Shown: piece by piece, positions 1-64,000 of the stretch
Layout: the number at the start of each line of letters is the position of its first letter
Numbering within the stretch: the stretch's first letter is position 1
Assembly (NCBI GenBank): GCA_016222805.1
Contig: JACRQG010000008.1
Location: 310,001-374,000, forward strand
Length of the DNA: 64,000 nucleotides
Direction of reading: 5' to 3'
Source: Verrucomicrobiota bacterium
GTDB lineage: Bacteria; Verrucomicrobiota; Verrucomicrobiia; Opitutales; Opitutaceae
Position numbers and translations under genes: made by a program
Notes under the pieces: generated by a model
Databases searched by the model: none
Told to the model about the DNA's origin: nothing
Seen by the model: only the letters and a program-made list of their open reading frames with translations

Positions 1-1
1 C

Positions 2-499
2 CTATTTCGCACCGTCAACACCTTCCTTCGCGACCTGGGCGGTGAGTACCTGATCGTCTGCGGCACCCTCCTCGGCTGGCACCGCCACCGCGGCCTCCTG
101 CCGCACGACAAGGACGTGGATTTCGGCCTGCCCGAGGCCGCCTACCCGCTCGTGCGCGCGAGTGGTGACCGGCTGCCCGCCGGCTTCCTCCTGCACGACA
201 CCTCGCACCGGCATGGCGGACCCAAGCTCTACGTGGAGTACCGGGGCTGGGAGGCGGACCTCTACTTCTACGCCGAGAAGGACGACCGGCTCCTGCCGTA
301 CGTGGTGAGCGATGAACCCGGGGACGCGGTGCCCTTTCCCCGCGACTGGTTCTTTCCGCGGCAGCCGGCCACCTTCCTGGGAGAAGCCACCTTCGTGCCG
401 GCGCAGCCGGAGAAGTACCTGGAGCATCAATACGGCTACTTCGGAGCCGACGCGGAAAGGGATCCGGTCACCCGCTACTACCGGCGCCGTTCGCCTTGA
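2..499 (+). CDS. LicD/fukutin-family protein, 5' truncated
   Basis: The gene enters from the left edge; 165 residues and the stop are visible. It belongs to the LicD (fukutin-related) nucleotidyltransferase-fold family, whose members transfer phosphocholine or other phospho-groups onto surface glycans. The visible start holds the family motif GTLLG (visible residues 21-25) followed by the acidic metal-binding stretch HDKDVDFG (35-42). A Tyr/Trp-rich C-terminal half follows, with EADLYFY and the ending RYYRRR. The true start lies outside the window, so neither length nor operon partners upstream can be judged. The next gene converges on it 22 bases away. The family call is good; the transferred group is unknown. 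Confidence 0.8.
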   Translation, partial: LFRTVNTFLRDLGGEYLIVCGTLLGWHRHRGLLPHDKDVDFGLPEAAYPLVRASGDRLPAGFLLHDTSHRHGGPKLYVEYRGWEADLYFYAEKDDRLLPYVVSDEPGDAVPFPRDWFFPRQPATFLGEATFVPAQPEKYLEHQYGYFGADAERDPVTRYYRRRSP

Positions 500-521
500 A
501 ACCGGCCCGCCCGGGCCTTGC

Positions 522-1916
522 TCAGGACTTCTTCGCGGCCGCGGGGGTCGGTCGGGCCGGAGGTGGCATCGTCCGGTTCCAGGCCTGCCAGGCGTCCAGC
601 AACTCGCGGGTGAGCGCGGGCTCCTCGCCGGCGAGATCGCGGGCCTCCCCGATGTCCCGGCCGAGGTGAAATAACTGCGGCCGGAACTCCGGAGCGAGCA
701 GGAGCAGTTTCCAGTCCCCGCGGCGCAGGGCAGCGGCGGACTTGATCTTCCAGAACAAGTCCCCATGGGGCGCCTCCGCCCGATCGCCGCGGACGAAGGG
801 CACGAGGTCCACGCCGTCCACAATCGTCGTCGCCGGAGTCCTGACGCCGGCGGCCGCACACGCCGTCGGCAGCACATCCATCGCGGTAACGGGGTGTCGA
901 TAGTTCACCCCCGCCGGTACCCGACCCGGCCAGCGGACGATGAAGGGTTCGCGGATTCCTCCTTCGTACAGATCGGTTTTGGCTCCGCGCAACGGCCCGG
1001 CCGAACCGACCACCGTGATGCCGCGCGGCCACTCCGGCTTCCAGCCCTCGATGTGCGGGCCGCCCTTGGCCGGGCCGTTGTCCGCCAGGAAAAACACCAG
1101 GGTATTCTCCTCCAGGCGGCGGGAGCGGAGAGCGTCGAGGATGCGTCCCACGTTTTCATCCAGCGCCGCGACCATCGAGGCGTAAAGCCGGTGCACCTCC
1201 AGCGGCAGGTGGGCGAAGCGTTTTTCGTCGCTGCGCCGGCCCTGCCACGGGCTGTGGACCGCGTTGAAACCCACGTAGAGGAAGAACGGCCGGCCCGCGT
1301 GGCGATCGATGAACTCGACCGCGTGGCGACCGAGCTTGTCCGTGAGATACTCGTCCCCTTCCCGCTTCGGCCCCCAATACTGGGTCTTGCTCGAGGCGAA
1401 TCCCGGACTCTTGGTCGCCAGGCTGCCGACATAATGGCCGTCTTCCTGGGGAAAATAGTCCGACTCCCACTCGATGAAGTGATGCACCTCGTCGAAAACC
1501 TGTTCCGCCGGCCGCACGATGTTCCACTTGCCGACCAACCCGGTCACATATCCGGCGCCCCGGAGCAATTCCGGCAAGAGGCGCTGCGAGTCGGGCAAGC
1601 GATGGGCACCGCGATCGTCGTTCCACGTCATCCCGAAGCGTTGGGGATAGGCACCGGCCATCAGGCTGAGGCGACTCGGTGCGCAGGCCGGGCACGTCAC
1701 GTAGCCGTCGGTGAAGCGGACGCCCTGCCTCGCGAGCCCATCGATGCGCGGGGTCGGCACCACCGTGCCTCCATAGGAGGAGACATCGCCGTAACCCATG
1801 TCGTCCGCCAGGAGGATGACGATATTGGGGGCGCCGGCAGGAGCAGCCGCCCAGGTCGCGGCCACGAAGGTGCAGAGGAGAAGGCCGAGGCGGAGAAAGG
1901 GACGATGCCGGTTCAT
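522..1916 (-). CDS. Secreted type I sulfatase
   Basis: A 464-residue formylglycine-dependent sulfatase. A signal peptide of about 24 residues (LLLCTFVAATWAAA) is followed by the metal-binding start NIVILLADDMGYGD (31-44). The CxPSR activation motif is C78-A-P-S-R, so the nucleophile Cys would be converted to formylglycine by an FGE- or anSME-type enzyme; neither is encoded here. Later hallmarks include GKWN and DNGPAKGG. It is the last gene of the minus-strand carbohydrate operon, which suggests it removes sulfate esters from the glycan attacked by the upstream rhamnosidase and esterase. The substrate is not determinable. The gap upstream (1917-2169) holds a perfect palindrome. Confidence 0.93.
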   Translation of the reverse strand: MNRHRPFLRLGLLLCTFVAATWAAAPAGAPNIVILLADDMGYGDVSSYGGTVVPTPRIDGLARQGVRFTDGYVTCPACAPSRLSLMAGAYPQRFGMTWNDDRGAHRLPDSQRLLPELLRGAGYVTGLVGKWNIVRPAEQVFDEVHHFIEWESDYFPQEDGHYVGSLATKSPGFASSKTQYWGPKREGDEYLTDKLGRHAVEFIDRHAGRPFFLYVGFNAVHSPWQGRRSDEKRFAHLPLEVHRLYASMVAALDENVGRILDALRSRRLEENTLVFFLADNGPAKGGPHIEGWKPEWPRGITVVGSAGPLRGAKTDLYEGGIREPFIVRWPGRVPAGVNYRHPVTAMDVLPTACAAAGVRTPATTIVDGVDLVPFVRGDRAEAPHGDLFWKIKSAAALRRGDWKLLLLAPEFRPQLFHLGRDIGEARDLAGEEPALTRELLDAWQAWNRTMPPPARPTPAAAKKS

Positions 1917-2016
1917 GATTCCAGGATTGGTGTCCTTGGCGGAAACTCCCGCAGGCCGGACCTCCTGCAGGAACGACTCCTCCGTCCCGCAGGCCGGTGC
2001 GCTGGGCGTGACTCGT

Positions 2017-2038
2017 GGCGGGGTGAGGTCACCCCGCC
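2017..2038. repeat. Perfect GC-rich palindrome, operon repeat copy 1
   Basis: Two 10-base arms, GGCGGGGTGA and TCACCCCGCC, flank a 2-base centre; the match continues with CCAC to 2042. It is one of several copies of the same palindromic element found between the genes of this operon. This copy sits in the 253-base gap between hydrolase and sulfatase and would form a strong hairpin in the transcript. Nothing else recognisable was found in the gap. Confidence 0.85.
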
Positions 2039-2169
2039 CACAGGAGGAAGTAGGTCTCCGAACCCTCCCGATCCTATCCTACTCCGGGACGGTGCAAACC
2101 TCCCACCCAGATCCCGGGCAGTCGGCGGTTCCAGCCTCGGTCTCATCTTTGAAGCGCACCCCTTCCGGC

Positions 2170-3423
2170 CTACAAGTGCCGATCGAAGAACTCGAGGATG
2201 GCGGGGACCTCGAATTCATGTCCGCCAGCGTGCAGGTGGTAGACGAAGCGATCGCCGATGCCGAGCCGGCGATAGAACTCCGCGGCTCGGTCCGCCTCGA
2301 CCTGCGCCCCGTCGAGGGGGTTGATCGCCCCATCCTGCCGCCCGATCTGCATCAGGCAGGGGCGCGGGCAGATCAGGCCGATCGCCTGGAAGTGGCCCAA
2401 GCCGCCGACCGCCTCGCGATCGGTCACCTTGGAGTCATCCGCCGCCGCCCGGAGGTGCAGTTGCGCCAAATCCCTCAGGTATCCGGACGGAGCGGCCACC
2501 TTGATCCGGGGTTCCAATGCCGCCGCGTACATCGTGAAGAAGCCCCCCCAGGAGAGGCCGGTCATGCCGATGCGCTCGCCGTCGATCTCGGGTCGCTCGC
2601 GCACCAGCGTGCGCATGCTCTCGAGGATCTTGTGGAGTTCGAGCCCGATGATGCTCGTGCCGGCGAGGCGGAGTTTCTGATCGAGGAGCTCGCGCGCCGC
2701 CCCCGGGATGGCCGGATCGCCGCTGAAACTGCTGCGCATGGCCAGCGCCGGCGCCCAGACGGCATAACCCCGCCGCACCGCCTCCCGGCCAAAGGAGCGG
2801 TAGTTGATCCTCGTATCCAGATCGCAAATCGCCTCCGGGTTGCCGCCGCCCCCGTGCTGCGCGATCAGCAGCGGCACCCTTCCTTTGCGCCGCTGCGGCA
2901 GCAGGTAGAGGCCGTACGCCTCGACACCGTCGATGACCTCAATCCAGGCGCGATAGATCTCGCAGTCGGGATCGGTGGCCACGTGCACCCACCGGGTGAT
3001 GCGGCCGGTCCTGGCCCCGGGGGGAGGCGTCCCGTAGAAGGCTCCCACCTTGGCCCGATAGGGAGCGAGCGACTTTTCGTAGGCCGCCACGTTGCTGGTG
3101 TCGGGGGCGAACTGCCGGAGGGCGCGGTCGGCCTGCTCCGCCAGGAGCCGGTCGACATAGCCCGTGATCTGCAGGTGTTGTTCGCGGCGAATCGGAAACG
3201 AGTCGGCAAAGGGCTCCCGATAGGGGCCGGCACTGCCCGCGGCGGGCTCGGCGCCGAATACCACGTGCGCCAGCGTGGCAACGACAAGCCCCACCACGCT
3301 CCCGGACCACCGCCACCGCGACTCTTGTACGCGCGGCGCCCTCGCCCCGCACCCGGCCGGATTCGCAGGCACTAGGCTGCGGGGCCAGGTCGCCCCGCCC
3401 ACAGGGGTGGAGATGGCGTTCAT
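2170..3423 (-). CDS. Secreted alpha/beta-hydrolase, acetyl-xylan-esterase type
   Basis: A 417-residue hydrolase with the nucleophile elbow GLSWGG, an Asp in GRQDGAINPLDG and a C-terminal His in HAGGHEFEVP, so a complete Ser-Asp-His triad. It resembles large carbohydrate esterases and dienelactone hydrolase-like proteins that deacylate plant or algal glycans. The chosen ATG overlaps the stop of the rhamnosidase gene (ATGA), favouring translational coupling. From this start, the first ~30 residues are encoded by a palindromic repeat and come before a hydrophobic export segment (SVVGLVVATLAHVVFGAE). A GTG start just before that segment is possible and would remove the repeat-encoded peptide. Function class is firm; substrate and exact start are not. 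Confidence 0.82.
   Translation of the reverse strand: MNAISTPVGGATWPRSLVPANPAGCGARAPRVQESRWRWSGSVVGLVVATLAHVVFGAEPAAGSAGPYREPFADSFPIRREQHLQITGYVDRLLAEQADRALRQFAPDTSNVAAYEKSLAPYRAKVGAFYGTPPPGARTGRITRWVHVATDPDCEIYRAWIEVIDGVEAYGLYLLPQRRKGRVPLLIAQHGGGGNPEAICDLDTRINYRSFGREAVRRGYAVWAPALAMRSSFSGDPAIPGAARELLDQKLRLAGTSIIGLELHKILESMRTLVRERPEIDGERIGMTGLSWGGFFTMYAAALEPRIKVAAPSGYLRDLAQLHLRAAADDSKVTDREAVGGLGHFQAIGLICPRPCLMQIGRQDGAINPLDGAQVEADRAAEFYRRLGIGDRFVYHLHAGGHEFEVPAILEFFDRHL
3379..3402. repeat. Operon palindromic repeat copy 2, in coding sequence
   Basis: An imperfect copy of the element (GCGGGGCCAGGTCGCCCCGC plus CCAC). It lies inside the annotated start of the hydrolase gene, where it is read on the minus strand as the peptide PVGGATWPR. 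Confidence 0.75.
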
Positions 3424-6400
3424 TCGATCGGGTGGACGGCGATGGGAATCAGACGCACCGGACCGAACAGGCCCGACTCGATGGGATCGAGCTTCGCCCA
3501 CGGGCCGGATTGCATCTCCCGTCCCAAGCCGCGCTGCGAAACGGTGACGTGCGTCTTCGTCCACTTGGGCACGGCCCCGCGCGCCTCGCCGACCAGGCGG
3601 TTGTGCCAGGTGTTCACGACGTCGACCGTGATCTCGTTGGCGCCATCGCGCAGCGCCGCCGTGCAGTCGACGCGGAAGGGCGGAGTCCATACCACGCCCA
3701 GCGGCCGGCCGTTGACCGCCACCTCACCAATCGCCCAGAGCCGGCCGAGGTCGAGTTCCACACGTTTCGCGTGCGCCCGCCAACCCTCGGGCAGGGCGAA
3801 GGTGCGCCGGTAACGGGCCGTTCCCGTGAAGTACTTGAGCTCTGGCGCCGCCGACTGGGTCCATGGACCCACCCGCTGCAACAGGACGCGCCCTGGCGCC
3901 CCGGCAGGTGAACTGAAGTCGACGGTCCAGTCGGAATCGAGCATCAGCAGGCCCGGCAGCGGCGGCACCGCCACCTCACCGCGCAGGCCGGAGCCGAAGG
4001 TGACGGTGTAGGTGCCGCCTCGCTCGGTCACGAGGTGCGGGTGCCCATCCCGGATTTCGACTCCCGCGTGGGGAGCCACCTGCGCCACTGCCGTGGGCGG
4101 GATGCGGCCACGGAAGACCACAAAGATCGAACCGAGCGGGGCCAGCTGGAGCGACACCTCGATGCCACCTTCGACGCGACGGAACATTCCGGCCGGAGCC
4201 ATCACCCCGGTCCGCGGATCCCACAACTCCGGGGCCTTCAGCCCGGCGCGGAAGGTGGCCGTGCCGGTGAAGGCGGTCGTCTCCCGGTTGCGCACGAAGT
4301 AGATTTCGGCGTCGCCGTCACGCCGGTGGATGAAGTCGAGCGCGGCCGGAGCCGTGAAGTCCGGCGGAACGCCCAACTCGGTGAGGACCTCGCGCTCGGT
4401 GCGACCCTGCACGACCCGGCCCGCGCCGTGGCGGCGGCTGGTGCGTTCCTTCCCATCGAGGTCGGCCCAGAGTTTCGTCGCGAGTTCCTTCACGGTCGCG
4501 TCGCTGCGGGCGAAGCCCTCCAGGCCCGAGGCGCGCCGGGGCCGCGGCCCGAGGACTGTCGCGCCGGCCTGCACCAGGGCGTCGATCTTCGCCAGCACGG
4601 CCGGGTGGATGTCCTCCCGCGCCGGCAGCACGAGCACGCCGTAATGAGTGCCGTCGGGCAGGGTCAGGCGCCCATCGCGCACGGAGAGCCGGGTGAGAAT
4701 GACCTCGGCGTTGACGACATCGTAATCGTAACCGGGGCCGAGGGTCGGCGGGTTGCGGCGGGGACCGACGAAGTTGGCCCCGCCGTCGCCGTAGTAATAG
4801 AGAACGTCGGCGACGAAGTTCCCCCGCTGCAAGAGATACGAGCCGCGCGCCAGGTAGCTCAGGAAGGCGGGTGCCTGCGGCCACCAGGTCACGTTGCGGT
4901 TGAGGTGCGTGCCGGCCCCGTAGACCCAGCCGGGCACGCCGGCCGCCGGACTGTTGTGCGTCCACGTGTGCCAGACGAAGTGGTTGCCGCCCTCACAGAA
5001 CACGCGGTCGGCGCTCTCCTTCAGATCCTGCGGCCCCTCGGCCCAGTGCCGCGATGAAGTGAACGACTCCAGGTGGATGCGGCGTACGCCGTAGATGTGC
5101 CCGGCCGACGCCGGTTCCTTGATCACGTTGATCGCGTCGCTGGTCGGTCGGAACGGCCAGAACTCCCCCTGCACGCTGTCGATCGCGCCAAAGGCCTGCA
5201 GCGCCTCGATCGGCGGCGTGTGGATCGGCGGGCCGGGCCCGCCGGCCTCGGACTTGATCTTCAAACCCGCCGCGCGGGCCACCTCCGCGGCGGTGCGGTA
5301 ATAGGCGTCGACCACGACCTCGCCCATCGTCTTTTCGTAGTCGAAGAGGAAGCGCTCCGTCGTCTCGGAGTTGCCGATCTGCGCCCCGAAGAGGGCCGGC
5401 AGATAGCGCGTGAGCTCGTAGCCGCGGCGGCGCTTGAACTCCGCCGCAAACACCGGCGACCAGACCTTGCCCACGACCTCGTAGCTGGCGAGGTACAGAT
5501 TGGTCAGCCCCGCCTTCGGCAGATCGTCGCCCAGCCCTTTCTTCAGTTGCGCGATCACGTGGTTCATGTGCACGCGGGTCGCCTCGGGGTTGAGATGATC
5601 GCTCGCCAGCCCGTCGGACGCGGGGCTCGGCACCTTGAGTTTCTCTCCCGTCACCATGCACACGTAGCGGAGGATCGTCCACGTCCCCGGCGGTGCCTCC
5701 CACCGCAGGCGTCCCTCGCGATCCACCTGGGCGGTCACGTCGACCAGGTCGCGCGGATCGGTGATGTCGAACGGCGGCCGGCCAAACGTGCAGAACACGC
5801 CCCCGGGTCCGTCGACGGACCCGTTGTTGAGGTTGGCGGCCTTCCAATTGTAGTAGGTGAGCGGCATCGGGGCGCGCACAGTGAGCGCACCGTCGTAGAG
5901 TCGGTTCACCGCGTGGTTGCCGGCCAGGTTGCGCCCGGTGGCATCGAGAACCTCAAACTCGCCGAGGGTCCACCGCGGGCGGGCCGCCTCGTGGCCGCTG
6001 AGCAGGCGCAACTGCACGTAGCGACCCTTGGTGCCCTCCGGCAGCTTGAAGCGCTGCGGTCCCGGCGTCGGCGCGAGCGTTCCCCGCAGCACCTCCGTGA
6101 AATCCCGGGCGCTCGCGCCGGTGCTGGACACGGCCACGGCAAACTCCTTCACCGGCGTCATCGTGGCGGCCAGTTCCGCGCCGGCGTTGGGCCGTCCCTG
6201 ATCCAGGACCACTTCGGCCAATCCGTGCTCCGCCGGAGGATCGAGCCGGAGGACGAATTCGTGCGCCGGCAGCCGTTTCGGAGCGCGCAGGGCCAGGACC
6301 GTCACATCGGTCCAGAAGGCGGGGCGGCCGTCGGGCCCGAGCGGCGCGGTCCGCTCCGGAGTGGGGAAGGGCAAGGCGACCTCGACCCGCTGGCCGCCGG

Positions 6401-6947
6401 TCACCTCGGCCTCCGTCGCATAGAGCGCCATGACCGCATGCTTCGGCTCAATCCAGGGACCGCCCATGTCCCAACTGCTGATCACCGACATATCGACCTG
6501 GAGTCCAAGGGCGCGCGCTTCGTCCAGCGCGGTCTTGAGCTGGGCGAGCCACCCGTCGCTGAGGAAGGCCGGCCCGGGCGGCGGGAAGGCCGCCTTGTCG
6601 CCGCGCGCGCCCATCTCGAACAACAACACGCCGCTCAGCCCAGCCTGCTTCATCGCGCGCAGTTCCTCGATGGCCGACGGGGCGTGCAGGTGCCCGTTCA
6701 TCCACAGCCAGTAGGTGTGCGGCCGCGCCTCCATCGGTGGCTCGCGGAAGCCGGCCGCCAGTTCGTCGACGACCGCGGCGGAGGCGGCGCTGAACAACGA
6801 TGCCGACACGGCCAGCGCCGTCCCATGAAACACCTTCCGCCAAGATAGGCGGGGCGACCTCGCCTCGCGAAGGGCCGCTAATTGAGTCTCCCCGGCGCGG
6901 GGCGAGGTCGCCCCGCCCACATCTCGGTCCAATCGGGTCGGCTGCAT
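3420..6947 (-). CDS. GH106-type alpha-L-rhamnosidase
   Basis: A 1,175-residue exported glycoside hydrolase. After the export segment (about residues 40-58, ALAVSASLFSAASAA) comes PHTYWLWMNG, a GH106 N-terminal signature, then the catalytic barrel region and C-terminal beta-sandwich domains (TGTARYRRTF, DLGRLWAIGEVAVNGRPLG) like the GH2-type sugar-binding fold seen in this family. The length fits GH106. The ATG at 6947 has a clear AGGAG Shine-Dalgarno sequence 8 bases upstream, inside the end of the isomerase gene and 2 bases after its stop. From it, 38 residues encoded by two inverted palindromic repeats precede a possible GTG start at 6833. It likely frees L-rhamnose from a sulfated, acylated polysaccharide. 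Confidence 0.85.
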   Translation of the reverse strand: MQPTRLDRDVGGATSPRAGETQLAALREARSPRLSWRKVFHGTALAVSASLFSAASAAVVDELAAGFREPPMEARPHTYWLWMNGHLHAPSAIEELRAMKQAGLSGVLLFEMGARGDKAAFPPPGPAFLSDGWLAQLKTALDEARALGLQVDMSVISSWDMGGPWIEPKHAVMALYATEAEVTGGQRVEVALPFPTPERTAPLGPDGRPAFWTDVTVLALRAPKRLPAHEFVLRLDPPAEHGLAEVVLDQGRPNAGAELAATMTPVKEFAVAVSSTGASARDFTEVLRGTLAPTPGPQRFKLPEGTKGRYVQLRLLSGHEAARPRWTLGEFEVLDATGRNLAGNHAVNRLYDGALTVRAPMPLTYYNWKAANLNNGSVDGPGGVFCTFGRPPFDITDPRDLVDVTAQVDREGRLRWEAPPGTWTILRYVCMVTGEKLKVPSPASDGLASDHLNPEATRVHMNHVIAQLKKGLGDDLPKAGLTNLYLASYEVVGKVWSPVFAAEFKRRRGYELTRYLPALFGAQIGNSETTERFLFDYEKTMGEVVVDAYYRTAAEVARAAGLKIKSEAGGPGPPIHTPPIEALQAFGAIDSVQGEFWPFRPTSDAINVIKEPASAGHIYGVRRIHLESFTSSRHWAEGPQDLKESADRVFCEGGNHFVWHTWTHNSPAAGVPGWVYGAGTHLNRNVTWWPQAPAFLSYLARGSYLLQRGNFVADVLYYYGDGGANFVGPRRNPPTLGPGYDYDVVNAEVILTRLSVRDGRLTLPDGTHYGVLVLPAREDIHPAVLAKIDALVQAGATVLGPRPRRASGLEGFARSDATVKELATKLWADLDGKERTSRRHGAGRVVQGRTEREVLTELGVPPDFTAPAALDFIHRRDGDAEIYFVRNRETTAFTGTATFRAGLKAPELWDPRTGVMAPAGMFRRVEGGIEVSLQLAPLGSIFVVFRGRIPPTAVAQVAPHAGVEIRDGHPHLVTERGGTYTVTFGSGLRGEVAVPPLPGLLMLDSDWTVDFSSPAGAPGRVLLQRVGPWTQSAAPELKYFTGTARYRRTFALPEGWRAHAKRVELDLGRLWAIGEVAVNGRPLGVVWTPPFRVDCTAALRDGANEITVDVVNTWHNRLVGEARGAVPKWTKTHVTVSQRGLGREMQSGPWAKLDPIESGLFGPVRLIPIAVHPIE
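6848..6917. repeat. Inverted pair of operon palindromic repeats
   Basis: One copy (GGCGGGGCGACCTCGCC, 6848-6864) and its exact reverse complement (6901-6917) face each other across 36 bases. Each half is itself near-palindromic. The pair lies wholly inside the translated 5' end of the rhamnosidase gene, downstream of its strong ribosome binding site, and encodes VGGATSPR and EARSPRL. The layout resembles a paired REP/BIME unit. Confidence 0.85.
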
Positions 6948-6949
6948 GC

Positions 6950-8437
6950 TTATTTCTCCTGGTTCACGATCACGGTTTCAATCCCGAGCGCCTCGCCGAC
7001 GCGACGGATGGCCTGGGCCCGATGGCCGATGCCCAGGGCGAAATGATGCGTCGGGCCCTCCGCCACCCACCGCTTGAGGAAGGTCCGCACGTCGGGCCGG
7101 AAGAAGCCGCGGGTGTTGGTGTTGCCGGTGGCCGGGATCGGGCCGTGCACACTCTCGCCCTCGGCGAGGATGAACTTGAAGCGCCCCTGCGCGGTCACGC
7201 CGATGCTCAGCATGGTGATGGGACCTTCCTTGATCTTGAACTCGACGCTCGCCCCCTTGCCCGGCTTGCCGTGGTACTTGATCAGGCTACGCAGCACCGG
7301 CTTGCCGTCGGCGATGTTGAGATGGTGCGGACCGTCGTGACCGACCAAGACGAACCCCTCCTTGAAGTCCACCGGGTGAAACTCCGCGAAGCTGCCGCCA
7401 ATCCCGAGACGATCCATGATCAGCATCGCCACGCAGGTCTTGAGATCCGATTCCCCGCACATCGGGAAACCCGCGGCCGTCAGGAGCGAGTTGCCGACGA
7501 TGAGGTTGGTGACGATCGTGCGCAGCGCCGACTCCGGCTCGCCTTCGTAGTAATAGGCGAGGCCGTCGATCTCGTGCAGCGCGATGAACTTGTCCAGGGC
7601 CACGGCCACGCGGGCCGCGGTCTGGAGATCTTCGTCGGTGAGCTTGCGCGTGAGCGGGTCGGCTTTCGGGTCGGGTGTGTCGAAGAGGGTGAGGATCTCG
7701 TCGCACTTGGCCCGGATCTCCGCGGCGGTGACCGTGCGCTCGAGGCGCAGGAGATCGTCGGCCTCGGTCTGCACGACATGGCACCCGAAGGCGGAGGTCA
7801 GCGCGGTCTGATCGGTCTGCATGTCGAGCATGTGCTCGATCGGATGCCCGAAGTGCCCGAGGCGGGCGCGTTTCACGTCGTGCAGTGCCATCGCAATCTC
7901 GCACCACTCGACAATTTCCGCCTCGGCCGCCGCGTCGCCCTCGAGCGTGCCGAGGATCACCTCCGGCGGACGCTTGCCCATCCGGATGGCCACGCCGGTG
8001 AACTCCGGCACGGAGCAGAAGTCGTCATTGGCGAGCTGCATCCGGGTCGTGGCCCGGGCATAGTCCATCGCCGCCATCGGCTGCAGGGCCACGAGCACGA
8101 TTGGGACGTCGAGCGAACGGATGATCACCCCGAAGGTCGCCGAGGTGGCGTAGGTGACCATGTCGCAGAAGATCAGGTCGAGGTCGGCCGCCTTGAGCCG
8201 CGGGACCAGGGCGTAGGCCGCCTGCGCGGTGTCCACCAGGCCGAAGTCGGTCACCGTCACGCCGGTGGCGCTGACCTTGGCCTGCAGCCGCTCCATCTTG
8301 GCAAGCATCTCGTCGCGCAGCCCAGGGAACTGTCCCCAGTAGGTGTGATGGCCGACGCCGAAGAGGCCGACACGGGCCGTGCGCGGCTTGCGGCGCGGAA
8401 TGCGCGGAACGGGAGAAGAGGAGGACGAAGCGGTCAT
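6950..8437 (-). CDS. L-fucose/L-arabinose isomerase family protein
   Basis: A 495-residue cytoplasmic protein of the fucose/arabinose isomerase fold, which interconverts aldoses and ketoses using Mn2+. Visible family features are the N-terminal VGLFGVGHHTYWGQFPG, the metal-ligand region around FPMCGESDLKT, the segment GHDGPHHL, and the C-terminal THHFALGIGH close to the end, where arabinose isomerase has its last His ligand. The length matches AraA (about 500). Placed between a GH106 gene and an MFS transporter, it probably isomerises the liberated sugar, but whether that is arabinose, fucose, rhamnose or another deoxy-sugar cannot be told. A Ser-rich N-terminus (TASSSSSPVPRIPRRKPR) is an unexplained tail. 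Confidence 0.8.
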   Translation of the reverse strand: MTASSSSSPVPRIPRRKPRTARVGLFGVGHHTYWGQFPGLRDEMLAKMERLQAKVSATGVTVTDFGLVDTAQAAYALVPRLKAADLDLIFCDMVTYATSATFGVIIRSLDVPIVLVALQPMAAMDYARATTRMQLANDDFCSVPEFTGVAIRMGKRPPEVILGTLEGDAAAEAEIVEWCEIAMALHDVKRARLGHFGHPIEHMLDMQTDQTALTSAFGCHVVQTEADDLLRLERTVTAAEIRAKCDEILTLFDTPDPKADPLTRKLTDEDLQTAARVAVALDKFIALHEIDGLAYYYEGEPESALRTIVTNLIVGNSLLTAAGFPMCGESDLKTCVAMLIMDRLGIGGSFAEFHPVDFKEGFVLVGHDGPHHLNIADGKPVLRSLIKYHGKPGKGASVEFKIKEGPITMLSIGVTAQGRFKFILAEGESVHGPIPATGNTNTRGFFRPDVRTFLKRWVAEGPTHHFALGIGHRAQAIRRVGEALGIETVIVNQEK

Positions 8438-8469
8438 GGAAAAACGTTCCGAATCATCGGGTCGGGGTT

Positions 8470-8559
8470 ACCACGAATGAACACGAATCAACACGAACCC
8501 TGCGGGCAGGAAGGCAGCGAGCGGGCTTCATTGGTGTGTCTTGGTGTTTATTCGTGGTT
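8470..8559. repeat. ACCACGAAT inverted repeat
   Basis: The left arm at 8470-8497 reads ACCACGAATGAACAC followed by further GAATCAACACGAA units. The right arm at 8528-8559 ends GTGTTTATTCGTGGT, the inverse with one mismatch over 15 bases. The right arm runs into the 3' end of the MFS gene and supplies its last codons (Asn-His-Glu) and stop. This sequence differs from the GC-rich operon repeat but occupies the one junction that lacks it. Confidence 0.8.
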
Positions 8560-9768
8560 GTTTCCGCCACCACCCCGGAACACCACCCGGCCGCTGAGGA
8601 TCAGCCAGGCGAGCGGGTAAACGACGGCCGAGGCGAGGAAGATCGGCGTAAACGAGTAGTGATCCACCACGGGCCCGATGATGAGATTGGAGAGCATCCC
8701 GGCGATACCGCCGCACGTGCCGGTCAGGCCCACCGTGGTGGCCACGTCCCGCGATTCCACCGTGTCGCCGATCAGCGCCATGAAGTTGGTGATCCAGATG
8801 CCGTGCGCGAACATCAAGACCGCCATCAGCCCAATCGCGACCGCCGGAGTACCGGCCAGCGCCGCGAGAAAGGAGGCCGGCGTCAGGAGCGCCGCGAACA
8901 GCATGAGGTTCATCCGCGCCTTCCGCCGCGGCACCCCCCGCGCGATGATGCGGTCGGAGACGTGGCCGGCCCCGATGTTCGCCACCTCGAGAAACACGAA
9001 CGGAATCCAGGTCAGTGCGCCGATGGCGGCGAGGGACATGCCCCGCTCCTTCGAGAGGTACTGCGGGATCCAGAACATGTAGAAGTAAAAGACCGGATCG
9101 AAGCAGAACCGGGCGGCCAGCAGGCGCCGCACCTCCACCCGCCCGAGCAGGGACCGCCAGCTCGAGGAGCGCGGACTCTCCGCCGTCGGCGACAGTGTGG
9201 CGCGCGGCAGACCGCGAAATGCCAGGATCCACGCCAGCAACCACGCCGCCCCCAGGGCCGCCGTGGCGGCAAACGCACCCCGCCAACCGAGGTGCTCGGC
9301 CGCCCACGCCGTCAGCGGCGGCGCCAGCACGGACCCCACCGCGGCCCCGCTGCTCGCAAGACCAATGGCCAGGCCGCGACGCTTTGCGTCCATCCACTCG
9401 ACCGCCCCCTTGATCGCTCCGGGAATCGCCGGACCTTCTCCGACCCCGAGGAAGAACCGCGCGGCGCCCAGCGTAAGCGGCCCCGTGACAAACGCATGGG
9501 CCGCGCTCGCCAGCGACCAGAACCCCACCGCCAGCGTCAGTCCGCGCCGGGTGCCGAGCGCATCCATCACCCGGCCTCCCAGCGCCAGCATCAGCGTGTA
9601 ACTCAGGACGAAGGCGAACACCACGCGGGAATAGGCGGTGTTCGACATCCCGAACTCCTTCGTGATCGTCGGCGCCAGCACGCTTAGCACCTGCCGATCG
9701 AGAAAGCACAGCGCCGCCGCCAGGAAGAGCAGGAAGCAAAGAAGCCAGGCGCGGGCCGGGGAGATCAT
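8548..9768 (-). CDS. MFS transporter, ACS/hexuronate-like
   Basis: A 406-residue inner-membrane major facilitator with about 12 hydrophobic segments. The N-terminal motif FLDRQVLSVLAPTITKEFG is typical of the anion:cation symporter branch (hexuronate, glucarate and related sugar-acid carriers); the loop GGRVMDALGTRRGLTLAVG is the MFS signature A position, and RFFLGVGEGPAIPGAIK is the branch signature on helix 4. It probably imports the mono- or oligosaccharide released by the operon's enzymes. The final residues Asn-Asn-His-Glu and the stop fall in the ACCACGAAT repeat, so the natural C-terminus may have been replaced by repeat sequence. Confidence 0.9.
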   Translation of the reverse strand: MISPARAWLLCFLLFLAAALCFLDRQVLSVLAPTITKEFGMSNTAYSRVVFAFVLSYTLMLALGGRVMDALGTRRGLTLAVGFWSLASAAHAFVTGPLTLGAARFFLGVGEGPAIPGAIKGAVEWMDAKRRGLAIGLASSGAAVGSVLAPPLTAWAAEHLGWRGAFAATAALGAAWLLAWILAFRGLPRATLSPTAESPRSSSWRSLLGRVEVRRLLAARFCFDPVFYFYMFWIPQYLSKERGMSLAAIGALTWIPFVFLEVANIGAGHVSDRIIARGVPRRKARMNLMLFAALLTPASFLAALAGTPAVAIGLMAVLMFAHGIWITNFMALIGDTVESRDVATTVGLTGTCGGIAGMLSNLIIGPVVDHYSFTPIFLASAVVYPLAWLILSGRVVFRGGGGNNHE

Positions 9769-9780
9769 GAACGGTTGCTC

Positions 9781-9859
9781 CTGGAGGCGGGGCGACCTCG
9801 CCCTGCGGGATGGGAGGCTCCGCCACGGGCGGCGCGGGGCGAGGTCGTCCCGCCTCCAG
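9781..9859. repeat. Inverted pair of operon palindromic repeats, MFS/TonB gap
   Basis: 9781-9808 (CTGGAGGCGGGGCGACCTCG and following CCCTGCGG) and 9831-9859 form a long inverted pair: the arms match over about 27 bases with two mismatches, around a ~22-base centre that is itself partly palindromic (GGAGGCTCC). It fills most of the 126-base gap between the TonB receptor stop and the transporter start. Confidence 0.85.
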
Positions 9860-9894
9860 GATCGACGCTGACGGAACCAGACATGGTGCCGAAC

Positions 9895-12800
9895 TCAGAA
9901 ACCAAGCGACACGGAGAGGCGGAAATTGCGGGGTTCCCGCGGGACGACGCGCCAATAACCATCGCCGACGCGGTTGAGCCGGATGACCTGGATCCGATCG
10001 CTGTCGAAGAGATTGGAGACATTGAGCTGCGCGCGCAGCGTCGTGCCGCGGCCGAGCAACCCCGCCTTGAGACGCGTGGAGTAGCCGATCAGCGCATCGA
10101 CATTGAAGATTTCGGGTCCGTAGAGGATCTTGCCGAGGACGTCCTTGCCGAGGGCGTCGAAGCCCACGATGTCGCGCTGGAGCACGTTGTTGTCCTGCCA
10201 CCGCACGCCGCCGCCGACAAACAGGCCCCGGAGACGTCCACTCTCGGGGAAGGAGTAGCGGATGAAGGTATTGGCCTTGTGGGGGCGGTTGTTGTACCCG
10301 ATTTCGTTCAACGCGAAGAGATTTTGCACCCCGGTCTCGATCTGCGCGATTTCGGTGCTGATCGGCAGGTTGGCGGTCGTCAGCAACGTCGAGGGGAAGC
10401 GCCCGTAGTAGGCCTTTTGCTCGGCAAACCACGGGTACCAGTCCTGGCCAAGGTTGCTGCGCTTCAGCTTCGTGTAGGAATAGGAGGCGGTGATCGTCCA
10501 GTTCTTCGTCGGATTGGCCTTCACCTCGACCTCGTACCCGCTGGTGGTCAGGTCGGACATGAAGTCCCCGAGGTAGGCGGTGAGGAAGCGGCTGTCGGCC
10601 TCCGCCTGGCTGATGAGCCCGTTGTCCCGATACGCGGTAACGATGCGCCGGTGCGCGAGGATGAAGGTGTTGTCGCGGACGGTCGGGTCGTTGCGCGACT
10701 CGGTGTGAAAGGCGCTGGCCCGGGTGAAAAGCCGGCCGTCGAGGAAGTTCAGGATCAGGCCGTAATCGCGGCCGGTGCCCTCCGGCGGGATCGGGAGCGA
10801 GGCGTCCGGCAACATCCGCCGGTTGGTCTGAGGCGCGCCGTTGTTGTTCGATTCGTTGTAGAAGACGCTGACGCCCTTGGTCACCCCGAGGACGGCACCG
10901 GCGGTGTAGGTGTAGAAGGTGTAGGAGCGGATGTTGGCGGGGTCCTCGCCGAGGAGTTCGTATTCGTAGGCGATCTTCTCGCCGGAGGCCACGCGCGGGT
11001 CGTTCGGGGCGATGCGCCCGTTGCTGAACGGCGTGAGATCGACCGCGTCGCGCCGGAGCCCGCCGGTGACAATGAGGCGGCCGCGCCAGAAGCGGCTCTG
11101 CGTGGCCAGCATGGTGCTGTCGATTTCGCGGATGGCGCCGTTGGCGTTCGAATTGGTGATGAACCGGCCGACGTAGTTGACGCCTCCATACGTAATCGGC
11201 CGGGTGTCAAACCGGCTGCCGGCGTAGTGGGTGTCGGGGGCGTAGGGATCGACGTAGCGCCGGCGGAAAAGGGTGTTCTGACCGTTTTCCGGCGCGGTGG
11301 TGTTCATGATCGGCACGCGGGTCGTGCTGTTGACCAGGATCTCCGCCCCCTGGGTGGTACGGTTGGTCGACTCGCTGCGCTCCGCCATGCCGGCCAGCCG
11401 GTGGTCGCCCCAGCGGCCGAGATCGAACCGCCACGACGCCGTGCCGCGGTAGACCTTGTTCCACATCGCCTCGATGTTGTGATACCAGGCCTGCTCGACG
11501 TAGGTCTGGCCGGCCCGGGGGTTGGGCACGCGCGTGGCGGTGCCGTCGGGGTTGGGCTGGTAGAGGTTGGGATCGCCGTACAGCGCGAGGTCCCCGGACA
11601 TCTGGTAGGAGAAACCGTAGCCGTACTCGCGGTTGTAGGCGAACTCGACGAAGCCGTCGCGGCCGAGCTGCTGCTCGATCTTGAAGAAGCGGCGATTGAT
11701 GTCGTTGGTCCGGACAGCCTCGGGTCCGTAGTAGTTGATGTCGTACGGCGAGGACGGCAGCCCGTTGGCCTGGGGCGTGGTCGGGAGCAGGGTCTGATAG
11801 GTGGCGCCTTCCTGCCGCTGCGTGGGAATGCCGCTCGCCATGCCCGATTCATAACGTCCCGCGGAGCGGTAGAGCACGGTGTTGGCGCTGCCGGCGCGGA
11901 TGAACATGGGCCGGCCGTCGTTCGACACCCAGGAGTTGCGGATGCCGATGCCGCGCGTGCCACTCGGGTTGTTGACCGTACCGGTGCCGGTGCCGAGCGC
12001 CGTGTTGTCGATGGTCTGGCGGCCGCGCTCCCACCAGAAGGAGAGCAGGTCGACGCGGTTGTAGGGTCGCTCCGAGGGATTCGCGATGTCGCCCTTTTCG
12101 TAGAACGCGGTCACTGTCGTGCCCTTGAACGGCTTGAAACCCGCGACCGCCGACCAGCGCTCCGTTTCGCGGCTGGCATACTTGCGCCAGGTGTCGCGCT
12201 CGTCGTGCACGCCCATCACGCGCAGGGCCAGCTTGTCCTTGAGCGCGACCACATTGACGTCCGCCTCGGCGCGGTAGGCGGCCCACGAGCCGGCGATGAG
12301 GTTGAAGTTGAGCGAAGTGCGCCGGAAGTCCGCGGTGCGCGTCTGGGCGTTCACGATACCGCCGGCGGAGCCGAAGCCGAAGAGCACGGAGTTTGGCCCG
12401 GAGGAGACGTCGAAGCGGCCGGTGTTGTACGTGTCCATCGGCAGCGTCGTGTCGAGGAAGTCGATGGTGCGGGAGGCGGAGAGGCCGCGGTTGTTCACGC
12501 GCACGCTGTTGAGGAGGCCGCCGTCCATGTAGAAAAAGCTCGGCGCGGTGGAGACGGCGTTGAAGTCGGCGTTGGCGTTGACGGCGTACTCCAGCACGTC
12601 CGCGAGATCCGTCGCGCCCAGATCCTTGAGGAACTCGGCGGTGAAGACCGACACCGAGGCAGGCGTCTCCGAGAGCTTCGTGTTCATGCGGCTGCCGGCG
12701 AGGGTATTGCCCGCCTGATAGCCGCGATCGGTGTCGGATGTGACCGTGAACGGGCTGAGGATGACCGTGTCGGACTTCGCCGGCTCGGCGACCGTCGGGA

Positions 12801-12918
12801 CGCTTTGCGCAGCCAGGGGGAGGAAGGGAGCGGCAACCAACAGCAGGGCGCCGGCACCACGGAAATGGCGGGCGACCGCAGCGAGGACGGGCGAGAGGAC
12901 ACGCGTCGGGGTGGTCAT
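9895..12918 (-). CDS. TonB-dependent outer-membrane receptor
   Basis: A 1,007-residue outer-membrane porin-like receptor. A signal peptide (about 1-38, ending PLAAQS) is followed by the TonB-box-like DTVILSPFTVTSD (about 50-62) and the plug start GYQAGNTLAGSRMNTKLSETPASVSVFTAEFLKDLGA in the style of Opitutaceae receptors. The barrel ends in the expected aromatic residue (RLSVSLGF). No SusD-like lipoprotein is adjacent. It is first in the operon and divergent from an IclR regulator, so it is the likely entry point for oligosaccharides or a metal-glycan complex, energised by TonB-ExbBD encoded elsewhere. Substrate assignment rests only on the operon. Confidence 0.92.
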   Translation of the reverse strand: MTTPTRVLSPVLAAVARHFRGAGALLLVAAPFLPLAAQSVPTVAEPAKSDTVILSPFTVTSDTDRGYQAGNTLAGSRMNTKLSETPASVSVFTAEFLKDLGATDLADVLEYAVNANADFNAVSTAPSFFYMDGGLLNSVRVNNRGLSASRTIDFLDTTLPMDTYNTGRFDVSSGPNSVLFGFGSAGGIVNAQTRTADFRRTSLNFNLIAGSWAAYRAEADVNVVALKDKLALRVMGVHDERDTWRKYASRETERWSAVAGFKPFKGTTVTAFYEKGDIANPSERPYNRVDLLSFWWERGRQTIDNTALGTGTGTVNNPSGTRGIGIRNSWVSNDGRPMFIRAGSANTVLYRSAGRYESGMASGIPTQRQEGATYQTLLPTTPQANGLPSSPYDINYYGPEAVRTNDINRRFFKIEQQLGRDGFVEFAYNREYGYGFSYQMSGDLALYGDPNLYQPNPDGTATRVPNPRAGQTYVEQAWYHNIEAMWNKVYRGTASWRFDLGRWGDHRLAGMAERSESTNRTTQGAEILVNSTTRVPIMNTTAPENGQNTLFRRRYVDPYAPDTHYAGSRFDTRPITYGGVNYVGRFITNSNANGAIREIDSTMLATQSRFWRGRLIVTGGLRRDAVDLTPFSNGRIAPNDPRVASGEKIAYEYELLGEDPANIRSYTFYTYTAGAVLGVTKGVSVFYNESNNNGAPQTNRRMLPDASLPIPPEGTGRDYGLILNFLDGRLFTRASAFHTESRNDPTVRDNTFILAHRRIVTAYRDNGLISQAEADSRFLTAYLGDFMSDLTTSGYEVEVKANPTKNWTITASYSYTKLKRSNLGQDWYPWFAEQKAYYGRFPSTLLTTANLPISTEIAQIETGVQNLFALNEIGYNNRPHKANTFIRYSFPESGRLRGLFVGGGVRWQDNNVLQRDIVGFDALGKDVLGKILYGPEIFNVDALIGYSTRLKAGLLGRGTTLRAQLNVSNLFDSDRIQVIRLNRVGDGYWRVVPREPRNFRLSVSLGF

Positions 12919-13013
12919 GGGCGTTCGGGGAAGGGAGGGGAACTTCGGCCCCGTGTGCTTCGGGGCTGCGTGAATGAGTCCGCGGAGGTCGCCCGGCTCA
13001 ACCCGATAATTAA

Positions 13014-13044
13014 GCTAATCCGAATAACGTTCTGCTAATCCGAA
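13014..13044. promoter_or_regulatory. Paired GCTAATCCGAA direct repeats, candidate operator
   Basis: The 11-mer GCTAATCCGAA occurs at 13014-13024 and again at 13034-13044, exactly 20 bases apart (about two helical turns), in an AT-rich patch of the 175-base divergent gap between the TonB receptor and the IclR gene. The position suits a regulator binding two copies on one DNA face. That IclR is the binder is inference; no clear -35/-10 pair could be assigned. Confidence 0.45.
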
Positions 13045-13093
13045 CATTTCTCTTGATAAACTCCCTCCTCTGGTGGTTCGGTGCGAGGAGACC

Positions 13094-13912
13094 ATGATCC
13101 AGCCGGCTCCCGTGCCCTCCCGTTCCTCCCGCGCCACCGTCCAGTCGGTCGAAAAGGCGCTGCGCCTGCTGCAGGTGCTCGATCGCCACGGGAGCTGGAT
13201 CGGGGTGCGCGAGCTCGCGCGACAACTTCAGCTCTCCCCGCCGGCCACGCACACGCTGCTGAAGACGCTGCAGGCCGCGAGCTTCGTCGAAGCCAACCCC
13301 GCTTCGCGGCAGTACCGCCTGGGCCTGGCGGCGGTGCGCCTCGGGGCCGGCGCCGACCCCCAGCAGCAGATGCGCCGTTTCGCCCGCCCGTACATCGAGA
13401 CCCTCGCGGAACGCTCCGACGAGACCATCGTGGTGCTCGCGTGGCAGCACGAACAGGCGGTGGTGGTCGACTGGATCCAGGCCGGGCACACGCTCGCCGT
13501 CACCCACCACCACGGGGTCGTGGAGCACCCGATTGTCTTCGCCTCGGGCCGGGTGCTCCTGGCCTACCAGGACCGCGACACCCAGGTGCGACACCTCCGG
13601 ACCGAGGACTACGCAAAACTCGCCCCCAACGCCCCGCGCGACGCCACGGAAGCGCTGGCACTGCTGGACCAGGTCGCGCGCGACGGCATCGCCGTGACGG
13701 ACAACGTGGGCAACAGCGGCGTCGTCGCCGTCGGCGCGCCGGTCCTCGACGCCATCGGCCGCCTCGTCTTCGCCGTCGGCTGCAGCGCCCCGCTCACGCG
13801 GATCGACCCGGCCCGCCTCGCGCACCTGCGGGAACGCGTGCTCGAGATCGCGGCGGAGATGACGCAGAAGCTGCGTGCGCCTGGCCCGGTCGCCACCGGC
13901 CGCACGCCCTGA
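13094..13912 (+). CDS. IclR-family transcriptional regulator
   Basis: A 272-residue regulator with an N-terminal winged helix-turn-helix (about residues 14-75: TVQSVEKALRLLQVLDRHGSW, then ELARQLQLSPPATHTLLKTLQAASFV) and the IclR effector-binding domain (HHGVVEHPIVFASGRVLLA, NVGNSGVVAVGAPVLD). The ATG at 13094 is preceded by GAGGAG; a GTG at 13073 would add seven residues without a visible ribosome binding site. It diverges from the carbohydrate operon and likely controls it and itself, in response to a sugar or sugar-acid intermediate. Confidence 0.9.
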   Translation: MIQPAPVPSRSSRATVQSVEKALRLLQVLDRHGSWIGVRELARQLQLSPPATHTLLKTLQAASFVEANPASRQYRLGLAAVRLGAGADPQQQMRRFARPYIETLAERSDETIVVLAWQHEQAVVVDWIQAGHTLAVTHHHGVVEHPIVFASGRVLLAYQDRDTQVRHLRTEDYAKLAPNAPRDATEALALLDQVARDGIAVTDNVGNSGVVAVGAPVLDAIGRLVFAVGCSAPLTRIDPARLAHLRERVLEIAAEMTQKLRAPGPVATGRTP

Positions 13913-13931
13913 CTCCGGAGCGGGCGCCGCG

Positions 13932-15179
13932 CTACACCGTCCGGATTGCGCGGGCCTTCGCGTCGTAAGTCGTGCGCCGCCCGGTGCGCCAGGATTCCAC
14001 CGCCATCAGGCAGGTGACGGAGTGCAGGTAGCCGGCCTCGATCGGGGCGCGCGTCGGCTTGCCAGAGCGCAGGCACCGCAGCCAGTCGAGGAAGTGATCG
14101 GGGGTCTCGATCGGCTTCACCTCGTTCACCCCGCGGATCGCGCCGTCGCGCTTCAGCCCGCCCTCGGCCGTGTAGGTCGGGGCGCTCCAGTTGTCGAGGA
14201 TGAGCTGTCCCTTCTCGCAGAAGTAGCGATGTCGGTTGCCACCCGAATTCCCGAAGTTCGTCGAATACGCGACCATCAGGTCCTCGGCGTAGACCCAGAG
14301 GGCCTCGACGTGGTCCGGGCTGGTGAAGTTTCTCTCGTCCTTCCAGGTGAACACGCCCCCCTGGCACATGCAGCTCTGCGGAAAACCCAGGCCCGTGATG
14401 TAGCTGTAGAGGTCGGTGAAATGGCAGCCGAGGTTGGCCACCGGGCCATCGGTGTAGTCGAGGTAGCCGTACCAGCCGGAATAGACGAGCGGATCGACCG
14501 GCCGCCGGGGGGCATCCATAAGGAATTCGTTCCAGTCGAGATCCGCGGCCCACAAGTCGGTCTTGTCGCGCCCGTACCAATACGGCTTCGCGCCGTTCCG
14601 GCACTGCTCGATGCGCGAGGGCTTGCCGAGCTTGCCGGAGAGCCAGAGTTCGCGGCAGGCCGTGCTCGTGGGCAGGCTGCGGATCTGCGTGCCGACCTGC
14701 ACGACGATGCCCGCCGCCTTCACGGCATCCACACAGCGGATCAGCTCCGCCATGTTGCGGGCGAGCGGCTTCTCGACGTAGGCGTGCTTGCCGGCCCGGG
14801 CCGCGGCCTCGAGATGCGTCGAATGGTGGTGGTCGAGCGACGCGATCAGCACGGCGTCGACGTCCTTCATCTCCAGGATTTCCCGGTAGCTCACGCACTG
14901 CCGGACCTTGGCGCCGTACCACTCCTGGCATTGCGCCGCGGCCTTCTCGCGCGCGAGCCGCCACGGATCGCTCACCGCGACGTACTCGACGTTCTCCGCC
15001 CGGTCGTGCGGGTGTACGCCCTTCATGTGGGCGCCGATGCCGCGGCTGCCGCAGCCAATCTGGGCCAGCCGGATTCGGGAGTTGGCCCCGACCACGCGCG
15101 CATAGCTGCGGGCGGACAGGGCGGTGGCGGCCGCGGTGGCCGTCTTGAGGAAGTTCCTGCGACTGGTGGCGGTTTTCAT
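13932..15179 (-). CDS. Tat-exported Gfo/Idh/MocA oxidoreductase
   Basis: A 415-residue NAD(P)-dependent oxidoreductase. The start at 15179 gives a twin-arginine leader (TSRRNFLKTATAAATALS); a longer upstream reading would bury it. The Rossmann start IRLAQIGCGSRGIGAHM and the family motif YVEKPLARN (catalytic Lys in EKP) are clear, followed by the alpha/beta C-terminal domain with DWNEFLMDAP. Exported members are thought to act on sugars in the periplasm, some with tightly held cofactor. It converges with the IclR gene (19-base gap). No paired sugar-isomerase gene is next to it. Confidence 0.88.
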   Translation of the reverse strand: MKTATSRRNFLKTATAAATALSARSYARVVGANSRIRLAQIGCGSRGIGAHMKGVHPHDRAENVEYVAVSDPWRLAREKAAAQCQEWYGAKVRQCVSYREILEMKDVDAVLIASLDHHHSTHLEAAARAGKHAYVEKPLARNMAELIRCVDAVKAAGIVVQVGTQIRSLPTSTACRELWLSGKLGKPSRIEQCRNGAKPYWYGRDKTDLWAADLDWNEFLMDAPRRPVDPLVYSGWYGYLDYTDGPVANLGCHFTDLYSYITGLGFPQSCMCQGGVFTWKDERNFTSPDHVEALWVYAEDLMVAYSTNFGNSGGNRHRYFCEKGQLILDNWSAPTYTAEGGLKRDGAIRGVNEVKPIETPDHFLDWLRCLRSGKPTRAPIEAGYLHSVTCLMAVESWRTGRRTTYDAKARAIRTV

Positions 15180-15349
15180 CGGGGAAAGGCCGGGAGCGGC
15201 GGCAAAGCGGGCGCGCGAAAGCGGACGCTCGTTCCTAGCTTCGCGAACGCCAGGCCGCGACACTATTCTCACGCCGCGCCGCGCGACGGCCGCCGTCTTG
15301 ACAGCCCGGGTGCTTCCTCCGCACGTTTCCGCCCCCTGACCCACTGCCC

Positions 15350-16192
15350 ATGCCCTACCTGCCTTCCTATCTTCGCTCCCGGTGGCTTGCGGGACTGGCG
15401 GGGTTCGGGTGGCTGGCGACGACCGCGGCCGCACAGGTGATCGCCCTCAACGGGGTTATCGGCCCGGCCGGCACCAACGCGGCGACGGTCGCCGGGCCTG
15501 GCAACGCCGTGAACTTCACCGGCGTCGCCGCCAGTGCCGCGCCGACGCTGCTCACCGCGGTGGGCAGCACCGGCTCATCCTCCTTCAATTTCGGCACCGG
15601 CTTCGGCGCGAGCCGCTCCGTGGCCAGCTCGGCCGGCGCCGGCAACGTGTACGCTGATCGCAAATACGACAGCTCCACCCCGGCCCCGCTCATCCTCGAT
15701 CGCAACAACAACGGCAGCTTCGCCGACGAGACCGACGATGCGCCAGCGGACCCGAACACCTTTCATCTCGGGTTCGGCCTCCATGCCGACACGTTCATCA
15801 CGTTCGATCTGGCGGCCATCCGGCAGGCCAACGGACTTCCCGCCAACCAGGCCTTCGTCCTGACCGGCAGCGCCGGCGTGGCGGATCGCCTCGATTCCGG
15901 ACAGACCAGCGCGGCCCTGATCGTGGACAGCACCGGCGCCCTCGTCTTCGACTGGCGCAACGCCGGGCCGTATCACCAGTACGACACGTTTACGCTCACG
16001 CTATCCGGGACCAGCCGCTTCCTGACGTTCGCCGCCCTGGCCGGCCTCGACAATAGCAACTGGGGCGATCACGTCGGCTTCAGCAACCTGCAGTTGTCCG
16101 CCGTGCCCGAGCCTTCCGCGGCCCACCTGATCCTGCTCGGCGTCGCCGCCGGGGCCCTCGGCGGGATTCGCCGCTGGCGCCGCCGCCGCTGA
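15350..16192 (+). CDS. PEP-CTERM sorting-domain protein
   Basis: A 280-residue exported protein. It has an N-terminal signal (about 1-28, ending TTAAAQ), a beta-rich body with no recognised enzymatic motif, and a classic PEP-CTERM tail: VPEP, a ~18-residue hydrophobic helix (LILLGVAAGALGGI) and a basic end RRWRRRR. Such tails are read by exosortase (EpsH/XrtA type), which is not in this window. It is probably cell-surface or exopolysaccharide associated. The next gene follows in 18 bases and may be co-transcribed. The 170-base gap upstream shows no convincing promoter. Confidence 0.88.
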   Translation: MPYLPSYLRSRWLAGLAGFGWLATTAAAQVIALNGVIGPAGTNAATVAGPGNAVNFTGVAASAAPTLLTAVGSTGSSSFNFGTGFGASRSVASSAGAGNVYADRKYDSSTPAPLILDRNNNGSFADETDDAPADPNTFHLGFGLHADTFITFDLAAIRQANGLPANQAFVLTGSAGVADRLDSGQTSAALIVDSTGALVFDWRNAGPYHQYDTFTLTLSGTSRFLTFAALAGLDNSNWGDHVGFSNLQLSAVPEPSAAHLILLGVAAGALGGIRRWRRRR

Positions 16193-16210
16193 CGGGCCAT
16201 TCTCGGGGTC

Positions 16211-17704
16211 GTGACACCCCAGGATCCGCGCCTGCCCTCCCCCGATCCCACTGAACGCCGCCCCCGATGGGCCCGGCTGCCCCGCTGCCTCCTGCTTTGC
16301 CCGCTGGTGGCGGGCGCGGCCGACGACTTGATCCTTGACGAGCGTTTTCACGCCGCCCCTCCGTCCGGATGGCGGTGGGAACGCGAGGAAGCGGCCGCCT
16401 GGCGATCCGGACCGCAGGGCCTCGAACTCCGAGTCCTGCCCGGCAACCTCTGGGGGCGCGCCAACAACGCCCGCAACGTCTGGCTGCATCCCGTGCCGGA
16501 CCCGGCGATCCAGCCACTCGAAATCACGACCCACGTGCACCACCGGCCCACGGGCCAGTGGGAGCAAGTGAACCTCGCCTGGTACTACGACGCCAGCAGC
16601 ATGGTAAAGCTCGGCCAGGAACTCGTGAGCGGAAAGCTCAGCGTGGTGATGGGTCGCGAAGAAGGCGACAAGACCCGGACCATCGGTATCGTCCCGCTGG
16701 ACGCGACGAGCGTGGAGTTGCGACTCCTCGTCGCCGGGAAGCGGATCCAGGGCCAGTACCGGACCGCCCTCTGGCCCGACTGGCGGGAGGTGGGGGATTG
16801 CGAACTGCCGGGAGTCGGACCCGCCCATGTCAGCGTCCATGCCTATCAGGGACCGCCCGGGACCGAGCACTGGGCACGCATCGAACGGGTCGTCGTGCGC
16901 CGCCTGGCCGCGACCCCGGAGCCGCTGGAGTCACGCGTCCACCTGCAGCGATCCTGGAAACCAGGTCAGGCTCCGCCGCCGCCCCTGCCTGTGCCCGGCC
17001 ACGCCCCTTTCCTGCGCGTCATCAGCCAGGCGCCGCTTCCCGCAACCGCCGGCGCGAAGGCCGATTTCGAAAACTCCGCCTTCCTCTGCCGCGATGGCTC
17101 GTATGGCTGGACCTGGGATCGTCGCGCGGTGCCCGGCGAGCAGCCGACCTTTGTCGGCGCCCTCCTGGAAGCCCCCGGTCCCGCGGGTCTGCCCCTGCCG
17201 CTGGCCCTCGATCGGTTCAAGTCGCTCGAAGCGCACCTGGACGTGATCACCCGACTCGATGTCGATCGCGGACAACACCGGCTGGGGATCGAACTGGACC
17301 TTGAAAAGGTGGGAAGCGCCATTCCCGGCGCGGCTCATCGGCTGCGCATCGAATTCGACTGGCAGGGTGCGGAGGCCACCGCGGCCGAGTTCGACGACGG
17401 GTTCCGGCGTTACGCCCGACCGGCACCGGCCACTGGCGAAATCACTCCCGGCTCCGTGATCGCCTACCGCCTCTCCGGCCTGCGCGGAGTTCCGCCTCGC
17501 GCCAATTTGCGCGCCTTCCTGATCGACGCCGCCGAACGCGCCGGCTGGCGTCCGGAAGAGACGGTCGTCCGCCGCCTGCGCCTCGGCACGGAGGCGTGGA
17601 ACGGGTCCAAGGGTCGCGTACACGTCCGGCGTTTTGACCTAATCCTCGACGGTCGTCCGATCGTCAGCGTCCTTCCCCCGCCAGCCATCCGTCCGGCGCC
17701 ATAG
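16211..17704 (+). CDS. Secreted protein with concanavalin-like domain
   Basis: 497 residues from a GTG start. After a basic stretch there is a short hydrophobic segment (CLLLCPLVAGAADD, about 27-40). Residues ~40-235 resemble a concanavalin/glucanase-fold (DUF1349-like) carbohydrate-binding domain: DERFHAAPPSGW, EITTHVHHRPTGQWEQVNLAWYYD, then GPAHVSVHAYQGPPG. A second beta-rich domain follows (~270-490), with EFDWQG and RLGTEAWNG. No catalytic residues were recognised. It follows the PEP-CTERM gene on the same strand, so a shared surface role is possible. The exact family of the second domain is unknown. Confidence 0.6.
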   Translation: MTPQDPRLPSPDPTERRPRWARLPRCLLLCPLVAGAADDLILDERFHAAPPSGWRWEREEAAAWRSGPQGLELRVLPGNLWGRANNARNVWLHPVPDPAIQPLEITTHVHHRPTGQWEQVNLAWYYDASSMVKLGQELVSGKLSVVMGREEGDKTRTIGIVPLDATSVELRLLVAGKRIQGQYRTALWPDWREVGDCELPGVGPAHVSVHAYQGPPGTEHWARIERVVVRRLAATPEPLESRVHLQRSWKPGQAPPPPLPVPGHAPFLRVISQAPLPATAGAKADFENSAFLCRDGSYGWTWDRRAVPGEQPTFVGALLEAPGPAGLPLPLALDRFKSLEAHLDVITRLDVDRGQHRLGIELDLEKVGSAIPGAAHRLRIEFDWQGAEATAAEFDDGFRRYARPAPATGEITPGSVIAYRLSGLRGVPPRANLRAFLIDAAERAGWRPEETVVRRLRLGTEAWNGSKGRVHVRRFDLILDGRPIVSVLPPPAIRPAP

Positions 17705-17725
17705 CCATACCTGGTTATGCTGGTG

Positions 17726-17830
17726 TGGGCGGGGCGACCCCTGCGCGGCGATCCTCTTGTCGCCGGGGGCGGCGACCCCGGGCCGGCAACGTCGATCGAC
17801 TTTTCTAGGCCGGCCTCAACGAGGCCGGCT
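17726..17830. repeat. Repeat and hairpin cluster between convergent genes
   Basis: GTGGGCGGGGCGACC (17726-17740) matches the operon repeat outside its operon, in plus orientation but incomplete. Downstream, 17809-17817 (GCCGGCCTC) and 17821-17829 (GAGGCCGGC) form a perfect 9-base hairpin with loop AAC. The region separates convergent genes, so the hairpin may end transcription from both sides, although no T-run follows it either way. Confidence 0.55.
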
Positions 17831-17844
17831 ACATCCGATAACGG

Positions 17845-18726
17845 CTACAGCTGCTCCCAACCAGGCACCTGCAATTGCCGGGACCACGCGGCAAAGGACA
17901 GATCGTGAAACCACTCGGCCGGCGCGACCACCCGCGCCCTGCCGCGCTGCGTCGCGATCCACGCTCCCCACCAGGAGAAGGTGCTGTTGGCGGTGATGAG
18001 GGCCGAAGCCTGGGCCAGGCAGAGCAAGTCCTCCGCCGCGGAGGCCGCTGCGTCTTCGCGTCGGACGATCAGTGTCGGGATTCCGAGGCGCAGTTCGCGC
18101 GCGCACCAGTCCGGGTCGTCCGAGAACACCACCACCGATTCGACCGCCCCGCTTTTCCGCAGCCGTTCCAGGGCCGCCTGATAATACTCCACCGGCAGCA
18201 CGCGGTACGCGGGGGAGCGGGCACCGTTCGTCACATAGTCGCCGCGCCGCACATGGATCGCCACGGCACCCGGAGCGCGCACGGCGGCCAGCCACCGCTG
18301 GTTGCGCTCCGCATCCGGAGCCAGTCCCAGCAACTGCGCCGTCAGCTCCGAACGGTAGTCGCCGAAATAGCACTCGCCCTGCCAGTAACCCTCGAAAAAG
18401 ACCGGTGCCACCGCCCGCGCCAGGGCCTCGTGGGCAAGATCCGCCCCGTTTTGCCCGAGAAACGTCCAACCTGCCCGCCGGCGACGCCCGCCCCACCACT
18501 GGCGTACCCACGGCGCCGCCCGCTCCTCCGGCGAAGCCTCGTCCACGGGTAGTCCCAGTTCGCGCAGCACACACTCGCGACGCGTCGACTGCCGGCGCCC
18601 GCGACCCGTGTACCAGGTATGGGTGTCGAAACGCACCGGCGCCCCCAGCCGGCGCCCCAGCGCCTGGGCCGCCGCATATTGGAACAGTTGGTTGCCGACG
18701 CCGGCAAAGACTCGCACAAGGATCAC
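17845..18726 (-). CDS. GT11 alpha-1,2-fucosyltransferase
   Basis: A 293-residue member of glycosyltransferase family 11, which moves L-fucose from GDP-fucose to the 2-position of galactose, giving the H-type Fuc-alpha1,2-Gal unit. The N-terminus FAGVGNQLFQYAAAQALG and the nucleotide-sugar motif AIHVRRGDYV are the family hallmarks, and NSTFSWWGAW is the conserved C-terminal motif. The GTG at 18726 is preceded by AGGAAGG and overlaps the stop of the upstream gene (GTGA), so translation is probably coupled. GDP-fucose synthesis genes are not in the window. It is third in a minus-strand trio of glycan genes. Confidence 0.93.
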   Translation of the reverse strand: MILVRVFAGVGNQLFQYAAAQALGRRLGAPVRFDTHTWYTGRGRRQSTRRECVLRELGLPVDEASPEERAAPWVRQWWGGRRRRAGWTFLGQNGADLAHEALARAVAPVFFEGYWQGECYFGDYRSELTAQLLGLAPDAERNQRWLAAVRAPGAVAIHVRRGDYVTNGARSPAYRVLPVEYYQAALERLRKSGAVESVVVFSDDPDWCARELRLGIPTLIVRREDAAASAAEDLLCLAQASALITANSTFSWWGAWIATQRGRARVVAPAEWFHDLSFAAWSRQLQVPGWEQL

Positions 18727-20522
18727 GTTACCTTCCTCTCCGGGCTGCCCGCCGCGAGTCGACCGGAAACCAGCGCCCGGACGCGCGGGTCGGGCTGTAC
18801 CGCCCAGCGCCGCCATCCCGGCACGTGCTGGCCGTAGCTGACCCGCGTCCGCACATCAAACGCCACCAACCCTTCGGTGGCTGCGAGATGATGAGGGGAA
18901 ACCTCTTCCGCCAGTGTCCGCAGGAGGGACGGACCGGCGGCATCGCTTTCACGAAAGGTCCCGACCGTCAGTTCCTCGATCTGGCGCCAGCACAGGCCTT
19001 CCCCATAATAACGCCGGCAGACCTGCACCGGCCGGAACCAGGTTCCCGCCGAGGTTTGCACCCACCTTCCCGCCCCCCGGTCGGAATCGAACTCCCCGCC
19101 GGGTTCGCGATGCTCCGCATTCACCGGATGCGGCTCCCACCCCCCGGCCAGCAAGTCGTCGGTGTGAAAAATCGCGAGGGAACGCGGTCCACCTCCCTCG
19201 GGGCGGACGGAGGTGAAGAGCCACCATCGTCCCGCGTGCAGGACGACGTTGGTATCGGCGGCATCGACGCCGTCGAGCAACCGGCGCACCCAGCGCCAGC
19301 GCCCGGGGAACTCCTCGCAGACGAACAGATCCACGGCCCGCAGCGCACACGTCTCCGGCACTAGGTAAAGGCCACCTTCCGCGGAAAAGACAAAGGGATA
19401 CGAGCGATGCACGGCGCGCACCCCTGCAAGTTCCACCGGTCGCGGGTCCCCGGTCCGCAGGTGTTCATCGACCGGCAGTGCCACCAACCCGGCCGTGTGC
19501 CGCGCATAGAAGAACTGTTCGGCGAAGACCCAGTCCCGGTCTCCCTGGCGCCACGGAAAAGGATCCGCATAGTAGCTGCCTCCTGGCGCCGGCAGCGGCA
19601 CGGCCTCGCGGGCGCCACCGCGGGTCAGAAACACCCGAAAGTCCTCCTTTGGCCAGCGGTGCAGGCCGTTGATCCGGGTTCCCTTGAAACGGCGCCAGCG
19701 ATGCGCCCACTGATCAACGGTCTTCGCCGCCCGATACCCCAGGTGCACCGGCCGTCCAGCCCAGCGAGGCAGCCACGGCGGAACCTTGTGGCGCGTGGAA
19801 ACCCAGGTCGCCGGCGCGGGAGCACTGATGTCGACGTCGTCCGGCGTCCCAAGGTCCAGGCGCCCCGCGTCTCGGGCCTGCAGCAGGAGCAGCGAAAGCA
19901 CGGCCTGCTCGGGCAGGTGCCCGGGCGTGCGCGGCTTCATCAGGCGAGGATCCAGCGCCACGTCACGCCATGCGCGCAGGAGGGTCCGCACCGCTTCGCG
20001 CCGGGAGTCCATCCCAATCACTCCTGCGACGATTTCCCGTTCGTCGAGGTGGGGCTGCAGGGCGCCCAGTGCCTCCGCCACACTCGGATCGCAGCGCTCC
20101 CGCAGCGACGCCTGGCCACGCAACAGGCAAAGTCCCGTCGCGGCGATCGCGCGGTGCACCGGGGCGAGATCGGTGCGGATCTGCGTGGCGGCATCGAGCC
20201 AGAGGATCGGGGCGTGGGTGTCTTCCGCCGCCGCGGCGATCACGAGTGGTTTCCAGGCATAGGTGCGGCGAGCCGGCGCGGCATGCGCGGGCCAGCTTGC
20301 GAGGTCCACCTCGCGGATTTCCGCCCAGGCGAAGTGTCGTGCCAGCTCCTGGCGCCGGGCGGCGGACAGGCCGAGATCATAAACCCGCACCCGATGAACC
20401 GAGGAGAGGCCGCGGCGCTTGAGCGTGTGCAGCCACTGGACCAGGCACCCGCCGTAGGCCTCATCCGCCGCGGTGAGAAGCACGAGGTCCCGCGGGTCGT
20501 AGTCCATTCGCACCGCAGTCAC
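18723..20522 (-). CDS. Fused glycosyltransferase and GIPC-transferase-type propeller protein
   Basis: A 599-residue protein with two parts. Residues ~5-200 (LVLLTAADEAYGGCLVQWLHTLKR, APILWLDAATQIRTDL) look like a GT-A glycosyltransferase of a DUF1647-like type, with D-A-A in place of DXD. Residues ~285-590 match the propeller domain of glucosamine inositolphosphorylceramide transferase-like proteins: YYADPFPW, YPFVFSAEGGLYLVPET, DTNVVLHAGRWWLFTS and WFRPVQVCRRYYG. The start is GTG at 20522, with GGGAGG 7 bases upstream and a GTGA overlap with the preceding gene. It probably adds a sugar to the glycan built by this cluster; donor and acceptor are unknown. Confidence 0.72.
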   Translation of the reverse strand: MTAVRMDYDPRDLVLLTAADEAYGGCLVQWLHTLKRRGLSSVHRVRVYDLGLSAARRQELARHFAWAEIREVDLASWPAHAAPARRTYAWKPLVIAAAAEDTHAPILWLDAATQIRTDLAPVHRAIAATGLCLLRGQASLRERCDPSVAEALGALQPHLDEREIVAGVIGMDSRREAVRTLLRAWRDVALDPRLMKPRTPGHLPEQAVLSLLLLQARDAGRLDLGTPDDVDISAPAPATWVSTRHKVPPWLPRWAGRPVHLGYRAAKTVDQWAHRWRRFKGTRINGLHRWPKEDFRVFLTRGGAREAVPLPAPGGSYYADPFPWRQGDRDWVFAEQFFYARHTAGLVALPVDEHLRTGDPRPVELAGVRAVHRSYPFVFSAEGGLYLVPETCALRAVDLFVCEEFPGRWRWVRRLLDGVDAADTNVVLHAGRWWLFTSVRPEGGGPRSLAIFHTDDLLAGGWEPHPVNAEHREPGGEFDSDRGAGRWVQTSAGTWFRPVQVCRRYYGEGLCWRQIEELTVGTFRESDAAGPSLLRTLAEEVSPHHLAATEGLVAFDVRTRVSYGQHVPGWRRWAVQPDPRVRALVSGRLAAGSPERKVT

Positions 20523-21646
20523 CGCCGGCCCTCCCTTTCCGCCAGGTACGGACGCACCGCCTCCCAGGCCACCGCGGCCCGCTGCTCCCACGTTGCCGTC
20601 CGGGCCATCTGCCATCGCCGTTCCCGGAGACCGTCGTCGAAACCCGCCTCGCGCAGCTCCGTGAGCGCCGTCGCCAGCTCGTCGGCCGACCGCGTGAGCC
20701 GGACGAGCGGGACCAGATCCTCCAGGGCACGGCAGCCGGGTGTCGCCACCACCGGCGCCCCGAACGGGAGCTGCAGGAAGAGCCGCATCGGGCTGGCGCA
20801 CGGATTCGTCGTGCGGTCGTTGTAGGGAATGACCGCCGCATCCACGGCCGCCGCATACGATGGGAGATCGTCGTAGTCGCGCTTGCCGGTGAACACGCAG
20901 CGCGGGTGGGCTTCGAGTACCCGCAGGTCGGCGGTCTCTGCCGCCGTCAGGCGACCGCGTTCGAGGTAGCCGACGAAGAGCCAGTGCGACCACGGCAGCG
21001 CCTCCACCACGTGGCGCAGCCAGTCGAAGCGAAGGCGGTAATTCACTGCGCCAATGACCCCAAAAACGGGGCGGCTGGCCGGCCGGCCTCCCGGCACTGC
21101 ACCGGGAGACTTCGGGCACGCCGCCGGTACGTGACGGGCCGGCAGGCCCATCGGCAACACCGTCAGCCGCTCCCGCGCCACTCCGTAGTCGCGGACAAAC
21201 CGCTCCGCCAGGGCCGGCGAACAGACGAAGACCGCCACCGCGGCCTCAATGAGGGCCCGTTCGTCCTCCGGACGGAAGTGACGGTAGTGGAGATAGTCGT
21301 CGATGGCATAGTAGGCGACGCGCCGATCGGCGAGCACCGGCAGGAGGGCCGCCTGTTCGGGCCGCGTGAGAAACACCCCCTGCGCATCGCCCAGCAGGCG
21401 CCGCAACCACGGGCCATGCCAACGGGGTCGCCAGCGCGGCGCGGACGACGGAATGAGCACACGCGAGGGTCGCAATGGATCTCGTGGGTAAATTCCAAGC
21501 GCGATCTGCAGAAACTCGTTGGCGCGCTCGAACGAGATGCCGCGGACCGGTTCGAGACGATCCAACGCCACGAAGAAGCGGCTCAGCGCCGGTTCCGAGC
21601 TGGGGTAAACCGCCGCGAGGCGATACGGCTGACCGGCGCGGCTCAT
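20519..21646 (-). CDS. GT4-like glycosyltransferase
   Basis: A 375-residue GT-B glycosyltransferase, TuaH-like. The N-terminal half has ERANEFLQIALG and AYYAIDDYLHYRHF; the C-terminal half has the nucleotide-sugar domain with VFGVIGAVNYR, VFTGKRDYDDLPSYAAAVDAAVIPY and SPMRLFLQLPFGAPVVATPG, the usual place of the phosphate-binding and acidic residues. The ATG at 21646 was chosen because further upstream codons overlap the divergent GT2 region and are not family-like. It is first in the minus-strand trio. The 280-base divergent gap to 21926 shows no clear promoter or hairpin. Confidence 0.85.
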   Translation of the reverse strand: MSRAGQPYRLAAVYPSSEPALSRFFVALDRLEPVRGISFERANEFLQIALGIYPRDPLRPSRVLIPSSAPRWRPRWHGPWLRRLLGDAQGVFLTRPEQAALLPVLADRRVAYYAIDDYLHYRHFRPEDERALIEAAVAVFVCSPALAERFVRDYGVARERLTVLPMGLPARHVPAACPKSPGAVPGGRPASRPVFGVIGAVNYRLRFDWLRHVVEALPWSHWLFVGYLERGRLTAAETADLRVLEAHPRCVFTGKRDYDDLPSYAAAVDAAVIPYNDRTTNPCASPMRLFLQLPFGAPVVATPGCRALEDLVPLVRLTRSADELATALTELREAGFDDGLRERRWQMARTATWEQRAAVAWEAVRPYLAEREGRR

Positions 21647-21926
21647 GACCGGCACCTGCGATGCCCTTGCAGGCCGACCAGAACCGCCCGGCAGGACTGC
21701 CGCGCCCGAGGAGTGGGAGTTCGAAGACCGCCGGCCTCGCTGACAGCGCTCTGGGTTTGGGATCGCATCCGCCCACGTCTTTTGCCGCGCCGCCGCACCG
21801 CCCGCAAGGAGGGAGCGGCGCGGGCGCGAACGGCGCTCCTGCCGCCCGGAACCAAACCCGTCGGAGAATCGCGTTGGCGACCCTTCCCGTCCTCCGTACT
21901 GTCGCGCTCCTTCCGCCCCGCCGTCC

Positions 21927-22697
21927 ATGGCCCGTCCACTGCCAGTCCCGACGATTTCGGTCGTTCTCTGCTCGTACAACCGGGCCGCGGGTCTGCAGCG
22001 GGCGCTCGCGAGCATCCGGGCGCAGACCGTGCCGGTCACGGAGGTCATCGTGGTCGACGATGGTTCGACGGATCCCTGGTACTCCGGCCCCACACCCACC
22101 GGCGTCGTCTGGATCCGGGCGGATCCCGACAGTCGAACGCGGTGCGGCTTCCCCTGCCTCGGCTACGTGAAGAACCTCGGCATCGCCCGCGCCACGGGCG
22201 ACTGGCTGGCGTTTCTCGATGACGATGATGAGTGGCTGCCGCAAAAACTGGAGCGCCAGCTGGCCGCCTTGCGCGCCACGGGCTGCCGGATGATCGCGAC
22301 CGAAGCCTGGCGCGGCCACGGGCCTTACGATCCCGCCGCCGCTTATCCCCGCTACCTCGCCGACTGGGCCCGGCTCGCCTATCCCCTGCCGGCCTGTTTC
22401 ACGCAGGCGGAAATCGAACGCGATAACCTCATCATCCACTCCTCCGTGATCATCGAACGGGAGCTGCTCCTGGCCGAGGGCGGCTACGAGGAACTCCCCT
22501 TGGGCGGCGTGACGCGCGAAGGCCGCCTGCAGGTGGAGGACTGGGAACTCTGGAAACGCTGTCTCCGCCACACCGACTGCGCGTTCGTGCCGGAGCCGCT
22601 CGTCTACTACCAAGGTCGCCCGGAGACATCCGGGGCTGCGGCCCTGTTCGCCGGCGTCGGTCAGGTCGCCTCCCGCCTCCGCCGGGCGCTATTCTGA
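21927..22697 (+). CDS. GT2 glycosyltransferase
   Basis: A 256-residue inverting GT-A transferase. ISVVLCSYNRAAGLQRALASI starts the nucleotide-binding fold, VIVVDDGSTD is the first acidic motif, and DWLAFLDDDDEWLP carries the DXD-type metal site. GGVTREGRLQVEDWELWKRC holds the catalytic ED pair region. No membrane segments, so it is cytoplasmic, using lipid-linked or soluble acceptors. It lies 7 bases upstream of the GT6 gene on the same strand, so both are likely co-transcribed and act on the same glycan. Confidence 0.9.
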   Translation: MARPLPVPTISVVLCSYNRAAGLQRALASIRAQTVPVTEVIVVDDGSTDPWYSGPTPTGVVWIRADPDSRTRCGFPCLGYVKNLGIARATGDWLAFLDDDDEWLPQKLERQLAALRATGCRMIATEAWRGHGPYDPAAAYPRYLADWARLAYPLPACFTQAEIERDNLIIHSSVIIERELLLAEGGYEELPLGGVTREGRLQVEDWELWKRCLRHTDCAFVPEPLVYYQGRPETSGAAALFAGVGQVASRLRRALF

Positions 22698-22704
22698 AGC
22701 CACG

Positions 22705-23502
22705 ATGAGCGCCCTGTCGTCGGCTCCTCCGGCCTCCCCCGGCACCGTCCCGCGCGTGGGCCTCATCGTCGTCGCCACTGCGCGCTACACGCGCTTCGTG
22801 CCGGACCTCCTTGCCTCGGCCCGCCGCCACCTCCTGCCAGGCGCGGCCGACGTCCGTTTCTTCGTCTGCACGGATCGTCCGGCGGAAATTCCTCCCGAAG
22901 CGGTGCCCTTGCCGGTGGAACATCGTCCCTGGCCCTACGCCACGCTCCTGCGCTACCACCATGTCGTCCGGCACGCCGCGGCCTTCACCGACTGCGACTA
23001 CCTCTTTCAATGCGACGCCGACATGCGCTTTGTCGCCGATACCGAAGGAGGCCTCCTCCCGGTGGGAGGCAGCGGCCTGGTGGGCGTGGAACACCCGGGT
23101 TTCTGCTGGAAACCGTCGCGGTGGGATCGTCTGCGCCAGCGCCTGGGCTTCGAAGTCCGGCGTGGCCGGGGCCGGCGCGGCAGCTATGAGACGGACCCCC
23201 GTTCCCTCGCCTGCGTGGCGAAACACGAGGGCGAGGTCTACTACGCCGGCGGCTTTGCCGGGGGAACTCGGGACGCGTATCTCGCCCTGGCCCGGACCTT
23301 GGCCGAACGCATCGACCGGGATCTGGCCAGGGAGATCATCGCCGTCTGGCACGACGAGAGCCACCTGAACCGCTACTTCATCGATCACCCGCCCCACCGC
23401 CTCGACCCGCGTTACTGTTATCCCGAGTCGTGGCAACTCCCCTACCCGCGCATCCTGCTCGCCCTCGACAAGGAACATTCCGCCCTGCGCGCGCCGCTCT
23501 AA
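22705..23502 (+). CDS. GT6 glycosyltransferase, ABO/alpha-1,3-Gal(NAc) type
   Basis: A 265-residue family 6 retaining glycosyltransferase, the family of the human ABO enzymes and of E. coli O86 WbnI. It adds Gal or GalNAc alpha-1,3 to (usually fucosylated) galactose. Signatures: VGLIVVATARYTRF, the metal motif D104-A-D106 followed by MRFV, EVYYAGGFAGG (177-187), and VWHDESHLNRYF (214-225) with the active-site Glu. It lacks the vertebrate stem and membrane anchor. The DAD is notable because most bacterial GT6 enzymes carry NXN here. It probably acts after the GT11 fucosyltransferase encoded 4 kb away. Confidence 0.92.
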   Translation: MSALSSAPPASPGTVPRVGLIVVATARYTRFVPDLLASARRHLLPGAADVRFFVCTDRPAEIPPEAVPLPVEHRPWPYATLLRYHHVVRHAAAFTDCDYLFQCDADMRFVADTEGGLLPVGGSGLVGVEHPGFCWKPSRWDRLRQRLGFEVRRGRGRRGSYETDPRSLACVAKHEGEVYYAGGFAGGTRDAYLALARTLAERIDRDLAREIIAVWHDESHLNRYFIDHPPHRLDPRYCYPESWQLPYPRILLALDKEHSALRAPL

Positions 23503-23562
23503 CGCAAAGCGTGCTTGGCTCCAGAAGCCACCTTCCCACGTGGGTCTCTCCCCGGAGCGGCT

Positions 23563-24309
23563 TCACGACGTCGCCTCCGGCCGGCGCGCCAGCAACCGCA
23601 GGTAGGGACAACACCAGAGCGACCCGGCCGGGGCGAACCGCCGCAAGGGCCCCTGCAGTTTGTCGACCAACCGCAGGCCGGCGCGCTGCCACGGGCTGCG
23701 CTCCGCCGGATCCACCCAATACTCGAACCTCCCCAGGCCGCCGTGCTCGATCACCTCCCAGCCGCGGGCGGCGAGATGCGCGGCCCAGGCGGCGGGCCGC
23801 ATCGCGTCGACGCAATGGCGCGCATAGTTCGCCTGATCGAGCCAGCGGTGAATCCCGCGCTGCAGCCAGCCGCGGAAGTTCGGCGCGGTCACGACCAGGC
23901 GGCCACCGGGCGCCACCAGCGCGGCCTGCCGATCGAGGAAGGACGCCCAGTCGACGAAGTGCTCGATGACACCGAACGAACACACGACGTCGAATTGCCG
24001 TGCGAACTGATGGGTGAAAAAATCCGCCTGCACAAACTCACCGACCCGGTGCCCGCGGCCCGCCAGCCACGGCGCCAGCTCCGTCGCCGTCCGCGGCGTC
24101 CGATCGATGCCGTGTAATTCGTAGCCGAGCTCGCCCAACACCGCGAGGAAGCGCCCGGGGAAGCAGCCGAGTTCGAGGCACGTTCCGCGACCACCACGGA
24201 AGCGGGCCTCCAGCCACTGTCGCAGGGGATCGTCGGGGCCGGCAGCGTCCAGCGGATACCGCTCGTAGCTCCGGTCCCATTCGTCCTGCGTGCCGAGGGC
24301 GCCCGTCAT
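23563..24309 (-). CDS. SAM-dependent methyltransferase
   Basis: A 248-residue class I methyltransferase. Motif I is CLELGCFPGRFLAVLGELGYELHGID, and FDVVCSFGVIEHFVDWASFL and LVAPGGRLVVTAPNFRGW are the later motifs of the UbiG/methyltransf_11 group. The ATG at 24309 follows the ABC transporter stop by 14 bases, so both are one unit. The acceptor is unknown; a sugar or lipid intermediate of the neighbouring glycan genes, or the cargo of the transporter, would fit. It converges with the GT6 gene; the 60-base gap shows no obvious terminator. Confidence 0.85.
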   Translation of the reverse strand: MTGALGTQDEWDRSYERYPLDAAGPDDPLRQWLEARFRGGRGTCLELGCFPGRFLAVLGELGYELHGIDRTPRTATELAPWLAGRGHRVGEFVQADFFTHQFARQFDVVCSFGVIEHFVDWASFLDRQAALVAPGGRLVVTAPNFRGWLQRGIHRWLDQANYARHCVDAMRPAAWAAHLAARGWEVIEHGGLGRFEYWVDPAERSPWQRAGLRLVDKLQGPLRRFAPAGSLWCCPYLRLLARRPEATS

Positions 24310-24323
24310 GGCGAAACCTGTTT

Positions 24324-25952
24324 TCAGGCGGCTCCGTTGTCCACGAGCGCCCCACCCTCGAGCTTCAGCACCCGATCGGCGCGGTTGAAGTACCGGTCGT
24401 CGTGCGTGATGAGAATCAGGGTGCGGCCCCGCGCGCGCAGCTCGGGCACGATCTGGTCGTAGAAGAAGATCCGGAACTCCGGATCCTGGTCCGCCGCCCA
24501 TTCGTCGAGCAGCAGGACGGGCCTCTCCTCCAACAGGGCCCCGAGCAGAACCAGCCGGCGCCGCTGCCCCTGCGACAGATCCGTGGTGCTGAACTCGGTG
24601 CCGCGCAGCACCACCTTGTGATCGAGCCGCAGTTCCCGGAGCAGGGCCCCGCCCCGCTGCTCGGCCTCCGCCGGCGCCCGGCCGAGCACATGCTCAAACA
24701 GCGGATCCCCCGGGAACACCGCGGCGAACCGCGCCCGTTGCCCGGCCCGGCCGGCCTCATCGGTGATGGGCTGGCCGTCGAGCAGGATCCGGCCGGACTC
24801 CGGCGGATAGAGCCCGCACAGCAGCTTCGCGAGGGTGGTCTTGCCGGAACCATTCCCGCCGACCACGAAGACGATCTCTCCCGCCCGGATTCGGAATGTG
24901 AAGGGCCCGCAGGCGAACCCGGATTGTTCGTGATCCGGTTCGTAGCGGAAGGTCACCTGCTCGAGCGCCAGCTCGCGGAACTCGCCATTCTCCCCCGGCG
25001 CCGGCCCCAGCGGCTCCGGCGGCGTCTCCACGAAGGGATCGAGTCCGGCCTCGTGCATGCGATCGATCGCGACGCGCGCACGCTGGGTGCGCGGCAGGAT
25101 GTCGAGCGAGTCCTTGAGCGGCTGCCGGGCGAAGATCGCGGCCAGCAGCAGGCCGGTGGTGGTCGCAATCGGCAGATCGACGAAGCGGGGCAGCACAAAG
25201 AGCAGGCAGGCGACATTGCCCAGCACCATCGCCTCCGCGCCCCGCTCCGCGAGGACATGGATGAACCGGCTGCGCCGCGTGAACTCCCGCACCACGCCGC
25301 CGGTGGGGCCGAAGTGCCCCTCCACGAAATCCCGCCGGCGGGGCCGGCTCAGCAGCAGCGAGCGCAGTCCCTGAAGCGCATAGGTGAGCTGGCCGATGTG
25401 CTTGTCCCAGGCCGTCGCCGCCCGCCGGTAGATCCGCTGCGCCGCGCGTTCGGGCACGAGGTAACAGGCGGCCGCGAGGGCGATGAACACCACGTTGAAC
25501 ACAAAGACCGGCGGCGAGAGCCACGCCATGTAGACGAAACACCCGACCGCAATCGCCAGGTTGACGACCGAATCCGGCAGGCCGCACAGGTAGTCGGCCA
25601 GCTGGCGCACATCGCTTCCCAGCAGCGTCATCAACCGGGGGAAGCCGGTGCGTTCGAGCTGGCGCAGCGGCGCGGCCAACGCCTGCCGGAGCAGCCGGAG
25701 ACGCAGCTCCCACTGCAGGCGCTCCGCCGCGTCGTTGAGCGATTGCTGCGCGATCAGGGTTCCAAACAGGTAGGCCAGCAGCAGTCCCACAAACTCCAGC
25801 GCCGCGGAGCCGGCGGCATCGGCCGGCAGGGTCAGGGCGCGGTGGATGAGTCGCATCAACGCCGCCAGGGCGAGCCCGGCGCCGAGCCCGGCCACGATGG
25901 CGGCGAGGAGCCGCCAGCCGCCATAGCGGGCGAGGATGCGCCAGAGTTTCAT
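24324..25952 (-). CDS. PvdE/SyrD-type cyclic-peptide exporter ABC transporter
   Basis: A 542-residue fused permease-ATPase. Six hydrophobic segments fill residues ~10-290; the ATPase domain has Walker A GGNGSGKTT, signature DLSQGQ, Walker B VLLLDEWAAD and switch His in ITHDD. The stretch DEWAADQDPEFRIFFYDQIVPELRARG closely follows the PvdE/SyrD branch, which moves peptide siderophores or lipopeptides across the inner membrane. No peptide synthetase is in the window, so a glycolipid cargo is equally possible here. The start at 25952 lacks a good ribosome binding site; a GTG a few codons upstream is an alternative. Confidence 0.85.
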   Translation of the reverse strand: MKLWRILARYGGWRLLAAIVAGLGAGLALAALMRLIHRALTLPADAAGSAALEFVGLLLAYLFGTLIAQQSLNDAAERLQWELRLRLLRQALAAPLRQLERTGFPRLMTLLGSDVRQLADYLCGLPDSVVNLAIAVGCFVYMAWLSPPVFVFNVVFIALAAACYLVPERAAQRIYRRAATAWDKHIGQLTYALQGLRSLLLSRPRRRDFVEGHFGPTGGVVREFTRRSRFIHVLAERGAEAMVLGNVACLLFVLPRFVDLPIATTTGLLLAAIFARQPLKDSLDILPRTQRARVAIDRMHEAGLDPFVETPPEPLGPAPGENGEFRELALEQVTFRYEPDHEQSGFACGPFTFRIRAGEIVFVVGGNGSGKTTLAKLLCGLYPPESGRILLDGQPITDEAGRAGQRARFAAVFPGDPLFEHVLGRAPAEAEQRGGALLRELRLDHKVVLRGTEFSTTDLSQGQRRRLVLLGALLEERPVLLLDEWAADQDPEFRIFFYDQIVPELRARGRTLILITHDDRYFNRADRVLKLEGGALVDNGAA

Positions 25953-26050
25953 CGCGAGGAGGCTGGCCCGGAGGTTAACATGCACGCGAGCGATTTGTGC
26001 CCGGCGCGTTGACACGAAATCTCCACTGCACCCACGATCACCACCCGCCC

Positions 26051-27205
26051 ATGCCGCCGTCCCCCACTTCCGATCCGCTGCGCCGGCGGATGGCCGTCGG
26101 AGTGGAGCGAACCCTCCAGGCCGCGGCCCGCGCGCTCGCCCACTGGCGGGCCCGGCGTCAGGCGGACCGCCATCCGCCCGTTGCCGCCGATCTGCGGGGC
26201 GGGCGCTGTCATTGCCCGGCGGGACTGGCCCGGCATTACGTCCACAGCGAGGGACTGCGCGAGGCGTGCGACCTCGTGATCGACTTCGGCTCCAATGTCC
26301 GCGCTCCCCATCGTCCCAGCGTGCCGGTGGCCCACACCGCCGCCGCCGCCGCGCAACTGGCGCCGGGGGCGGTCGTGCATGTGAAGACGGAACTCCTCGA
26401 CGCGTTCATCGCTCAGGTTCTCCCGCGCGTGCGAAGCCCGTTCGTCCTCGTCAGTGGAGACTCGGACGCCAGCGCCGGCGCCCGCCACGAGGCCCTGCTG
26501 GCCGATCCGCGGCTGGTGCACTGGTTCGTGCAAAACTGCGACCGACCCGGGCGGCACCCACGGCTGACCCGCATTCCGATCGGCCTCGACAATCCGGTTT
26601 ACACCAAGTTCGAGAAGCGCCTGGGCTTCGCCCTCACGATGGCCCTGGGGCGCACGCCGTTCGATCCCTCGATCCAGCGCAACGACATCGGCGACCAGGC
26701 CCGGCTCCAGGCCGTCGCCGCCACCCTGCCCCCGCCAGCCGCACGACCGTGCCGGGCCCTCGCGACCTTCCACCAGAACCAGAAAATCATCCGGCCCAGC
26801 CTCCGGGATCTGCCGGATCGCGCCGAGGCCTGGCACGCCCTCGCGCAGAGCCCGTGCTGCCATTTCGTCTCCCGCCGTCTCCGCCAGGAGGAATGTTGGA
26901 CGCGGCACGGGGACTTCGCCTTCGAGCTTTCCCCGCGGGGCAACGGTCTGGACTGCTTCCGCACGTGGGAGGCGCTGCTGCTCGGGACGATTCCCATCGT
27001 GCGCACCTCGACGCTCGATCCGTTGTACGAGGACGAAGACCTGCCCGTCGTGATTATCCGCGACTGGCGCGAAGTGACGGCCACGGCCCTCGCCCGGTGG
27101 CGCGAGGAACTGGGCGGGAAGCTGGCGGGCGTCGAGCGCCGCCTGCTGTTGTCCACGTGGGTGGATCGGATCAGAAAGGCCTCGCCTGGGGCCTCCACCC
27201 GCTGA
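26051..27205 (+). CDS. Exostosin-like glycosyltransferase domain protein
   Basis: A 384-residue protein whose C-terminal half carries the exostosin GT47-type motif: RGNGLDCFRTWEALLLGTIPIVRTSTLDPLYEDEDLPVVII. The mid-part (RLTRIPIGLDNPVYTKF, ALATFHQNQKIIRPSL) fits a GT-B fold. It has no signal peptide, so it should work in the cytoplasm. The ATG at 26051 is favoured; another ATG sits 13 codons downstream. It is 10 bases upstream of the CDP-alcohol phosphotransferase gene and divergent from the ABC transporter. Substrate unknown. Confidence 0.72.
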   Translation: MPPSPTSDPLRRRMAVGVERTLQAAARALAHWRARRQADRHPPVAADLRGGRCHCPAGLARHYVHSEGLREACDLVIDFGSNVRAPHRPSVPVAHTAAAAAQLAPGAVVHVKTELLDAFIAQVLPRVRSPFVLVSGDSDASAGARHEALLADPRLVHWFVQNCDRPGRHPRLTRIPIGLDNPVYTKFEKRLGFALTMALGRTPFDPSIQRNDIGDQARLQAVAATLPPPAARPCRALATFHQNQKIIRPSLRDLPDRAEAWHALAQSPCCHFVSRRLRQEECWTRHGDFAFELSPRGNGLDCFRTWEALLLGTIPIVRTSTLDPLYEDEDLPVVIIRDWREVTATALARWREELGGKLAGVERRLLLSTWVDRIRKASPGASTR

Positions 27206-27215
27206 GGATTCGGCC

Positions 27216-27974
27216 ATGATTGCCGCCTACCGGCGTCTGCTGGCCCAGGTTCGCGCCTCCTACTCTCCCGCCAAGGCGGAGGACGAGCGGCGCCACGAAC
27301 CCCTGGCCTTCCTGGTCTACCGGCCGCTGTCCTTTCCGATCACACCGCTGTTTCTTGCCGCCGGCTTCTCGGCGGACGCGGTCACGGTGTTGAGTGTGAT
27401 CCTGGCGGTGAGCCTGCCGGTGCTGGCGCTGGCGGGAGGAGCCGCCGCGTGGCCCGCGGTCGTGGCGCTCGCGTTGGCGGTCCAGGTGCTGGACTGCGTC
27501 GATGGGAACATCGCGCGCACGACGGGCCGCACGAGTGCGATCGGCGGCATGCTGGACAGCCTGGCGACCCTGTGCTTCTGGGCAGCGTTCTTCTGCGCCG
27601 TCGGTTTCCTCGCACATGGGGAGGGGGCTGGCTGGATTGGCCGCCACGGCCGCGAGCTCGGCCTCGCCCTCGCACTGTTGTTCGTCACGCAGCGCGAAGT
27701 GGAGGACACCCACGCCCAGTATCTGTCGGAGCGGGTGCGGTTTTCCCCGCCCGCCCCTGCGGGGGCGCCGCCGGGCTTTGACCCGGGTGGCGTGGCCAAG
27801 GTCGCGGAGCATGTCGCGGCCTTCGGCGGACTCGCCCTGGCCGGTGCGACCGGTCGGCTCGGCCTCTTCTTCGCTGCCGTCGCCGCCTATCAGGTCGGAG
27901 CGACGGCCTGGTGGGCGGTTCGTTTCGCACGCCGCGTCTACGCGCAGCGGGCGGCGTCACTCGATCGTTCGTGA
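27216..27974 (+). CDS. CDP-alcohol phosphotransferase-like protein, motif incomplete
   Basis: A 252-residue integral membrane protein with about six hydrophobic segments, of the family that transfers a phosphoalcohol from a CDP-alcohol (PgsA, Pss, CDP-inositol enzymes). The signature D93-x2-D96-G-x2-A-R101-x8-G110-x3-D114 is present, but the final position, four residues later, is Thr118 instead of Asp. That Asp is the proposed catalytic base, so activity is doubtful or unusual. The codon is plain ACC, with no frameshift nearby. It follows the exostosin gene, and its 3' end overlaps the convergent ketosynthase gene by 37 bases. Confidence 0.8.
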   Translation: MIAAYRRLLAQVRASYSPAKAEDERRHEPLAFLVYRPLSFPITPLFLAAGFSADAVTVLSVILAVSLPVLALAGGAAAWPAVVALALAVQVLDCVDGNIARTTGRTSAIGGMLDSLATLCFWAAFFCAVGFLAHGEGAGWIGRHGRELGLALALLFVTQREVEDTHAQYLSERVRFSPPAPAGAPPGFDPGGVAKVAEHVAAFGGLALAGATGRLGLFFAAVAAYQVGATAWWAVRFARRVYAQRAASLDRS

Positions 27975-29245
27975 CGGGCGAGCACCAGCACGACGTTGCT
28001 GCCGCCAAAACCGCTGCTGTTCTTCAGGACGATCCGCGGAGCGCGTGACTCGGTGGAGCGCGGGAGATGCAGTCCCTCGCATTCCGGCGCCGGCGTGACC
28101 AGGTGGGCCTGTCCGGGAATGAAACCCTCGGAGAGCGCGAGCGCACAGAAGCCGGTCTCCATCACCGAAGCCATCGAGAGCCCGTGGCCGGTCAGCGCCT
28201 TGGTGCTGCTGATCGCGGGGCGCGCGCCGGCGGCACCGAAGACCGTCCTCAAGGCGAGGGCCTCAGAACGGTCCCCCGCCGGCGTCGAGGTGGCGTGGGC
28301 GTTGACGTAATCGACCTCACCCGGCGTGACGCCCGCGGCCCGTATTGCCGTCTCCATCGCGCGAGCCAGGCCGGCGCCTTCAGGATCGGAGATCGCGACG
28401 TTGTATCCGTCTGCCGACTGTCCCCAACCGCGGACTTCCGCATAGATGGGCGCCCCGCGCGCCAGCGCCGAGGCCTCGTTCTCGACCAGCAGTGCCACGG
28501 CGCCGCCGGTGCCCACGAAACCATCCCGGGCGGCATCGAACGGGCGCGAGGCGGTGTCGGGATCGGGGTTCCGCGAAAGCGCCCGCAGGCCGTGAAAGGA
28601 GTACACCGAATCCGCCGTGAGATCCTCGGCCCCGACGATCAGCACCCGTTGCAGGCGACCGAGGCGCACCTCGTCGCAGGCATAGCCGATGGCATGGGCG
28701 GCGGAGGCACAGGCCGAGTTGAATCCGCACACCGCACCGCGGATGTGATAGTGGGCGCCAAGGTTGAAGTTGAGCGTACCGCTGATCGTGCTGATCACGC
28801 CGAGGGGTGCCAGCCGCTCACCCTGTGACTCATACATCAGGTTCAGGTACCTGCGCTGGAGAAAGGGCGAACCCGCCGAGGCCGTGAAAAGGCCCGTGTC
28901 CGCCGCTGCGAGCAGTTCGGGCGTCAGCCGGGCATCCGCAATCATCTGCTCGACCGCACAACACGCATGCAGCCCGTGCGGCGGCAGGCTGCGCAGCCTC
29001 TCCCGGGTGAAGTGATACCGCTCCGGCCAGCGCCACTCCGAGAAATGATCCGAACGGGTATCGAAGCCCTTGACCGTTCCCGCCACCTTCACCGGGAGAT
29101 CGCACCCCGGCAGATACTCGAACGGCGCGAGACCATGCCGCAGGGCGCGCAGGCTCGCGACGACCTCGGTGCGGTCGTTGCCGATGCTGGTGATGAAACC
29201 CAGGCCGCTGATGACGGGCCGCGGTCCGGCCGTCGCCGCGCTCAT
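27938..29245 (-). CDS. Beta-ketoacyl-ACP synthase, FabF-like
   Basis: A 435-residue condensing enzyme with the full Cys-His-His triad: C179 in FNSACAS, H317 in VNAHATSTPAGD and H354 in KALTGHGLSM. It elongates acyl chains on ACP with malonyl-ACP. The start at 29245 overlaps the stop of the upstream ACP gene (ATGA), so the two are coupled. The dedicated ACP and the surrounding glycan genes suggest a specialised acyl chain for a glycolipid rather than housekeeping fatty acid synthesis. The C-terminus ends SSDAARCA and overlaps the convergent CDP-alcohol gene. Confidence 0.9.
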   Translation of the reverse strand: MSAATAGPRPVISGLGFITSIGNDRTEVVASLRALRHGLAPFEYLPGCDLPVKVAGTVKGFDTRSDHFSEWRWPERYHFTRERLRSLPPHGLHACCAVEQMIADARLTPELLAAADTGLFTASAGSPFLQRRYLNLMYESQGERLAPLGVISTISGTLNFNLGAHYHIRGAVCGFNSACASAAHAIGYACDEVRLGRLQRVLIVGAEDLTADSVYSFHGLRALSRNPDPDTASRPFDAARDGFVGTGGAVALLVENEASALARGAPIYAEVRGWGQSADGYNVAISDPEGAGLARAMETAIRAAGVTPGEVDYVNAHATSTPAGDRSEALALRTVFGAAGARPAISSTKALTGHGLSMASVMETGFCALALSEGFIPGQAHLVTPAPECEGLHLPRSTESRAPRIVLKNSSGFGGSNVVLVLARHERSSDAARCA

Positions 29246-29607
29246 GACGCCACCCGCGGTGGCAGCTGGGCCTGCACCAGGGCGCGGAGATCGTCGATCG
29301 TGACTACAGCCACGAGCTTGTCCTGGGGAAGCTTCGCCCCGAAGAGGTCCTCGAAGAGAAAGACCAGCTCGACCATCGTGATGGAGTCGAGCCCCAGCTC
29401 CGCCACCAACTTGGTCGATCCCGGATAGGTCGAAAGCGGCCGCGGCGGCGGCGGACTGAGGTGGTGCTCCACCAACGCCAGGACTGCCCGGTCCAGGGCG
29501 GCGCGATCCCCGGTCGCCTCGAATTCGGCGCAGGCAGCGATCGTGGCCGCGGGAAAGCCGCGCAGGGTGGTCCGCAGTTTCTCCGAGACAGGATACGGAT
29601 CGGCCAT
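29242..29607 (-). CDS. Acyl carrier protein with N-terminal extension
   Basis: A 121-residue carrier protein. Residues ~62-118 are the ACP domain, with the phosphopantetheine site S75 in AELGLDSITMVELVF. The first ~55 residues, including a Pro-rich hinge (LSPPPPRPLSTYPG), exceed the usual ~80-residue ACP length. It is coupled by a 4-base overlap to the ketosynthase and probably serves it alone. The N-terminal extension has no recognised function. Confidence 0.88.
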   Translation of the reverse strand: MADPYPVSEKLRTTLRGFPAATIAACAEFEATGDRAALDRAVLALVEHHLSPPPPRPLSTYPGSTKLVAELGLDSITMVELVFLFEDLFGAKLPQDKLVAVVTIDDLRALVQAQLPPRVAS

Positions 29608-29759
29608 GCACCATGGACGGAACTGCCGGGCCGGGGTGTCAAGGTTCAGAACGATCGGGCGACGCCGGAAGTCCGCGCTGGCGCCTTCCGGCCAGCCTTC
29701 GGCGCCTTGATCCGGACTTGCCGGCCCGGGACTCCCGGGAATCTGCTGGGGACCACGCG

Positions 29760-30785
29760 ATGCAACTCCGCCACCAACCCTACACCCTGCAACTCCGGCA
29801 CGCCTTCGGCATCGCCAGCAACACCCGCACCTCCACCCCGGCGACGCTGGTCGAGATCGAACACGAGGGCGTTGTCGGTCACGGCGAGGCCGCCATGCCT
29901 CCCTACCTCGGCGAGACCCAGGCCACCGCCGCAGCCTTCCTTGACTCCGCCGCCGGGTGGCTGGCGAAGGTGGAAAACCCCTTCCTCCGCGAGGAGATCC
30001 TCCCGGCGATCGACCAGCTCGCCGCGGGCAACACGGCGGCCAAGGCCGCCATCGACATCGCCCTGCACGACTGGATCGGCCGGAAGCTCGGCGCCCCCTG
30101 GCACCGGATCTGGGGTCTCGATCCCCGGAAGGCCCCCGTGACTTCCTACACCATCGGCATCGACACCCCGGAGGTGGTCCGCGCCAAGACCCGCGAGGCC
30201 GCCGGTTACCGGATCCTGAAAGTGAAACTCGGGCGCGAGGCCGCCGCGGATCGCGCGCTGATCGACGCGATCCGCGACGTCACCGACACGCCGATCACCG
30301 TCGACGCCAATCAGGGCTGGCGCGCGCGGGACGACGCCCTGCGCATGATCGAGTGGCTGGCGGGCCGCGGCGTGGTCTTCATCGAACAGCCGATGGGCAA
30401 GGAACAACTCGACGACACCGCCTGGCTGCGCGAACGCAGTCCGCTGCCGCTGATTGCCGACGAAAGCGTGCAGCGGCTCGCCGACGTGGCCCGCGTCCGC
30501 GGCGTCTTCGATGGCATCAACATCAAGCTGATGAAATGCACCGGCCTGCGGGAGGCCTGGCAGATGATCACCCTCGCCCGGGCCCTCGGGCTGAAGGTGA
30601 TGCTCGGCTGCATGACCGAGACCTCCTGCGCGATCTCCGCCGCCGCCCAGCTCTCGCCCCTGGTCGACTGGGCGGATCTCGACGGGGCCGTCCTGATCGC
30701 CAACGACTGCTTCGACGGCATGAGGATTGTCGACGGCCGCATCACCCTGCCGGACCGCCCCGGCATCGGCGTGGTGAAGCGGTAG
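29760..30785 (+). CDS. Dipeptide epimerase, enolase superfamily
   Basis: A 341-residue member of the muconate-lactonising/dipeptide epimerase group. The capping domain starts QLRHQPYTLQLRHAFGIA; the barrel has the KVK acid/base motif (RILKVKLG), the metal ligands in VDANQGW, FIEQP and IADESV, and the second catalytic Lys in INIKLMKC. The ending GCMTETSCAISAAAQL is typical of L-Ala-D/L-Glu epimerases, used in murein peptide recycling, though other dipeptides are possible. The ATG at 29760 was chosen because upstream codons have no family match. It stands alone on the plus strand amid minus-strand genes. Confidence 0.88.
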   Translation: MQLRHQPYTLQLRHAFGIASNTRTSTPATLVEIEHEGVVGHGEAAMPPYLGETQATAAAFLDSAAGWLAKVENPFLREEILPAIDQLAAGNTAAKAAIDIALHDWIGRKLGAPWHRIWGLDPRKAPVTSYTIGIDTPEVVRAKTREAAGYRILKVKLGREAAADRALIDAIRDVTDTPITVDANQGWRARDDALRMIEWLAGRGVVFIEQPMGKEQLDDTAWLRERSPLPLIADESVQRLADVARVRGVFDGINIKLMKCTGLREAWQMITLARALGLKVMLGCMTETSCAISAAAQLSPLVDWADLDGAVLIANDCFDGMRIVDGRITLPDRPGIGVVKR

Positions 30786-30812
30786 CCAGCCCCTCCCGAC
30801 GCGGCCTCCCCG

Positions 30813-31754
30813 CTACGCCCGCACTTCGAGCATCTCGCGCACGTGGTAGCGCTGGCGGGCGCGCACCACCTGATAGGTCCGGCCGACGTATTCCCCGATC
30901 AACCCGATGCCGACCATCGTGACGCTGATCAGGAAGAAGAGGATGCCGAAGAGGGTGAAGAGGCCGCCTTCCTCGGGACCGATGAAGATGCGGCGGCCCG
31001 CGAGAATAAGCACCAGCACGAAGCTGCCGGCCGAGCACGCCATCGCGAACATCGTGAAATACTGCAGCGGGGCGAGGGAGAAGCCCGTGATCAGGTCGAA
31101 GTTCAGCCGGATGAGCCGGTAGAAGGAATAGTTCGAAACCCCGGCGTGTCGCTCCTCGTGCCGCACCCCCACCTCGGCCGGATTCCCCGAGAAGCTGTAG
31201 GCCAGGGCCGGGATGAAGGTGTTGATGGCCCCGCTGCGCACAATCGCATCGACGATCTCCCGCCGGTAGGCGCGCAGCATGCAGCCCTGGTCGGTCATCT
31301 GGATGTTGGTCGTCCGTTCACGCACGAAGTTGATCAGCCGCGAGGCGTAGGTGCGGAACAGCGAATCCTGGCGGCTGATCCGGTAGCCGCCGACCGAATC
31401 ATGCCCCGCGTCGATCTTCGCCAGCAGGGCCGGAATCTCCTCCGGCGGGTTCTGCAGGTCCGCGTCGAGCGTCACGACCACCGCCCCCCGCACGCGCTCG
31501 AAGGCCGCCATGATCGCCATGTGCTGACCGTAATTGGCGTTGAAATCGATCACCCGCGTGACGTCCGGACGGGCCGCGTGCTGGGCGCGCAACAACTCGA
31601 ACGACCGATCCGCGCTCCCGTCGTTGGTGAAGATCACCTCGTAGGCGCGGCCGAGTCCATCGAGCACCGGGTAGAGCCGCTTGAACAACTCCGGCAGGTT
31701 CAACTCCTCGTTGTAAACGGGGATGACGACGGAGAGGGCGACAGAGGCGGACAC
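30813..31754 (-). CDS. GT2 polyisoprenyl-phosphate glycosyltransferase, ArnC/DPMS-like
   Basis: A 313-residue GT2 enzyme that loads a sugar onto undecaprenyl phosphate. LSVVIPVYNEELNLPELF starts the GT-A fold, GAVVVTLDADLQNPPEEIPAL carries the metal motif, and TDQGCMLRAYRREIVDA follows. Two C-terminal membrane helices (~235-255 and ~268-290) match ArnC. It is third in the arn-like trio, 21 bases after the aminotransferase. In the canonical pathway ArnC makes Und-P-Ara4FN; the sugar here is not established. Confidence 0.9.
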   Translation of the reverse strand: MSASVALSVVIPVYNEELNLPELFKRLYPVLDGLGRAYEVIFTNDGSADRSFELLRAQHAARPDVTRVIDFNANYGQHMAIMAAFERVRGAVVVTLDADLQNPPEEIPALLAKIDAGHDSVGGYRISRQDSLFRTYASRLINFVRERTTNIQMTDQGCMLRAYRREIVDAIVRSGAINTFIPALAYSFSGNPAEVGVRHEERHAGVSNYSFYRLIRLNFDLITGFSLAPLQYFTMFAMACSAGSFVLVLILAGRRIFIGPEEGGLFTLFGILFFLISVTMVGIGLIGEYVGRTYQVVRARQRYHVREMLEVRA

Positions 31755-31775
31755 GATGACAGCCAGATAACGGAC

Positions 31776-32918
31776 TCAGCGTCGATGGGCAAGCAGCACG
31801 GCGGTCAGCGCCTCGGCCACCCGCTGCACGTCGGCGCGGGTCATGGCCGGGAACAACGGCAGCGTCAGGATATTGCGGCAGGTCCGCTCCGCGATGGGCA
31901 GGTCGCCCTCCTTCCAGCCCAGGCGCCGGTAGACGGCAAACAGGTGGATCGCCGGATAGTGTACGCCGGAACCGATGCCGGCCGTCTGCAGTTTCGCCAT
32001 CACATCGGCGCGGCGGATCGTCAGCCGCTCCTCCGGTAGCACCACCTGGAACATGTGCCAGTTGGTCTGGGAGAAGTCCGCCGGCGGCAGCCCGAGCCCC
32101 AACTCGCGCAGTGCCGGGGTGTCCAGGCACTCGAAGTAGGCGCGGGCGAGTTCGCGGCGTCGGCGGTTGAACTCCTCCAGGTGCGGGAGCTGGCCCAGCC
32201 CGACCCGCGCGGCAACATCGGTGAGGTTGAACTTTCCCCCCACCACCTCGACCTCCATGCCGTCCAGCCCGGTTCGCACCACCCCCTGCAGGCGGTACTG
32301 CTCGGCGAGCTTCGCCTCGCGCTCGTCGTTGAGCACGAGCGCGCCGCCCTCGATGGTCGTGATGTTCTTGTTCGGATGAAAGCTAATGGAAACGAAGTCG
32401 CCGGCCGCGCCGATTCGCCGGCCGCGCCAGAGGCTGCCCATGGACTGGGCGGCATCCTCCACGACGCGCAAGCCGTGCCGCCGCGCCAGGGCGTAGAGTC
32501 GATCGCGATCCACGGGCAGGCCGGCGAGGTCCACCGGCAGCAGCGCCCGTGTGGCCGGGGTGAGGGCGGCCTCCACCCGATCGAGGTCGAGGTTCCGGGT
32601 GACCGGGTCGATGTCGACGAAGACCGGCCGGGCGCCGACCTCGAGGATCACGTTGCTGGTCGCGACCCACGACAACGGCGTGGTGATGACCTCGTGGCCG
32701 GGCCCCACGCCCGCGATCCGCAGGGCAATCTCCATCGTGCAGGTGCCGGAGTTGAACACCCGCACCGGCCGGCCGCCAAAGTACTCGGACAGCTTCGCCT
32801 CCAGCTCCTTCACCTTCGGTCCCGACGTGATCCAGCCGGAGCGCAGGACGTCGGCGACGCCGGCAATCGTTTCCTCGTCGATGGTGGGACGCGTGAGCGG
32901 CAGGAAGGGCGCGGACAT
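31776..32918 (-). CDS. DegT/ArnB-type sugar aminotransferase
   Basis: A 380-residue PLP-dependent aminotransferase forming a 4-amino (or 3-amino) nucleotide sugar. PLP residues are visible: D155 in VVEDAAQS and Lys184 in SFHPNKNITTIEGG; the N-terminus PLTRPTIDEETIAGV is ArnB/PseC-like. It begins one base after the stop of the ArnT-like gene. With the neighbouring ArnT- and ArnC-like genes it points to an amino-sugar added to lipid A or another lipid-linked glycan. ArnA and ArnD equivalents are missing from the window. Confidence 0.9.
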   Translation of the reverse strand: MSAPFLPLTRPTIDEETIAGVADVLRSGWITSGPKVKELEAKLSEYFGGRPVRVFNSGTCTMEIALRIAGVGPGHEVITTPLSWVATSNVILEVGARPVFVDIDPVTRNLDLDRVEAALTPATRALLPVDLAGLPVDRDRLYALARRHGLRVVEDAAQSMGSLWRGRRIGAAGDFVSISFHPNKNITTIEGGALVLNDEREAKLAEQYRLQGVVRTGLDGMEVEVVGGKFNLTDVAARVGLGQLPHLEEFNRRRRELARAYFECLDTPALRELGLGLPPADFSQTNWHMFQVVLPEERLTIRRADVMAKLQTAGIGSGVHYPAIHLFAVYRRLGWKEGDLPIAERTCRNILTLPLFPAMTRADVQRVAEALTAVLLAHRR

Positions 32919-32919
32919 C

Positions 32920-34620
32920 TCAGGGCTGGTTGCTGCAGAGGCTGTGGAGCCGGGTTTCGGCGATCAAATGATAACGAAACGCGGGGTCGGCGAAGACGGA
33001 GCGCGGATTGGCCTGGTCGCGTTTGCGCACAACCAGCCAGACCCGGTCCGGGCCGGCCCACTGGCGACGCAACTCCGCCTCGTCGATGAAGCGGGCCGCC
33101 CGTTCCTCCGCGCTGAGGAACTGCACCTCGAGTTCGTCGATGTAACTCACCAGGCCAACGGGCCGCTCGGTGTAATACACGAAGTCGTGGAAGAATGCCC
33201 AGTAGTGATACACGCGATCCCCGGGCGCCACCTGCGCGCGGGCGACAGACGCCAGTTCCTTGGTGCCTTCGCGAAAGTGCGGCGCGGCCAGCGCCACCAG
33301 GGCATAGAATCCCACCATGGTGCCCACCACCGTGGTCAGGCCCGCGAGTACCCCTCGGATCCGCGCCGCCCACGAGGCCGCGACCCCGCCAAGGAGCAGC
33401 ACGCTGGCGAGTGCCAGCGCATACGGCCGCAGCGCGGCCGCCTGCTGGGCATCGCGAATCACCCCGGGTTTGAAGGCCGCCACTACCAAGGCAACGGCCA
33501 GCAAGCCACAGGTAAACGTGAACAGCCCCAGCCCCCACCGCAGCCGGCCCGCCGCCCCCTCGGCCCACCGCCGCGCCAGCCAGGCCCCGATCAGCACCGC
33601 CAGCGGAGGGAACACCGGGAGGATGTAAGGCACGAGCTTCGACTGGGACTTGGAGAAGAACAGCAGGATGAAGACGACCCAGGTGACGAGGAACCACGCT
33701 TCCGCGTGTTCCCGCCGGCGCGCCCAGCCTCCCACGAGCGCCTCCCGCACCGCACCGCCGAGAAAGCCCACCCACGGAATCAGGCCGGCGGCAATCACGG
33801 GCAGGAAGAACCACCAGGGCGCAGCCCGGTCGTGGGTCGTGGTCGTGAAACGCAACCAGTGCTCGCGCACAAAATAGAAATGCGCCCACTCCGGGTGCCG
33901 TTGGGCCGCGAGCAGGTGCCAGGGGGCGGCAATCAGGAGGAACAGCCCCACCCCGGCCAGGAGATGCATCGGCAGCAGGCGCCGCCACTGCTGGAACACC
34001 AGCAACCAGAGGAACATCACCGCCCCCGGCAGCAGGAAGCCGATCAGTCCCTTCGCCAGGGTAGCCAGCGCCGCACTCGCATAGAGCCCGAGAAACAGCC
34101 ACCGCCGCCGCGGCCCCGGTTTCTCCCGCACTCCGAGGATGAAACAGCACAGCGTCGCCGACATCAGGACGGACACCGCCATGTCGAGCAACAGGAGCCG
34201 CGCGAGGACGAAATACAGCAGCGACGTGCCGAGCACCACCGCAGCCGCCACCCCTGCCGGCCGACCGTACAGCCGCCGCGCGGTCGCGTAGGTCAGCAGC
34301 ACTCCGGCCAGTCCAAAAAGAGCCGGCGTCAGGCGCGCCGCGAATTCCCCCGGCCCGAAAAGCAGCCGGCTCAGGCCCACCGTCCAGTAGACCAGCGGCG
34401 GTTTCTCGAAGTACGGCGTGGCGTTGAGGCGCGGCATGACCCAGTCCCCGGCCGCGAGCATCTCGCGGGGAATCCCGGCATAACGCGCCTCGTCGGGATT
34501 GGTCAGCGGCCACCGTCCGAGCAGGAACAGGAACAAGGCGCCAAAACCCAGGCCAAGCCACAGCAGGTCACGGGACCAGCGCGGCTCGGGCGAGGGAAGA
34601 GGCGGGGAGGACAGGGACAT
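32920..34620 (-). CDS. ArnT-like membrane glycosyltransferase (GT83/GT39-type)
   Basis: A 566-residue membrane protein with about 12 hydrophobic segments. The first periplasmic loop NPDEARYAGIPREMLAAGDWVMPRLNATPYFEKPPLVYW is the ArnT/PMT signature with its acidic catalytic DE. Such enzymes transfer a sugar from undecaprenyl phosphate to lipid A or a protein at the outer face of the inner membrane. The ATG at 34620 matches the usual short cytoplasmic N-terminus. It is first of the trio ArnT-ArnB-ArnC. The C-terminal soluble part (LEVQFLSAEERAARF) is periplasmic. The sugar is inferred, not shown. The 206-base gap to 34827 holds nothing recognised. Confidence 0.88.
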   Translation of the reverse strand: MSLSSPPLPSPEPRWSRDLLWLGLGFGALFLFLLGRWPLTNPDEARYAGIPREMLAAGDWVMPRLNATPYFEKPPLVYWTVGLSRLLFGPGEFAARLTPALFGLAGVLLTYATARRLYGRPAGVAAAVVLGTSLLYFVLARLLLLDMAVSVLMSATLCCFILGVREKPGPRRRWLFLGLYASAALATLAKGLIGFLLPGAVMFLWLLVFQQWRRLLPMHLLAGVGLFLLIAAPWHLLAAQRHPEWAHFYFVREHWLRFTTTTHDRAAPWWFFLPVIAAGLIPWVGFLGGAVREALVGGWARRREHAEAWFLVTWVVFILLFFSKSQSKLVPYILPVFPPLAVLIGAWLARRWAEGAAGRLRWGLGLFTFTCGLLAVALVVAAFKPGVIRDAQQAAALRPYALALASVLLLGGVAASWAARIRGVLAGLTTVVGTMVGFYALVALAAPHFREGTKELASVARAQVAPGDRVYHYWAFFHDFVYYTERPVGLVSYIDELEVQFLSAEERAARFIDEAELRRQWAGPDRVWLVVRKRDQANPRSVFADPAFRYHLIAETRLHSLCSNQP

Positions 34621-34826
34621 GCGGACGATCGCAGCGAGAGTCAGTGCGTGCCCGGGGAGTTGGCGATCCCTTTTGCACGCCCGGAACGCGAGCGACGGTG
34701 TTCCAGGCGCCGCCGGGGACAATCCGGCGGTTGGGAAACCGCCCCTCCAACCGGCCGGCGTGGCACACCACCGCCGGGCGGAAGGATCTTGTCGCCGGCG
34801 GGCGGCTCCGGTCCTATCGCGCTGCC

Positions 34827-35927
34827 ATGGCTGCGGCGGCCCGCAAGTTCATCCTGGTGTGCGGCACCGACGATTTCCTCGTCGGCCGGGCGGCGCGCGA
34901 ACGTTACGAAGCCCTGGCCGCCGACGTGCCGGACGAGTTCTCCCGCGAAACGGTCAACGGCTTTGCCGCCAATGTCAGCGAGGTCGAGACCGCGGTGAAC
35001 CGCTTTCGCGAGGCCGTGCAGACGATCTCGATGTTCGGCGGACGGCGACTGGTCTGGTTGAAGGACGTCAATTTCCTGGCCGACACCGTGACCGGTCGCG
35101 CCGAGAGCACCCTGAAGCTGGTCGAGGATCTGCAGCAGATCCTGGAAACCGTGAACCCGGAAGAGACAGTCGTGCTCATTTCCGCCGCGCCGGTGGATCG
35201 GCGGCGTTCCTTTCCGAAGTGGTGCGAGAAGAACGCGGATTTTTCGCTCCTGGGTGGAGACGGCGAAGGTGCCAGCGAGGCGCTGGCGGGTGTCGCCCTG
35301 GCCGAGGCCAAGGCGCTGGGTTCCAGCTTCGCCACCGGCGCAGTTGACCTGCTGCTCGCGCGCATCGGACCCAACACGCGCCTGATCGTCGAGGAGACCA
35401 GGAAGCTCGCCAACTACGCCGGCGAGGAGGGCGTAATCCGCGAGGAGCACGTCGCAGAGCTGACCCCGAACGTCGCGGAAGGGGATTTTTTCGAGGCCGC
35501 CGAGGCTTTCTTCAGCGGCGATCTCAAGTGGACGCTTACCGCGCTGCACCGGCATTTCTTCGCCGGGGGCGACGCCCGGCCCGTCCTGGCCGCCCTGCAG
35601 AATCGCAACCGGCTCCTGCTGCAGGTGCGGGCCCTGTTGGACGCGGGCGAGGTGCGGCTGGGCTCCCGCGGGCTGGATGGCCTGCCCCGCGCCGCCAGCG
35701 CCCACGCAACGAAATTCACGGGCGCCACGGAGAAGAGCTCCTTCAACCTCTTCACGCAGAACCCGTGGTACGTCGGGAAGCTCGCCGGTGGCGCCAAGCT
35801 GCCGTCGCTCCGGCGCCTGATCGACAACCAGCAGGAATTGATCACGGCTTTCGAGGAAATCGTTCGGCGCCCCGACGAGCAGGAGGAAGTCCTGCGGGAA
35901 ATGACAGTCCGCTGCCTGTCGGTCTGA
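34827..35927 (+). CDS. holA: DNA polymerase III delta subunit
   Basis: A 366-residue clamp-loader delta subunit, which opens the sliding clamp within the replisome. FILVCGTDDFLVGRAARERYEAL starts domain I; MFGGRRLVWLKDVNF and VVLISAAPVDRRRSFPKW are conserved in the family, LIVEETRKLANYAG marks the end of the AAA-like part, and DLKWTLTALHRHFFAGGDARPVLAALQNRNRLLLQV the C-terminal oligomerisation domain. The length is near the usual ~340. A longer reading from 34644 has no family match. It stands alone, divergent from the arn-like genes. Confidence 0.9.
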   Translation: MAAAARKFILVCGTDDFLVGRAARERYEALAADVPDEFSRETVNGFAANVSEVETAVNRFREAVQTISMFGGRRLVWLKDVNFLADTVTGRAESTLKLVEDLQQILETVNPEETVVLISAAPVDRRRSFPKWCEKNADFSLLGGDGEGASEALAGVALAEAKALGSSFATGAVDLLLARIGPNTRLIVEETRKLANYAGEEGVIREEHVAELTPNVAEGDFFEAAEAFFSGDLKWTLTALHRHFFAGGDARPVLAALQNRNRLLLQVRALLDAGEVRLGSRGLDGLPRAASAHATKFTGATEKSSFNLFTQNPWYVGKLAGGAKLPSLRRLIDNQQELITAFEEIVRRPDEQEEVLREMTVRCLSV

Positions 35928-36050
35928 CGGACGATCTTCGGCCGCGTCCGGCGGCGGAGGAAATCCCCCGCGCGCCCCCGATCTGCCGTTTCGGGCGTCG
36001 CGATCAGAAAAAAACCGGACCGTTTGGGCGCGGTGCCACGCATGTGTTCC

Positions 36051-36073
36051 TGCGCGTCGATTCCCGACGCGCA
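36051..36073 (+). promoter_or_regulatory. 9-base palindromic hairpin before GDSL gene
   Basis: The arms TGCGCGTCG and CGACGCGCA are a perfect inverted repeat around a 5-base centre, ending 16 bases before the ATG of the esterase gene. It could bind a dimeric regulator or fold in the 5' leader near the ribosome binding region. Its role is inferred from position only. Confidence 0.4.
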
Positions 36074-36089
36074 CACAACTCCCCAACAC

Positions 36090-37076
36090 ATGCATGCTCC
36101 ACTCCTGCGCGTCCGCACCTCCGCTCTGCTGGCCGCCCTCGTCCTGTCGGTTGCCGCAATCCCGGCGACCCTTGCCGGCACGCCTTTCTCCAAGATCGTC
36201 GTCTTTGGCGATAGTCTCAACGATCGCGGCAACATGCTCCAGTTCACGCAGGGGGCCTTTCCGGCGCCGCCGACCTATACCCTCGGCCGCCAGAGCAACG
36301 GCCAACTCTGGGTGGAATACCTGGCCGGTCGCCTCGGCATGTCCGACAAGATCCTCAACTATGCGGTGGTCGGCGCGATGACGAAGCCCGCCCCGGGCTT
36401 CCCGACCGGAAATGTCTGGTCCGACACCTATGGCGGGCTGCAGGGCACCGATGTCGCCTCCCAGGTGCTCGACTACCTCGGCGACTTCCAGGGCCGGGCC
36501 GACCCGGCCGCCCTCTTCATCCTGGAGGGAGGCGCCAATGACTTTCCCCGGGTGGCCAATCCCGCGGTCATCGTCGGCAACCTGATCGAGTCGTTGGTCA
36601 CGCTGCAGGCGGCTGGCGCAAAGCACATCGTGGTCATGCTAATGCCGGACATCGGCAAGACGCCCCGCGCGCTCATGGCGGAGGCAGCCGGCCTGATCCC
36701 TCCGGGGTCCGCGGCGTTCTACAGCGCGGTGTGCCAGCAACTCAATCAAGCCCTGCTCGCGGCCCTGCCGACCTACACCTACCCGGGAGTCACCCTCACG
36801 ATTGCCGACACCTGGACCTTCATGAACCGGGTGGCGGCCAACCCTGCGTCCTACGGGCTGACCGATGTCCAGCGCCCGTTCCTGCTCTTTGGTGGCACCG
36901 GCGACCAGTCGAAATGGCTGTTCTGGGATGACCTGCACCCGACGACGCGGGGCCACCAGATCTTCTCCGAGCAGGTGGTGGAGAGCCTGGTGCGCAGCTA
37001 CTCCCCCGGCCAGGGCAAGGTCGGCAACGGCGCCATCAACAGCCTGAACGGGTTGCTCCATTCTCCCCGCCGCTGA
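36090..37076 (+). CDS. Secreted GDSL/SGNH esterase
   Basis: A 328-residue exported lipase/esterase of the phospholipase-lecithinase-hemolysin group. The signal peptide covers ~1-30 (LLAALVLSVAAIPATLAG). Block I is G40-D41-S42-LND, block III has EGGANDF, and block V is D281-LH283, completing a Ser-Asp-His triad. No autotransporter domain follows, so it is released or surface-bound. The ATG at 36090 gives the best signal peptide; an upstream start adds 22 residues without a signal-like pattern. Its substrate is unknown. It shares a terminator with the converging NHL/Ig gene. Confidence 0.9.
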   Translation: MHAPLLRVRTSALLAALVLSVAAIPATLAGTPFSKIVVFGDSLNDRGNMLQFTQGAFPAPPTYTLGRQSNGQLWVEYLAGRLGMSDKILNYAVVGAMTKPAPGFPTGNVWSDTYGGLQGTDVASQVLDYLGDFQGRADPAALFILEGGANDFPRVANPAVIVGNLIESLVTLQAAGAKHIVVMLMPDIGKTPRALMAEAAGLIPPGSAAFYSAVCQQLNQALLAALPTYTYPGVTLTIADTWTFMNRVAANPASYGLTDVQRPFLLFGGTGDQSKWLFWDDLHPTTRGHQIFSEQVVESLVRSYSPGQGKVGNGAINSLNGLLHSPRR

Positions 37077-37143
37077 CCGTCCCCCGGAGCGAGGTGCCCC
37101 CGTCCTTTCGAAGGCCACCTCCTCCAACTGCCAAAGCAAAAAA

Positions 37144-37167
37144 GGCCCGGGGCTTGCGCCCCGGGCC
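37144..37167. terminator. Bidirectional rho-independent terminator
   Basis: A perfect 10-base stem (GGCCCGGGGC / GCCCCGGGCC) with loop TTGC lies between the converging esterase and NHL/Ig genes. Read on the minus strand it is followed by TTTTTT, a strong intrinsic terminator for the giant gene; on the plus strand it is followed by the weaker GAATTATTT. Confidence 0.9.
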
Positions 37168-37196
37168 GAATTATTTCCGCGGTTTCGCGGAGCCGC

Positions 37197-40100
37197 TTAC
37201 GGCAGTTCGTAGACCTCGATCAACGCCACCCCCGTCGCCCCACCGGCGCCGGTGACGATGGCGGTGTAGTTGCCCGGAGCCAGCGTGGCAATCAAGGCGG
37301 AGTCATTGTTCGCCATGCCGAAGGCGCCCACTTGCGCGGAGGAGGTGCTAATTGCATCGCGATCCGTCGAGGTGGTCCAGTTGGTGTTCTGCGCCACCGT
37401 CGTGCTACCACTGAGGAGTTGCAGGGTCGGCTGGGCGACGACGCCCGAGACCCCGAACGGTGTGAGGCCCGGACCGACACCGCGGACGAGCACGCGCTTG
37501 GCGGCGCCCGGAGGCACCACAAAGCCGGCGATTAGGGTGTTTTCATTCGTCCCGGCGGAAGCGCGCGTGGCGATATTGAGCAGCTTCTGCCCCGCGGCAG
37601 CACTGGACAGATCGTACACCTCGATCAGGGCGACCCCCGCGGTGTTGCTGGTGCTGCTGACCACGGCAGTATAGGCGCCGGGGGCGAGGGTGGTGAGGAT
37701 GGCGGCGTCCGCGCCGGAGGAACCAAGGGCAAACGCCCCGGCCTGCTGCCCAGCCGCATCGATCGCCAGCCGATTCGCCGCGATCCCCGTGTTGACCGCC
37801 AGCGAGGTCTGGCCGCGGAACAGCTCCAGACGGGGCGAGGTGAGCGCACCCGCGAGGTTGAACGGAGCAGCAGCGAGTGTCGGACCCACTGCCCGGATCA
37901 GCACCGGCTTGGATTCCTCACCGGAGATGACGAAGCCCGCGATCGCGACGCTGTCGCCGGAGGCGACCCGCGCGCGCGTCGAGATGTTGACCAGCCGCTG
38001 GCGCGCCAGGACCGCCTCGCTGGCGCCGGCGAAGGTCGCGGCCACGGCGCCGGTGGACGTTCCAGTCACCGTGCCGGTGGCGGGCGTGATCGTGGTGGAG
38101 ATGATCGAGCGGTTGGTGTTCACGTTCACCGCTCCGGCGGTGGTGACCGAGCCGGTTCCGCCGTCGCTGGTGTTCCCCGAAACGACGACCGCAAACGCCT
38201 GGCTGTTCGGGCCGGCGATGGTGTAGCTGACCGCCCCGCTGTTGCTGGCGCCGGCCTGGTAGAACCCGGCGACATTCTGGGTCGCGCCGGTATCGAAGGC
38301 GCGCGTGGCCGAAAGCGACGCATTCACGCCGCCGGACACCGCCCCAGTGATGTTGCCATCGGTGCCAATGGTCCCATTGACCACGACCACCCCGAGGGCG
38401 GCGGCCCGGGCCGGCTCATCCGCATTGGGCGAGGCCGCCGAGGAAGCGGCGATCGCCGTCTGCGAGAAGGAGAAGCCACCCGCATCGTTGACCGTGACGG
38501 CGAGGCTCATGACCGGCGCCGAAGAGCCGGGCACATAGCCGAGGAACACGCCGGTATTGTCGTCGCGGATGTAGAGAGCAAACGTGCCCACGCCGCCGGC
38601 AAAGGAGCCGAAGTACGTGCCAGCGAAACTGCGCGCCAGCACCCGTACCGTGGCGCCCGCGGACGTCACGCTGCCAGCCGAGTTCGACACGACCACGTCA
38701 TACGTGCCGGCATCGCCTGGCGCGACACCGGTGACGGCAAAGGCGGGGTTGTTGGCGCCGCTGATGGCGACCCCGTTGCGCCGCCACTGGTAGGACGGAG
38801 TCGGGGCGCCCGTCGCCCCCACGGAGAGGGTGACCGAGCCACCCACGACGATAACCCGGTTGCCCGGCTGGGCGGTGATGGTCGGAGCCGTCGGGGACGC
38901 CACAACATTCAACTGGGCCAGCGAGCTGGTCACCGTGCCGAGGGCGTTGGAGACCAACACATCGTAGTTGCCGGTATCCGCGGCGGTGACACCCGTGAGG
39001 GTGAGCGTCGCACCGTTTGCCCCGACGATGGGCACGCCGTTCTTCCGCCACTGGTAGGTGAAGGAGGCGCCGCCGCTCGCCGAAACACTCAGGCGCACCG
39101 TCTCACCCGCGAGCGCCGTCTGCGCGCGCGGCGGAGTCGTCACAATCGGAGCGGTATTGACCACGAGAGTGGCGGACGTGGAGGTGACGGAGCCCGCGGC
39201 GTTGCTCACCGTGACCGTGTAGCTGCCAGCGGCCGAGGCCTGCACATTGCCGAGGCTCAGGTTGCTGCCGGTGGCACCGGCGATGCTCGCGCCATTGCGC
39301 GCCCACTGATAGGACAAGGGCGCCGTGCCGCTCGCAGTCACGCTGAAGACCGCCGTCGAACCCTGATCGGCCGCCACATTGGACGGCTGGGTGGTGATGG
39401 CGGGTGGCAGGACGGCCGGCAGGACGGTGATGGTCAGCGTCTGGTTCGTCGCGATGCCGTTGCTGGCCCGCACGGTCACCGTGAAGGGTGAACCCGAGGT
39501 GTCGGGCGGCGTGCCGCTGATGACACCGGTCGAAGCATCCAGCGTCGCCCACGACGGCAGGCCGGTGGCGCTAAAGGTCGGCGTCGGCGTGCCGGTGGCG
39601 GTCACCGTAAAGGTACCGGCATTGGTGGCCTGGAACGTGGCCGAAGCGGCACTGGTAAACACCGGGGCCGTGCCGGTGGTCAGCGTCACGGCATTCGAGG
39701 TCGCGTTGGGGCTGATGAGGTTGCTCACCACGACCTGGAACTGATCGCCGTTCATGGCGTCGGTGACGCCGGTGACCGTGAGGGTGGCGCTGTTCACCCC
39801 GCTGTAGGTGCTGTCCGCGGTCAACGCGGAGAAGCCGGTCGTGCCGGCAGGTTGCCGCATCCAGGTGAAGATCGTGGGCGTCGGCGCACCGGAAGCCGCC
39901 ACCGTGAAGGTGGCCGTGCCACCGGCCACCGCGACCGCCGCCACCGGCTGGGTCGTGATGGTGGGAGCCGAGACGTTGCCACTGCGACGAATGGTGTGGT
40001 TGCGAGTGTCGGCAATGAAGAGGTTGCCGGCGGAATCCACCGCGATGCCAAAGGGCTGGCTGAAGCGGGCGGCGCTGCCCACGCCGTCGGAGGTACCGGC

Positions 40101-43100
40101 GCTGCCAGCCAGGCCGGCCAGCGTCGTCACCACGCCACCAGGCGTGACCTTGCGGATGGTGTTGGAATAGGTGTCGGCGACATACACGTTGCCGGAGGAA
40201 TCCACCGCGATGCCGGACGGCTGGTTGAACAGGCCGCTCGTCCCCAGGCCATCCGTGCTGCCCGCGATGCCCGGATTGCCGGCCATCGCGGTCACATTGG
40301 CCGCCAGGTCGATCTTACGAATCGCGTGGTTGAAGGAATCAGCCACGTAGAGGTTGCCACCGGAATCCTGGGCGAGGGCAAACGGATAGGCAAACCGGGC
40401 GGAGGTGCCGTTGGCGTTGGCCGTGCCCCGCGCGCCCGCCGTGCCCGCAAACGTCGTGACGACGCCGCCGCTGGTCACCTTGCGAATCGTGTGGTTGAAC
40501 GTGTCCGCCACCGTCGCCGTGCCCGCCGCGTCGACCACGATGCCATACGGATAGAGGAAGCGCGCGGCGTTGCCCGTGCCGTCCGCACTGCCGGTGCTGC
40601 CGGCCAGGCCCGCGATCGTCGTGACGACGCCGTCGGGCGTCACCATGCGGATCGTGTGGTTGTAGGTGTCGGCCACATAGACCGTGCCGAGGGAGGTGAC
40701 GGCGACGCCGGCAGGGGCGTTGAACCGCGCGGCGCCGCCCGTGCCGTCCGCGCTGCCATTGACGCCCGCGAGGCCCGCCAGGGTCGTGACGGCGCCGGAG
40801 GTCGAGATCTTGCGGATGACGTGGTTGGAGGAATCCGCGATGTAGAGATTACCCGCGGCATCCAGGGCGATGTTGGAGGGCCCGTTGAAGCGCGCGACGG
40901 CCACCGCGCCGTCCAGCGATCCGGGCACTTGGGCAAGGCCGGCATAGGTGGAGATGGTCGTACCCACCACCAGGGTCAGCGTGACCGTCGAACTCGGAAT
41001 CGCGCCACTGGAATTGGTGGCAACGAGCCGGAAGACATCACCGCTCATGCCCGAGGTCGGGTTGGTGATGGTCAGCGTGGCCGTATTCGCCCCGCTGAAC
41101 GTCGCGTCGTTGGTGATCGGGAGGAAGACCCCGCTGCCCACCGCCAACCGCTCCCACTGGAGGGTCGGCGTCGGATTGCCGGTGACCACTGCCGTAAACG
41201 TGGCGGTCTGGCCCAAGGCGACCGTCACGCTCGTGGGTTGCGTGGTGAAGGTCGGCACCAAGGCGGTCGCGCTGACCGTGATCGTGAGATTCTGGGTCGC
41301 CGCCGGGTTCACTCCGTTGCTGGCCGCCACCTGCACGAGGTAGGGCGAGGTGGCACTGGTGCCGGCGGCCGGGATTCCCGAAATGACACCGGTAGCCGGG
41401 TTGAGGGAGAGCCCGCTGGGCAGCGAGCCACTCGTCAGGCTGTAGGTCATCGTCGACGGGGAGCCAATCGCGAGGACCTGGAACGACCCGCTTGTGCCTT
41501 CCACGAAACTCGCGGAAGAGAGGCTCGTGATGGTCGGGGGCTGGGTCACCGTCAGGGTCGCAGCGGTTGAGGTGGCGGGCGTGCCTACTCCAGTGCTGGC
41601 CACGACCCGATACTGGTTGCCACTCATCCCCTGGTTCGGAGCCACGATGGTCAGAGTCGCCGTGTTGGTGCCGAGATAAACCGAGCTGTCGACCAAGGTG
41701 ATAAACCCAACGGTACCCGCCGCCTGGTACTGCCACTGGTAGGTCAGCGTGCCACCACCGTTCGCCGCCGCGACAGCGAAGAACTGGGCGTTCTGGCCAG
41801 GTCCGACAATCTGAGCGACGGGCTGAGTGGTGATGCTGGGACCCGACACCACCGTGAGGGTGAAAGACTGGTCCGTCGTGCCGCCGGTATTGGTCGCGCG
41901 AATCACAAACGTGAACGGCGACCCGAGGGTGTCGGTCGGCGTACCTGAAATCACCCCGGTGGTGGAGTTGAACGACGCCCAGGACGGGAAGGATCCCGAG
42001 ACCACGCTGAACGTGGGTGACGGGGAACCGGAAGCGGCCACCGTAAACGTACCCGCGGTGGAGATGGTGAACGAAGTCGACGCCGCACTCGTGAAGACCG
42101 GCGGCTGCGTCACCGTCAACGTGGCGGCCGCGGAAGTCGCGGCGGCGCCGGCGCCGTTGCTGGCCACGGCCCGGAACTGGTCACCGTTCATGGCGGCGGT
42201 TGCCCCGACAATCGTCAGTGTCGAGGAGGTCACACCGACATACGTCCCGCTGGCCACGAGGTCAGTGAAACCCACCGTGCTCGCCGCCTGCCGTTGCCAT
42301 TGGATGGTCGGGGTCGGGTTGCCGCCGCCGGTTACGGTGAAGGCAGTCGTGCCGTTCAGCGCCACGCTCTGGTTGGAGGGATTGGAGACGGACGGCGCCA
42401 CGGCGGCCGTCGCCCGACGGATGGTGTGGTTCTGCGCGTCGGCGACGTAGACGGCTCCGGCTCCGTCAACCGCCACGCCATAGGGATTCTGGAAGCGGGC
42501 CACCGTTCCGATGCCGTCGGTGTTCCCCAGGAACCCGGCACTTCCTGCGACCGTCGTCACTGCCCCCGAGACCGCCACGATCCGGCGGACCGTGTTGTTA
42601 ATGGTGTCTGCGACGTAAATATTGGCCCCGGCAGCATCGACCGCGATGCCACCCGGCAGGTTGAAACGCGCTGCCGCACCCGTGTCGTCGGTTGAACCGG
42701 AGGAGTCGGCGGTGCCAGCGATGGTCGTCACCGCCGCGGTCCCGATCACGATCTTCCGGATCGTGTGGTTGTAGGTATCGGCGACGTAGAGGTTGAGGGC
42801 GTCCGCCGCGATGCCACCTGGCCGGTCAAAGCTCGCCGCTGCACCGGTTCCGTCAGTCTGACCCGCCGTGCCCGTGCCGCTCACTCCCGCGAAGGTGGTG
42901 GTGGCGCCGGTCGCGATCACGACCTGGCGGATGGAGTTGTTTCCCTGATCGGCGACGTACAGGTTGGCTCCCACGGCCACCAACCCGATGGGCGCGTTGA
43001 AACGCGCCGCGGCGCCCGTGGCATCGGTGGTGCCGGAGGTCTGCGCCGTGCCGGCGACGGTCGTGACCGCCCCCGTGCTGAGATCAATCTTCCGGATCGT

Positions 43101-43529
43101 GTGATTCAGCGTATCGGCCACGAAGAGGTTGGTACCGCTGATCGCCAGACCTTGGGGAGCCCGGAAACTGGCGGCCGTGCCAGTGGCATCCGTGCCTCCC
43201 GCTACTCCGGCCGTGCCGGCCAGGGTCGTCACCACGCCGGTATTGATCACAATCTTGCGAATGGTGTGGTTGTTGGCATCCGCCACATAAAGATTACCCG
43301 AGGCGTCGGCGACGACGCCCTTGGGAATGTTGAAACGGGCGGCGCTGCCCGTGCCATCCGTGGTACCCGTACTCAGCGGGGTTCCGGCCAATGTCGTGAC
43401 CGCAATGTTCTGCGCCATCGCCGCACTCACGCCAAACATCAGCGAACCGACTGCCGCAATCAGCCGCGTCCATCGCGACCGCCGTTGACTGGGATTCCGT
43501 AGCCCTGCGAGGGATTTCATTGTTTCCAT
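37197..43529 (-). CDS. Giant secreted NHL/Ig-repeat protein
   Basis: 2,110 residues. A signal peptide (~25-40, SLMFGVSAAMAQ) is followed by a first NHL propeller of about six blades (~45-380; unit like LYVADANNHTIRKI...TTLAGTAG), Ig-like and putative-Ig (He_PIG, GVISGTPTDTLGSPF) domains, a second NHL propeller (~880-1190), more Ig domains (~1200-1620), a unique beta-rich part, and two tandem ~125-residue modules (~1850-2110) ending ALIEVYDL and ALIEVYELP. No catalytic residues. It is probably a cell-surface binding or adhesion protein. A second ATG three codons in (43520) has GGA just before it and may be the real start. The gene has its own terminator and a palindrome upstream. Confidence 0.85.
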   Translation of the reverse strand: METMKSLAGLRNPSQRRSRWTRLIAAVGSLMFGVSAAMAQNIAVTTLAGTPLSTGTTDGTGSAARFNIPKGVVADASGNLYVADANNHTIRKIVINTGVVTTLAGTAGVAGGTDATGTAASFRAPQGLAISGTNLFVADTLNHTIRKIDLSTGAVTTVAGTAQTSGTTDATGAAARFNAPIGLVAVGANLYVADQGNNSIRQVVIATGATTTFAGVSGTGTAGQTDGTGAAASFDRPGGIAADALNLYVADTYNHTIRKIVIGTAAVTTIAGTADSSGSTDDTGAAARFNLPGGIAVDAAGANIYVADTINNTVRRIVAVSGAVTTVAGSAGFLGNTDGIGTVARFQNPYGVAVDGAGAVYVADAQNHTIRRATAAVAPSVSNPSNQSVALNGTTAFTVTGGGNPTPTIQWQRQAASTVGFTDLVASGTYVGVTSSTLTIVGATAAMNGDQFRAVASNGAGAAATSAAATLTVTQPPVFTSAASTSFTISTAGTFTVAASGSPSPTFSVVSGSFPSWASFNSTTGVISGTPTDTLGSPFTFVIRATNTGGTTDQSFTLTVVSGPSITTQPVAQIVGPGQNAQFFAVAAANGGGTLTYQWQYQAAGTVGFITLVDSSVYLGTNTATLTIVAPNQGMSGNQYRVVASTGVGTPATSTAATLTVTQPPTITSLSSASFVEGTSGSFQVLAIGSPSTMTYSLTSGSLPSGLSLNPATGVISGIPAAGTSATSPYLVQVAASNGVNPAATQNLTITVSATALVPTFTTQPTSVTVALGQTATFTAVVTGNPTPTLQWERLAVGSGVFLPITNDATFSGANTATLTITNPTSGMSGDVFRLVATNSSGAIPSSTVTLTLVVGTTISTYAGLAQVPGSLDGAVAVARFNGPSNIALDAAGNLYIADSSNHVIRKISTSGAVTTLAGLAGVNGSADGTGGAARFNAPAGVAVTSLGTVYVADTYNHTIRMVTPDGVVTTIAGLAGSTGSADGTGNAARFLYPYGIVVDAAGTATVADTFNHTIRKVTSGGVVTTFAGTAGARGTANANGTSARFAYPFALAQDSGGNLYVADSFNHAIRKIDLAANVTAMAGNPGIAGSTDGLGTSGLFNQPSGIAVDSSGNVYVADTYSNTIRKVTPGGVVTTLAGLAGSAGTSDGVGSAARFSQPFGIAVDSAGNLFIADTRNHTIRRSGNVSAPTITTQPVAAVAVAGGTATFTVAASGAPTPTIFTWMRQPAGTTGFSALTADSTYSGVNSATLTVTGVTDAMNGDQFQVVVSNLISPNATSNAVTLTTGTAPVFTSAASATFQATNAGTFTVTATGTPTPTFSATGLPSWATLDASTGVISGTPPDTSGSPFTVTVRASNGIATNQTLTITVLPAVLPPAITTQPSNVAADQGSTAVFSVTASGTAPLSYQWARNGASIAGATGSNLSLGNVQASAAGSYTVTVSNAAGSVTSTSATLVVNTAPIVTTPPRAQTALAGETVRLSVSASGGASFTYQWRKNGVPIVGANGATLTLTGVTAADTGNYDVLVSNALGTVTSSLAQLNVVASPTAPTITAQPGNRVIVVGGSVTLSVGATGAPTPSYQWRRNGVAISGANNPAFAVTGVAPGDAGTYDVVVSNSAGSVTSAGATVRVLARSFAGTYFGSFAGGVGTFALYIRDDNTGVFLGYVPGSSAPVMSLAVTVNDAGGFSFSQTAIAASSAASPNADEPARAAALGVVVVNGTIGTDGNITGAVSGGVNASLSATRAFDTGATQNVAGFYQAGASNSGAVSYTIAGPNSQAFAVVVSGNTSDGGTGSVTTAGAVNVNTNRSIISTTITPATGTVTGTSTGAVAATFAGASEAVLARQRLVNISTRARVASGDSVAIAGFVISGEESKPVLIRAVGPTLAAAPFNLAGALTSPRLELFRGQTSLAVNTGIAANRLAIDAAGQQAGAFALGSSGADAAILTTLAPGAYTAVVSSTSNTAGVALIEVYDLSSAAAGQKLLNIATRASAGTNENTLIAGFVVPPGAAKRVLVRGVGPGLTPFGVSGVVAQPTLQLLSGSTTVAQNTNWTTSTDRDAISTSSAQVGAFGMANNDSALIATLAPGNYTAIVTGAGGATGVALIEVYELP

Positions 43530-43572
43530 GGTTGAAAATCGAGGTTGGAGGATAACGGGAAGGGGAGCGCGA

Positions 43573-43595
43573 GGCTATCGCTAATCGCGATAGCC
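43573..43595. promoter_or_regulatory. Perfect 9-base palindrome upstream of giant gene
   Basis: GGCTATCGC and GCGATAGCC face each other across 5 bases, ending 44 bases upstream of the NHL/Ig gene. It is more AT-rich than its surroundings and well placed as an operator for a dimeric repressor or as a leader hairpin. The rest of the 373-base stretch 43530-43902 holds no gene that could be supported. Confidence 0.45.
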
Positions 43596-43880
43596 CGCCC
43601 ATTTACCGCGGCTTCAGGGGCGATCGCAAGACGCTAGTTCGCCGGGAAAGTTCCGCGGCAACCTTGCCGCCGCGCGCCGTGGCGCAAGAAATTCCGCGAA
43701 GCCGCTCGAAAACAATCATCATAATCCGCTCTGCCAGTCCCGTGCCATCCGCACCAGGACCGGGCCGGAGCCCCGAATCCCCTCGACCATCGAACGCAGC
43801 GCCGTGCCCACGCAGGATTTTGCCTCGGGAAAAAATCCCCAACCAGGTACGAATGGGTGTGGATGGATCCCCAGAGTGTC

Positions 43881-43900
43881 GCGCCGCGTCTGCGCGGCGC
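43881..43900 (-). terminator. Hairpin after Gfo/Idh gene
   Basis: GCGCCGCG and CGCGGCGC form a perfect 8-base stem with a 4-base loop, starting two bases after the stop of the oxidoreductase gene as transcribed. It lacks an immediate T-run (a TTTTTT lies about 45 bases further on), so termination is probable but not certain. Confidence 0.55.
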
Positions 43901-43902
43901 CC

Positions 43903-45252
43903 TCAGGCGGGATACTCCCAGCCCTTGCGGTAGGCGCGCCGCAGGAGTTGATTGGCCGCTGCATCCCCGGGAATCACCTCCTTCACCCCATCCCATTCGA
44001 TGCTGCGGCCCAACCGGTAGCTGATCATGCCCAGCAGGGAGCAATTGGTGGATCGGTGCCCCTCCTCGATGTCGCTCACCGGACGGCGCCCGGTCTTGAT
44101 CGCATCGAGGAAGTCCGCCCAAAGCTCGCGGATGTTCTGACCATCCGGGTCGTTCAGCCTCGCCGGTTCGTGCCGCGCAGCACCGCCGTCCGCCGGATAA
44201 AAGGTCCAGCCCCCGCGATATCCTAGGTGGAGAGTACCTTTGGTCCCGTAAAAGTTGGCCGCCGCCACATCCCCCCTTTCGGCACCGTTCCCGCCAAACA
44301 GCCGGGATTCCCACGTCATCGTCAAGGACTCGAACCCGTAATGCACGACCTGGTGATCCGGGGCGTCGCTCGTCTGTTCCGTCGGCGTGAGGACCGGCTT
44401 GCCCCTCACCGGGCGGCCGCCGGTGGAGTGAATGCGCCGCGGCCACTTTTCACCCGTAATCCAGAGCACCAGATCAAACCAGTGGATGCCGGCGTCGCCG
44501 AGGTAGCCGTTGGCGTAGTCCAGGTACTGACGGTGGCCGCGGGGATGGATGCCGCGCGTGCCGGCGCCGGCATCCGGTTGCGACGGGTCGCCTCCGTTGA
44601 ACTGCCGCAGCGGAGCGGGTCCACACCAGAGGTCCCAATCCAGTTCCGGCGGGACCGCCACCGTTGGCAGCGGCTGCTCCGGGCCGGTGCCGCCCGCGTT
44701 GAGATGACAGCGCACCATGCCCACCGTGCCCACGCCGCCGCCCCGGATGAAGTCCCGGGCCTGGATCATGTGCGGGGAGGTGCGCCGGTGGGTGCCCACC
44801 TGAACCACCCGTCCATGGGAGCGCGCCGCCCTCACCATTGCCTGGCTCTCGCCGATGGTATGGGCCGTGGGCTTGTCCACGTACACATGGGCTCCCGCCC
44901 GCACCGCCGCGATCGTGCAGAGCGCGTGCCAGTGGTCGGGGGTCGTGACGATCACGATCTCCGGCTTCTCCCGGTCGAGCATCTCGCGAAAATCGCGGTA
45001 CTTTCGGGGCCGATCCCCATTGAGCCGGGTGACCTTTTCGACGGTCGGATTGACCGCGCGTTGGTCGACGTCGCAGATGCCCACGATCTCGCACTGCCGG
45101 CTGGCGATGGCCTCGCCCAGGACGTTGCCACCCCACCAGCCCGCACCGATCAAGGCGGTTCGCAACCGCCGGCCGGACTGGTCTGCAGCGCGCGCGCGCC
45201 CGGAGATGGCCCCGGCCGCGAGCGCGCCATGGAGAAAGGAACGACGATTCAT
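43903..45252 (-). CDS. Tat-type exported Gfo/Idh/MocA oxidoreductase
   Basis: 449 residues. The start at 45252 gives a Tat-like leader (MNRRSFLHGALAAGAISG). RTALIGAGWWGGNVLGEAI is the Rossmann fold, VTTPDHWHALCTIAAVRAGAHVYVDKPTAHT carries the conserved His and the DKP version of the EKP motif, and GDAGIHWFDLVLWITG is the usual C-terminal substrate motif. It is a likely periplasmic NAD(P)-dependent sugar dehydrogenase or epimerase-type enzyme, unrelated in sequence detail to the other member at 13932. Substrate unknown. No ribosome binding site stands out before the chosen ATG; an in-frame ATG at 45294 is possible. Confidence 0.87.
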   Translation of the reverse strand: MNRRSFLHGALAAGAISGRARAADQSGRRLRTALIGAGWWGGNVLGEAIASRQCEIVGICDVDQRAVNPTVEKVTRLNGDRPRKYRDFREMLDREKPEIVIVTTPDHWHALCTIAAVRAGAHVYVDKPTAHTIGESQAMVRAARSHGRVVQVGTHRRTSPHMIQARDFIRGGGVGTVGMVRCHLNAGGTGPEQPLPTVAVPPELDWDLWCGPAPLRQFNGGDPSQPDAGAGTRGIHPRGHRQYLDYANGYLGDAGIHWFDLVLWITGEKWPRRIHSTGGRPVRGKPVLTPTEQTSDAPDHQVVHYGFESLTMTWESRLFGGNGAERGDVAAANFYGTKGTLHLGYRGGWTFYPADGGAARHEPARLNDPDGQNIRELWADFLDAIKTGRRPVSDIEEGHRSTNCSLLGMISYRLGRSIEWDGVKEVIPGDAAANQLLRRAYRKGWEYPA

Positions 45253-45357
45253 GGGGAGAACCCCGACCCTGGCGGGATCCCGGTCGCGACTCAATCCACG
45301 GTTTGGGCATGCGGCGGACGTGACGCCGCCACTCCGGTCAGACCCGTCCGACTCCGG

Positions 45358-46557
45358 TCAGCGTCGCGCTTTTCCGGCGCTGAAGTAGCTCTTGATCCCG
45401 ACGGACCCGCTCGATCGGGGCCCCGTTTCCAACGTCGCCGGACGGTTGGGATCCACCCCGGTCAGAAGCGCGGGACCTTCGTCGGCGGGCAACGTCGCGT
45501 CCTCCGCCTGCACCGGCGGTTCAGCTGGACGCTCCACCACCGATACTGCGACCGCGTCGGCCTGGCGTTGCACCGCCTTGGCGACCGCCACCAGGTAGTC
45601 ATTGCCGAGCTTCACCCGCCGGCGAACCTCGGCGAACGTCTTCGCCTCGCCAAAGATCAAGTGGGGCGCACTGGCGTAGTGATCCAAGCAATCGCCCTCG
45701 AGCACGCGACTCGGCACCCGGAGACTGAGCGGTGGAGCTTCCAGCCGCCAGTTCCAGCCAAACCGCCGCGCGGTAAATGGCACGCGCACGACCACCGTCT
45801 CTCCTGCCTGATGCATCCGTTGGAGCAACAGGGGCATTTCCGGATGCTCCGGACCCTGGCCCGGCTGGAAGAGGTTAAAGCGGACTTCCTGCTCCCGCGC
45901 GGCGACCAGCGACTCCTGCACCCGACGGTAGGCCAGCGTGCCATTCGAGACGGCCGGCACGAAGAGCGGTTTCTCCAGTCGCAGCGTCACGGCCGCCACG
46001 TAGCGCATCGTCCCTGCATCCACGCGGTCCGCCTGCACCACCGCGACCCCGACTGCCCGCAGCGGCTGCCGGGCGTTCGAGTACAGCGGCGCCACGGCTT
46101 CCGGCAGGCCCTGCACGTGCTCCTCGACCGCCGAACGGAAAGGCTGCTGGAACACCGTGTGGGTCAGGCTGAAGTGCACCGCGAACACCAGCGCGGCAGC
46201 CATCGCCATCAGCTTCGCATACCGCATCCGGCGAATCCGCTTCATCTCGCGCGCCACGGCTTCCTTCTGCATGGCGGAAATGAACGGCGCCGCCGTCACC
46301 CCCGGGACATACGCCTGCGCCGTCACCGCCGCCACCGCCGCCTGCAGGTCCGACGATGCCGCCGGGGCCGGAGCCGGGCGCGACTTGCGCGCGGCCGGCT
46401 TGGACAGAGCTGGGGCCGGCAAGTCCACCATCGTTGGACGGTTGGCTCCACGATCGGCGTAATATTTCGCCCAGGGGTGCTGCGACTGTGGGTTCGGGTC
46501 TGTCAAAACGATGTCAATGTGCGCGACCGCCCTGGTCGGGCGCAATCGCTTCCTCAT
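45358..46557 (-). CDS. Unknown single-pass membrane protein
   Basis: 399 residues from the ATG at 46557; an ATG at 46431 would shorten it by 42. The N-terminal ~110 residues are Pro/Ala-rich, with a basic patch (REMKRIRRMRYAK) just before one hydrophobic helix (~115-131, LMAMAAALVFAVHF). The remaining ~265 residues are predicted outside, with no family I recognise: VVVRVPFTARRFGWNWRL and RRRVKLGNDYLVAVAKAVQ are distinctive. Codon use and base composition match the neighbours, so it looks native. It lies 98 bases downstream of the caspase-like lipoprotein gene on the same strand. The 105-base gap after 45253 has a repeated ACTCCGGTCAG (two copies about 20 bases apart). Confidence 0.65.
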   Translation of the reverse strand: MRKRLRPTRAVAHIDIVLTDPNPQSQHPWAKYYADRGANRPTMVDLPAPALSKPAARKSRPAPAPAASSDLQAAVAAVTAQAYVPGVTAAPFISAMQKEAVAREMKRIRRMRYAKLMAMAAALVFAVHFSLTHTVFQQPFRSAVEEHVQGLPEAVAPLYSNARQPLRAVGVAVVQADRVDAGTMRYVAAVTLRLEKPLFVPAVSNGTLAYRRVQESLVAAREQEVRFNLFQPGQGPEHPEMPLLLQRMHQAGETVVVRVPFTARRFGWNWRLEAPPLSLRVPSRVLEGDCLDHYASAPHLIFGEAKTFAEVRRRVKLGNDYLVAVAKAVQRQADAVAVSVVERPAEPPVQAEDATLPADEGPALLTGVDPNRPATLETGPRSSGSVGIKSYFSAGKARR

Positions 46558-46655
46558 GCGGGTGCCGCGTACGTAGCCGGGTGGAAGCACGCCAGCCGCC
46601 TCTACGCATCAACCCCACCCCCGGGGCCGCCGTTCCCGACCGCCGGGGGGATCGG

Positions 46656-48461
46656 TCAGGGCGCCGCCCAAGGGACCGGGGTCTCTTCCAGCGCGATCAA
46701 TTCGTGGAGGAGACCTAGCGCCGGCTGCGCCTCCATCGCCACGAGAAACTCCCAGGCCGCCAGCACCCGGCGGTAGTAGAGCACCCGCTCCGCCGCCGTC
46801 TGACGGCTCATCCGCCGGTCCGGCTCAGCCTCGAGGGTCGGCCCCGGGCCGATCGTCCGCGCGGCGACCATGACCGCATCGTCGGCCGAGCGCAGGCCCC
46901 AGTCGACGATCTGCCCGCGCCGCTCGACGCCCCAGCGCGTGACCGCCTCGGCCCGCGCCGGGGCCAGCGTCGCCGGAGTGGCATACCCGGACTTCCAATA
47001 CATCTCATTCAACAGGCCGTCGCCGCGGCCCAGCAGCAGGTTGCGTCCTTCGTCCTCGAGCTTCAGCAGATGCCGCTCAAACTCCCGGACCGCGGCCGGA
47101 AGTTCGACCTGCCCGGCCTCCACCGCCCGCTTCCACGCGGGCCGAAGCACCTCCGACCAGGCCCGCCGCGCCTCCCCGACGGCACCCCGGCGCCCACCCG
47201 GTCGGCTCTCGCCGCGCGGCGGCCGGCGGGCCGCCTCCAGTTCCCGCCGCGTGCCCGTGGTCAACACCGTGCGCGCGGAAGGCACCTGCTCCCCGAGCAC
47301 GGTGAGAAACCCCGCGAACTGCGCCTGCCGCGCCCGAAGGGCCGGTTCCGTGACGGCAAGGCGGCCGCTGTCGACAGCCTGCTGGTAGGCGGCGACCGCG
47401 CGACGGGTGCTTTCGGTCAGGGTCAGGGTTCGGACGAGGCGATTCTCGATCAACCGGGCCCAGGATTCCAGGTAGTGCTCCGACGTGCTCCGCGGCTTGT
47501 CGATGGTCTGGTCGATGCGGACAGCAGCCGCGTGGGCCTCCGCCAGGGTTGCTGCCGGCAATCCCAGACGCGCTCCGGTCATGAGGTCCCGTCCGAGCAG
47601 CGCCTCCGGCAGGAATCGCTCGTAGCCTACCCAGTGATCCGGATCGGGGTCAGGGTCGCAGCCCGCCGCCATCGAAGCCTCGTCGGTCGCGGTGAACCCC
47701 GCCGCCCGCAACCGGAGGCCGGGACCACGGCCCGCGGCCCACTCCGGTACCTCGGTGAACCACGCCGCCGGCGCCACCGGCTCGCGCGGCACCGCCAGTT
47801 CGTGAAAGCCGCCCGAATGGCACTGGGTCATGCAGAAGACCACGCGCCCCCGGCCAATTCCCTCCGCCAGGGTCCGCCGGAGCTCCGCGACCCCCAGCAC
47901 GCCGTTTCGATCCGTGGTCCAGCCGCCGCGCCGGCCGCGTTCGAGCTGCCACATCGTGATGGCGCTTTCCCGTTGTTCGCCCCGCCCGATCAACTCTCCG
48001 TGATCGCCGACGAAGAGGTAGAGTGTGCCGCCCTCGCGCACCGTGGGCAGGATCTCCTCCCGCAGCGCGCGCAGGAACTCCGCCTTGGTCGCCGGCCGGT
48101 TACGCGGCAGCGGCCCTGGCACCCATGCGGGCAGAACCGCGGCCTCCCGCGTGAGATCACGCCGGACATCGGCCAGCTCGGGTGCGTTCTCCGGGCGGTT
48201 GCCGATCCCGAAGAACACCCACGTCTGCTCCGGCGGCGCCCGGCGCTGGAGCGCCCCGGCCAGCGCCTGCGCCTGCAGGTACTGCGAGTAGTTGTTCGAA
48301 AGCGGCGTGCCGCCGCCCGAGAACACCACGTAGGCATCCCGCGCCGCGGCCGGCCGCGCAGCGAAGCGGGGCTCCGGCGGACCACCCGGACCAGCGCAAC
48401 CCGCCAGCACCGCGGCCAGCAGGATACCCGCAAACCGAAGGGCGCTTGGCGGAGTGGGCAT
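46656..48461 (-). CDS. Lipoprotein with caspase-like (clan CD) peptidase domain
   Basis: 601 residues with a lipoprotein signal (LLAAVLAGC, Cys22). Residues ~43-260 look like a legumain/gingipain/metacaspase fold: YVVFSGGGTPLSNNYSQYLQAQALAGAL, then a His in LYLFVGDHGELIG (H154) and a Cys in VVFCMTQCHSGGF (C214). QCHSGG matches the catalytic Cys motif of metacaspase-type enzymes. The C-terminal ~330 residues are helical and Arg-rich, with no recognised domain. It is predicted to sit on the inner or outer membrane facing the periplasm. Alternatively it may be an inactive C13-like protein, but both dyad residues are present. The 353-base gap upstream (48462-48814) shows no gene or clear site. 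Confidence 0.72.
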   Translation of the reverse strand: MPTPPSALRFAGILLAAVLAGCAGPGGPPEPRFAARPAAARDAYVVFSGGGTPLSNNYSQYLQAQALAGALQRRAPPEQTWVFFGIGNRPENAPELADVRRDLTREAAVLPAWVPGPLPRNRPATKAEFLRALREEILPTVREGGTLYLFVGDHGELIGRGEQRESAITMWQLERGRRGGWTTDRNGVLGVAELRRTLAEGIGRGRVVFCMTQCHSGGFHELAVPREPVAPAAWFTEVPEWAAGRGPGLRLRAAGFTATDEASMAAGCDPDPDPDHWVGYERFLPEALLGRDLMTGARLGLPAATLAEAHAAAVRIDQTIDKPRSTSEHYLESWARLIENRLVRTLTLTESTRRAVAAYQQAVDSGRLAVTEPALRARQAQFAGFLTVLGEQVPSARTVLTTGTRRELEAARRPPRGESRPGGRRGAVGEARRAWSEVLRPAWKRAVEAGQVELPAAVREFERHLLKLEDEGRNLLLGRGDGLLNEMYWKSGYATPATLAPARAEAVTRWGVERRGQIVDWGLRSADDAVMVAARTIGPGPTLEAEPDRRMSRQTAAERVLYYRRVLAAWEFLVAMEAQPALGLLHELIALEETPVPWAAP

Positions 48462-48814
48462 GGAGCGACGAGCCACGAGGAATGGCGCTTCTCCGCAGGA
48501 TTCCAAGCGCACACTCGCACGCCACCACGGACTAAGGTTCACGCGCCCCAGTTCACCGTTGCGACCGCGCGCGGGAGGGACGGCACACGGGCCCCCGCCC
48601 CTTCCGCCGCCGACAGCGGAACTCGGCCGTTCCGGTGGGGCACTGAAGCGGGTCCGGCCTCACCGCGGCCGGCTGCCACCGCCAACCCCGAGACACCTCC
48701 GGACCGGCCAGCAGCGCGACGACGGGATGGACATCCGGTCGGTGCGAACTAGTCTGCCTTGGCCTCCGCCGGCGGGTCCGGCCGGAGACTGTTCGCCCCG
48801 ATCCTCCTTCCGCC

Positions 48815-49726
48815 ATGAAACTTGCCCGCCGCCAGTTCCTTCGCACCTCCGCCCTGAGCCTGGGTGGGGTTTGGCTCGCCACCCGCCCCACGACCGCCGC
48901 TCCCGCCGCCCCGGCGGGGAAACCCTGCGATCCCTATGCGACCGTTGAGCTCGGCCGGAGCAAGCTGAAGGTGTCGCGCTTCTGCCTCGGCACCGGGATG
49001 CGCGGCGGCAAGCGCGAGTCGAACCACACGCGGATGGGGAAGGAGAAATTCGAGGCCCTGATCCGCGGGGCGCATGAGCGCGGAGTCCGGATGTTCGATC
49101 TCGCCGACCTGTACGGCACCCATCCCTACGTGATGCCGGCCCTTCATGGTCTGCCGCGGGATCACTTCCAGATTTGCACGAAGATCTGGTTCCGGCCAGG
49201 CGGCATCCCGGAGGCGGAGCGACCCGACGCCGACGTCGTCGTGAACCGCTTCCTGAAGGAACTGAAGACCGATTACATCGATCTCCTGCTGTTGCACTGC
49301 GTGGTCTCGCCGAAATGGCCCGAGGAACTCGCCCGCCAGATGGAGATCATCGCGAAGCTGAAACAAAAAGGCGTGGTGCGGGCGCACGGAGTGTCCTGCC
49401 ATTCGCTGGCGGCCCTCGAGCGCTGCGCCACCGAGCCCTGGGTCGACTCGGTGCACACCCGCATCAATCCCTACGGCATGAGCATGGACGGACCGCCCGA
49501 GAAAGTGGTGCCGGTCCTCCAGCAGATCCACGCCGCCGGGAAGGGAGTGGTCGGGATGAAAATCGTCGGCGAGGGCAAGCTGCGAAACGAGCCCGAGAAA
49601 CGCAGCGAGTCGGTGCGCTTCTCCCTCGGGCTGGGCTGCGTCGACGTCTTCAACGTGGGCTGCGAGTCCACCGCGGAAATCGACGATCTCACCTCCCGCA
49701 TGCGCGAGGTAAAGCTGCCGGCGTGA
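48815..49726 (+). CDS. Tat-exported aldo/keto reductase
   Basis: 303 residues with a twin-arginine leader (LARRQFLRTSALSLGG). The AKR tetrad is present: D95, Y100 (FDLADLYG), K123 (CTKIW) and H161 (LLLLHC). HGVSCHSLAAL and the C-terminal cofactor region GVVGMKIVGEGKLR follow. It would reduce or oxidise an aldehyde or sugar with NADP, unusually in the exported compartment. It starts a plus-strand trio with tight 4-base overlaps, though the two partners are cytoplasmic enzymes. Confidence 0.88.
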   Translation: MKLARRQFLRTSALSLGGVWLATRPTTAAPAAPAGKPCDPYATVELGRSKLKVSRFCLGTGMRGGKRESNHTRMGKEKFEALIRGAHERGVRMFDLADLYGTHPYVMPALHGLPRDHFQICTKIWFRPGGIPEAERPDADVVVNRFLKELKTDYIDLLLLHCVVSPKWPEELARQMEIIAKLKQKGVVRAHGVSCHSLAALERCATEPWVDSVHTRINPYGMSMDGPPEKVVPVLQQIHAAGKGVVGMKIVGEGKLRNEPEKRSESVRFSLGLGCVDVFNVGCESTAEIDDLTSRMREVKLPA

Positions 49727-50919
49727 GCGCCCTTCCCGCCGGCTCCGGTCCGTCGCTGCCACGGGATCTCTTCCTGCTCGACCCCGCCGTCGCCTTTCTG
49801 AACCACGGCTCGTTTGGCGCCACGCCACGGGTCGTGTTCGAGGATGGGGTCGCGTGGCAGCGCGAACTGGAGCGCCAGCCGGTCGAGTTCCTCGCCCGCC
49901 GGCTGGGACCGTTGCTGGCCGAGGCCCGGGGCGCGCTCGCCGCGCACGTCCAGGCCGCGCCCGACGATCTCGCCTTTGTGCCGAATGCGACCACGGCGCT
50001 GAACCTCGTGGCCCACAGCCTGCGCCTCCAGCCGGGCGACGAGATCCTCACCACCGACCACGAATACGGGGCCATGGACCGGATGTGGCGCATGATCTGC
50101 GCCCGCACCGGAGCCGTGTACCGGCCGGTTCCGGTCGATCTACCGGTGACGACCGCCGAGACTGTGGTCGAAACCGTGTGGCAGGCGGTCTCGCCCCGCA
50201 CCCGCGTGCTCTTCCTCAGCCACCTCACGTCGCCGACCGCGCTGGTGCTTCCGGTGCAGAGACTCTGCCAGCGGGCGCGCGCCGCCGGCCTGCTCAGCAT
50301 CGTCGACGGCGCCCACGCCCTCGGCCAGGTGCCGCTGAACCTCACGGACCTCGGCGCCGATTTCTATACGGCCAACGCGCACAAATGGCTGGGCGCGCCG
50401 AAAGGAGCGGCCTTCCTGCACGCCCGATCCGAAGTGCAGGCCCTTCTCGAGCCGCTCGTGATCAGCTGGGGCGAGGCGAGTCCTTGTCGCACCGGCCGCC
50501 GGTTCCTCGACGAGGTGCAGTGGCCGGGCACGCACAACCCCGCCGCCTACCTCGCGGTGCCCGCCGCCCTCCGGTTCTGGGCGGAGAACCATGGCGACGC
50601 CGTGCTCGCGCGCTGCCGCGCCCTCGCCCGCCACACCCGCGCGGCACTCAACGCCCGCACGCAGCTCGCACCCCTTTGTCCCGAGTCGGAGGAGTGGTTC
50701 GCCCAGATGGCGGCCGTGTTCCTGCCACCCTGCGACGGCCCGCGCCTGCAGGCCGACATGTACGCGCACCATCGGGTCGAGGTTCCCGTCATCCGCTGGC
50801 GCGATCGCGTGCTGCTCCGTTTCTCAATCGCTCCCTACAACTCCGAGGACGACGTGACCCGCCTCCTTTCGGCCCTGTCCGACGGCTTGCGCCGTCAGGG
50901 GATCACCCTTCCACGATGA
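49723..50919 (+). CDS. Class V aminotransferase, isopenicillin-N epimerase-like
   Basis: 398 residues from a GTG that overlaps the aldo/keto reductase stop (GTGA). It is a PLP enzyme of the isopenicillin-N epimerase/cysteine desulfurase-like group: FLNHGSFGATPR starts it, D195 in SIVDGAHALGQ binds the PLP ring, and Lys221 in TANAHKWLGAPKG holds PLP. No desulfurase active-site Cys loop was recognised. Substrate unknown. A longer reading from further upstream lies in a different frame of the reductase gene and is not supported. Confidence 0.88.
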   Translation: MSALPAGSGPSLPRDLFLLDPAVAFLNHGSFGATPRVVFEDGVAWQRELERQPVEFLARRLGPLLAEARGALAAHVQAAPDDLAFVPNATTALNLVAHSLRLQPGDEILTTDHEYGAMDRMWRMICARTGAVYRPVPVDLPVTTAETVVETVWQAVSPRTRVLFLSHLTSPTALVLPVQRLCQRARAAGLLSIVDGAHALGQVPLNLTDLGADFYTANAHKWLGAPKGAAFLHARSEVQALLEPLVISWGEASPCRTGRRFLDEVQWPGTHNPAAYLAVPAALRFWAENHGDAVLARCRALARHTRAALNARTQLAPLCPESEEWFAQMAAVFLPPCDGPRLQADMYAHHRVEVPVIRWRDRVLLRFSIAPYNSEDDVTRLLSALSDGLRRQGITLPR

Positions 50920-51566
50920 CGACTCGCCTCCGTCCCCGTCCGTCCGCGGCGAAGTCCCCGGCGGTGATTCTCGTCGCCATCGCCGGCGGCAGCGGCTCCG
51001 GCAAGACCTGGCTCGCCACCTCGCTGCACCGCCGGCTGCGGCCGCACGCCGGTCTGATCTCCCTCGACGACTTCTACCGCGATCTCTCGCACCTCCCGCT
51101 CGCACGCCGGGCCCGCACGAATTTCGACTCCCCGGCCGCGATCGACTGGCGCCTGTTTGCCACCCTCCTCCGGGCGCTCGCCGCCGGCGAGACCCCAATC
51201 CTCCCGCGCTACGACTTTGCCCGGCACAACCGCGCGGCCCGGGTGCGCCGGTGGCGGCGAAAACGGATCGTCCTGGTCGAGGGACTCTGGCCCTGGGCGC
51301 AGCCGCACCTGCGGCGGCTCTTCGCGCTGCGCATCTATCGCGAGGCCGATCCCGACCTGCGCTACGAGCGGCGCCTGCGGCGCGATGTGCGGCATCGCGG
51401 CCGGACCCCGGAAAGCGTCGACCACCAGTGGCGCCTCCAGGTCGAGCCGATGTTCACCCGCCACGTCGCACCGCAGCGCCGCACGGCGGACGTCGTCCTG
51501 GGCGCGCGCGTGACCCCGGCCGAACTCGCCGCCCTGGCGCGGCGGATTCGGCGGCTGGCGGCGTAG
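50916..51566 (+). CDS. Uridine kinase-like protein
   Basis: 216 residues. The start overlaps the aminotransferase stop (ATGA). Walker A is AIAGGSGSGKTW (22-32), followed by the uridine-kinase substrate segment LISLDDFYRDLS, NFDSPAAIDW, the IVLVEGLWPW strand (Walker-B position) and a basic lid region RYERRLRRDVRHRGRTPESV. It fits the Udk/phosphoribulokinase family, which phosphorylates uridine/cytidine in nucleoside salvage. A thymidine phosphorylase gene 5 kb away would fit the same salvage theme, but no functional link is shown. Confidence 0.88.
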   Translation: MTTRLRPRPSAAKSPAVILVAIAGGSGSGKTWLATSLHRRLRPHAGLISLDDFYRDLSHLPLARRARTNFDSPAAIDWRLFATLLRALAAGETPILPRYDFARHNRAARVRRWRRKRIVLVEGLWPWAQPHLRRLFALRIYREADPDLRYERRLRRDVRHRGRTPESVDHQWRLQVEPMFTRHVAPQRRTADVVLGARVTPAELAALARRIRRLAA

Positions 51567-51601
51567 GCCGGCTTGGCCAGTGCGGTTCGGTCGCGGCGCG
51601 G

Positions 51602-54493
51602 CTATTTGGCCCCCGGCAGGATGGTCACGCGGCTGACCTTCTCGCGGCCCAGGTACTGCCGGGCAAGGGCGCCCAGTTCCTCCGCCGTGATGGCCTCCAT
51701 GTCCGCGGTGCGGGTCCGCGCCCAGTCGAGCACCTCGGGTTTCTCCTGGGCGCGGGCGAGGACGCTGCCGAGCCAGTAGCCGTTGGTGCGGAGTGATTCC
51801 TTCACCGCCGTGCGCGCGGGCAGGCGCGCCCGTTCTAGTTCCTCGGCGGTCACCCCGTTCTTCGCGAGGTCATCGGCGATGCCCACCACCGCTTCGCGCA
51901 CCTTTTCGGCCATGGCGGGATCCACGTCGATGCTGGTCGTGAGGTAGCCGTAGCCGGTGTACGTGTCGCTCGCGAAGCTCGACGCCCGCGGGCTGTAGGT
52001 GCCGCCCATCTCCTCGCGGATCTTCACCCGCAGGCGATCGCTGAACACGCTGGCCAGCATCGTCAGGCGGCGCGCGCGCCGCACGTCCTGGGCATCGGCC
52101 GTCGGCCAGTACAGGGCCACCAGTCCCTTCGGGATCTCGGAGGAAATCACGAAATCGCGCGTGAACGGCTGCGCGGGGAAGGCCACGCGCCGCAGTTCCG
52201 TCCACGCCGGGCGTGGCTCCCGCGACGGCAGCGCCGCGAGGGTCCGGGCCACGGCATCGATCGCGGCATCCGGATCCAAATCGCCGGTCATTGCGATTTC
52301 GATCGCGCCGCGCGCGAACTGCGGCGCCAGCCAGGCCCGCACTTCGTCGAGGTTGCGCGCCAGCAGCGTCTCTTTCGCCGGCACCCCGAAGCGGGGATCG
52401 CCGCCTGCGATCAGGTTGGCGATCTCCATCGAGAGGGGGCCGTTGGGCGTGTGCGCAAATCCGGTGTACATCTGCTCGATGCCCGTGCGTGTGAGACGCA
52501 ACGCCTCGGGCCGATAGCCCGGATCGGTCAGGTAGGCGGCCACCAGCTGCAGGGTGAGCAGCAGATCCTCGCGAGTCGTGCCGCCGCCTCCCCCGCCGCC
52601 CCGCCCCCCGCGGCCACCGCGTCCGCCCCCGCCGCCACCCGCGGAAAAGACGAAGGCATCGGTGTCGATGCCGAACGACACGCCGGCGTTGCGACCCGCC
52701 AGCAGGCGCCGCAGGTCGTCGGTGCTGTGCTTGCCCAAACCCCCGGCGCTGAACGTAGACCCGGCCAGCATCGCCAGGCCGCGCTGGCCCGGCGGGGCCG
52801 TCATCGACCCTCCGCCGACCCGCACCCCCAACTGGATGCGGCCGGCCTCGAAGTCGGTCTTCTTGAGGTTGAGCCGCACGCCATTGGCGAAAGTGACGAG
52901 GGTGACATCGAGGTCCGGCACGTGCACGCGTTTCGCCACCTGGCCCGTTGGTCCGAAGTCCGTGTAGGCCCAGCGCGCCTCGGCTTCGGCCGCGGGCGGC
53001 GTCACCGGCACCTTCTGCGCCGCCGCGTAGGCCGCCACGACCGCCCGCGCCGCCGCCTCCGAGCCGGCGCCGTCCGGCGGCCGGGCGTTGCCACTCACCA
53101 TCACATAACGGCCGTTGCCCGTGAACGCCTCGCGGAGGGCCGCCACGCAGTCGGCCGTGGTGATCTTCTCCAGCGCCGGACGGTACAGCGCCAGTTCGTC
53201 GGCGGGGGTCGTGAAGACCCGCTCGTCCAGGACCCCCTGCGCCAGTTCCCCGGCCAGGGAACTCGAACGACGGGTGGCCGCACCCCGCACCGCGCGCTCC
53301 AGCGCGTTGAGCTGATTCGCCCTGGCCTCGCGCAACTCCGAGTCGAGGAATCCATGCTCGAGCGCCCGCCGCAGTTCCTGCTCTCCCACCGCGAGGGCCG
53401 CCGCCCATTGGTCGGGTTTGCAGGTCAGGTCGATCGAGCCCTCGCGGTAAAGCCGGTAGCCGTTCGAAATCGAGGCGCGCCCCGAGCTGAACGAAGCCTG
53501 TTCCTGCTTCGCCAGGACGGAAAACCGGCGCGAGAGCATCGTGGTGGCCAGGAAGCGCGGCAGCCGCTTGATCCGCGTGGAGGTGGTGTCCGGCTCCTGC
53601 TGATACGGAGTGATCGTCGAAATCGACACGCTGGTCGCCGTGCCCTCCGCCTCGTGGTGAAACCAGCCGCGCACGCCTTCGAAGCGCGTCACCCGGCCCA
53701 GCGCCGGATCCGCGGGCGCCGGTCCGCGCGCCGCCAGGGTGCCGAAGGTCTCGCGAATCAGCCGCTCCGCCAGCGCCGGATCCACGTCGCCGACGACGAT
53801 GGCCGCCATCTTCTCCGGCCGGTACCAGCGATCCCAGAAGGACACGAAGCGCTCGCGCGGCGCGTGCTGAATCACCTCCGCCGTGCCGATGGGCATGCGC
53901 CGGGGCAGCAGGGTCTCGCCGAGCATGAAGCCGAACTGCGCCTCGAAGGTGCGGAAACTCACGCTGTCGCGCGCCCGTTTCTCGCTCAGGATGATGCCCC
54001 GCTCCTTGTCGATCTCCTCGGGGGTGAGGAGCAGGCCGCTGGCGTAGTCGCTGAAGACCTTTATCCCTTCCGCGAGCGTCTTCTCGGAGGTTTCCGGCAG
54101 TTCGAGGAGGTAGAGGGTCCGATCGAAGCCGGTGGAGGCGTTGGTGTCGCCGCCGAAGCTCATGCCCATCCGCTGGAAGAACTCCACCAGCGTGCCCGGC
54201 GCGAAGTGCTTGCTGCCATTGAAGGCCATGTGCTCGAGGAAATGCGCCACGCCGCGCTGGTCTTCCTCCTCGTGCAGGCTGCCGGCCAGGACCAGAAGGC
54301 GGAGCGACGCGCGCCCCTTGGGTTCGGCGTTGGGATAGACGACGTAGCGGAGGCCGTTGTCGAGACGGCCGAACCGCGCCACCGGATCCGGTTTCAGATC
54401 GCTGCCCTCATGGGCAAAACGCGGGGCGGCGGCGAGCGGGAGGACCAGCGCCAGGAACAGCGCCAGGCCGGGAGGCGTGCGGAAGAGGCTCAT
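51602..54493 (-). CDS. Secreted M16 metallopeptidase
   Basis: A 963-residue insulinase/pitrilysin-type zinc peptidase with a signal peptide (~1-23, LALFLALVLPLAAAP). The inverted zinc motif is H84-F-L-E-H88 (GVAHFLEHMAF), with the third ligand in EEIDKERGIILSE. The second, inactive half (~520-963) has DLDPDAAIDAVARTLAALP and the typical end TAVKESLRTNGYWLGSVL. A Gly/Arg-rich run (~614-640) breaks the second half at a loop before TTREDLLLTLQLV. It degrades short peptides in the periplasm. The gene stands between a plus-strand trio and a divergent sulfatase. Confidence 0.93.
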   Translation of the reverse strand: MSLFRTPPGLALFLALVLPLAAAPRFAHEGSDLKPDPVARFGRLDNGLRYVVYPNAEPKGRASLRLLVLAGSLHEEEDQRGVAHFLEHMAFNGSKHFAPGTLVEFFQRMGMSFGGDTNASTGFDRTLYLLELPETSEKTLAEGIKVFSDYASGLLLTPEEIDKERGIILSEKRARDSVSFRTFEAQFGFMLGETLLPRRMPIGTAEVIQHAPRERFVSFWDRWYRPEKMAAIVVGDVDPALAERLIRETFGTLAARGPAPADPALGRVTRFEGVRGWFHHEAEGTATSVSISTITPYQQEPDTTSTRIKRLPRFLATTMLSRRFSVLAKQEQASFSSGRASISNGYRLYREGSIDLTCKPDQWAAALAVGEQELRRALEHGFLDSELREARANQLNALERAVRGAATRRSSSLAGELAQGVLDERVFTTPADELALYRPALEKITTADCVAALREAFTGNGRYVMVSGNARPPDGAGSEAAARAVVAAYAAAQKVPVTPPAAEAEARWAYTDFGPTGQVAKRVHVPDLDVTLVTFANGVRLNLKKTDFEAGRIQLGVRVGGGSMTAPPGQRGLAMLAGSTFSAGGLGKHSTDDLRRLLAGRNAGVSFGIDTDAFVFSAGGGGGGRGGRGGRGGGGGGGTTREDLLLTLQLVAAYLTDPGYRPEALRLTRTGIEQMYTGFAHTPNGPLSMEIANLIAGGDPRFGVPAKETLLARNLDEVRAWLAPQFARGAIEIAMTGDLDPDAAIDAVARTLAALPSREPRPAWTELRRVAFPAQPFTRDFVISSEIPKGLVALYWPTADAQDVRRARRLTMLASVFSDRLRVKIREEMGGTYSPRASSFASDTYTGYGYLTTSIDVDPAMAEKVREAVVGIADDLAKNGVTAEELERARLPARTAVKESLRTNGYWLGSVLARAQEKPEVLDWARTRTADMEAITAEELGALARQYLGREKVSRVTILPGAK

Positions 54494-54648
54494 GGGGAGG
54501 AGACACCCATCGCGCCGCGCCACGCCCAACTCGATGAAAAAATGCGCCCGGGGGCCGCCCGTTGCCCGCGCCCGGGCGGATTCGGTTTGGCCCCGCCGAG
54601 GAATCCGGCAGACTCCCGGCGGCTCCCGCGCGCCACACCACCCCGATC

Positions 54649-56154
54649 ATGACTTCCGCCCGAAGCCTCCTCCTGCTCCTTCCGATCAGCCTGGCCTTCC
54701 TGCACCCGCTTGGCGCCCGATCTCGCAACCTCGTCTTCATCCTCACCGACGACCACCGCTACGACGCCCTCGGGTTCCTCGGCCATCCCTTCGTCGAAAC
54801 GCCCCACCTCGACCGCCTGGCGCGCGAGGGCGTGCATTGCGCCAACGCCTTTGTCACCACGGCCCTGTGCTCGCCCAGCCGGGCATCCATCCTCACCGGC
54901 CAGTACATGCACCGCCACGGGGTGATCGACAACGCGACGACCGTTCGCCCCGACCAGGTCCTGTTTCCCCAACGGCTGCAGGAAGCCGGCTACCGGACGG
55001 GGTTTTTCGGCAAGTGGCACATGGGCAATAGCGCCGAGCCGCAGCGCGGGTTCCACCGCTGGGTGAGTTTTCGCGGCCAGGGCGAGTACCGCGCGGACGC
55101 CGGCACGAAAGGCGGACGCCATCAGCTCAACGTCGACGGACGGTGGGTGGCCCGCCAAGGCTACATCACCGACGAACTTACTGACCTTGCCGTGGACTGG
55201 ATGCGCAGGGTGCCCCTCGATCAGCCCTTCTTCCTCTACCTTTCGCACAAGGCCGTGCATGGGATCTGCGATCCCGCCGAGCGCCACCGCGGACGTTACG
55301 AGGGGCGGCCGTTGCCGCAGCCGGCGTCCCGCCGACGCCATGAGCACGCCCCGTTGTGGGTGCAGAACCAGCGCAACTCCTGGCACGGCATCGACTATCC
55401 CTACCACAAGGCCGACCCCCGGGCCTGGGAGTCGGAATACCGCCGCTACCTCGAGTGCCTCCTCTCGGTCGATGACAGCCTCGGGCGCGTGGTCGACGAA
55501 CTCCGGAACCGGGGACAACTCGACGACACCCTCATCGTCTACACCGGCGACAACGGCTTCGGTTTCGGGGAGCACGGCCTGATCGACAAGCGCGTCGCCT
55601 ACGAATGGTCGATGCGGGTGCCGCTGATCGTCCGCTGTCCAACTGCCTTCGCCGGCGGTCGTACGCTCACCCAAATGGTGGCCAACATCGACTTCGCGCC
55701 GACACTGCTCGAGGCGGCCGGATTGGCCGTGCCGGCCGGATACGATGGTCGCAGCTTCTGGCCGCTGTTGCGGGGCGAGAACCCGCCGTGGCGATCCGAA
55801 CTGCTCTACGAGTATTACTGGGAGCGCGGATTTCCCCAGACCCCCACGCTCCACGCCCTCCGCGATGAACGCTACAAATACATCCGCTCCCAGGGGGTGT
55901 GGGATCTCGACGAACTCTACGATCTGAAGGAGGATCCGGAGGAGACCCGCAATCTGATCTTCGATCCCGCCCAGGCGGCGAGGATCGCCGCGATGGACCA
56001 GCGCCTCGGCACCCTTCTGCAGGCCGGCGGCGGCCTGGTGCTTCCCCTGCAGCGCGCCCGAACTCGCGCCCAAAACCTGCGCAACCCCGCGGGCGCGCCC
56101 CCCGCCTCGTTCCCGCCGGAGTGGTTGCGGCCTCCGGGCCAACCGCCCCGCTGA
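54649..56154 (+). CDS. Secreted type I sulfatase
   Basis: 501 residues with a signal peptide (~1-23, SLLLLLPISLAF). NLVFILTDDHRYDALG has the metal Asp pair, and C74-S-P-S-R is the formylglycine motif. GKWHMGN, KAVHG and DNGFGFGEHGLIDKR carry later active-site residues. The RNLIFDPAQ end and GVWDLDELYDL stretch are typical of iduronate/heparan-type sulfatases. It is divergent from the M16 gene and convergent with thymidine phosphorylase. Substrate unknown. A longer reading adds 29 residues upstream of the signal peptide and is not favoured. The 155-base gap upstream shows only an 8-base GC stem. Confidence 0.93.
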   Translation: MTSARSLLLLLPISLAFLHPLGARSRNLVFILTDDHRYDALGFLGHPFVETPHLDRLAREGVHCANAFVTTALCSPSRASILTGQYMHRHGVIDNATTVRPDQVLFPQRLQEAGYRTGFFGKWHMGNSAEPQRGFHRWVSFRGQGEYRADAGTKGGRHQLNVDGRWVARQGYITDELTDLAVDWMRRVPLDQPFFLYLSHKAVHGICDPAERHRGRYEGRPLPQPASRRRHEHAPLWVQNQRNSWHGIDYPYHKADPRAWESEYRRYLECLLSVDDSLGRVVDELRNRGQLDDTLIVYTGDNGFGFGEHGLIDKRVAYEWSMRVPLIVRCPTAFAGGRTLTQMVANIDFAPTLLEAAGLAVPAGYDGRSFWPLLRGENPPWRSELLYEYYWERGFPQTPTLHALRDERYKYIRSQGVWDLDELYDLKEDPEETRNLIFDPAQAARIAAMDQRLGTLLQAGGGLVLPLQRARTRAQNLRNPAGAPPASFPPEWLRPPGQPPR

Positions 56155-56171
56155 ACCAGCGGCGGATGCCG

Positions 56172-57473
56172 CTACAACACGGCCTCGATCAACGGCACTG
56201 GAATCCCCGGCGAGTCCCCAACCACGATGGCAGCCGCCAGCCGCTGCGTGGCCTCCGCGAGCGCCCCCCGATCATTGGCATGAATCACGGCGAGCGGCGC
56301 CCCGGCGGCCACCGGCTCGCCCACTTTGAGAAGATGACTGACGCCCACCGCCGGATCGATGGCATCCTCGGCGCGAGCCCGCCCGGCCCCGAGCCGCAAC
56401 GCCGCCAGGGCCACCCCCATGGCATCCACTTCCCGGACAAAGCCGGACCGCGGGGACGGAAGCGGCTCCTGAAACTTCGCCTGCGGCAGCCGGGACGGGT
56501 CGTCCACCACGCGGGCGTCGCCGCCCTGGGCTGCGATGATCTCGCGTAGTTTTTCCCGCGCCGCCCCGCTGGCGATCGCCTGATGGAGCTTCTCCCGGGC
56601 CGCCTTCTCATCCGCCGCCACCCCGCCCAGGATCAGCATGTGCGCCGCCAGGGTGCCGGTGACCTCCATCAAGTCGGCTGGCCCGCGACCGTGCAGGCAC
56701 GCGATCGACTCCGCCACCTCGAGGGCGTTGCCCACGGTGCGGCCGAGCGGCTCGTCCATGGCGGTGAGCACGGCCCGGACCTGTTTGCCGCCGGCCCGCC
56801 CGACCACGACCAGCGCTTCGGCGAGCCGGCGCGCCTCGGCTTTGGTCTTCATGAACGCCCCGCGCCCGAACTTCACGTCGAGCACCAGCGCATCGATCCC
56901 CTCCGCGAGCTTCTTGGACAGGATGGACCCGCAGATGAGCGGGATGCACTCCACCGTAGCGGTCACGTCGCGGAGTGCGTAGAGTTTCTTGTCTGCCGGC
57001 GCGAGATCGCGGGTCTGCCCGATCAGCGCGCAGCCCACCCGCGCCACCTGCTCCCGGTAAGCCTCGAGCGCCAGATCGGTGCGAAAGCCCGGGATCGCCT
57101 CGAGCTTGTCCAGCGTGCCACCCGAATGCCCGAGACCCCGGCCGCTGATCATCGGCACGGGCACGCCGCAGGCCACCACCATCGGGGCGAGGGGAATGGA
57201 GACCTTGTCGCCCACCCCGCCGGTGGAGTGTTTGTCGACCTTTCGGCCCGGTACGTGGGAAAGATCGGCCACCACCCCCGATCGCATCATCGCCTCCGTG
57301 TAATGTGCCGTCTCCTCGGCGCTCATGCCACGCAGGAAGATCGCCATCAGCAGCGCGCTGAGCTGGTAATCCGCCCACGAACCGTCGGTCGCCCCGCGCA
57401 CAAACGCCTGGATCTCCTCGCGGGTCAGCGCGTGCCCGTCGCGTTTGCGGGCGATGATGTGTTGGGGGAACAT
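56172..57473 (-). CDS. deoA: Thymidine/pyrimidine-nucleoside phosphorylase
   Basis: 433 residues, the usual length of the family. It splits thymidine (or uridine) with phosphate in nucleoside salvage. QHIIARKRDGHALTREEIQAFV starts the helical domain; KVDKHSTGGVGDK (78-90) is the phosphate-binding signature, and MISGRGLGHSGGTLDKLEAIPGF is the family motif. The ATG at 57473 gives the standard N-terminus. It is followed upstream by the PCMT gene on the same strand after 115 bases. Specificity for thymidine over uridine cannot be told. Confidence 0.93.
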   Translation of the reverse strand: MFPQHIIARKRDGHALTREEIQAFVRGATDGSWADYQLSALLMAIFLRGMSAEETAHYTEAMMRSGVVADLSHVPGRKVDKHSTGGVGDKVSIPLAPMVVACGVPVPMISGRGLGHSGGTLDKLEAIPGFRTDLALEAYREQVARVGCALIGQTRDLAPADKKLYALRDVTATVECIPLICGSILSKKLAEGIDALVLDVKFGRGAFMKTKAEARRLAEALVVVGRAGGKQVRAVLTAMDEPLGRTVGNALEVAESIACLHGRGPADLMEVTGTLAAHMLILGGVAADEKAAREKLHQAIASGAAREKLREIIAAQGGDARVVDDPSRLPQAKFQEPLPSPRSGFVREVDAMGVALAALRLGAGRARAEDAIDPAVGVSHLLKVGEPVAAGAPLAVIHANDRGALAEATQRLAAAIVVGDSPGIPVPLIEAVL

Positions 57474-57588
57474 GGCCGCGAGCGCAGCAGCCGGCGCCGC
57501 CCGAGGCAACCCGAGTTTGCCGGCGGCCGGACGGCCTCGGTTCCCGGAGGTCGGGCCAACACTGCGCCGGCCTCGCCCCCGGACCGCC

Positions 57589-58377
57589 CTACGGCTTGGG
57601 CGCGCCGCCCGTCATCGGCACGAACCGCACCGGCAGCACCGCCTGCTGCTCCATCGTGCCATCGGCCCGCTTGACCAGCAGCAGGAGTTCCTGGGCGCCC
57701 TGCACCGGCCCGACCGGGATGCACATCCGCCCTCCGGGTTTCAGCTGCTGGGTCAGGGCTGGCGGTACCCGCTCCGGGGCACAGGTCACGATGATGGCGT
57801 CAAAGGGAGCCCGTTCGGGCCAGCCGCGGTAACCGTCGCCGACACGCACCTGCACGTTTCGATACCCCAGGCGGGCGAGCAGTTGCTCCGCCGTCTCCCC
57901 GAGCGGACGCACGATTTCAATCGTGCAGACCTCCCGCACGATCTCCGCCAGGATCGCCGCCTGATAGCCGGAGCCGGTGCCGACTTCGAGCACCCGCGCT
58001 TCGCGGTCGAGTTTCAGGATCTCGGTCATGTAGGCGACCAGCGAGGGCTGCGAGATGGTCTGGCCGTGGCCGATCGGGAGCGGGTGGTCGGCATACGCGT
58101 CACCCCACAACTCCCGCGGCACGAACAGATGCCGCGGCACCCGTCGCATCGCCGCCAGGACCAGGGGATCCCGGACTCCCGCGGGTTCGACAAAGCGCTC
58201 GACGAGCCGCGCCCGCTCGCGCCGGTGCTCCGCCGAGTCGACGGGCGGCGGCGACACCTGACCGGACGGGGTCATCGCCTCGCCACCGCCGTTGGCGCAC
58301 GCCGCCAGGGCCAGCACCGGCGTCGGCCAGAGACCGGAAACCCGGCGGCAAAGGTGGCTCAGGTTCAGGAAAATCAT
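57589..58377 (-). CDS. pcm: Lipoprotein-type protein-L-isoaspartate methyltransferase
   Basis: 262 residues. The C-terminal ~210 are a normal PCMT that methylates isoaspartate for protein repair: GHGQTISQPSLVAYMTEIL, motif I VLEVGTGSGYQAAILA, and APFDAIIVTCAPERVPPAL. The start at 58377 gives a leader LALAAC (Cys27), so this copy may be exported as a lipoprotein rather than acting in the cytoplasm. The upstream GTG/ATG alternative at 58401 adds eight residues. The SAM supply outside the cytoplasm would be a problem, so the leader may instead be a non-functional extension. The 350-base divergent gap upstream (58378-58727) shows no gene or clear site. Confidence 0.85.
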   Translation of the reverse strand: MIFLNLSHLCRRVSGLWPTPVLALAACANGGGEAMTPSGQVSPPPVDSAEHRRERARLVERFVEPAGVRDPLVLAAMRRVPRHLFVPRELWGDAYADHPLPIGHGQTISQPSLVAYMTEILKLDREARVLEVGTGSGYQAAILAEIVREVCTIEIVRPLGETAEQLLARLGYRNVQVRVGDGYRGWPERAPFDAIIVTCAPERVPPALTQQLKPGGRMCIPVGPVQGAQELLLLVKRADGTMEQQAVLPVRFVPMTGGAPKP

Positions 58378-58727
58378 GCGCGTGTTCCGGTCCGCACCCA
58401 CGCAGGAGGGACCACCGGGTTCCTAGAAGGAACAAGGGCGACCGTCAACGCCGGTGGCGGCCGCGCCAGGCCGTTGGTGGGGATCAAGCTGAAAAACCAC
58501 CCCACTTCAGGGGTCCTCCACCCCCCTTGATGATGGGAAAATCCCGACCCTGTCTCCGGCGCCACTCCGTCCACTTTGGGCGATGTCATGAAGTTCTCGC
58601 GGTTTTCATCGTCCCCCTTCGGGAGGCCGGCCTCCGCGCCGGTCAAGACCGCCGGACCTGCACCCCATACCCGGTCCAGAAACCGCGCGACCCACGGCGC
58701 CGCCAGCCAACCCCGCCCAAGGGCCCT

Positions 58728-61700
58728 ATGAAAAGAAACCTCGCGCTCGTCGTCCTCCCTCCCCTGCTCCCGATGCTCGGCCTCGGTGCCCTGCTCGTCT
58801 CCGCCGTGACGCTCGCCGGCCAGCCGGCTGACTCCGTCACCTCCGTCACTCCGGAGGAGCGGACCCGCGGCTACCGTTCCGGCGTCCTGTTGGCTCGGCC
58901 CCGGGCCACCGCCTCGGACCGCCAGGTGGCCGATGGAGAAGCCGGACTGGGCCTGCGGGTTCGCCGCCTGCTTGGCCCCACCCGCGACACCCGGCTGCTC
59001 GAACTCAAGGCCGGCACCGACCTCGAGGACACCCTGGGACGACTCCGGGCCTCCGGCCGGTACGAGTTTGTCGAACCCGACTACGTGGTGCGTGCGCACG
59101 CGACGCCCAACGACCCGCGCTTCCTCGCCGGTGAGCAATGGGCCCTGCGCAACCTGGGCCAGGATAACGGCGTGGCGGGCGCCGACATCAAGGCCGAGGA
59201 GGCCTGGGAGATTCAGCCCGGCGCCGCGGAGGTGACCGTTGCAGTCATCGATTCCGGAATGCGCCGCAGCCACGAGGACCTCGCCCCCAACCTCTGGGTC
59301 AATCCGGGCGAAACCGGAGCCCTGGGTTCAAACGGACGCGATGATGACCGCAACGGTTACATCGACGACCTCAATGGCATCAACGCCACCGTCGCGACCA
59401 ACCACCCCGCCAGTGGCAACAACTCCGACGCCGAAGGCCACGGCACCGCGGTGTCGAGCGTGATTGGCGCGGCAGGCAACAACAACCGCGGGATGGCCGG
59501 CGTGGCCTGGTCCGTGAAGCTGATGGGCCTGCGCTTCCTCGACGACGACGGCTTCGGTTTTGTCTCCGACGAGATCGAGTGCATCGACTATGCCATCGCG
59601 AAGGGCGCCACCATCATCAACGCCAGCTTTGGCAACACCTCGTTCTCGCAATCGCTCTTCGCCGCGCTCCAACGCGCGCGCAACGCGGGCATCATCGTCG
59701 TCTGCTCGGCCGGCAATGACAGCGAGAACAACGACCAAGCGCCCCACTACCCCTCCAGCTACCTGCTCGACAACATCGTCGCGGTCGCGAACTCGACGCG
59801 CCAGGACACCCTGTCCGACTTCAGCAACTACGGCACGGGCCTGGTGGATCTGGCCGCTCCCGGCACCTCCATTCTCGTGGCCGATGCGGTCGGGGATCGG
59901 AGTTACCGCATCGTGAGCGGCACCTCCTTTTCCGCGCCGATGGTCACCGGCGCCCTGGCGCTGGTGAAGCAGAAGTTTCCGAAAGAGCACTATCGCGAAA
60001 CGATCAACCGGGTGCTGCGCGGCGTCGACACCCGCCCGGCCTTCACCGGCCGGACCGCCACCGGAGGGCGTCTGAACGTCGCCGCGGCGCTGCGCACCAC
60101 CACGACGCGGCCCTTCAACGACGACTTTGCCCGCCGGGCGACCTTCGCCGGCGAGACCGGCACGGCCCGCGGTTCGGCGCGCTTTGCCACGCGTGAGACC
60201 GGAGAGTCAGCCCACGCCGGCAACACATCGGGAGGCACCCTCTGGTGGACGTGGACCGCCCCGCGCTCGGGGTCGGTCACCCTCGACACGTCCGCCGGGA
60301 CGATCGACACCGTCGTCGCCGTCTACACGGGCAGCCAGGTGGCGGCGCTCACGGCGGTCGCCAGCAATGACGACGAATCCGGCAGCCTGACCACCAGCCG
60401 GGTCACCTTTCGCGCCACCGCTGGCACCTCCTATCAAATCGCCGTCGCTGCCAAATCGGAGGGTGACGGACTGATCGCCCTGCGCTTCTCCCTCCTCGCC
60501 AGCAACGATGACTTTGCCTCCGCCCAGACGGTAACGGGCCGCAGCTGGTCCGTCCGCGCCGACAACCGCGCCGCCACACGGGAAACCGGGGAGCCCCGGA
60601 TCCGCAACAACACGGGCGGACAATCGGTCTGGTATCGCTGGGTCGCCCCTGCGAGCCGCCGCTACCATCTCGCCTCGTTCAGCTCCGACTTCAATACGAT
60701 GATCGGCGTCTTCACGGGCTCTTCGCTCACCAGCCTGAGTGAGGTCAACGCCGCCACCACCGCCGGCGACAGCAACTTCACCATGTCGTCAGCCGGCCTG
60801 ACCTTCACGGCCACCGCGGGCACCACCTATCATATCGTCCTCGACAGTGAGGTCTCCTCGACCGGGACCAGCACCACCGGCAACTTCAACCTGTCGCTGG
60901 CCGATTCGGAGTGGGAGTTCTTCGGCATGGGTCCTCCGTCCACCGTGGCCGTGGCATCCGACGGCACCCTCCACTTCGTCGACATTATTGGGTATCTCTA
61001 CGCCCTCAATCCGGACGGCAGTCGCAAGTGGCGCTACACGCTGACCGGATACGGGACCTTCTCGGCGCCCGCGGTCGCGCCCGATGGCACCGTCTACGTG
61101 GGGGACAGCGCCGGCTATCTGCACGCCGTCGACGCCAACGGCACCCGCCGCTGGCGCACGTCGGTCTCCGGGATCGTCGACGCCTCCCCGGCGATTGCGG
61201 AGAACGGCACGGTCTATGTGCGGGCCGAGGACGGACGCGTGTACGCCCTCAACCCCAACTCCGGAGCGACCCTCTGGACCTACCGCGTGGGAACGACGAG
61301 CAACAGCACCTACTCCTCCCCGGTCATCGCCCCCGACGGCACCGTCTATTGCGCGGGGTCCGACTCGAAGCTCTACGCCATCTCCTCCACCGGGTCGCTG
61401 AAGTGGACGTTTGCCACCGATTTCATCTATGCGTCCCCCGCTCTGGATGCCGACGGCACCATCTACTTCGGAGTGGCGGCGCCGACGCGACGCTTCTATG
61501 CGCTCCGCCCCGACGGCACGCTCAAGTGGGAACTCGTGGTCGGAGACACGGTGAGTTCGTCCGCCGCCATCGGTCTCGACGGCACCCTCTACTTCGGCTG
61601 CGCCGATCGGAAGCTCTACGCCGTCAGTCCGGGAGGCGAAGTGCGCTGGACCTACGAGACCGGCGACGCCATCCGCAACTGCTCCCCGCTCGTCGCCTCG

Positions 61701-63293
61701 GACGGCACGATCCTCGTCGGCAGCAATGACGGAAAGCTCTCCGTCATCGATCCCGCCGGCACCCTTCGCCGCACCTACGCCACGGCCAACGAACTCCGCG
61801 CCTCCCCCACGCTGCACCGCGGCCGCCTCTACGTGCCCAGCTACGACTACCGGCTCTACGCCTTCGAGACCGGCCAGGTGCCGGCCAGCCCCCCCTGGCC
61901 GATGCTGCGGCAAAACGTCGCCCGCCTCGCCCGGCGCATCACCTCCGCCCTGGCCATCGAAGTGCAGCCCAAGCCGGTGACCGCGGAGGTCGGCGAGACG
62001 GTGACCTTCAGCGTCGGGGCGGTCGGAACTTCGCCCATCTCGTATCAGTGGATGCAGGACGGAAAGGACCTCGCCGGCGCGACCGGCGCCGTTCTCCGGG
62101 TCGACCCCGTGATCCACGCCAAGGGCGGCGCCTATTCCGTCCGGGTGACCGACGCCAAGGGCTCCGTCACGAGCACTCCGGCCAGCCTCACCGTCTCCAC
62201 TCCGCTGATTCCGCCCGCGATATTCACCGCCCCGGTGGCCCAGTCGGGGCTCGCCGGCGAAACCCTGACCCTGTCCGTGGCAGTCACCGGCAGCACCCCG
62301 CTCACCTACCAGTGGCTTCGCGACGGCGCCCCCATCGCGGGAGCGACGACCAGCACCTATGTGCTCACCCGAGCGCGTCCGTCGGACAGCGGGCGATACA
62401 GCGTGCGGGTCGGCAATTTCGGCGGCGAAATCACCAGCTCGGCGGCGGTCGTGACCGTGGCTCCGATCAGCCGGATCTCGAATCTCTCCATTCGTTCCCA
62501 GGTGACCGACAGTCCGCTCACCGTCGGCCTCACCGTCGGGGGCAGCGAGGTCATCGGCACCAAACCGCTCCTCATCCGGGCGGTCGGCCCCACGCTCGCA
62601 GCATTTGGCGTCAACGGTGCCCTCGAGGATCCTCTTCTGGCCGTGTTGGCCGGGAGTTCGGTCGTGGCCCAGAACAACGACTGGGCCGGCAACGCTCAAA
62701 TCAGCGCCCTGAGCGCCGCCGTCGGTGCCTTCGGTTTGGCCAACCCGACTTCCAAGGACTCCGCACTGGCCTTCTCCCCGAACTCCGGCGGCTACACGGT
62801 CCGGATCACCGGGGCGAATGACACGACGGGCGTGACCCTGGCCGAGGTCTACGATGCCACGGGCGCGGACGACTTCATCGTCACGACGCCGCGCCTGACC
62901 AACGTCTCCGCCCTGACCCGCGTCGGAACCGGGGGCGACGTCCTGATCGCCGGCTTCTCCATCACCGGGACCACGCCGAAGACCGTGCTCATCCGGGGCA
63001 TCGGTCCCACCCTGGCGGCCTTCGGCGTCACCGATGTCCTGGCGGATCCGAAGCTCGAGTTGTTCGCCAGCGGCGCGGCCACCGCCACCGCCAGCAATGA
63101 CAACTGGAGCTCCGCCACCAACGCCGCCGCCATCACCGCGGGGGCGGCCAAGGTCGGGGCCTTTGCCCTGGCGCCGGACAGCCGGGATGCCGTCCTCCTG
63201 CTCGCGATCAACCCGGGAAGCTACACGGTCCAGGTCAGCGGCATCGAGGGCGCCACCGGCACCGCCCTGATCGAGATCTACGAGGTGCCCTGA
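58728..63293 (+). CDS. Giant subtilase-PQQ-propeller-Ig protein
   Basis: 1,521 residues. Signal peptide ~1-30; fervidolysin-like prodomain ~50-120; subtilisin S8 domain with D175 (VAVIDSGM), H238 (GHGTAVS), N330 and S400 (GTSFSAPMV). Two pre-peptidase-C-like domains (~430-750) follow, then a PQQ-type propeller (~755-1080) of about seven blades with the unit DGTVYVGD..LYALNPDG..KWRY, two Ig-like domains, and two tandem ~125-residue modules ending LAEVYDAT and LIEIYEVP. It is a secreted serine protease, probably surface-kept. The terminal modules are shared with the NHL/Ig protein at 37197. The ATG at 58728 gives the signal peptide; longer readings have none. Confidence 0.9.
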   Translation: MKRNLALVVLPPLLPMLGLGALLVSAVTLAGQPADSVTSVTPEERTRGYRSGVLLARPRATASDRQVADGEAGLGLRVRRLLGPTRDTRLLELKAGTDLEDTLGRLRASGRYEFVEPDYVVRAHATPNDPRFLAGEQWALRNLGQDNGVAGADIKAEEAWEIQPGAAEVTVAVIDSGMRRSHEDLAPNLWVNPGETGALGSNGRDDDRNGYIDDLNGINATVATNHPASGNNSDAEGHGTAVSSVIGAAGNNNRGMAGVAWSVKLMGLRFLDDDGFGFVSDEIECIDYAIAKGATIINASFGNTSFSQSLFAALQRARNAGIIVVCSAGNDSENNDQAPHYPSSYLLDNIVAVANSTRQDTLSDFSNYGTGLVDLAAPGTSILVADAVGDRSYRIVSGTSFSAPMVTGALALVKQKFPKEHYRETINRVLRGVDTRPAFTGRTATGGRLNVAAALRTTTTRPFNDDFARRATFAGETGTARGSARFATRETGESAHAGNTSGGTLWWTWTAPRSGSVTLDTSAGTIDTVVAVYTGSQVAALTAVASNDDESGSLTTSRVTFRATAGTSYQIAVAAKSEGDGLIALRFSLLASNDDFASAQTVTGRSWSVRADNRAATRETGEPRIRNNTGGQSVWYRWVAPASRRYHLASFSSDFNTMIGVFTGSSLTSLSEVNAATTAGDSNFTMSSAGLTFTATAGTTYHIVLDSEVSSTGTSTTGNFNLSLADSEWEFFGMGPPSTVAVASDGTLHFVDIIGYLYALNPDGSRKWRYTLTGYGTFSAPAVAPDGTVYVGDSAGYLHAVDANGTRRWRTSVSGIVDASPAIAENGTVYVRAEDGRVYALNPNSGATLWTYRVGTTSNSTYSSPVIAPDGTVYCAGSDSKLYAISSTGSLKWTFATDFIYASPALDADGTIYFGVAAPTRRFYALRPDGTLKWELVVGDTVSSSAAIGLDGTLYFGCADRKLYAVSPGGEVRWTYETGDAIRNCSPLVASDGTILVGSNDGKLSVIDPAGTLRRTYATANELRASPTLHRGRLYVPSYDYRLYAFETGQVPASPPWPMLRQNVARLARRITSALAIEVQPKPVTAEVGETVTFSVGAVGTSPISYQWMQDGKDLAGATGAVLRVDPVIHAKGGAYSVRVTDAKGSVTSTPASLTVSTPLIPPAIFTAPVAQSGLAGETLTLSVAVTGSTPLTYQWLRDGAPIAGATTSTYVLTRARPSDSGRYSVRVGNFGGEITSSAAVVTVAPISRISNLSIRSQVTDSPLTVGLTVGGSEVIGTKPLLIRAVGPTLAAFGVNGALEDPLLAVLAGSSVVAQNNDWAGNAQISALSAAVGAFGLANPTSKDSALAFSPNSGGYTVRITGANDTTGVTLAEVYDATGADDFIVTTPRLTNVSALTRVGTGGDVLIAGFSITGTTPKTVLIRGIGPTLAAFGVTDVLADPKLELFASGAATATASNDNWSSATNAAAITAGAAKVGAFALAPDSRDAVLLLAINPGSYTVQVSGIEGATGTALIEIYEVP

Positions 63294-63324
63294 GCCGCCG
63301 CGGCGATCGACCCGCCCAGTCCAA

Positions 63325-63358
63325 GCCACCGCGGCGCCGCTGGGGCGCCCGCGGTGGC
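63325..63358. terminator. Strong GC hairpin between convergent genes
   Basis: CCACCGCGG (63326-63334) pairs with CCGCGGTGG (63349-63357), extended by an outer G-C pair and inner CGCC/GGCG. It sits between the subtilase stop and the stop of the next gene on the other strand. No T-run follows, as is usual in GC-rich genomes, so termination is likely but not proven. Confidence 0.6.
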
Positions 63359-63388
63359 GGGGGATACGGGCCGGGAGCGACTCGCCAC

Positions 63389-64000
63389 TCAGGGCTTCGG
63401 CCGCAGCGACTCGACGAGGTCGTAGGGTTTCTGCCCGTTGTTGGAGGCAATCTCCCGCAGGGTCATCGTGTCGTCGAACTTCAGGTTTCGCGCCTTCAGC
63501 CGCGCCCGCACCTCCTCCAGGGACAGACCTTCATCCGCGCAGAACTGGGTCAGCGTCTTCCAGCCCAGCCCGCCTCCAGCCTTGCCCTCGGCATGACCGG
63601 AGGCCGGCTTGGTGCCGGCCATGATGATGTCGTAGATGCCCCGGGCCGGGAGCTTCGCCGCGTCCGCGATCTTCTGCACCACCGTCTCGCCGGTGAAGCC
63701 GGTGATCCCCTTGGCGGCGAGGCGCGCGGTGGCGGTTGGGAGATCCACGCCGCCCTTTTCCGCGAGGGCCGCCAGCGTCAGCAGCTCGGCATGCGGGATC
63801 GGCGCCCGATCCGACGCCTTTTCCCAGCTTGCCTTGAACTCCTCGTTCCAGGTCAGAAACGAGGAGAACGGAGGCAGATCCGCCTTGGTGCCGGCAAAGA
63901 CGACCGCCGTAAGCGCACCGGCCACCGCCCATTCCTGCCGGAAACCCACCGCCCGCGTCACGCGGTTCTTGAAGTAGCTGAGGAGCGGCCGCCAGTTGTA
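63389..64000 (-). CDS. DUF4405-like membrane protein, 5' truncated
   Basis: 203 residues are visible and the frame stays open to the right edge, so the N-terminus lies outside. The visible start YNWRPLLSYFKNR, then EWAVAGALTAVVFAGTKADLPPF with one hydrophobic segment, follows the end of DUF4405 (cytochrome b/b6-like small membrane) proteins. The rest has three short repeated helical units ending KGITGFTGETVVQKIADA, CADEGLSLEEVRARLKARNLKFDDTMTLREIA and KPYDLVESL, like those seen after this domain. Function unknown; a redox-linked membrane role is a guess. Confidence 0.65.
   Translation of the reverse strand, partial: YNWRPLLSYFKNRVTRAVGFRQEWAVAGALTAVVFAGTKADLPPFSSFLTWNEEFKASWEKASDRAPIPHAELLTLAALAEKGGVDLPTATARLAAKGITGFTGETVVQKIADAAKLPARGIYDIIMAGTKPASGHAEGKAGGGLGWKTLTQFCADEGLSLEEVRARLKARNLKFDDTMTLREIASNNGQKPYDLVESLRPKP

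Follow-up and report, generated by a model that had tools for sequence, protein, structure and literature searches.

The window, by which we mean the whole stretch of 64,000 nucleotides that was analysed, belongs to a genome of 7.9 Mb in 51 contigs that is 95.6% complete. Six genes on the minus strand follow one another in the order TonB receptor, MFS, isomerase, GH106, esterase, sulfatase. The first gene encodes a TonB-dependent receptor (9895–12918; domain match to PF07715), followed by an MFS transporter (8548–9768; domain match to PF07690), an L-arabinose/L-fucose-isomerase-like protein (6950–8437), a GH106 alpha-L-rhamnosidase-like protein (3420–6947), which starts at the ATG at 6947 with a GGAG upstream, an acetyl-xylan-esterase/dienelactone-hydrolase-like protein (2170–3423; start ATG at 3423), and a sulfatase (522–1916; domain match to PF00884). 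Together they form a polysaccharide-utilisation operon, i.e., one for the degradation of sugar polymers, and the closest named relatives of the isomerase gene are found in the Opitutaceae (Verrucomicrobiota). The genes are closely packed in the middle of the operon: the isomerase stop and the GH106 start are 2 nt apart, and the GH106 stop overlaps the esterase start by 4 nt (ATGA). The esterase/sulfatase gap measures 253 nt and the TonB/MFS gap 126 nt. In the window, an Rfam scan gave no match above the gathering score, and ARAGORN found neither tRNA nor tmRNA.

All five junctions of the operon carry a palindromic repeat, four of them from one family (family A) and the fifth from another (family B), as the preliminary description had claimed. 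The esterase/sulfatase gap holds a single family A REP (2018–2044, minus strand; PWM 31.7; RNA hairpin z −2.1), for which no partner reaching a score of 7 was found. The other three copies are BIMEs on the minus strand. One lies in frame within the esterase ORF, 3' of the ATGA overlap and before the signal peptide (3326–3403; RNA fold z −2.2). The next lies within the GH106 ORF, likewise in frame and before the signal peptide (6844–6921), with its foot 29 nt past the end of the isomerase stop codon and 27 nt past the A of the ATG. The third, with GGAG feet, occupies the TonB/MFS gap (9782–9858). Two BIMEs thus sit inside the downstream ORFs and not in gaps, because the 2-nt spacing and the 4-nt overlap leave no gap at these junctions. 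The MFS/isomerase junction carries the family B inverted repeat (ACCACGAAT..., 8470–8558, no strand assigned; RNA fold z −3.7), which has 77 matches in the genome at up to two mismatches and none in the control. The most stable RNA folds span 6836–6930 (z −6.6) and 9772–9868 (z −7.5); the other elements are less stable.

The 18-base core singled out in the preliminary description occurs exactly only once (6901–6918, minus strand), and its best copies at the other three family A places are one to two bases off. The four family A units of the operon agree with each other at 22–24 of 27 bases, i.e., differ at 3–5, and the loops of the three BIMEs differ and look unrelated. Family A is absent from the gap 5' of the operon's first gene. 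Between positions 300,000 and 374,000 of the contig that holds the window (C51), family A scores of at least 14 are confined to the operon junctions, and within the window the same holds at 12. The earlier observation of only one partial copy elsewhere is therefore correct for the window (17727–17744, score 10.6) but not for the genome, which contains many copies. Intrinsic terminators, i.e., a GC hairpin followed by a U run, were considered as an identity for the repeats and rejected: six such sites occur between 400 and 13300 compared to 7.2 in shuffled sequence, and none coincides with a family A hairpin, while one terminator-like site falls in the family B loop (8498–8511).

A REP family with GTRG feet

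The family A consensus, TTCCTGTAGGCGGGGCGACCTCGCCCCGCGCCAA, consists of a GTAG or GTGG foot (GTRG) and a hairpin. Exact half-sites, comprising the foot and half of the stem, number 224 in the genome (118 with GTGG, 106 with GTAG), while the reversed control gives none. The genome search for the core that had been proposed earlier returned 142 strand-matches to a core-like pattern, again with none in the reversed control, which excludes chance. Most copies are arranged as head-to-head inverted pairs, which in many clusters span about 77 nt from one foot to the other and enclose a loop that varies, although singles occur, and at two loci (L103 and L106) tandem BIME arrays lie within a single gap each. 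Among the matches listed, 75 family A clusters were placed: 39 between co-directional, 22 between convergent and 6 between divergent genes, 5 within genes and 3 at the ends of stretches, compared to 93 co-directional, 23 convergent and 42 divergent among sampled background gaps of at least 60 nt. This placement is the usual one for REPs. A tetranucleotide foot, high copy number, inverted doublets and a mostly extragenic position are what distinguishes GTAG REPs and REPINs, and family A has all of them. The proposed REP/BIME identity is thus backed by foot, palindrome, paired layout, copy number and placement.

The exact family A pattern was searched in 200 genomes, including its own, out of the 252 that the family Opitutaceae holds, and was found in none of the 199 others, 10 of which are of the same genus. 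Six relatives (G207, G208, G209, G211, G215, and G219) lie outside this sample of 199, and the loci examined in them contain no exact family A copy. However, 146 kb of G207 contain five diverged A-like matches with scores of 16.5–19.6, overlaps counted. Since several of the nearest genomes lie outside the sample and G207 has A-like matches, we do not call family A species-specific or young.

REPs are commonly associated with RAYT transposases, and the preliminary description had suggested looking for one. A RAYT is indeed present (85.6 bits against the NCBIfam cut-off of 80), but it is flanked by a GTAG-footed BIME of a different family, C, and the nearest family A copy is 3.3 kb away. Family C has seven matches in the genome at up to one mismatch. 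The genome, at its 95.6% completeness, encodes two Y1_Tnp genes, and no RAYT with family A at its flanks turned up in it. A further RAYT-like gene of 338 aa (L053) was rejected, as it scores 54.6 bits, below the RAYT cut-off, and has no family A copy nearby. Yet another REP family, D (GTAGCCGGGGTCG...), matches the genome of the window at 132 places when up to two mismatches are allowed.

Junction loading in the genome and in relatives

Complete occupancy of one operon had been described as unusual. Compared to the genome background, it is: family A occupies four of five junctions here, but only 4 of 297 in a 400-kb sample, where all four are convergent and none of the 210 co-directional junctions is filled. 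Occupancy here thus exceeds the genome average, the comparison on which the earlier claim had been made to depend. The 400-kb sample contains one exact half-site where 11.3 were expected, and may therefore understate REP-rich regions. Moreover, family A copies are unevenly spread, which makes statistics that assume a uniform density in the own genome unreliable, and more weight is accordingly put on the sister species.

Complete loading is not unique to this operon, either. Among the matches listed, and with C51 excluded from this and the following sulfatase statistic, family A loci are clustered (of 131 gaps between neighbours, 39 are shorter than 5 kb, compared to 10.7% expected), and the densest cluster, seven loci in 6.6 kb of contig C49, coincides with a second operon. 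Its genes encode a TonB receptor, two sulfatases, a DUF1080-like protein, a protein of unknown function, another sulfatase and a GH106-like protein; the names were assigned by eye from the translations, and the sulfatases also appear in a separate listing of sulfatase domains. Family A is present at all six junctions seen in this operon, and one of these copies follows an ATGA overlap and is in frame. More generally, 20 of 149 family A loci among the matches listed lie within 600 nt of a sulfatase domain compared to 5.9 expected (3.4-fold), and none of 2000 rotations of the positions reached the observed value. This null consists of rotated positions rather than gene junctions, and the test covers 149 of 163 loci, those on contigs of known length. 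It also used a list copied by hand, which contains most of the 152 matches rather than all of them. The enrichment persists at 1, 2, and 4 kb, but is weaker.

The gene order of the operon is kept in several relatives, which allows filled and empty junctions to be compared. Short, insert-free junctions are found at L149/L196 (G054) and L204 (G211), both of the same genus, and at L151 and L197. The exception is the TonB/MFS junction, where L196 and L204 carry a B-like inverted repeat; in L151, this junction lies outside the sequence that was seen. The ATGA overlap between GH106 and esterase recurs in L149, L150, L151, and L204.

In L193, the corresponding operon of G207 (same genus), each of the four shared junctions holds family D, which at two of them is in frame with an upstream ATG. 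MFS, isomerase and GH106 are 82–90% identical between this operon and that of the window, and the esterase 70%. The 8.4 Mb of G207 contain 21 family D sites at up to two mismatches, four of which are the L193 operon junctions. A plain Poisson estimate gives P = 3e-9 for these 4 of 21 sites. However, the family D pattern was written after the GH106 and esterase inserts had been seen, so that a corrected value of about 1e-4 is used, which counts the other two inserts only (our own arithmetic; 20 sites, 6.55 kb) and is about tenfold weaker again when the seven relatives searched are considered. The other 17 stretches of G207 with family D hold 19 clusters and no comparable run, with at most two per stretch, in convergent gaps. 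As a reverse control, G219 has 13 family D sites, yet its operon (L197/L281) is compact at the three readable junctions. G215 has two copies of the operon, and in one of them, L206, five of five junctions show candidate repeats in the form of inverted arms of 9 nt or more.

Reading frame at the coupled starts

Both BIMEs within ORFs lie 3' of a coupled start and are followed by a hydrophobic stretch that resembles a signal peptide, which suggests that ribosomes would translate through them. Translation through the BIMEs is an inference, since a composition-based gene caller preferred starts past both of them. The isomerase/GH106 junction was compared at 14 loci, the window and 13 others. Six junctions are short (68–92 nt from the stop to a conserved GFR motif), while eight carry inserts and measure 124–354 nt; the inserts are family A, family D, other hairpins and B-like repeats. 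At seven of these eight, no stop codon interrupts the frame that leads from the coupled start across the insert into the signal peptide. At a chance of one third each, the binomial P is 0.0026, or 0.007 if one likely shared insert is merged; stop codons lower the true chance, and shared ancestry raises it. The 14 rows leave aside loci without a GH106 pair (L282, L287, L290, L292–L299), L279, L283, and L155 (extra gene between), L289 (where the alignment crosses a broken frame), and repeated rows of one locus. Five of the eight inserts contain inverted arms of 9 nt or more. In L277 and L285, a hairpin with an 8-bp stem recurs in the respective genome (three and eight matches at up to one mismatch, own copy included), and the hairpins of L286 were judged by eye alone.

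This retention of frame was observed for the one junction. Among all 50 co-directional REPs genome-wide, a coupled start is in frame in 16, compared to 13 and 6 in the other frames, and the sequence is open through the repeat in 30 in frame, compared to 22 and 26. The excess is weak, and landing in frame is therefore not general.

Alternatively, the elements at 3326–3403 and 6844–6921 could be ordinary intergenic REPs in untranslated leaders, with translation starting downstream. The gene caller places the starts at 3297 and 6797, in-frame GTG codons are available in or after the BIMEs, and the available text of PMC3733652 argues for the same explanation of N-terminal REPs in several species. 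However, relatives without inserts share both the ATGA overlap and the ATG with its GGAG just past the isomerase stop, the frame is kept by nearly all inserts at the GH106 start, and by eye we saw no ribosome-binding site at a suitable distance from the downstream GTGs. We therefore regard untranslated leaders as possible, but rather unlikely.

Origin of the loading and known REP systems

The explanation that we favour, and consider somewhat probable, is repeated invasion of permissive internal operon junctions by REPs, filtered by selection on reading frame and promoters. The GTRG-footed family has expanded in the genome, where it lies mostly in head-to-head pairs (BIME/REPIN), and its spread was presumably the work of a RAYT-type transposase. 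The conserved operon would offer internal junctions that are permissive landing sites rather than sites selected for function. Insertions 5' of promoters or those breaking genes would be removed, and the survivors would be those at the ends of cistrons and those that follow a coupled start codon in frame and precede a signal peptide. Permissive sites and this survival filter would also explain how, in sister species, different REP families came to occupy the same junctions independently of each other. As a hairpin in the mRNA, each element may dampen or segment expression and could plausibly affect mRNA decay or translation, but this need not explain why the element is there. Three observations speak against this explanation: the only RAYT above the cut-off lacks family A flanks, the in-frame excess among REPs genome-wide is weak, and the enrichment beside sulfatases is not what permissive sites would lead one to expect. 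Moreover, permissiveness alone predicts scattered and partial filling, and the full loading in two species, together with the second operon, is more regular than that.

It is this regularity that a selected function would account for. Hairpins at the junctions would segment the polycistronic mRNA and set enzyme ratios through 3'-end protection, attenuation or slowed translation start, and a REP of any family would be kept. A possible tuning of stoichiometry had also been put forward in the preliminary description. The same four junctions hold families A and B in the window and D in L193, L206 has inverted arms, i.e., candidate repeats, at every junction, and the second TonB/sulfatase operon and the enrichment beside sulfatases fit, as do the two stable RNA folds and the lack of family A in the gap 5' of the first gene. 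Nevertheless, L149/L196, L151, and L204 keep the gene order with mostly insert-free junctions, which implies that the hairpins are dispensable. In addition, two elements are apparently translated, so that passing ribosomes would unfold the hairpins, and they are apparently ill-suited to a simple role as untranslated 3'-end stabilisers. Selected function thus appears unlikely as the main cause of the loading. A more far-reaching version, which we offer as doubtful speculation, is that the internal junctions of sulfated-polysaccharide operons in this genus of Opitutaceae are under selection for a hairpin, that sister species recruited unrelated REP families in parallel, and that the elements at two junctions were domesticated as translated leaders, placed after the coupled start codon and ahead of the signal peptide, that pace the synthesis of the secreted enzyme. 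A recent local expansion, in which one BIME entered the operon and was copied to adjacent junctions, had been suggested by the preliminary description and agrees with the clustering of family A loci and the tandem arrays, but is very improbable, given the divergence of the four units, their unrelated loops, the confinement of arrays elsewhere to one gap instead of one copy per junction, and the presence of another family in the sister operon.

It is an unsettled question whether operon-internal REPs are passengers that the host tolerates or regulators under selection, and the operon offers a natural replicate: some species have most of its junctions empty, one has them occupied by families A and B, and a sister by D. 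These species would thus allow a direct comparison of enzyme ratios and transcript ends. The in-ORF elements are also a warning for gene callers, as N-terminal extensions coded by REPs shift or hide the signal peptides of secreted enzymes.

The name O. terrae in the REP literature presumably stands for Opitutus terrae, which would place it in the same family as the genome of the window. REP families tagged with GTAG, among them those of O. terrae (Verrucomicrobia), are already in print (PMC3733652), as are the placement of REPs, REPs within ORFs, REPINs (PMC3116915), the recognition of REPs by RAYTs (PMC8266576), and a survey across phyla whose references date REPs to 1982 (PMC12306157). In the available text of PMC3733652, O. 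terrae has the most intragenic GTAG repeats among the species surveyed, and an exopolysaccharide gene cluster of Thauera is flanked by GTAG arrays. The families described there resemble family A in their GTAG foot, palindromic stem, head-to-head dimers and location between co-directional or convergent genes, with some copies in ORFs and at N-termini. Unlike them, family A in its exact pattern is confined to one genome of the family sample, and the same text reports neither an operon loaded at every junction nor parallel loading in sister species. Among open-licence PMC articles, in the parts available, no report was found of every-junction loading in parallel by different REP families with retention of frame.

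The REPINs of Pseudomonas fluorescens, as presented in the available part of PMC3116915, are likewise inverted REP doublets with a spacer and form tandem clusters; there, the inverted doublet is the replicative unit and is associated with a RAYT, whereas no RAYT with family A flanks was found in the genome of the window. The REPs and BIMEs of E. coli and other bacteria with TnpA-REP share with family A the GTAG-preceded palindromes and inverse pairs, but differ in sequence, and some family A copies lie in apparently coding sequence (PMC8266576, in the portion available). The palindromic elements of Rickettsia, too, are inserted in frame in proteins. As described in the available text of PMC3733652, those that match REP families are CGTC-tagged and belong to another host, whereas the inserts reported here precede signal peptides at coupled starts.

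Second TonB/sulfatase operon of the source genome

The 7.9-Mb genome from which the window derives (G000) contains a second TonB/sulfatase operon (locus L157, G000:C49:450001-470000; operon at 7913-16566), in which the GC-rich REP element of family A occupies all six of the junctions seen. The first gap of this operon contains the inverted repeat of family B as well, and the second sulfatase gene starts at an ATGA overlap, which is followed by a REP in frame. Matches to the sulfatase domain number 152 in G000, some of them representing one gene in two pieces.

Repeat families and their arrangement

In G000, family B (ACCACGAAGGGACACGAAT...) frequently takes the form of an inverted element some 125 nt long (loci L033-L052; window 8470-8558). 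Judged by eye, related repeats of the ACC(A/G)C type are present in relatives (L195, L202, L206) at junctions of the operon found in the window. One relative, G215, has the isomerase/GH106 pair of the operon in two copies (L195 and L206), and the junction inserts differ between them. The relative G207 has a repeat akin to family A whose foot is of the GGAG type (TTGGAGGCGGGGTGCCC...); it occurs five times in 146 kb (loci L310, L314, and L315), three of them in L315.

Two REP families also occur together in a convergent gap of the window (17727-17833), which holds first an incomplete copy of family A and then a pair of family D elements (17759, 17810). Tandem BIME arrays are present at L103 (3970-4385, period ~169 nt) and L106 (13746-14191, period ~184 nt).

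RAYT genes and neighboring repeats

In G207, the operon loaded with family D has a RAYT-like gene (L193, 473-1459, minus strand) 3 kb upstream of its TonB gene; judged by eye from its N-terminus, this RAYT-like gene is of the same kind as L053, a G000 gene below the RAYT cut-off. No family D copy was found near the L193 gene. At L054 (3240-4170), a RAYT gene carries family C BIMEs (GTAGGGCGCGGACTCCGC...) on its flanks, and together they constitute a low-copy REPtron.
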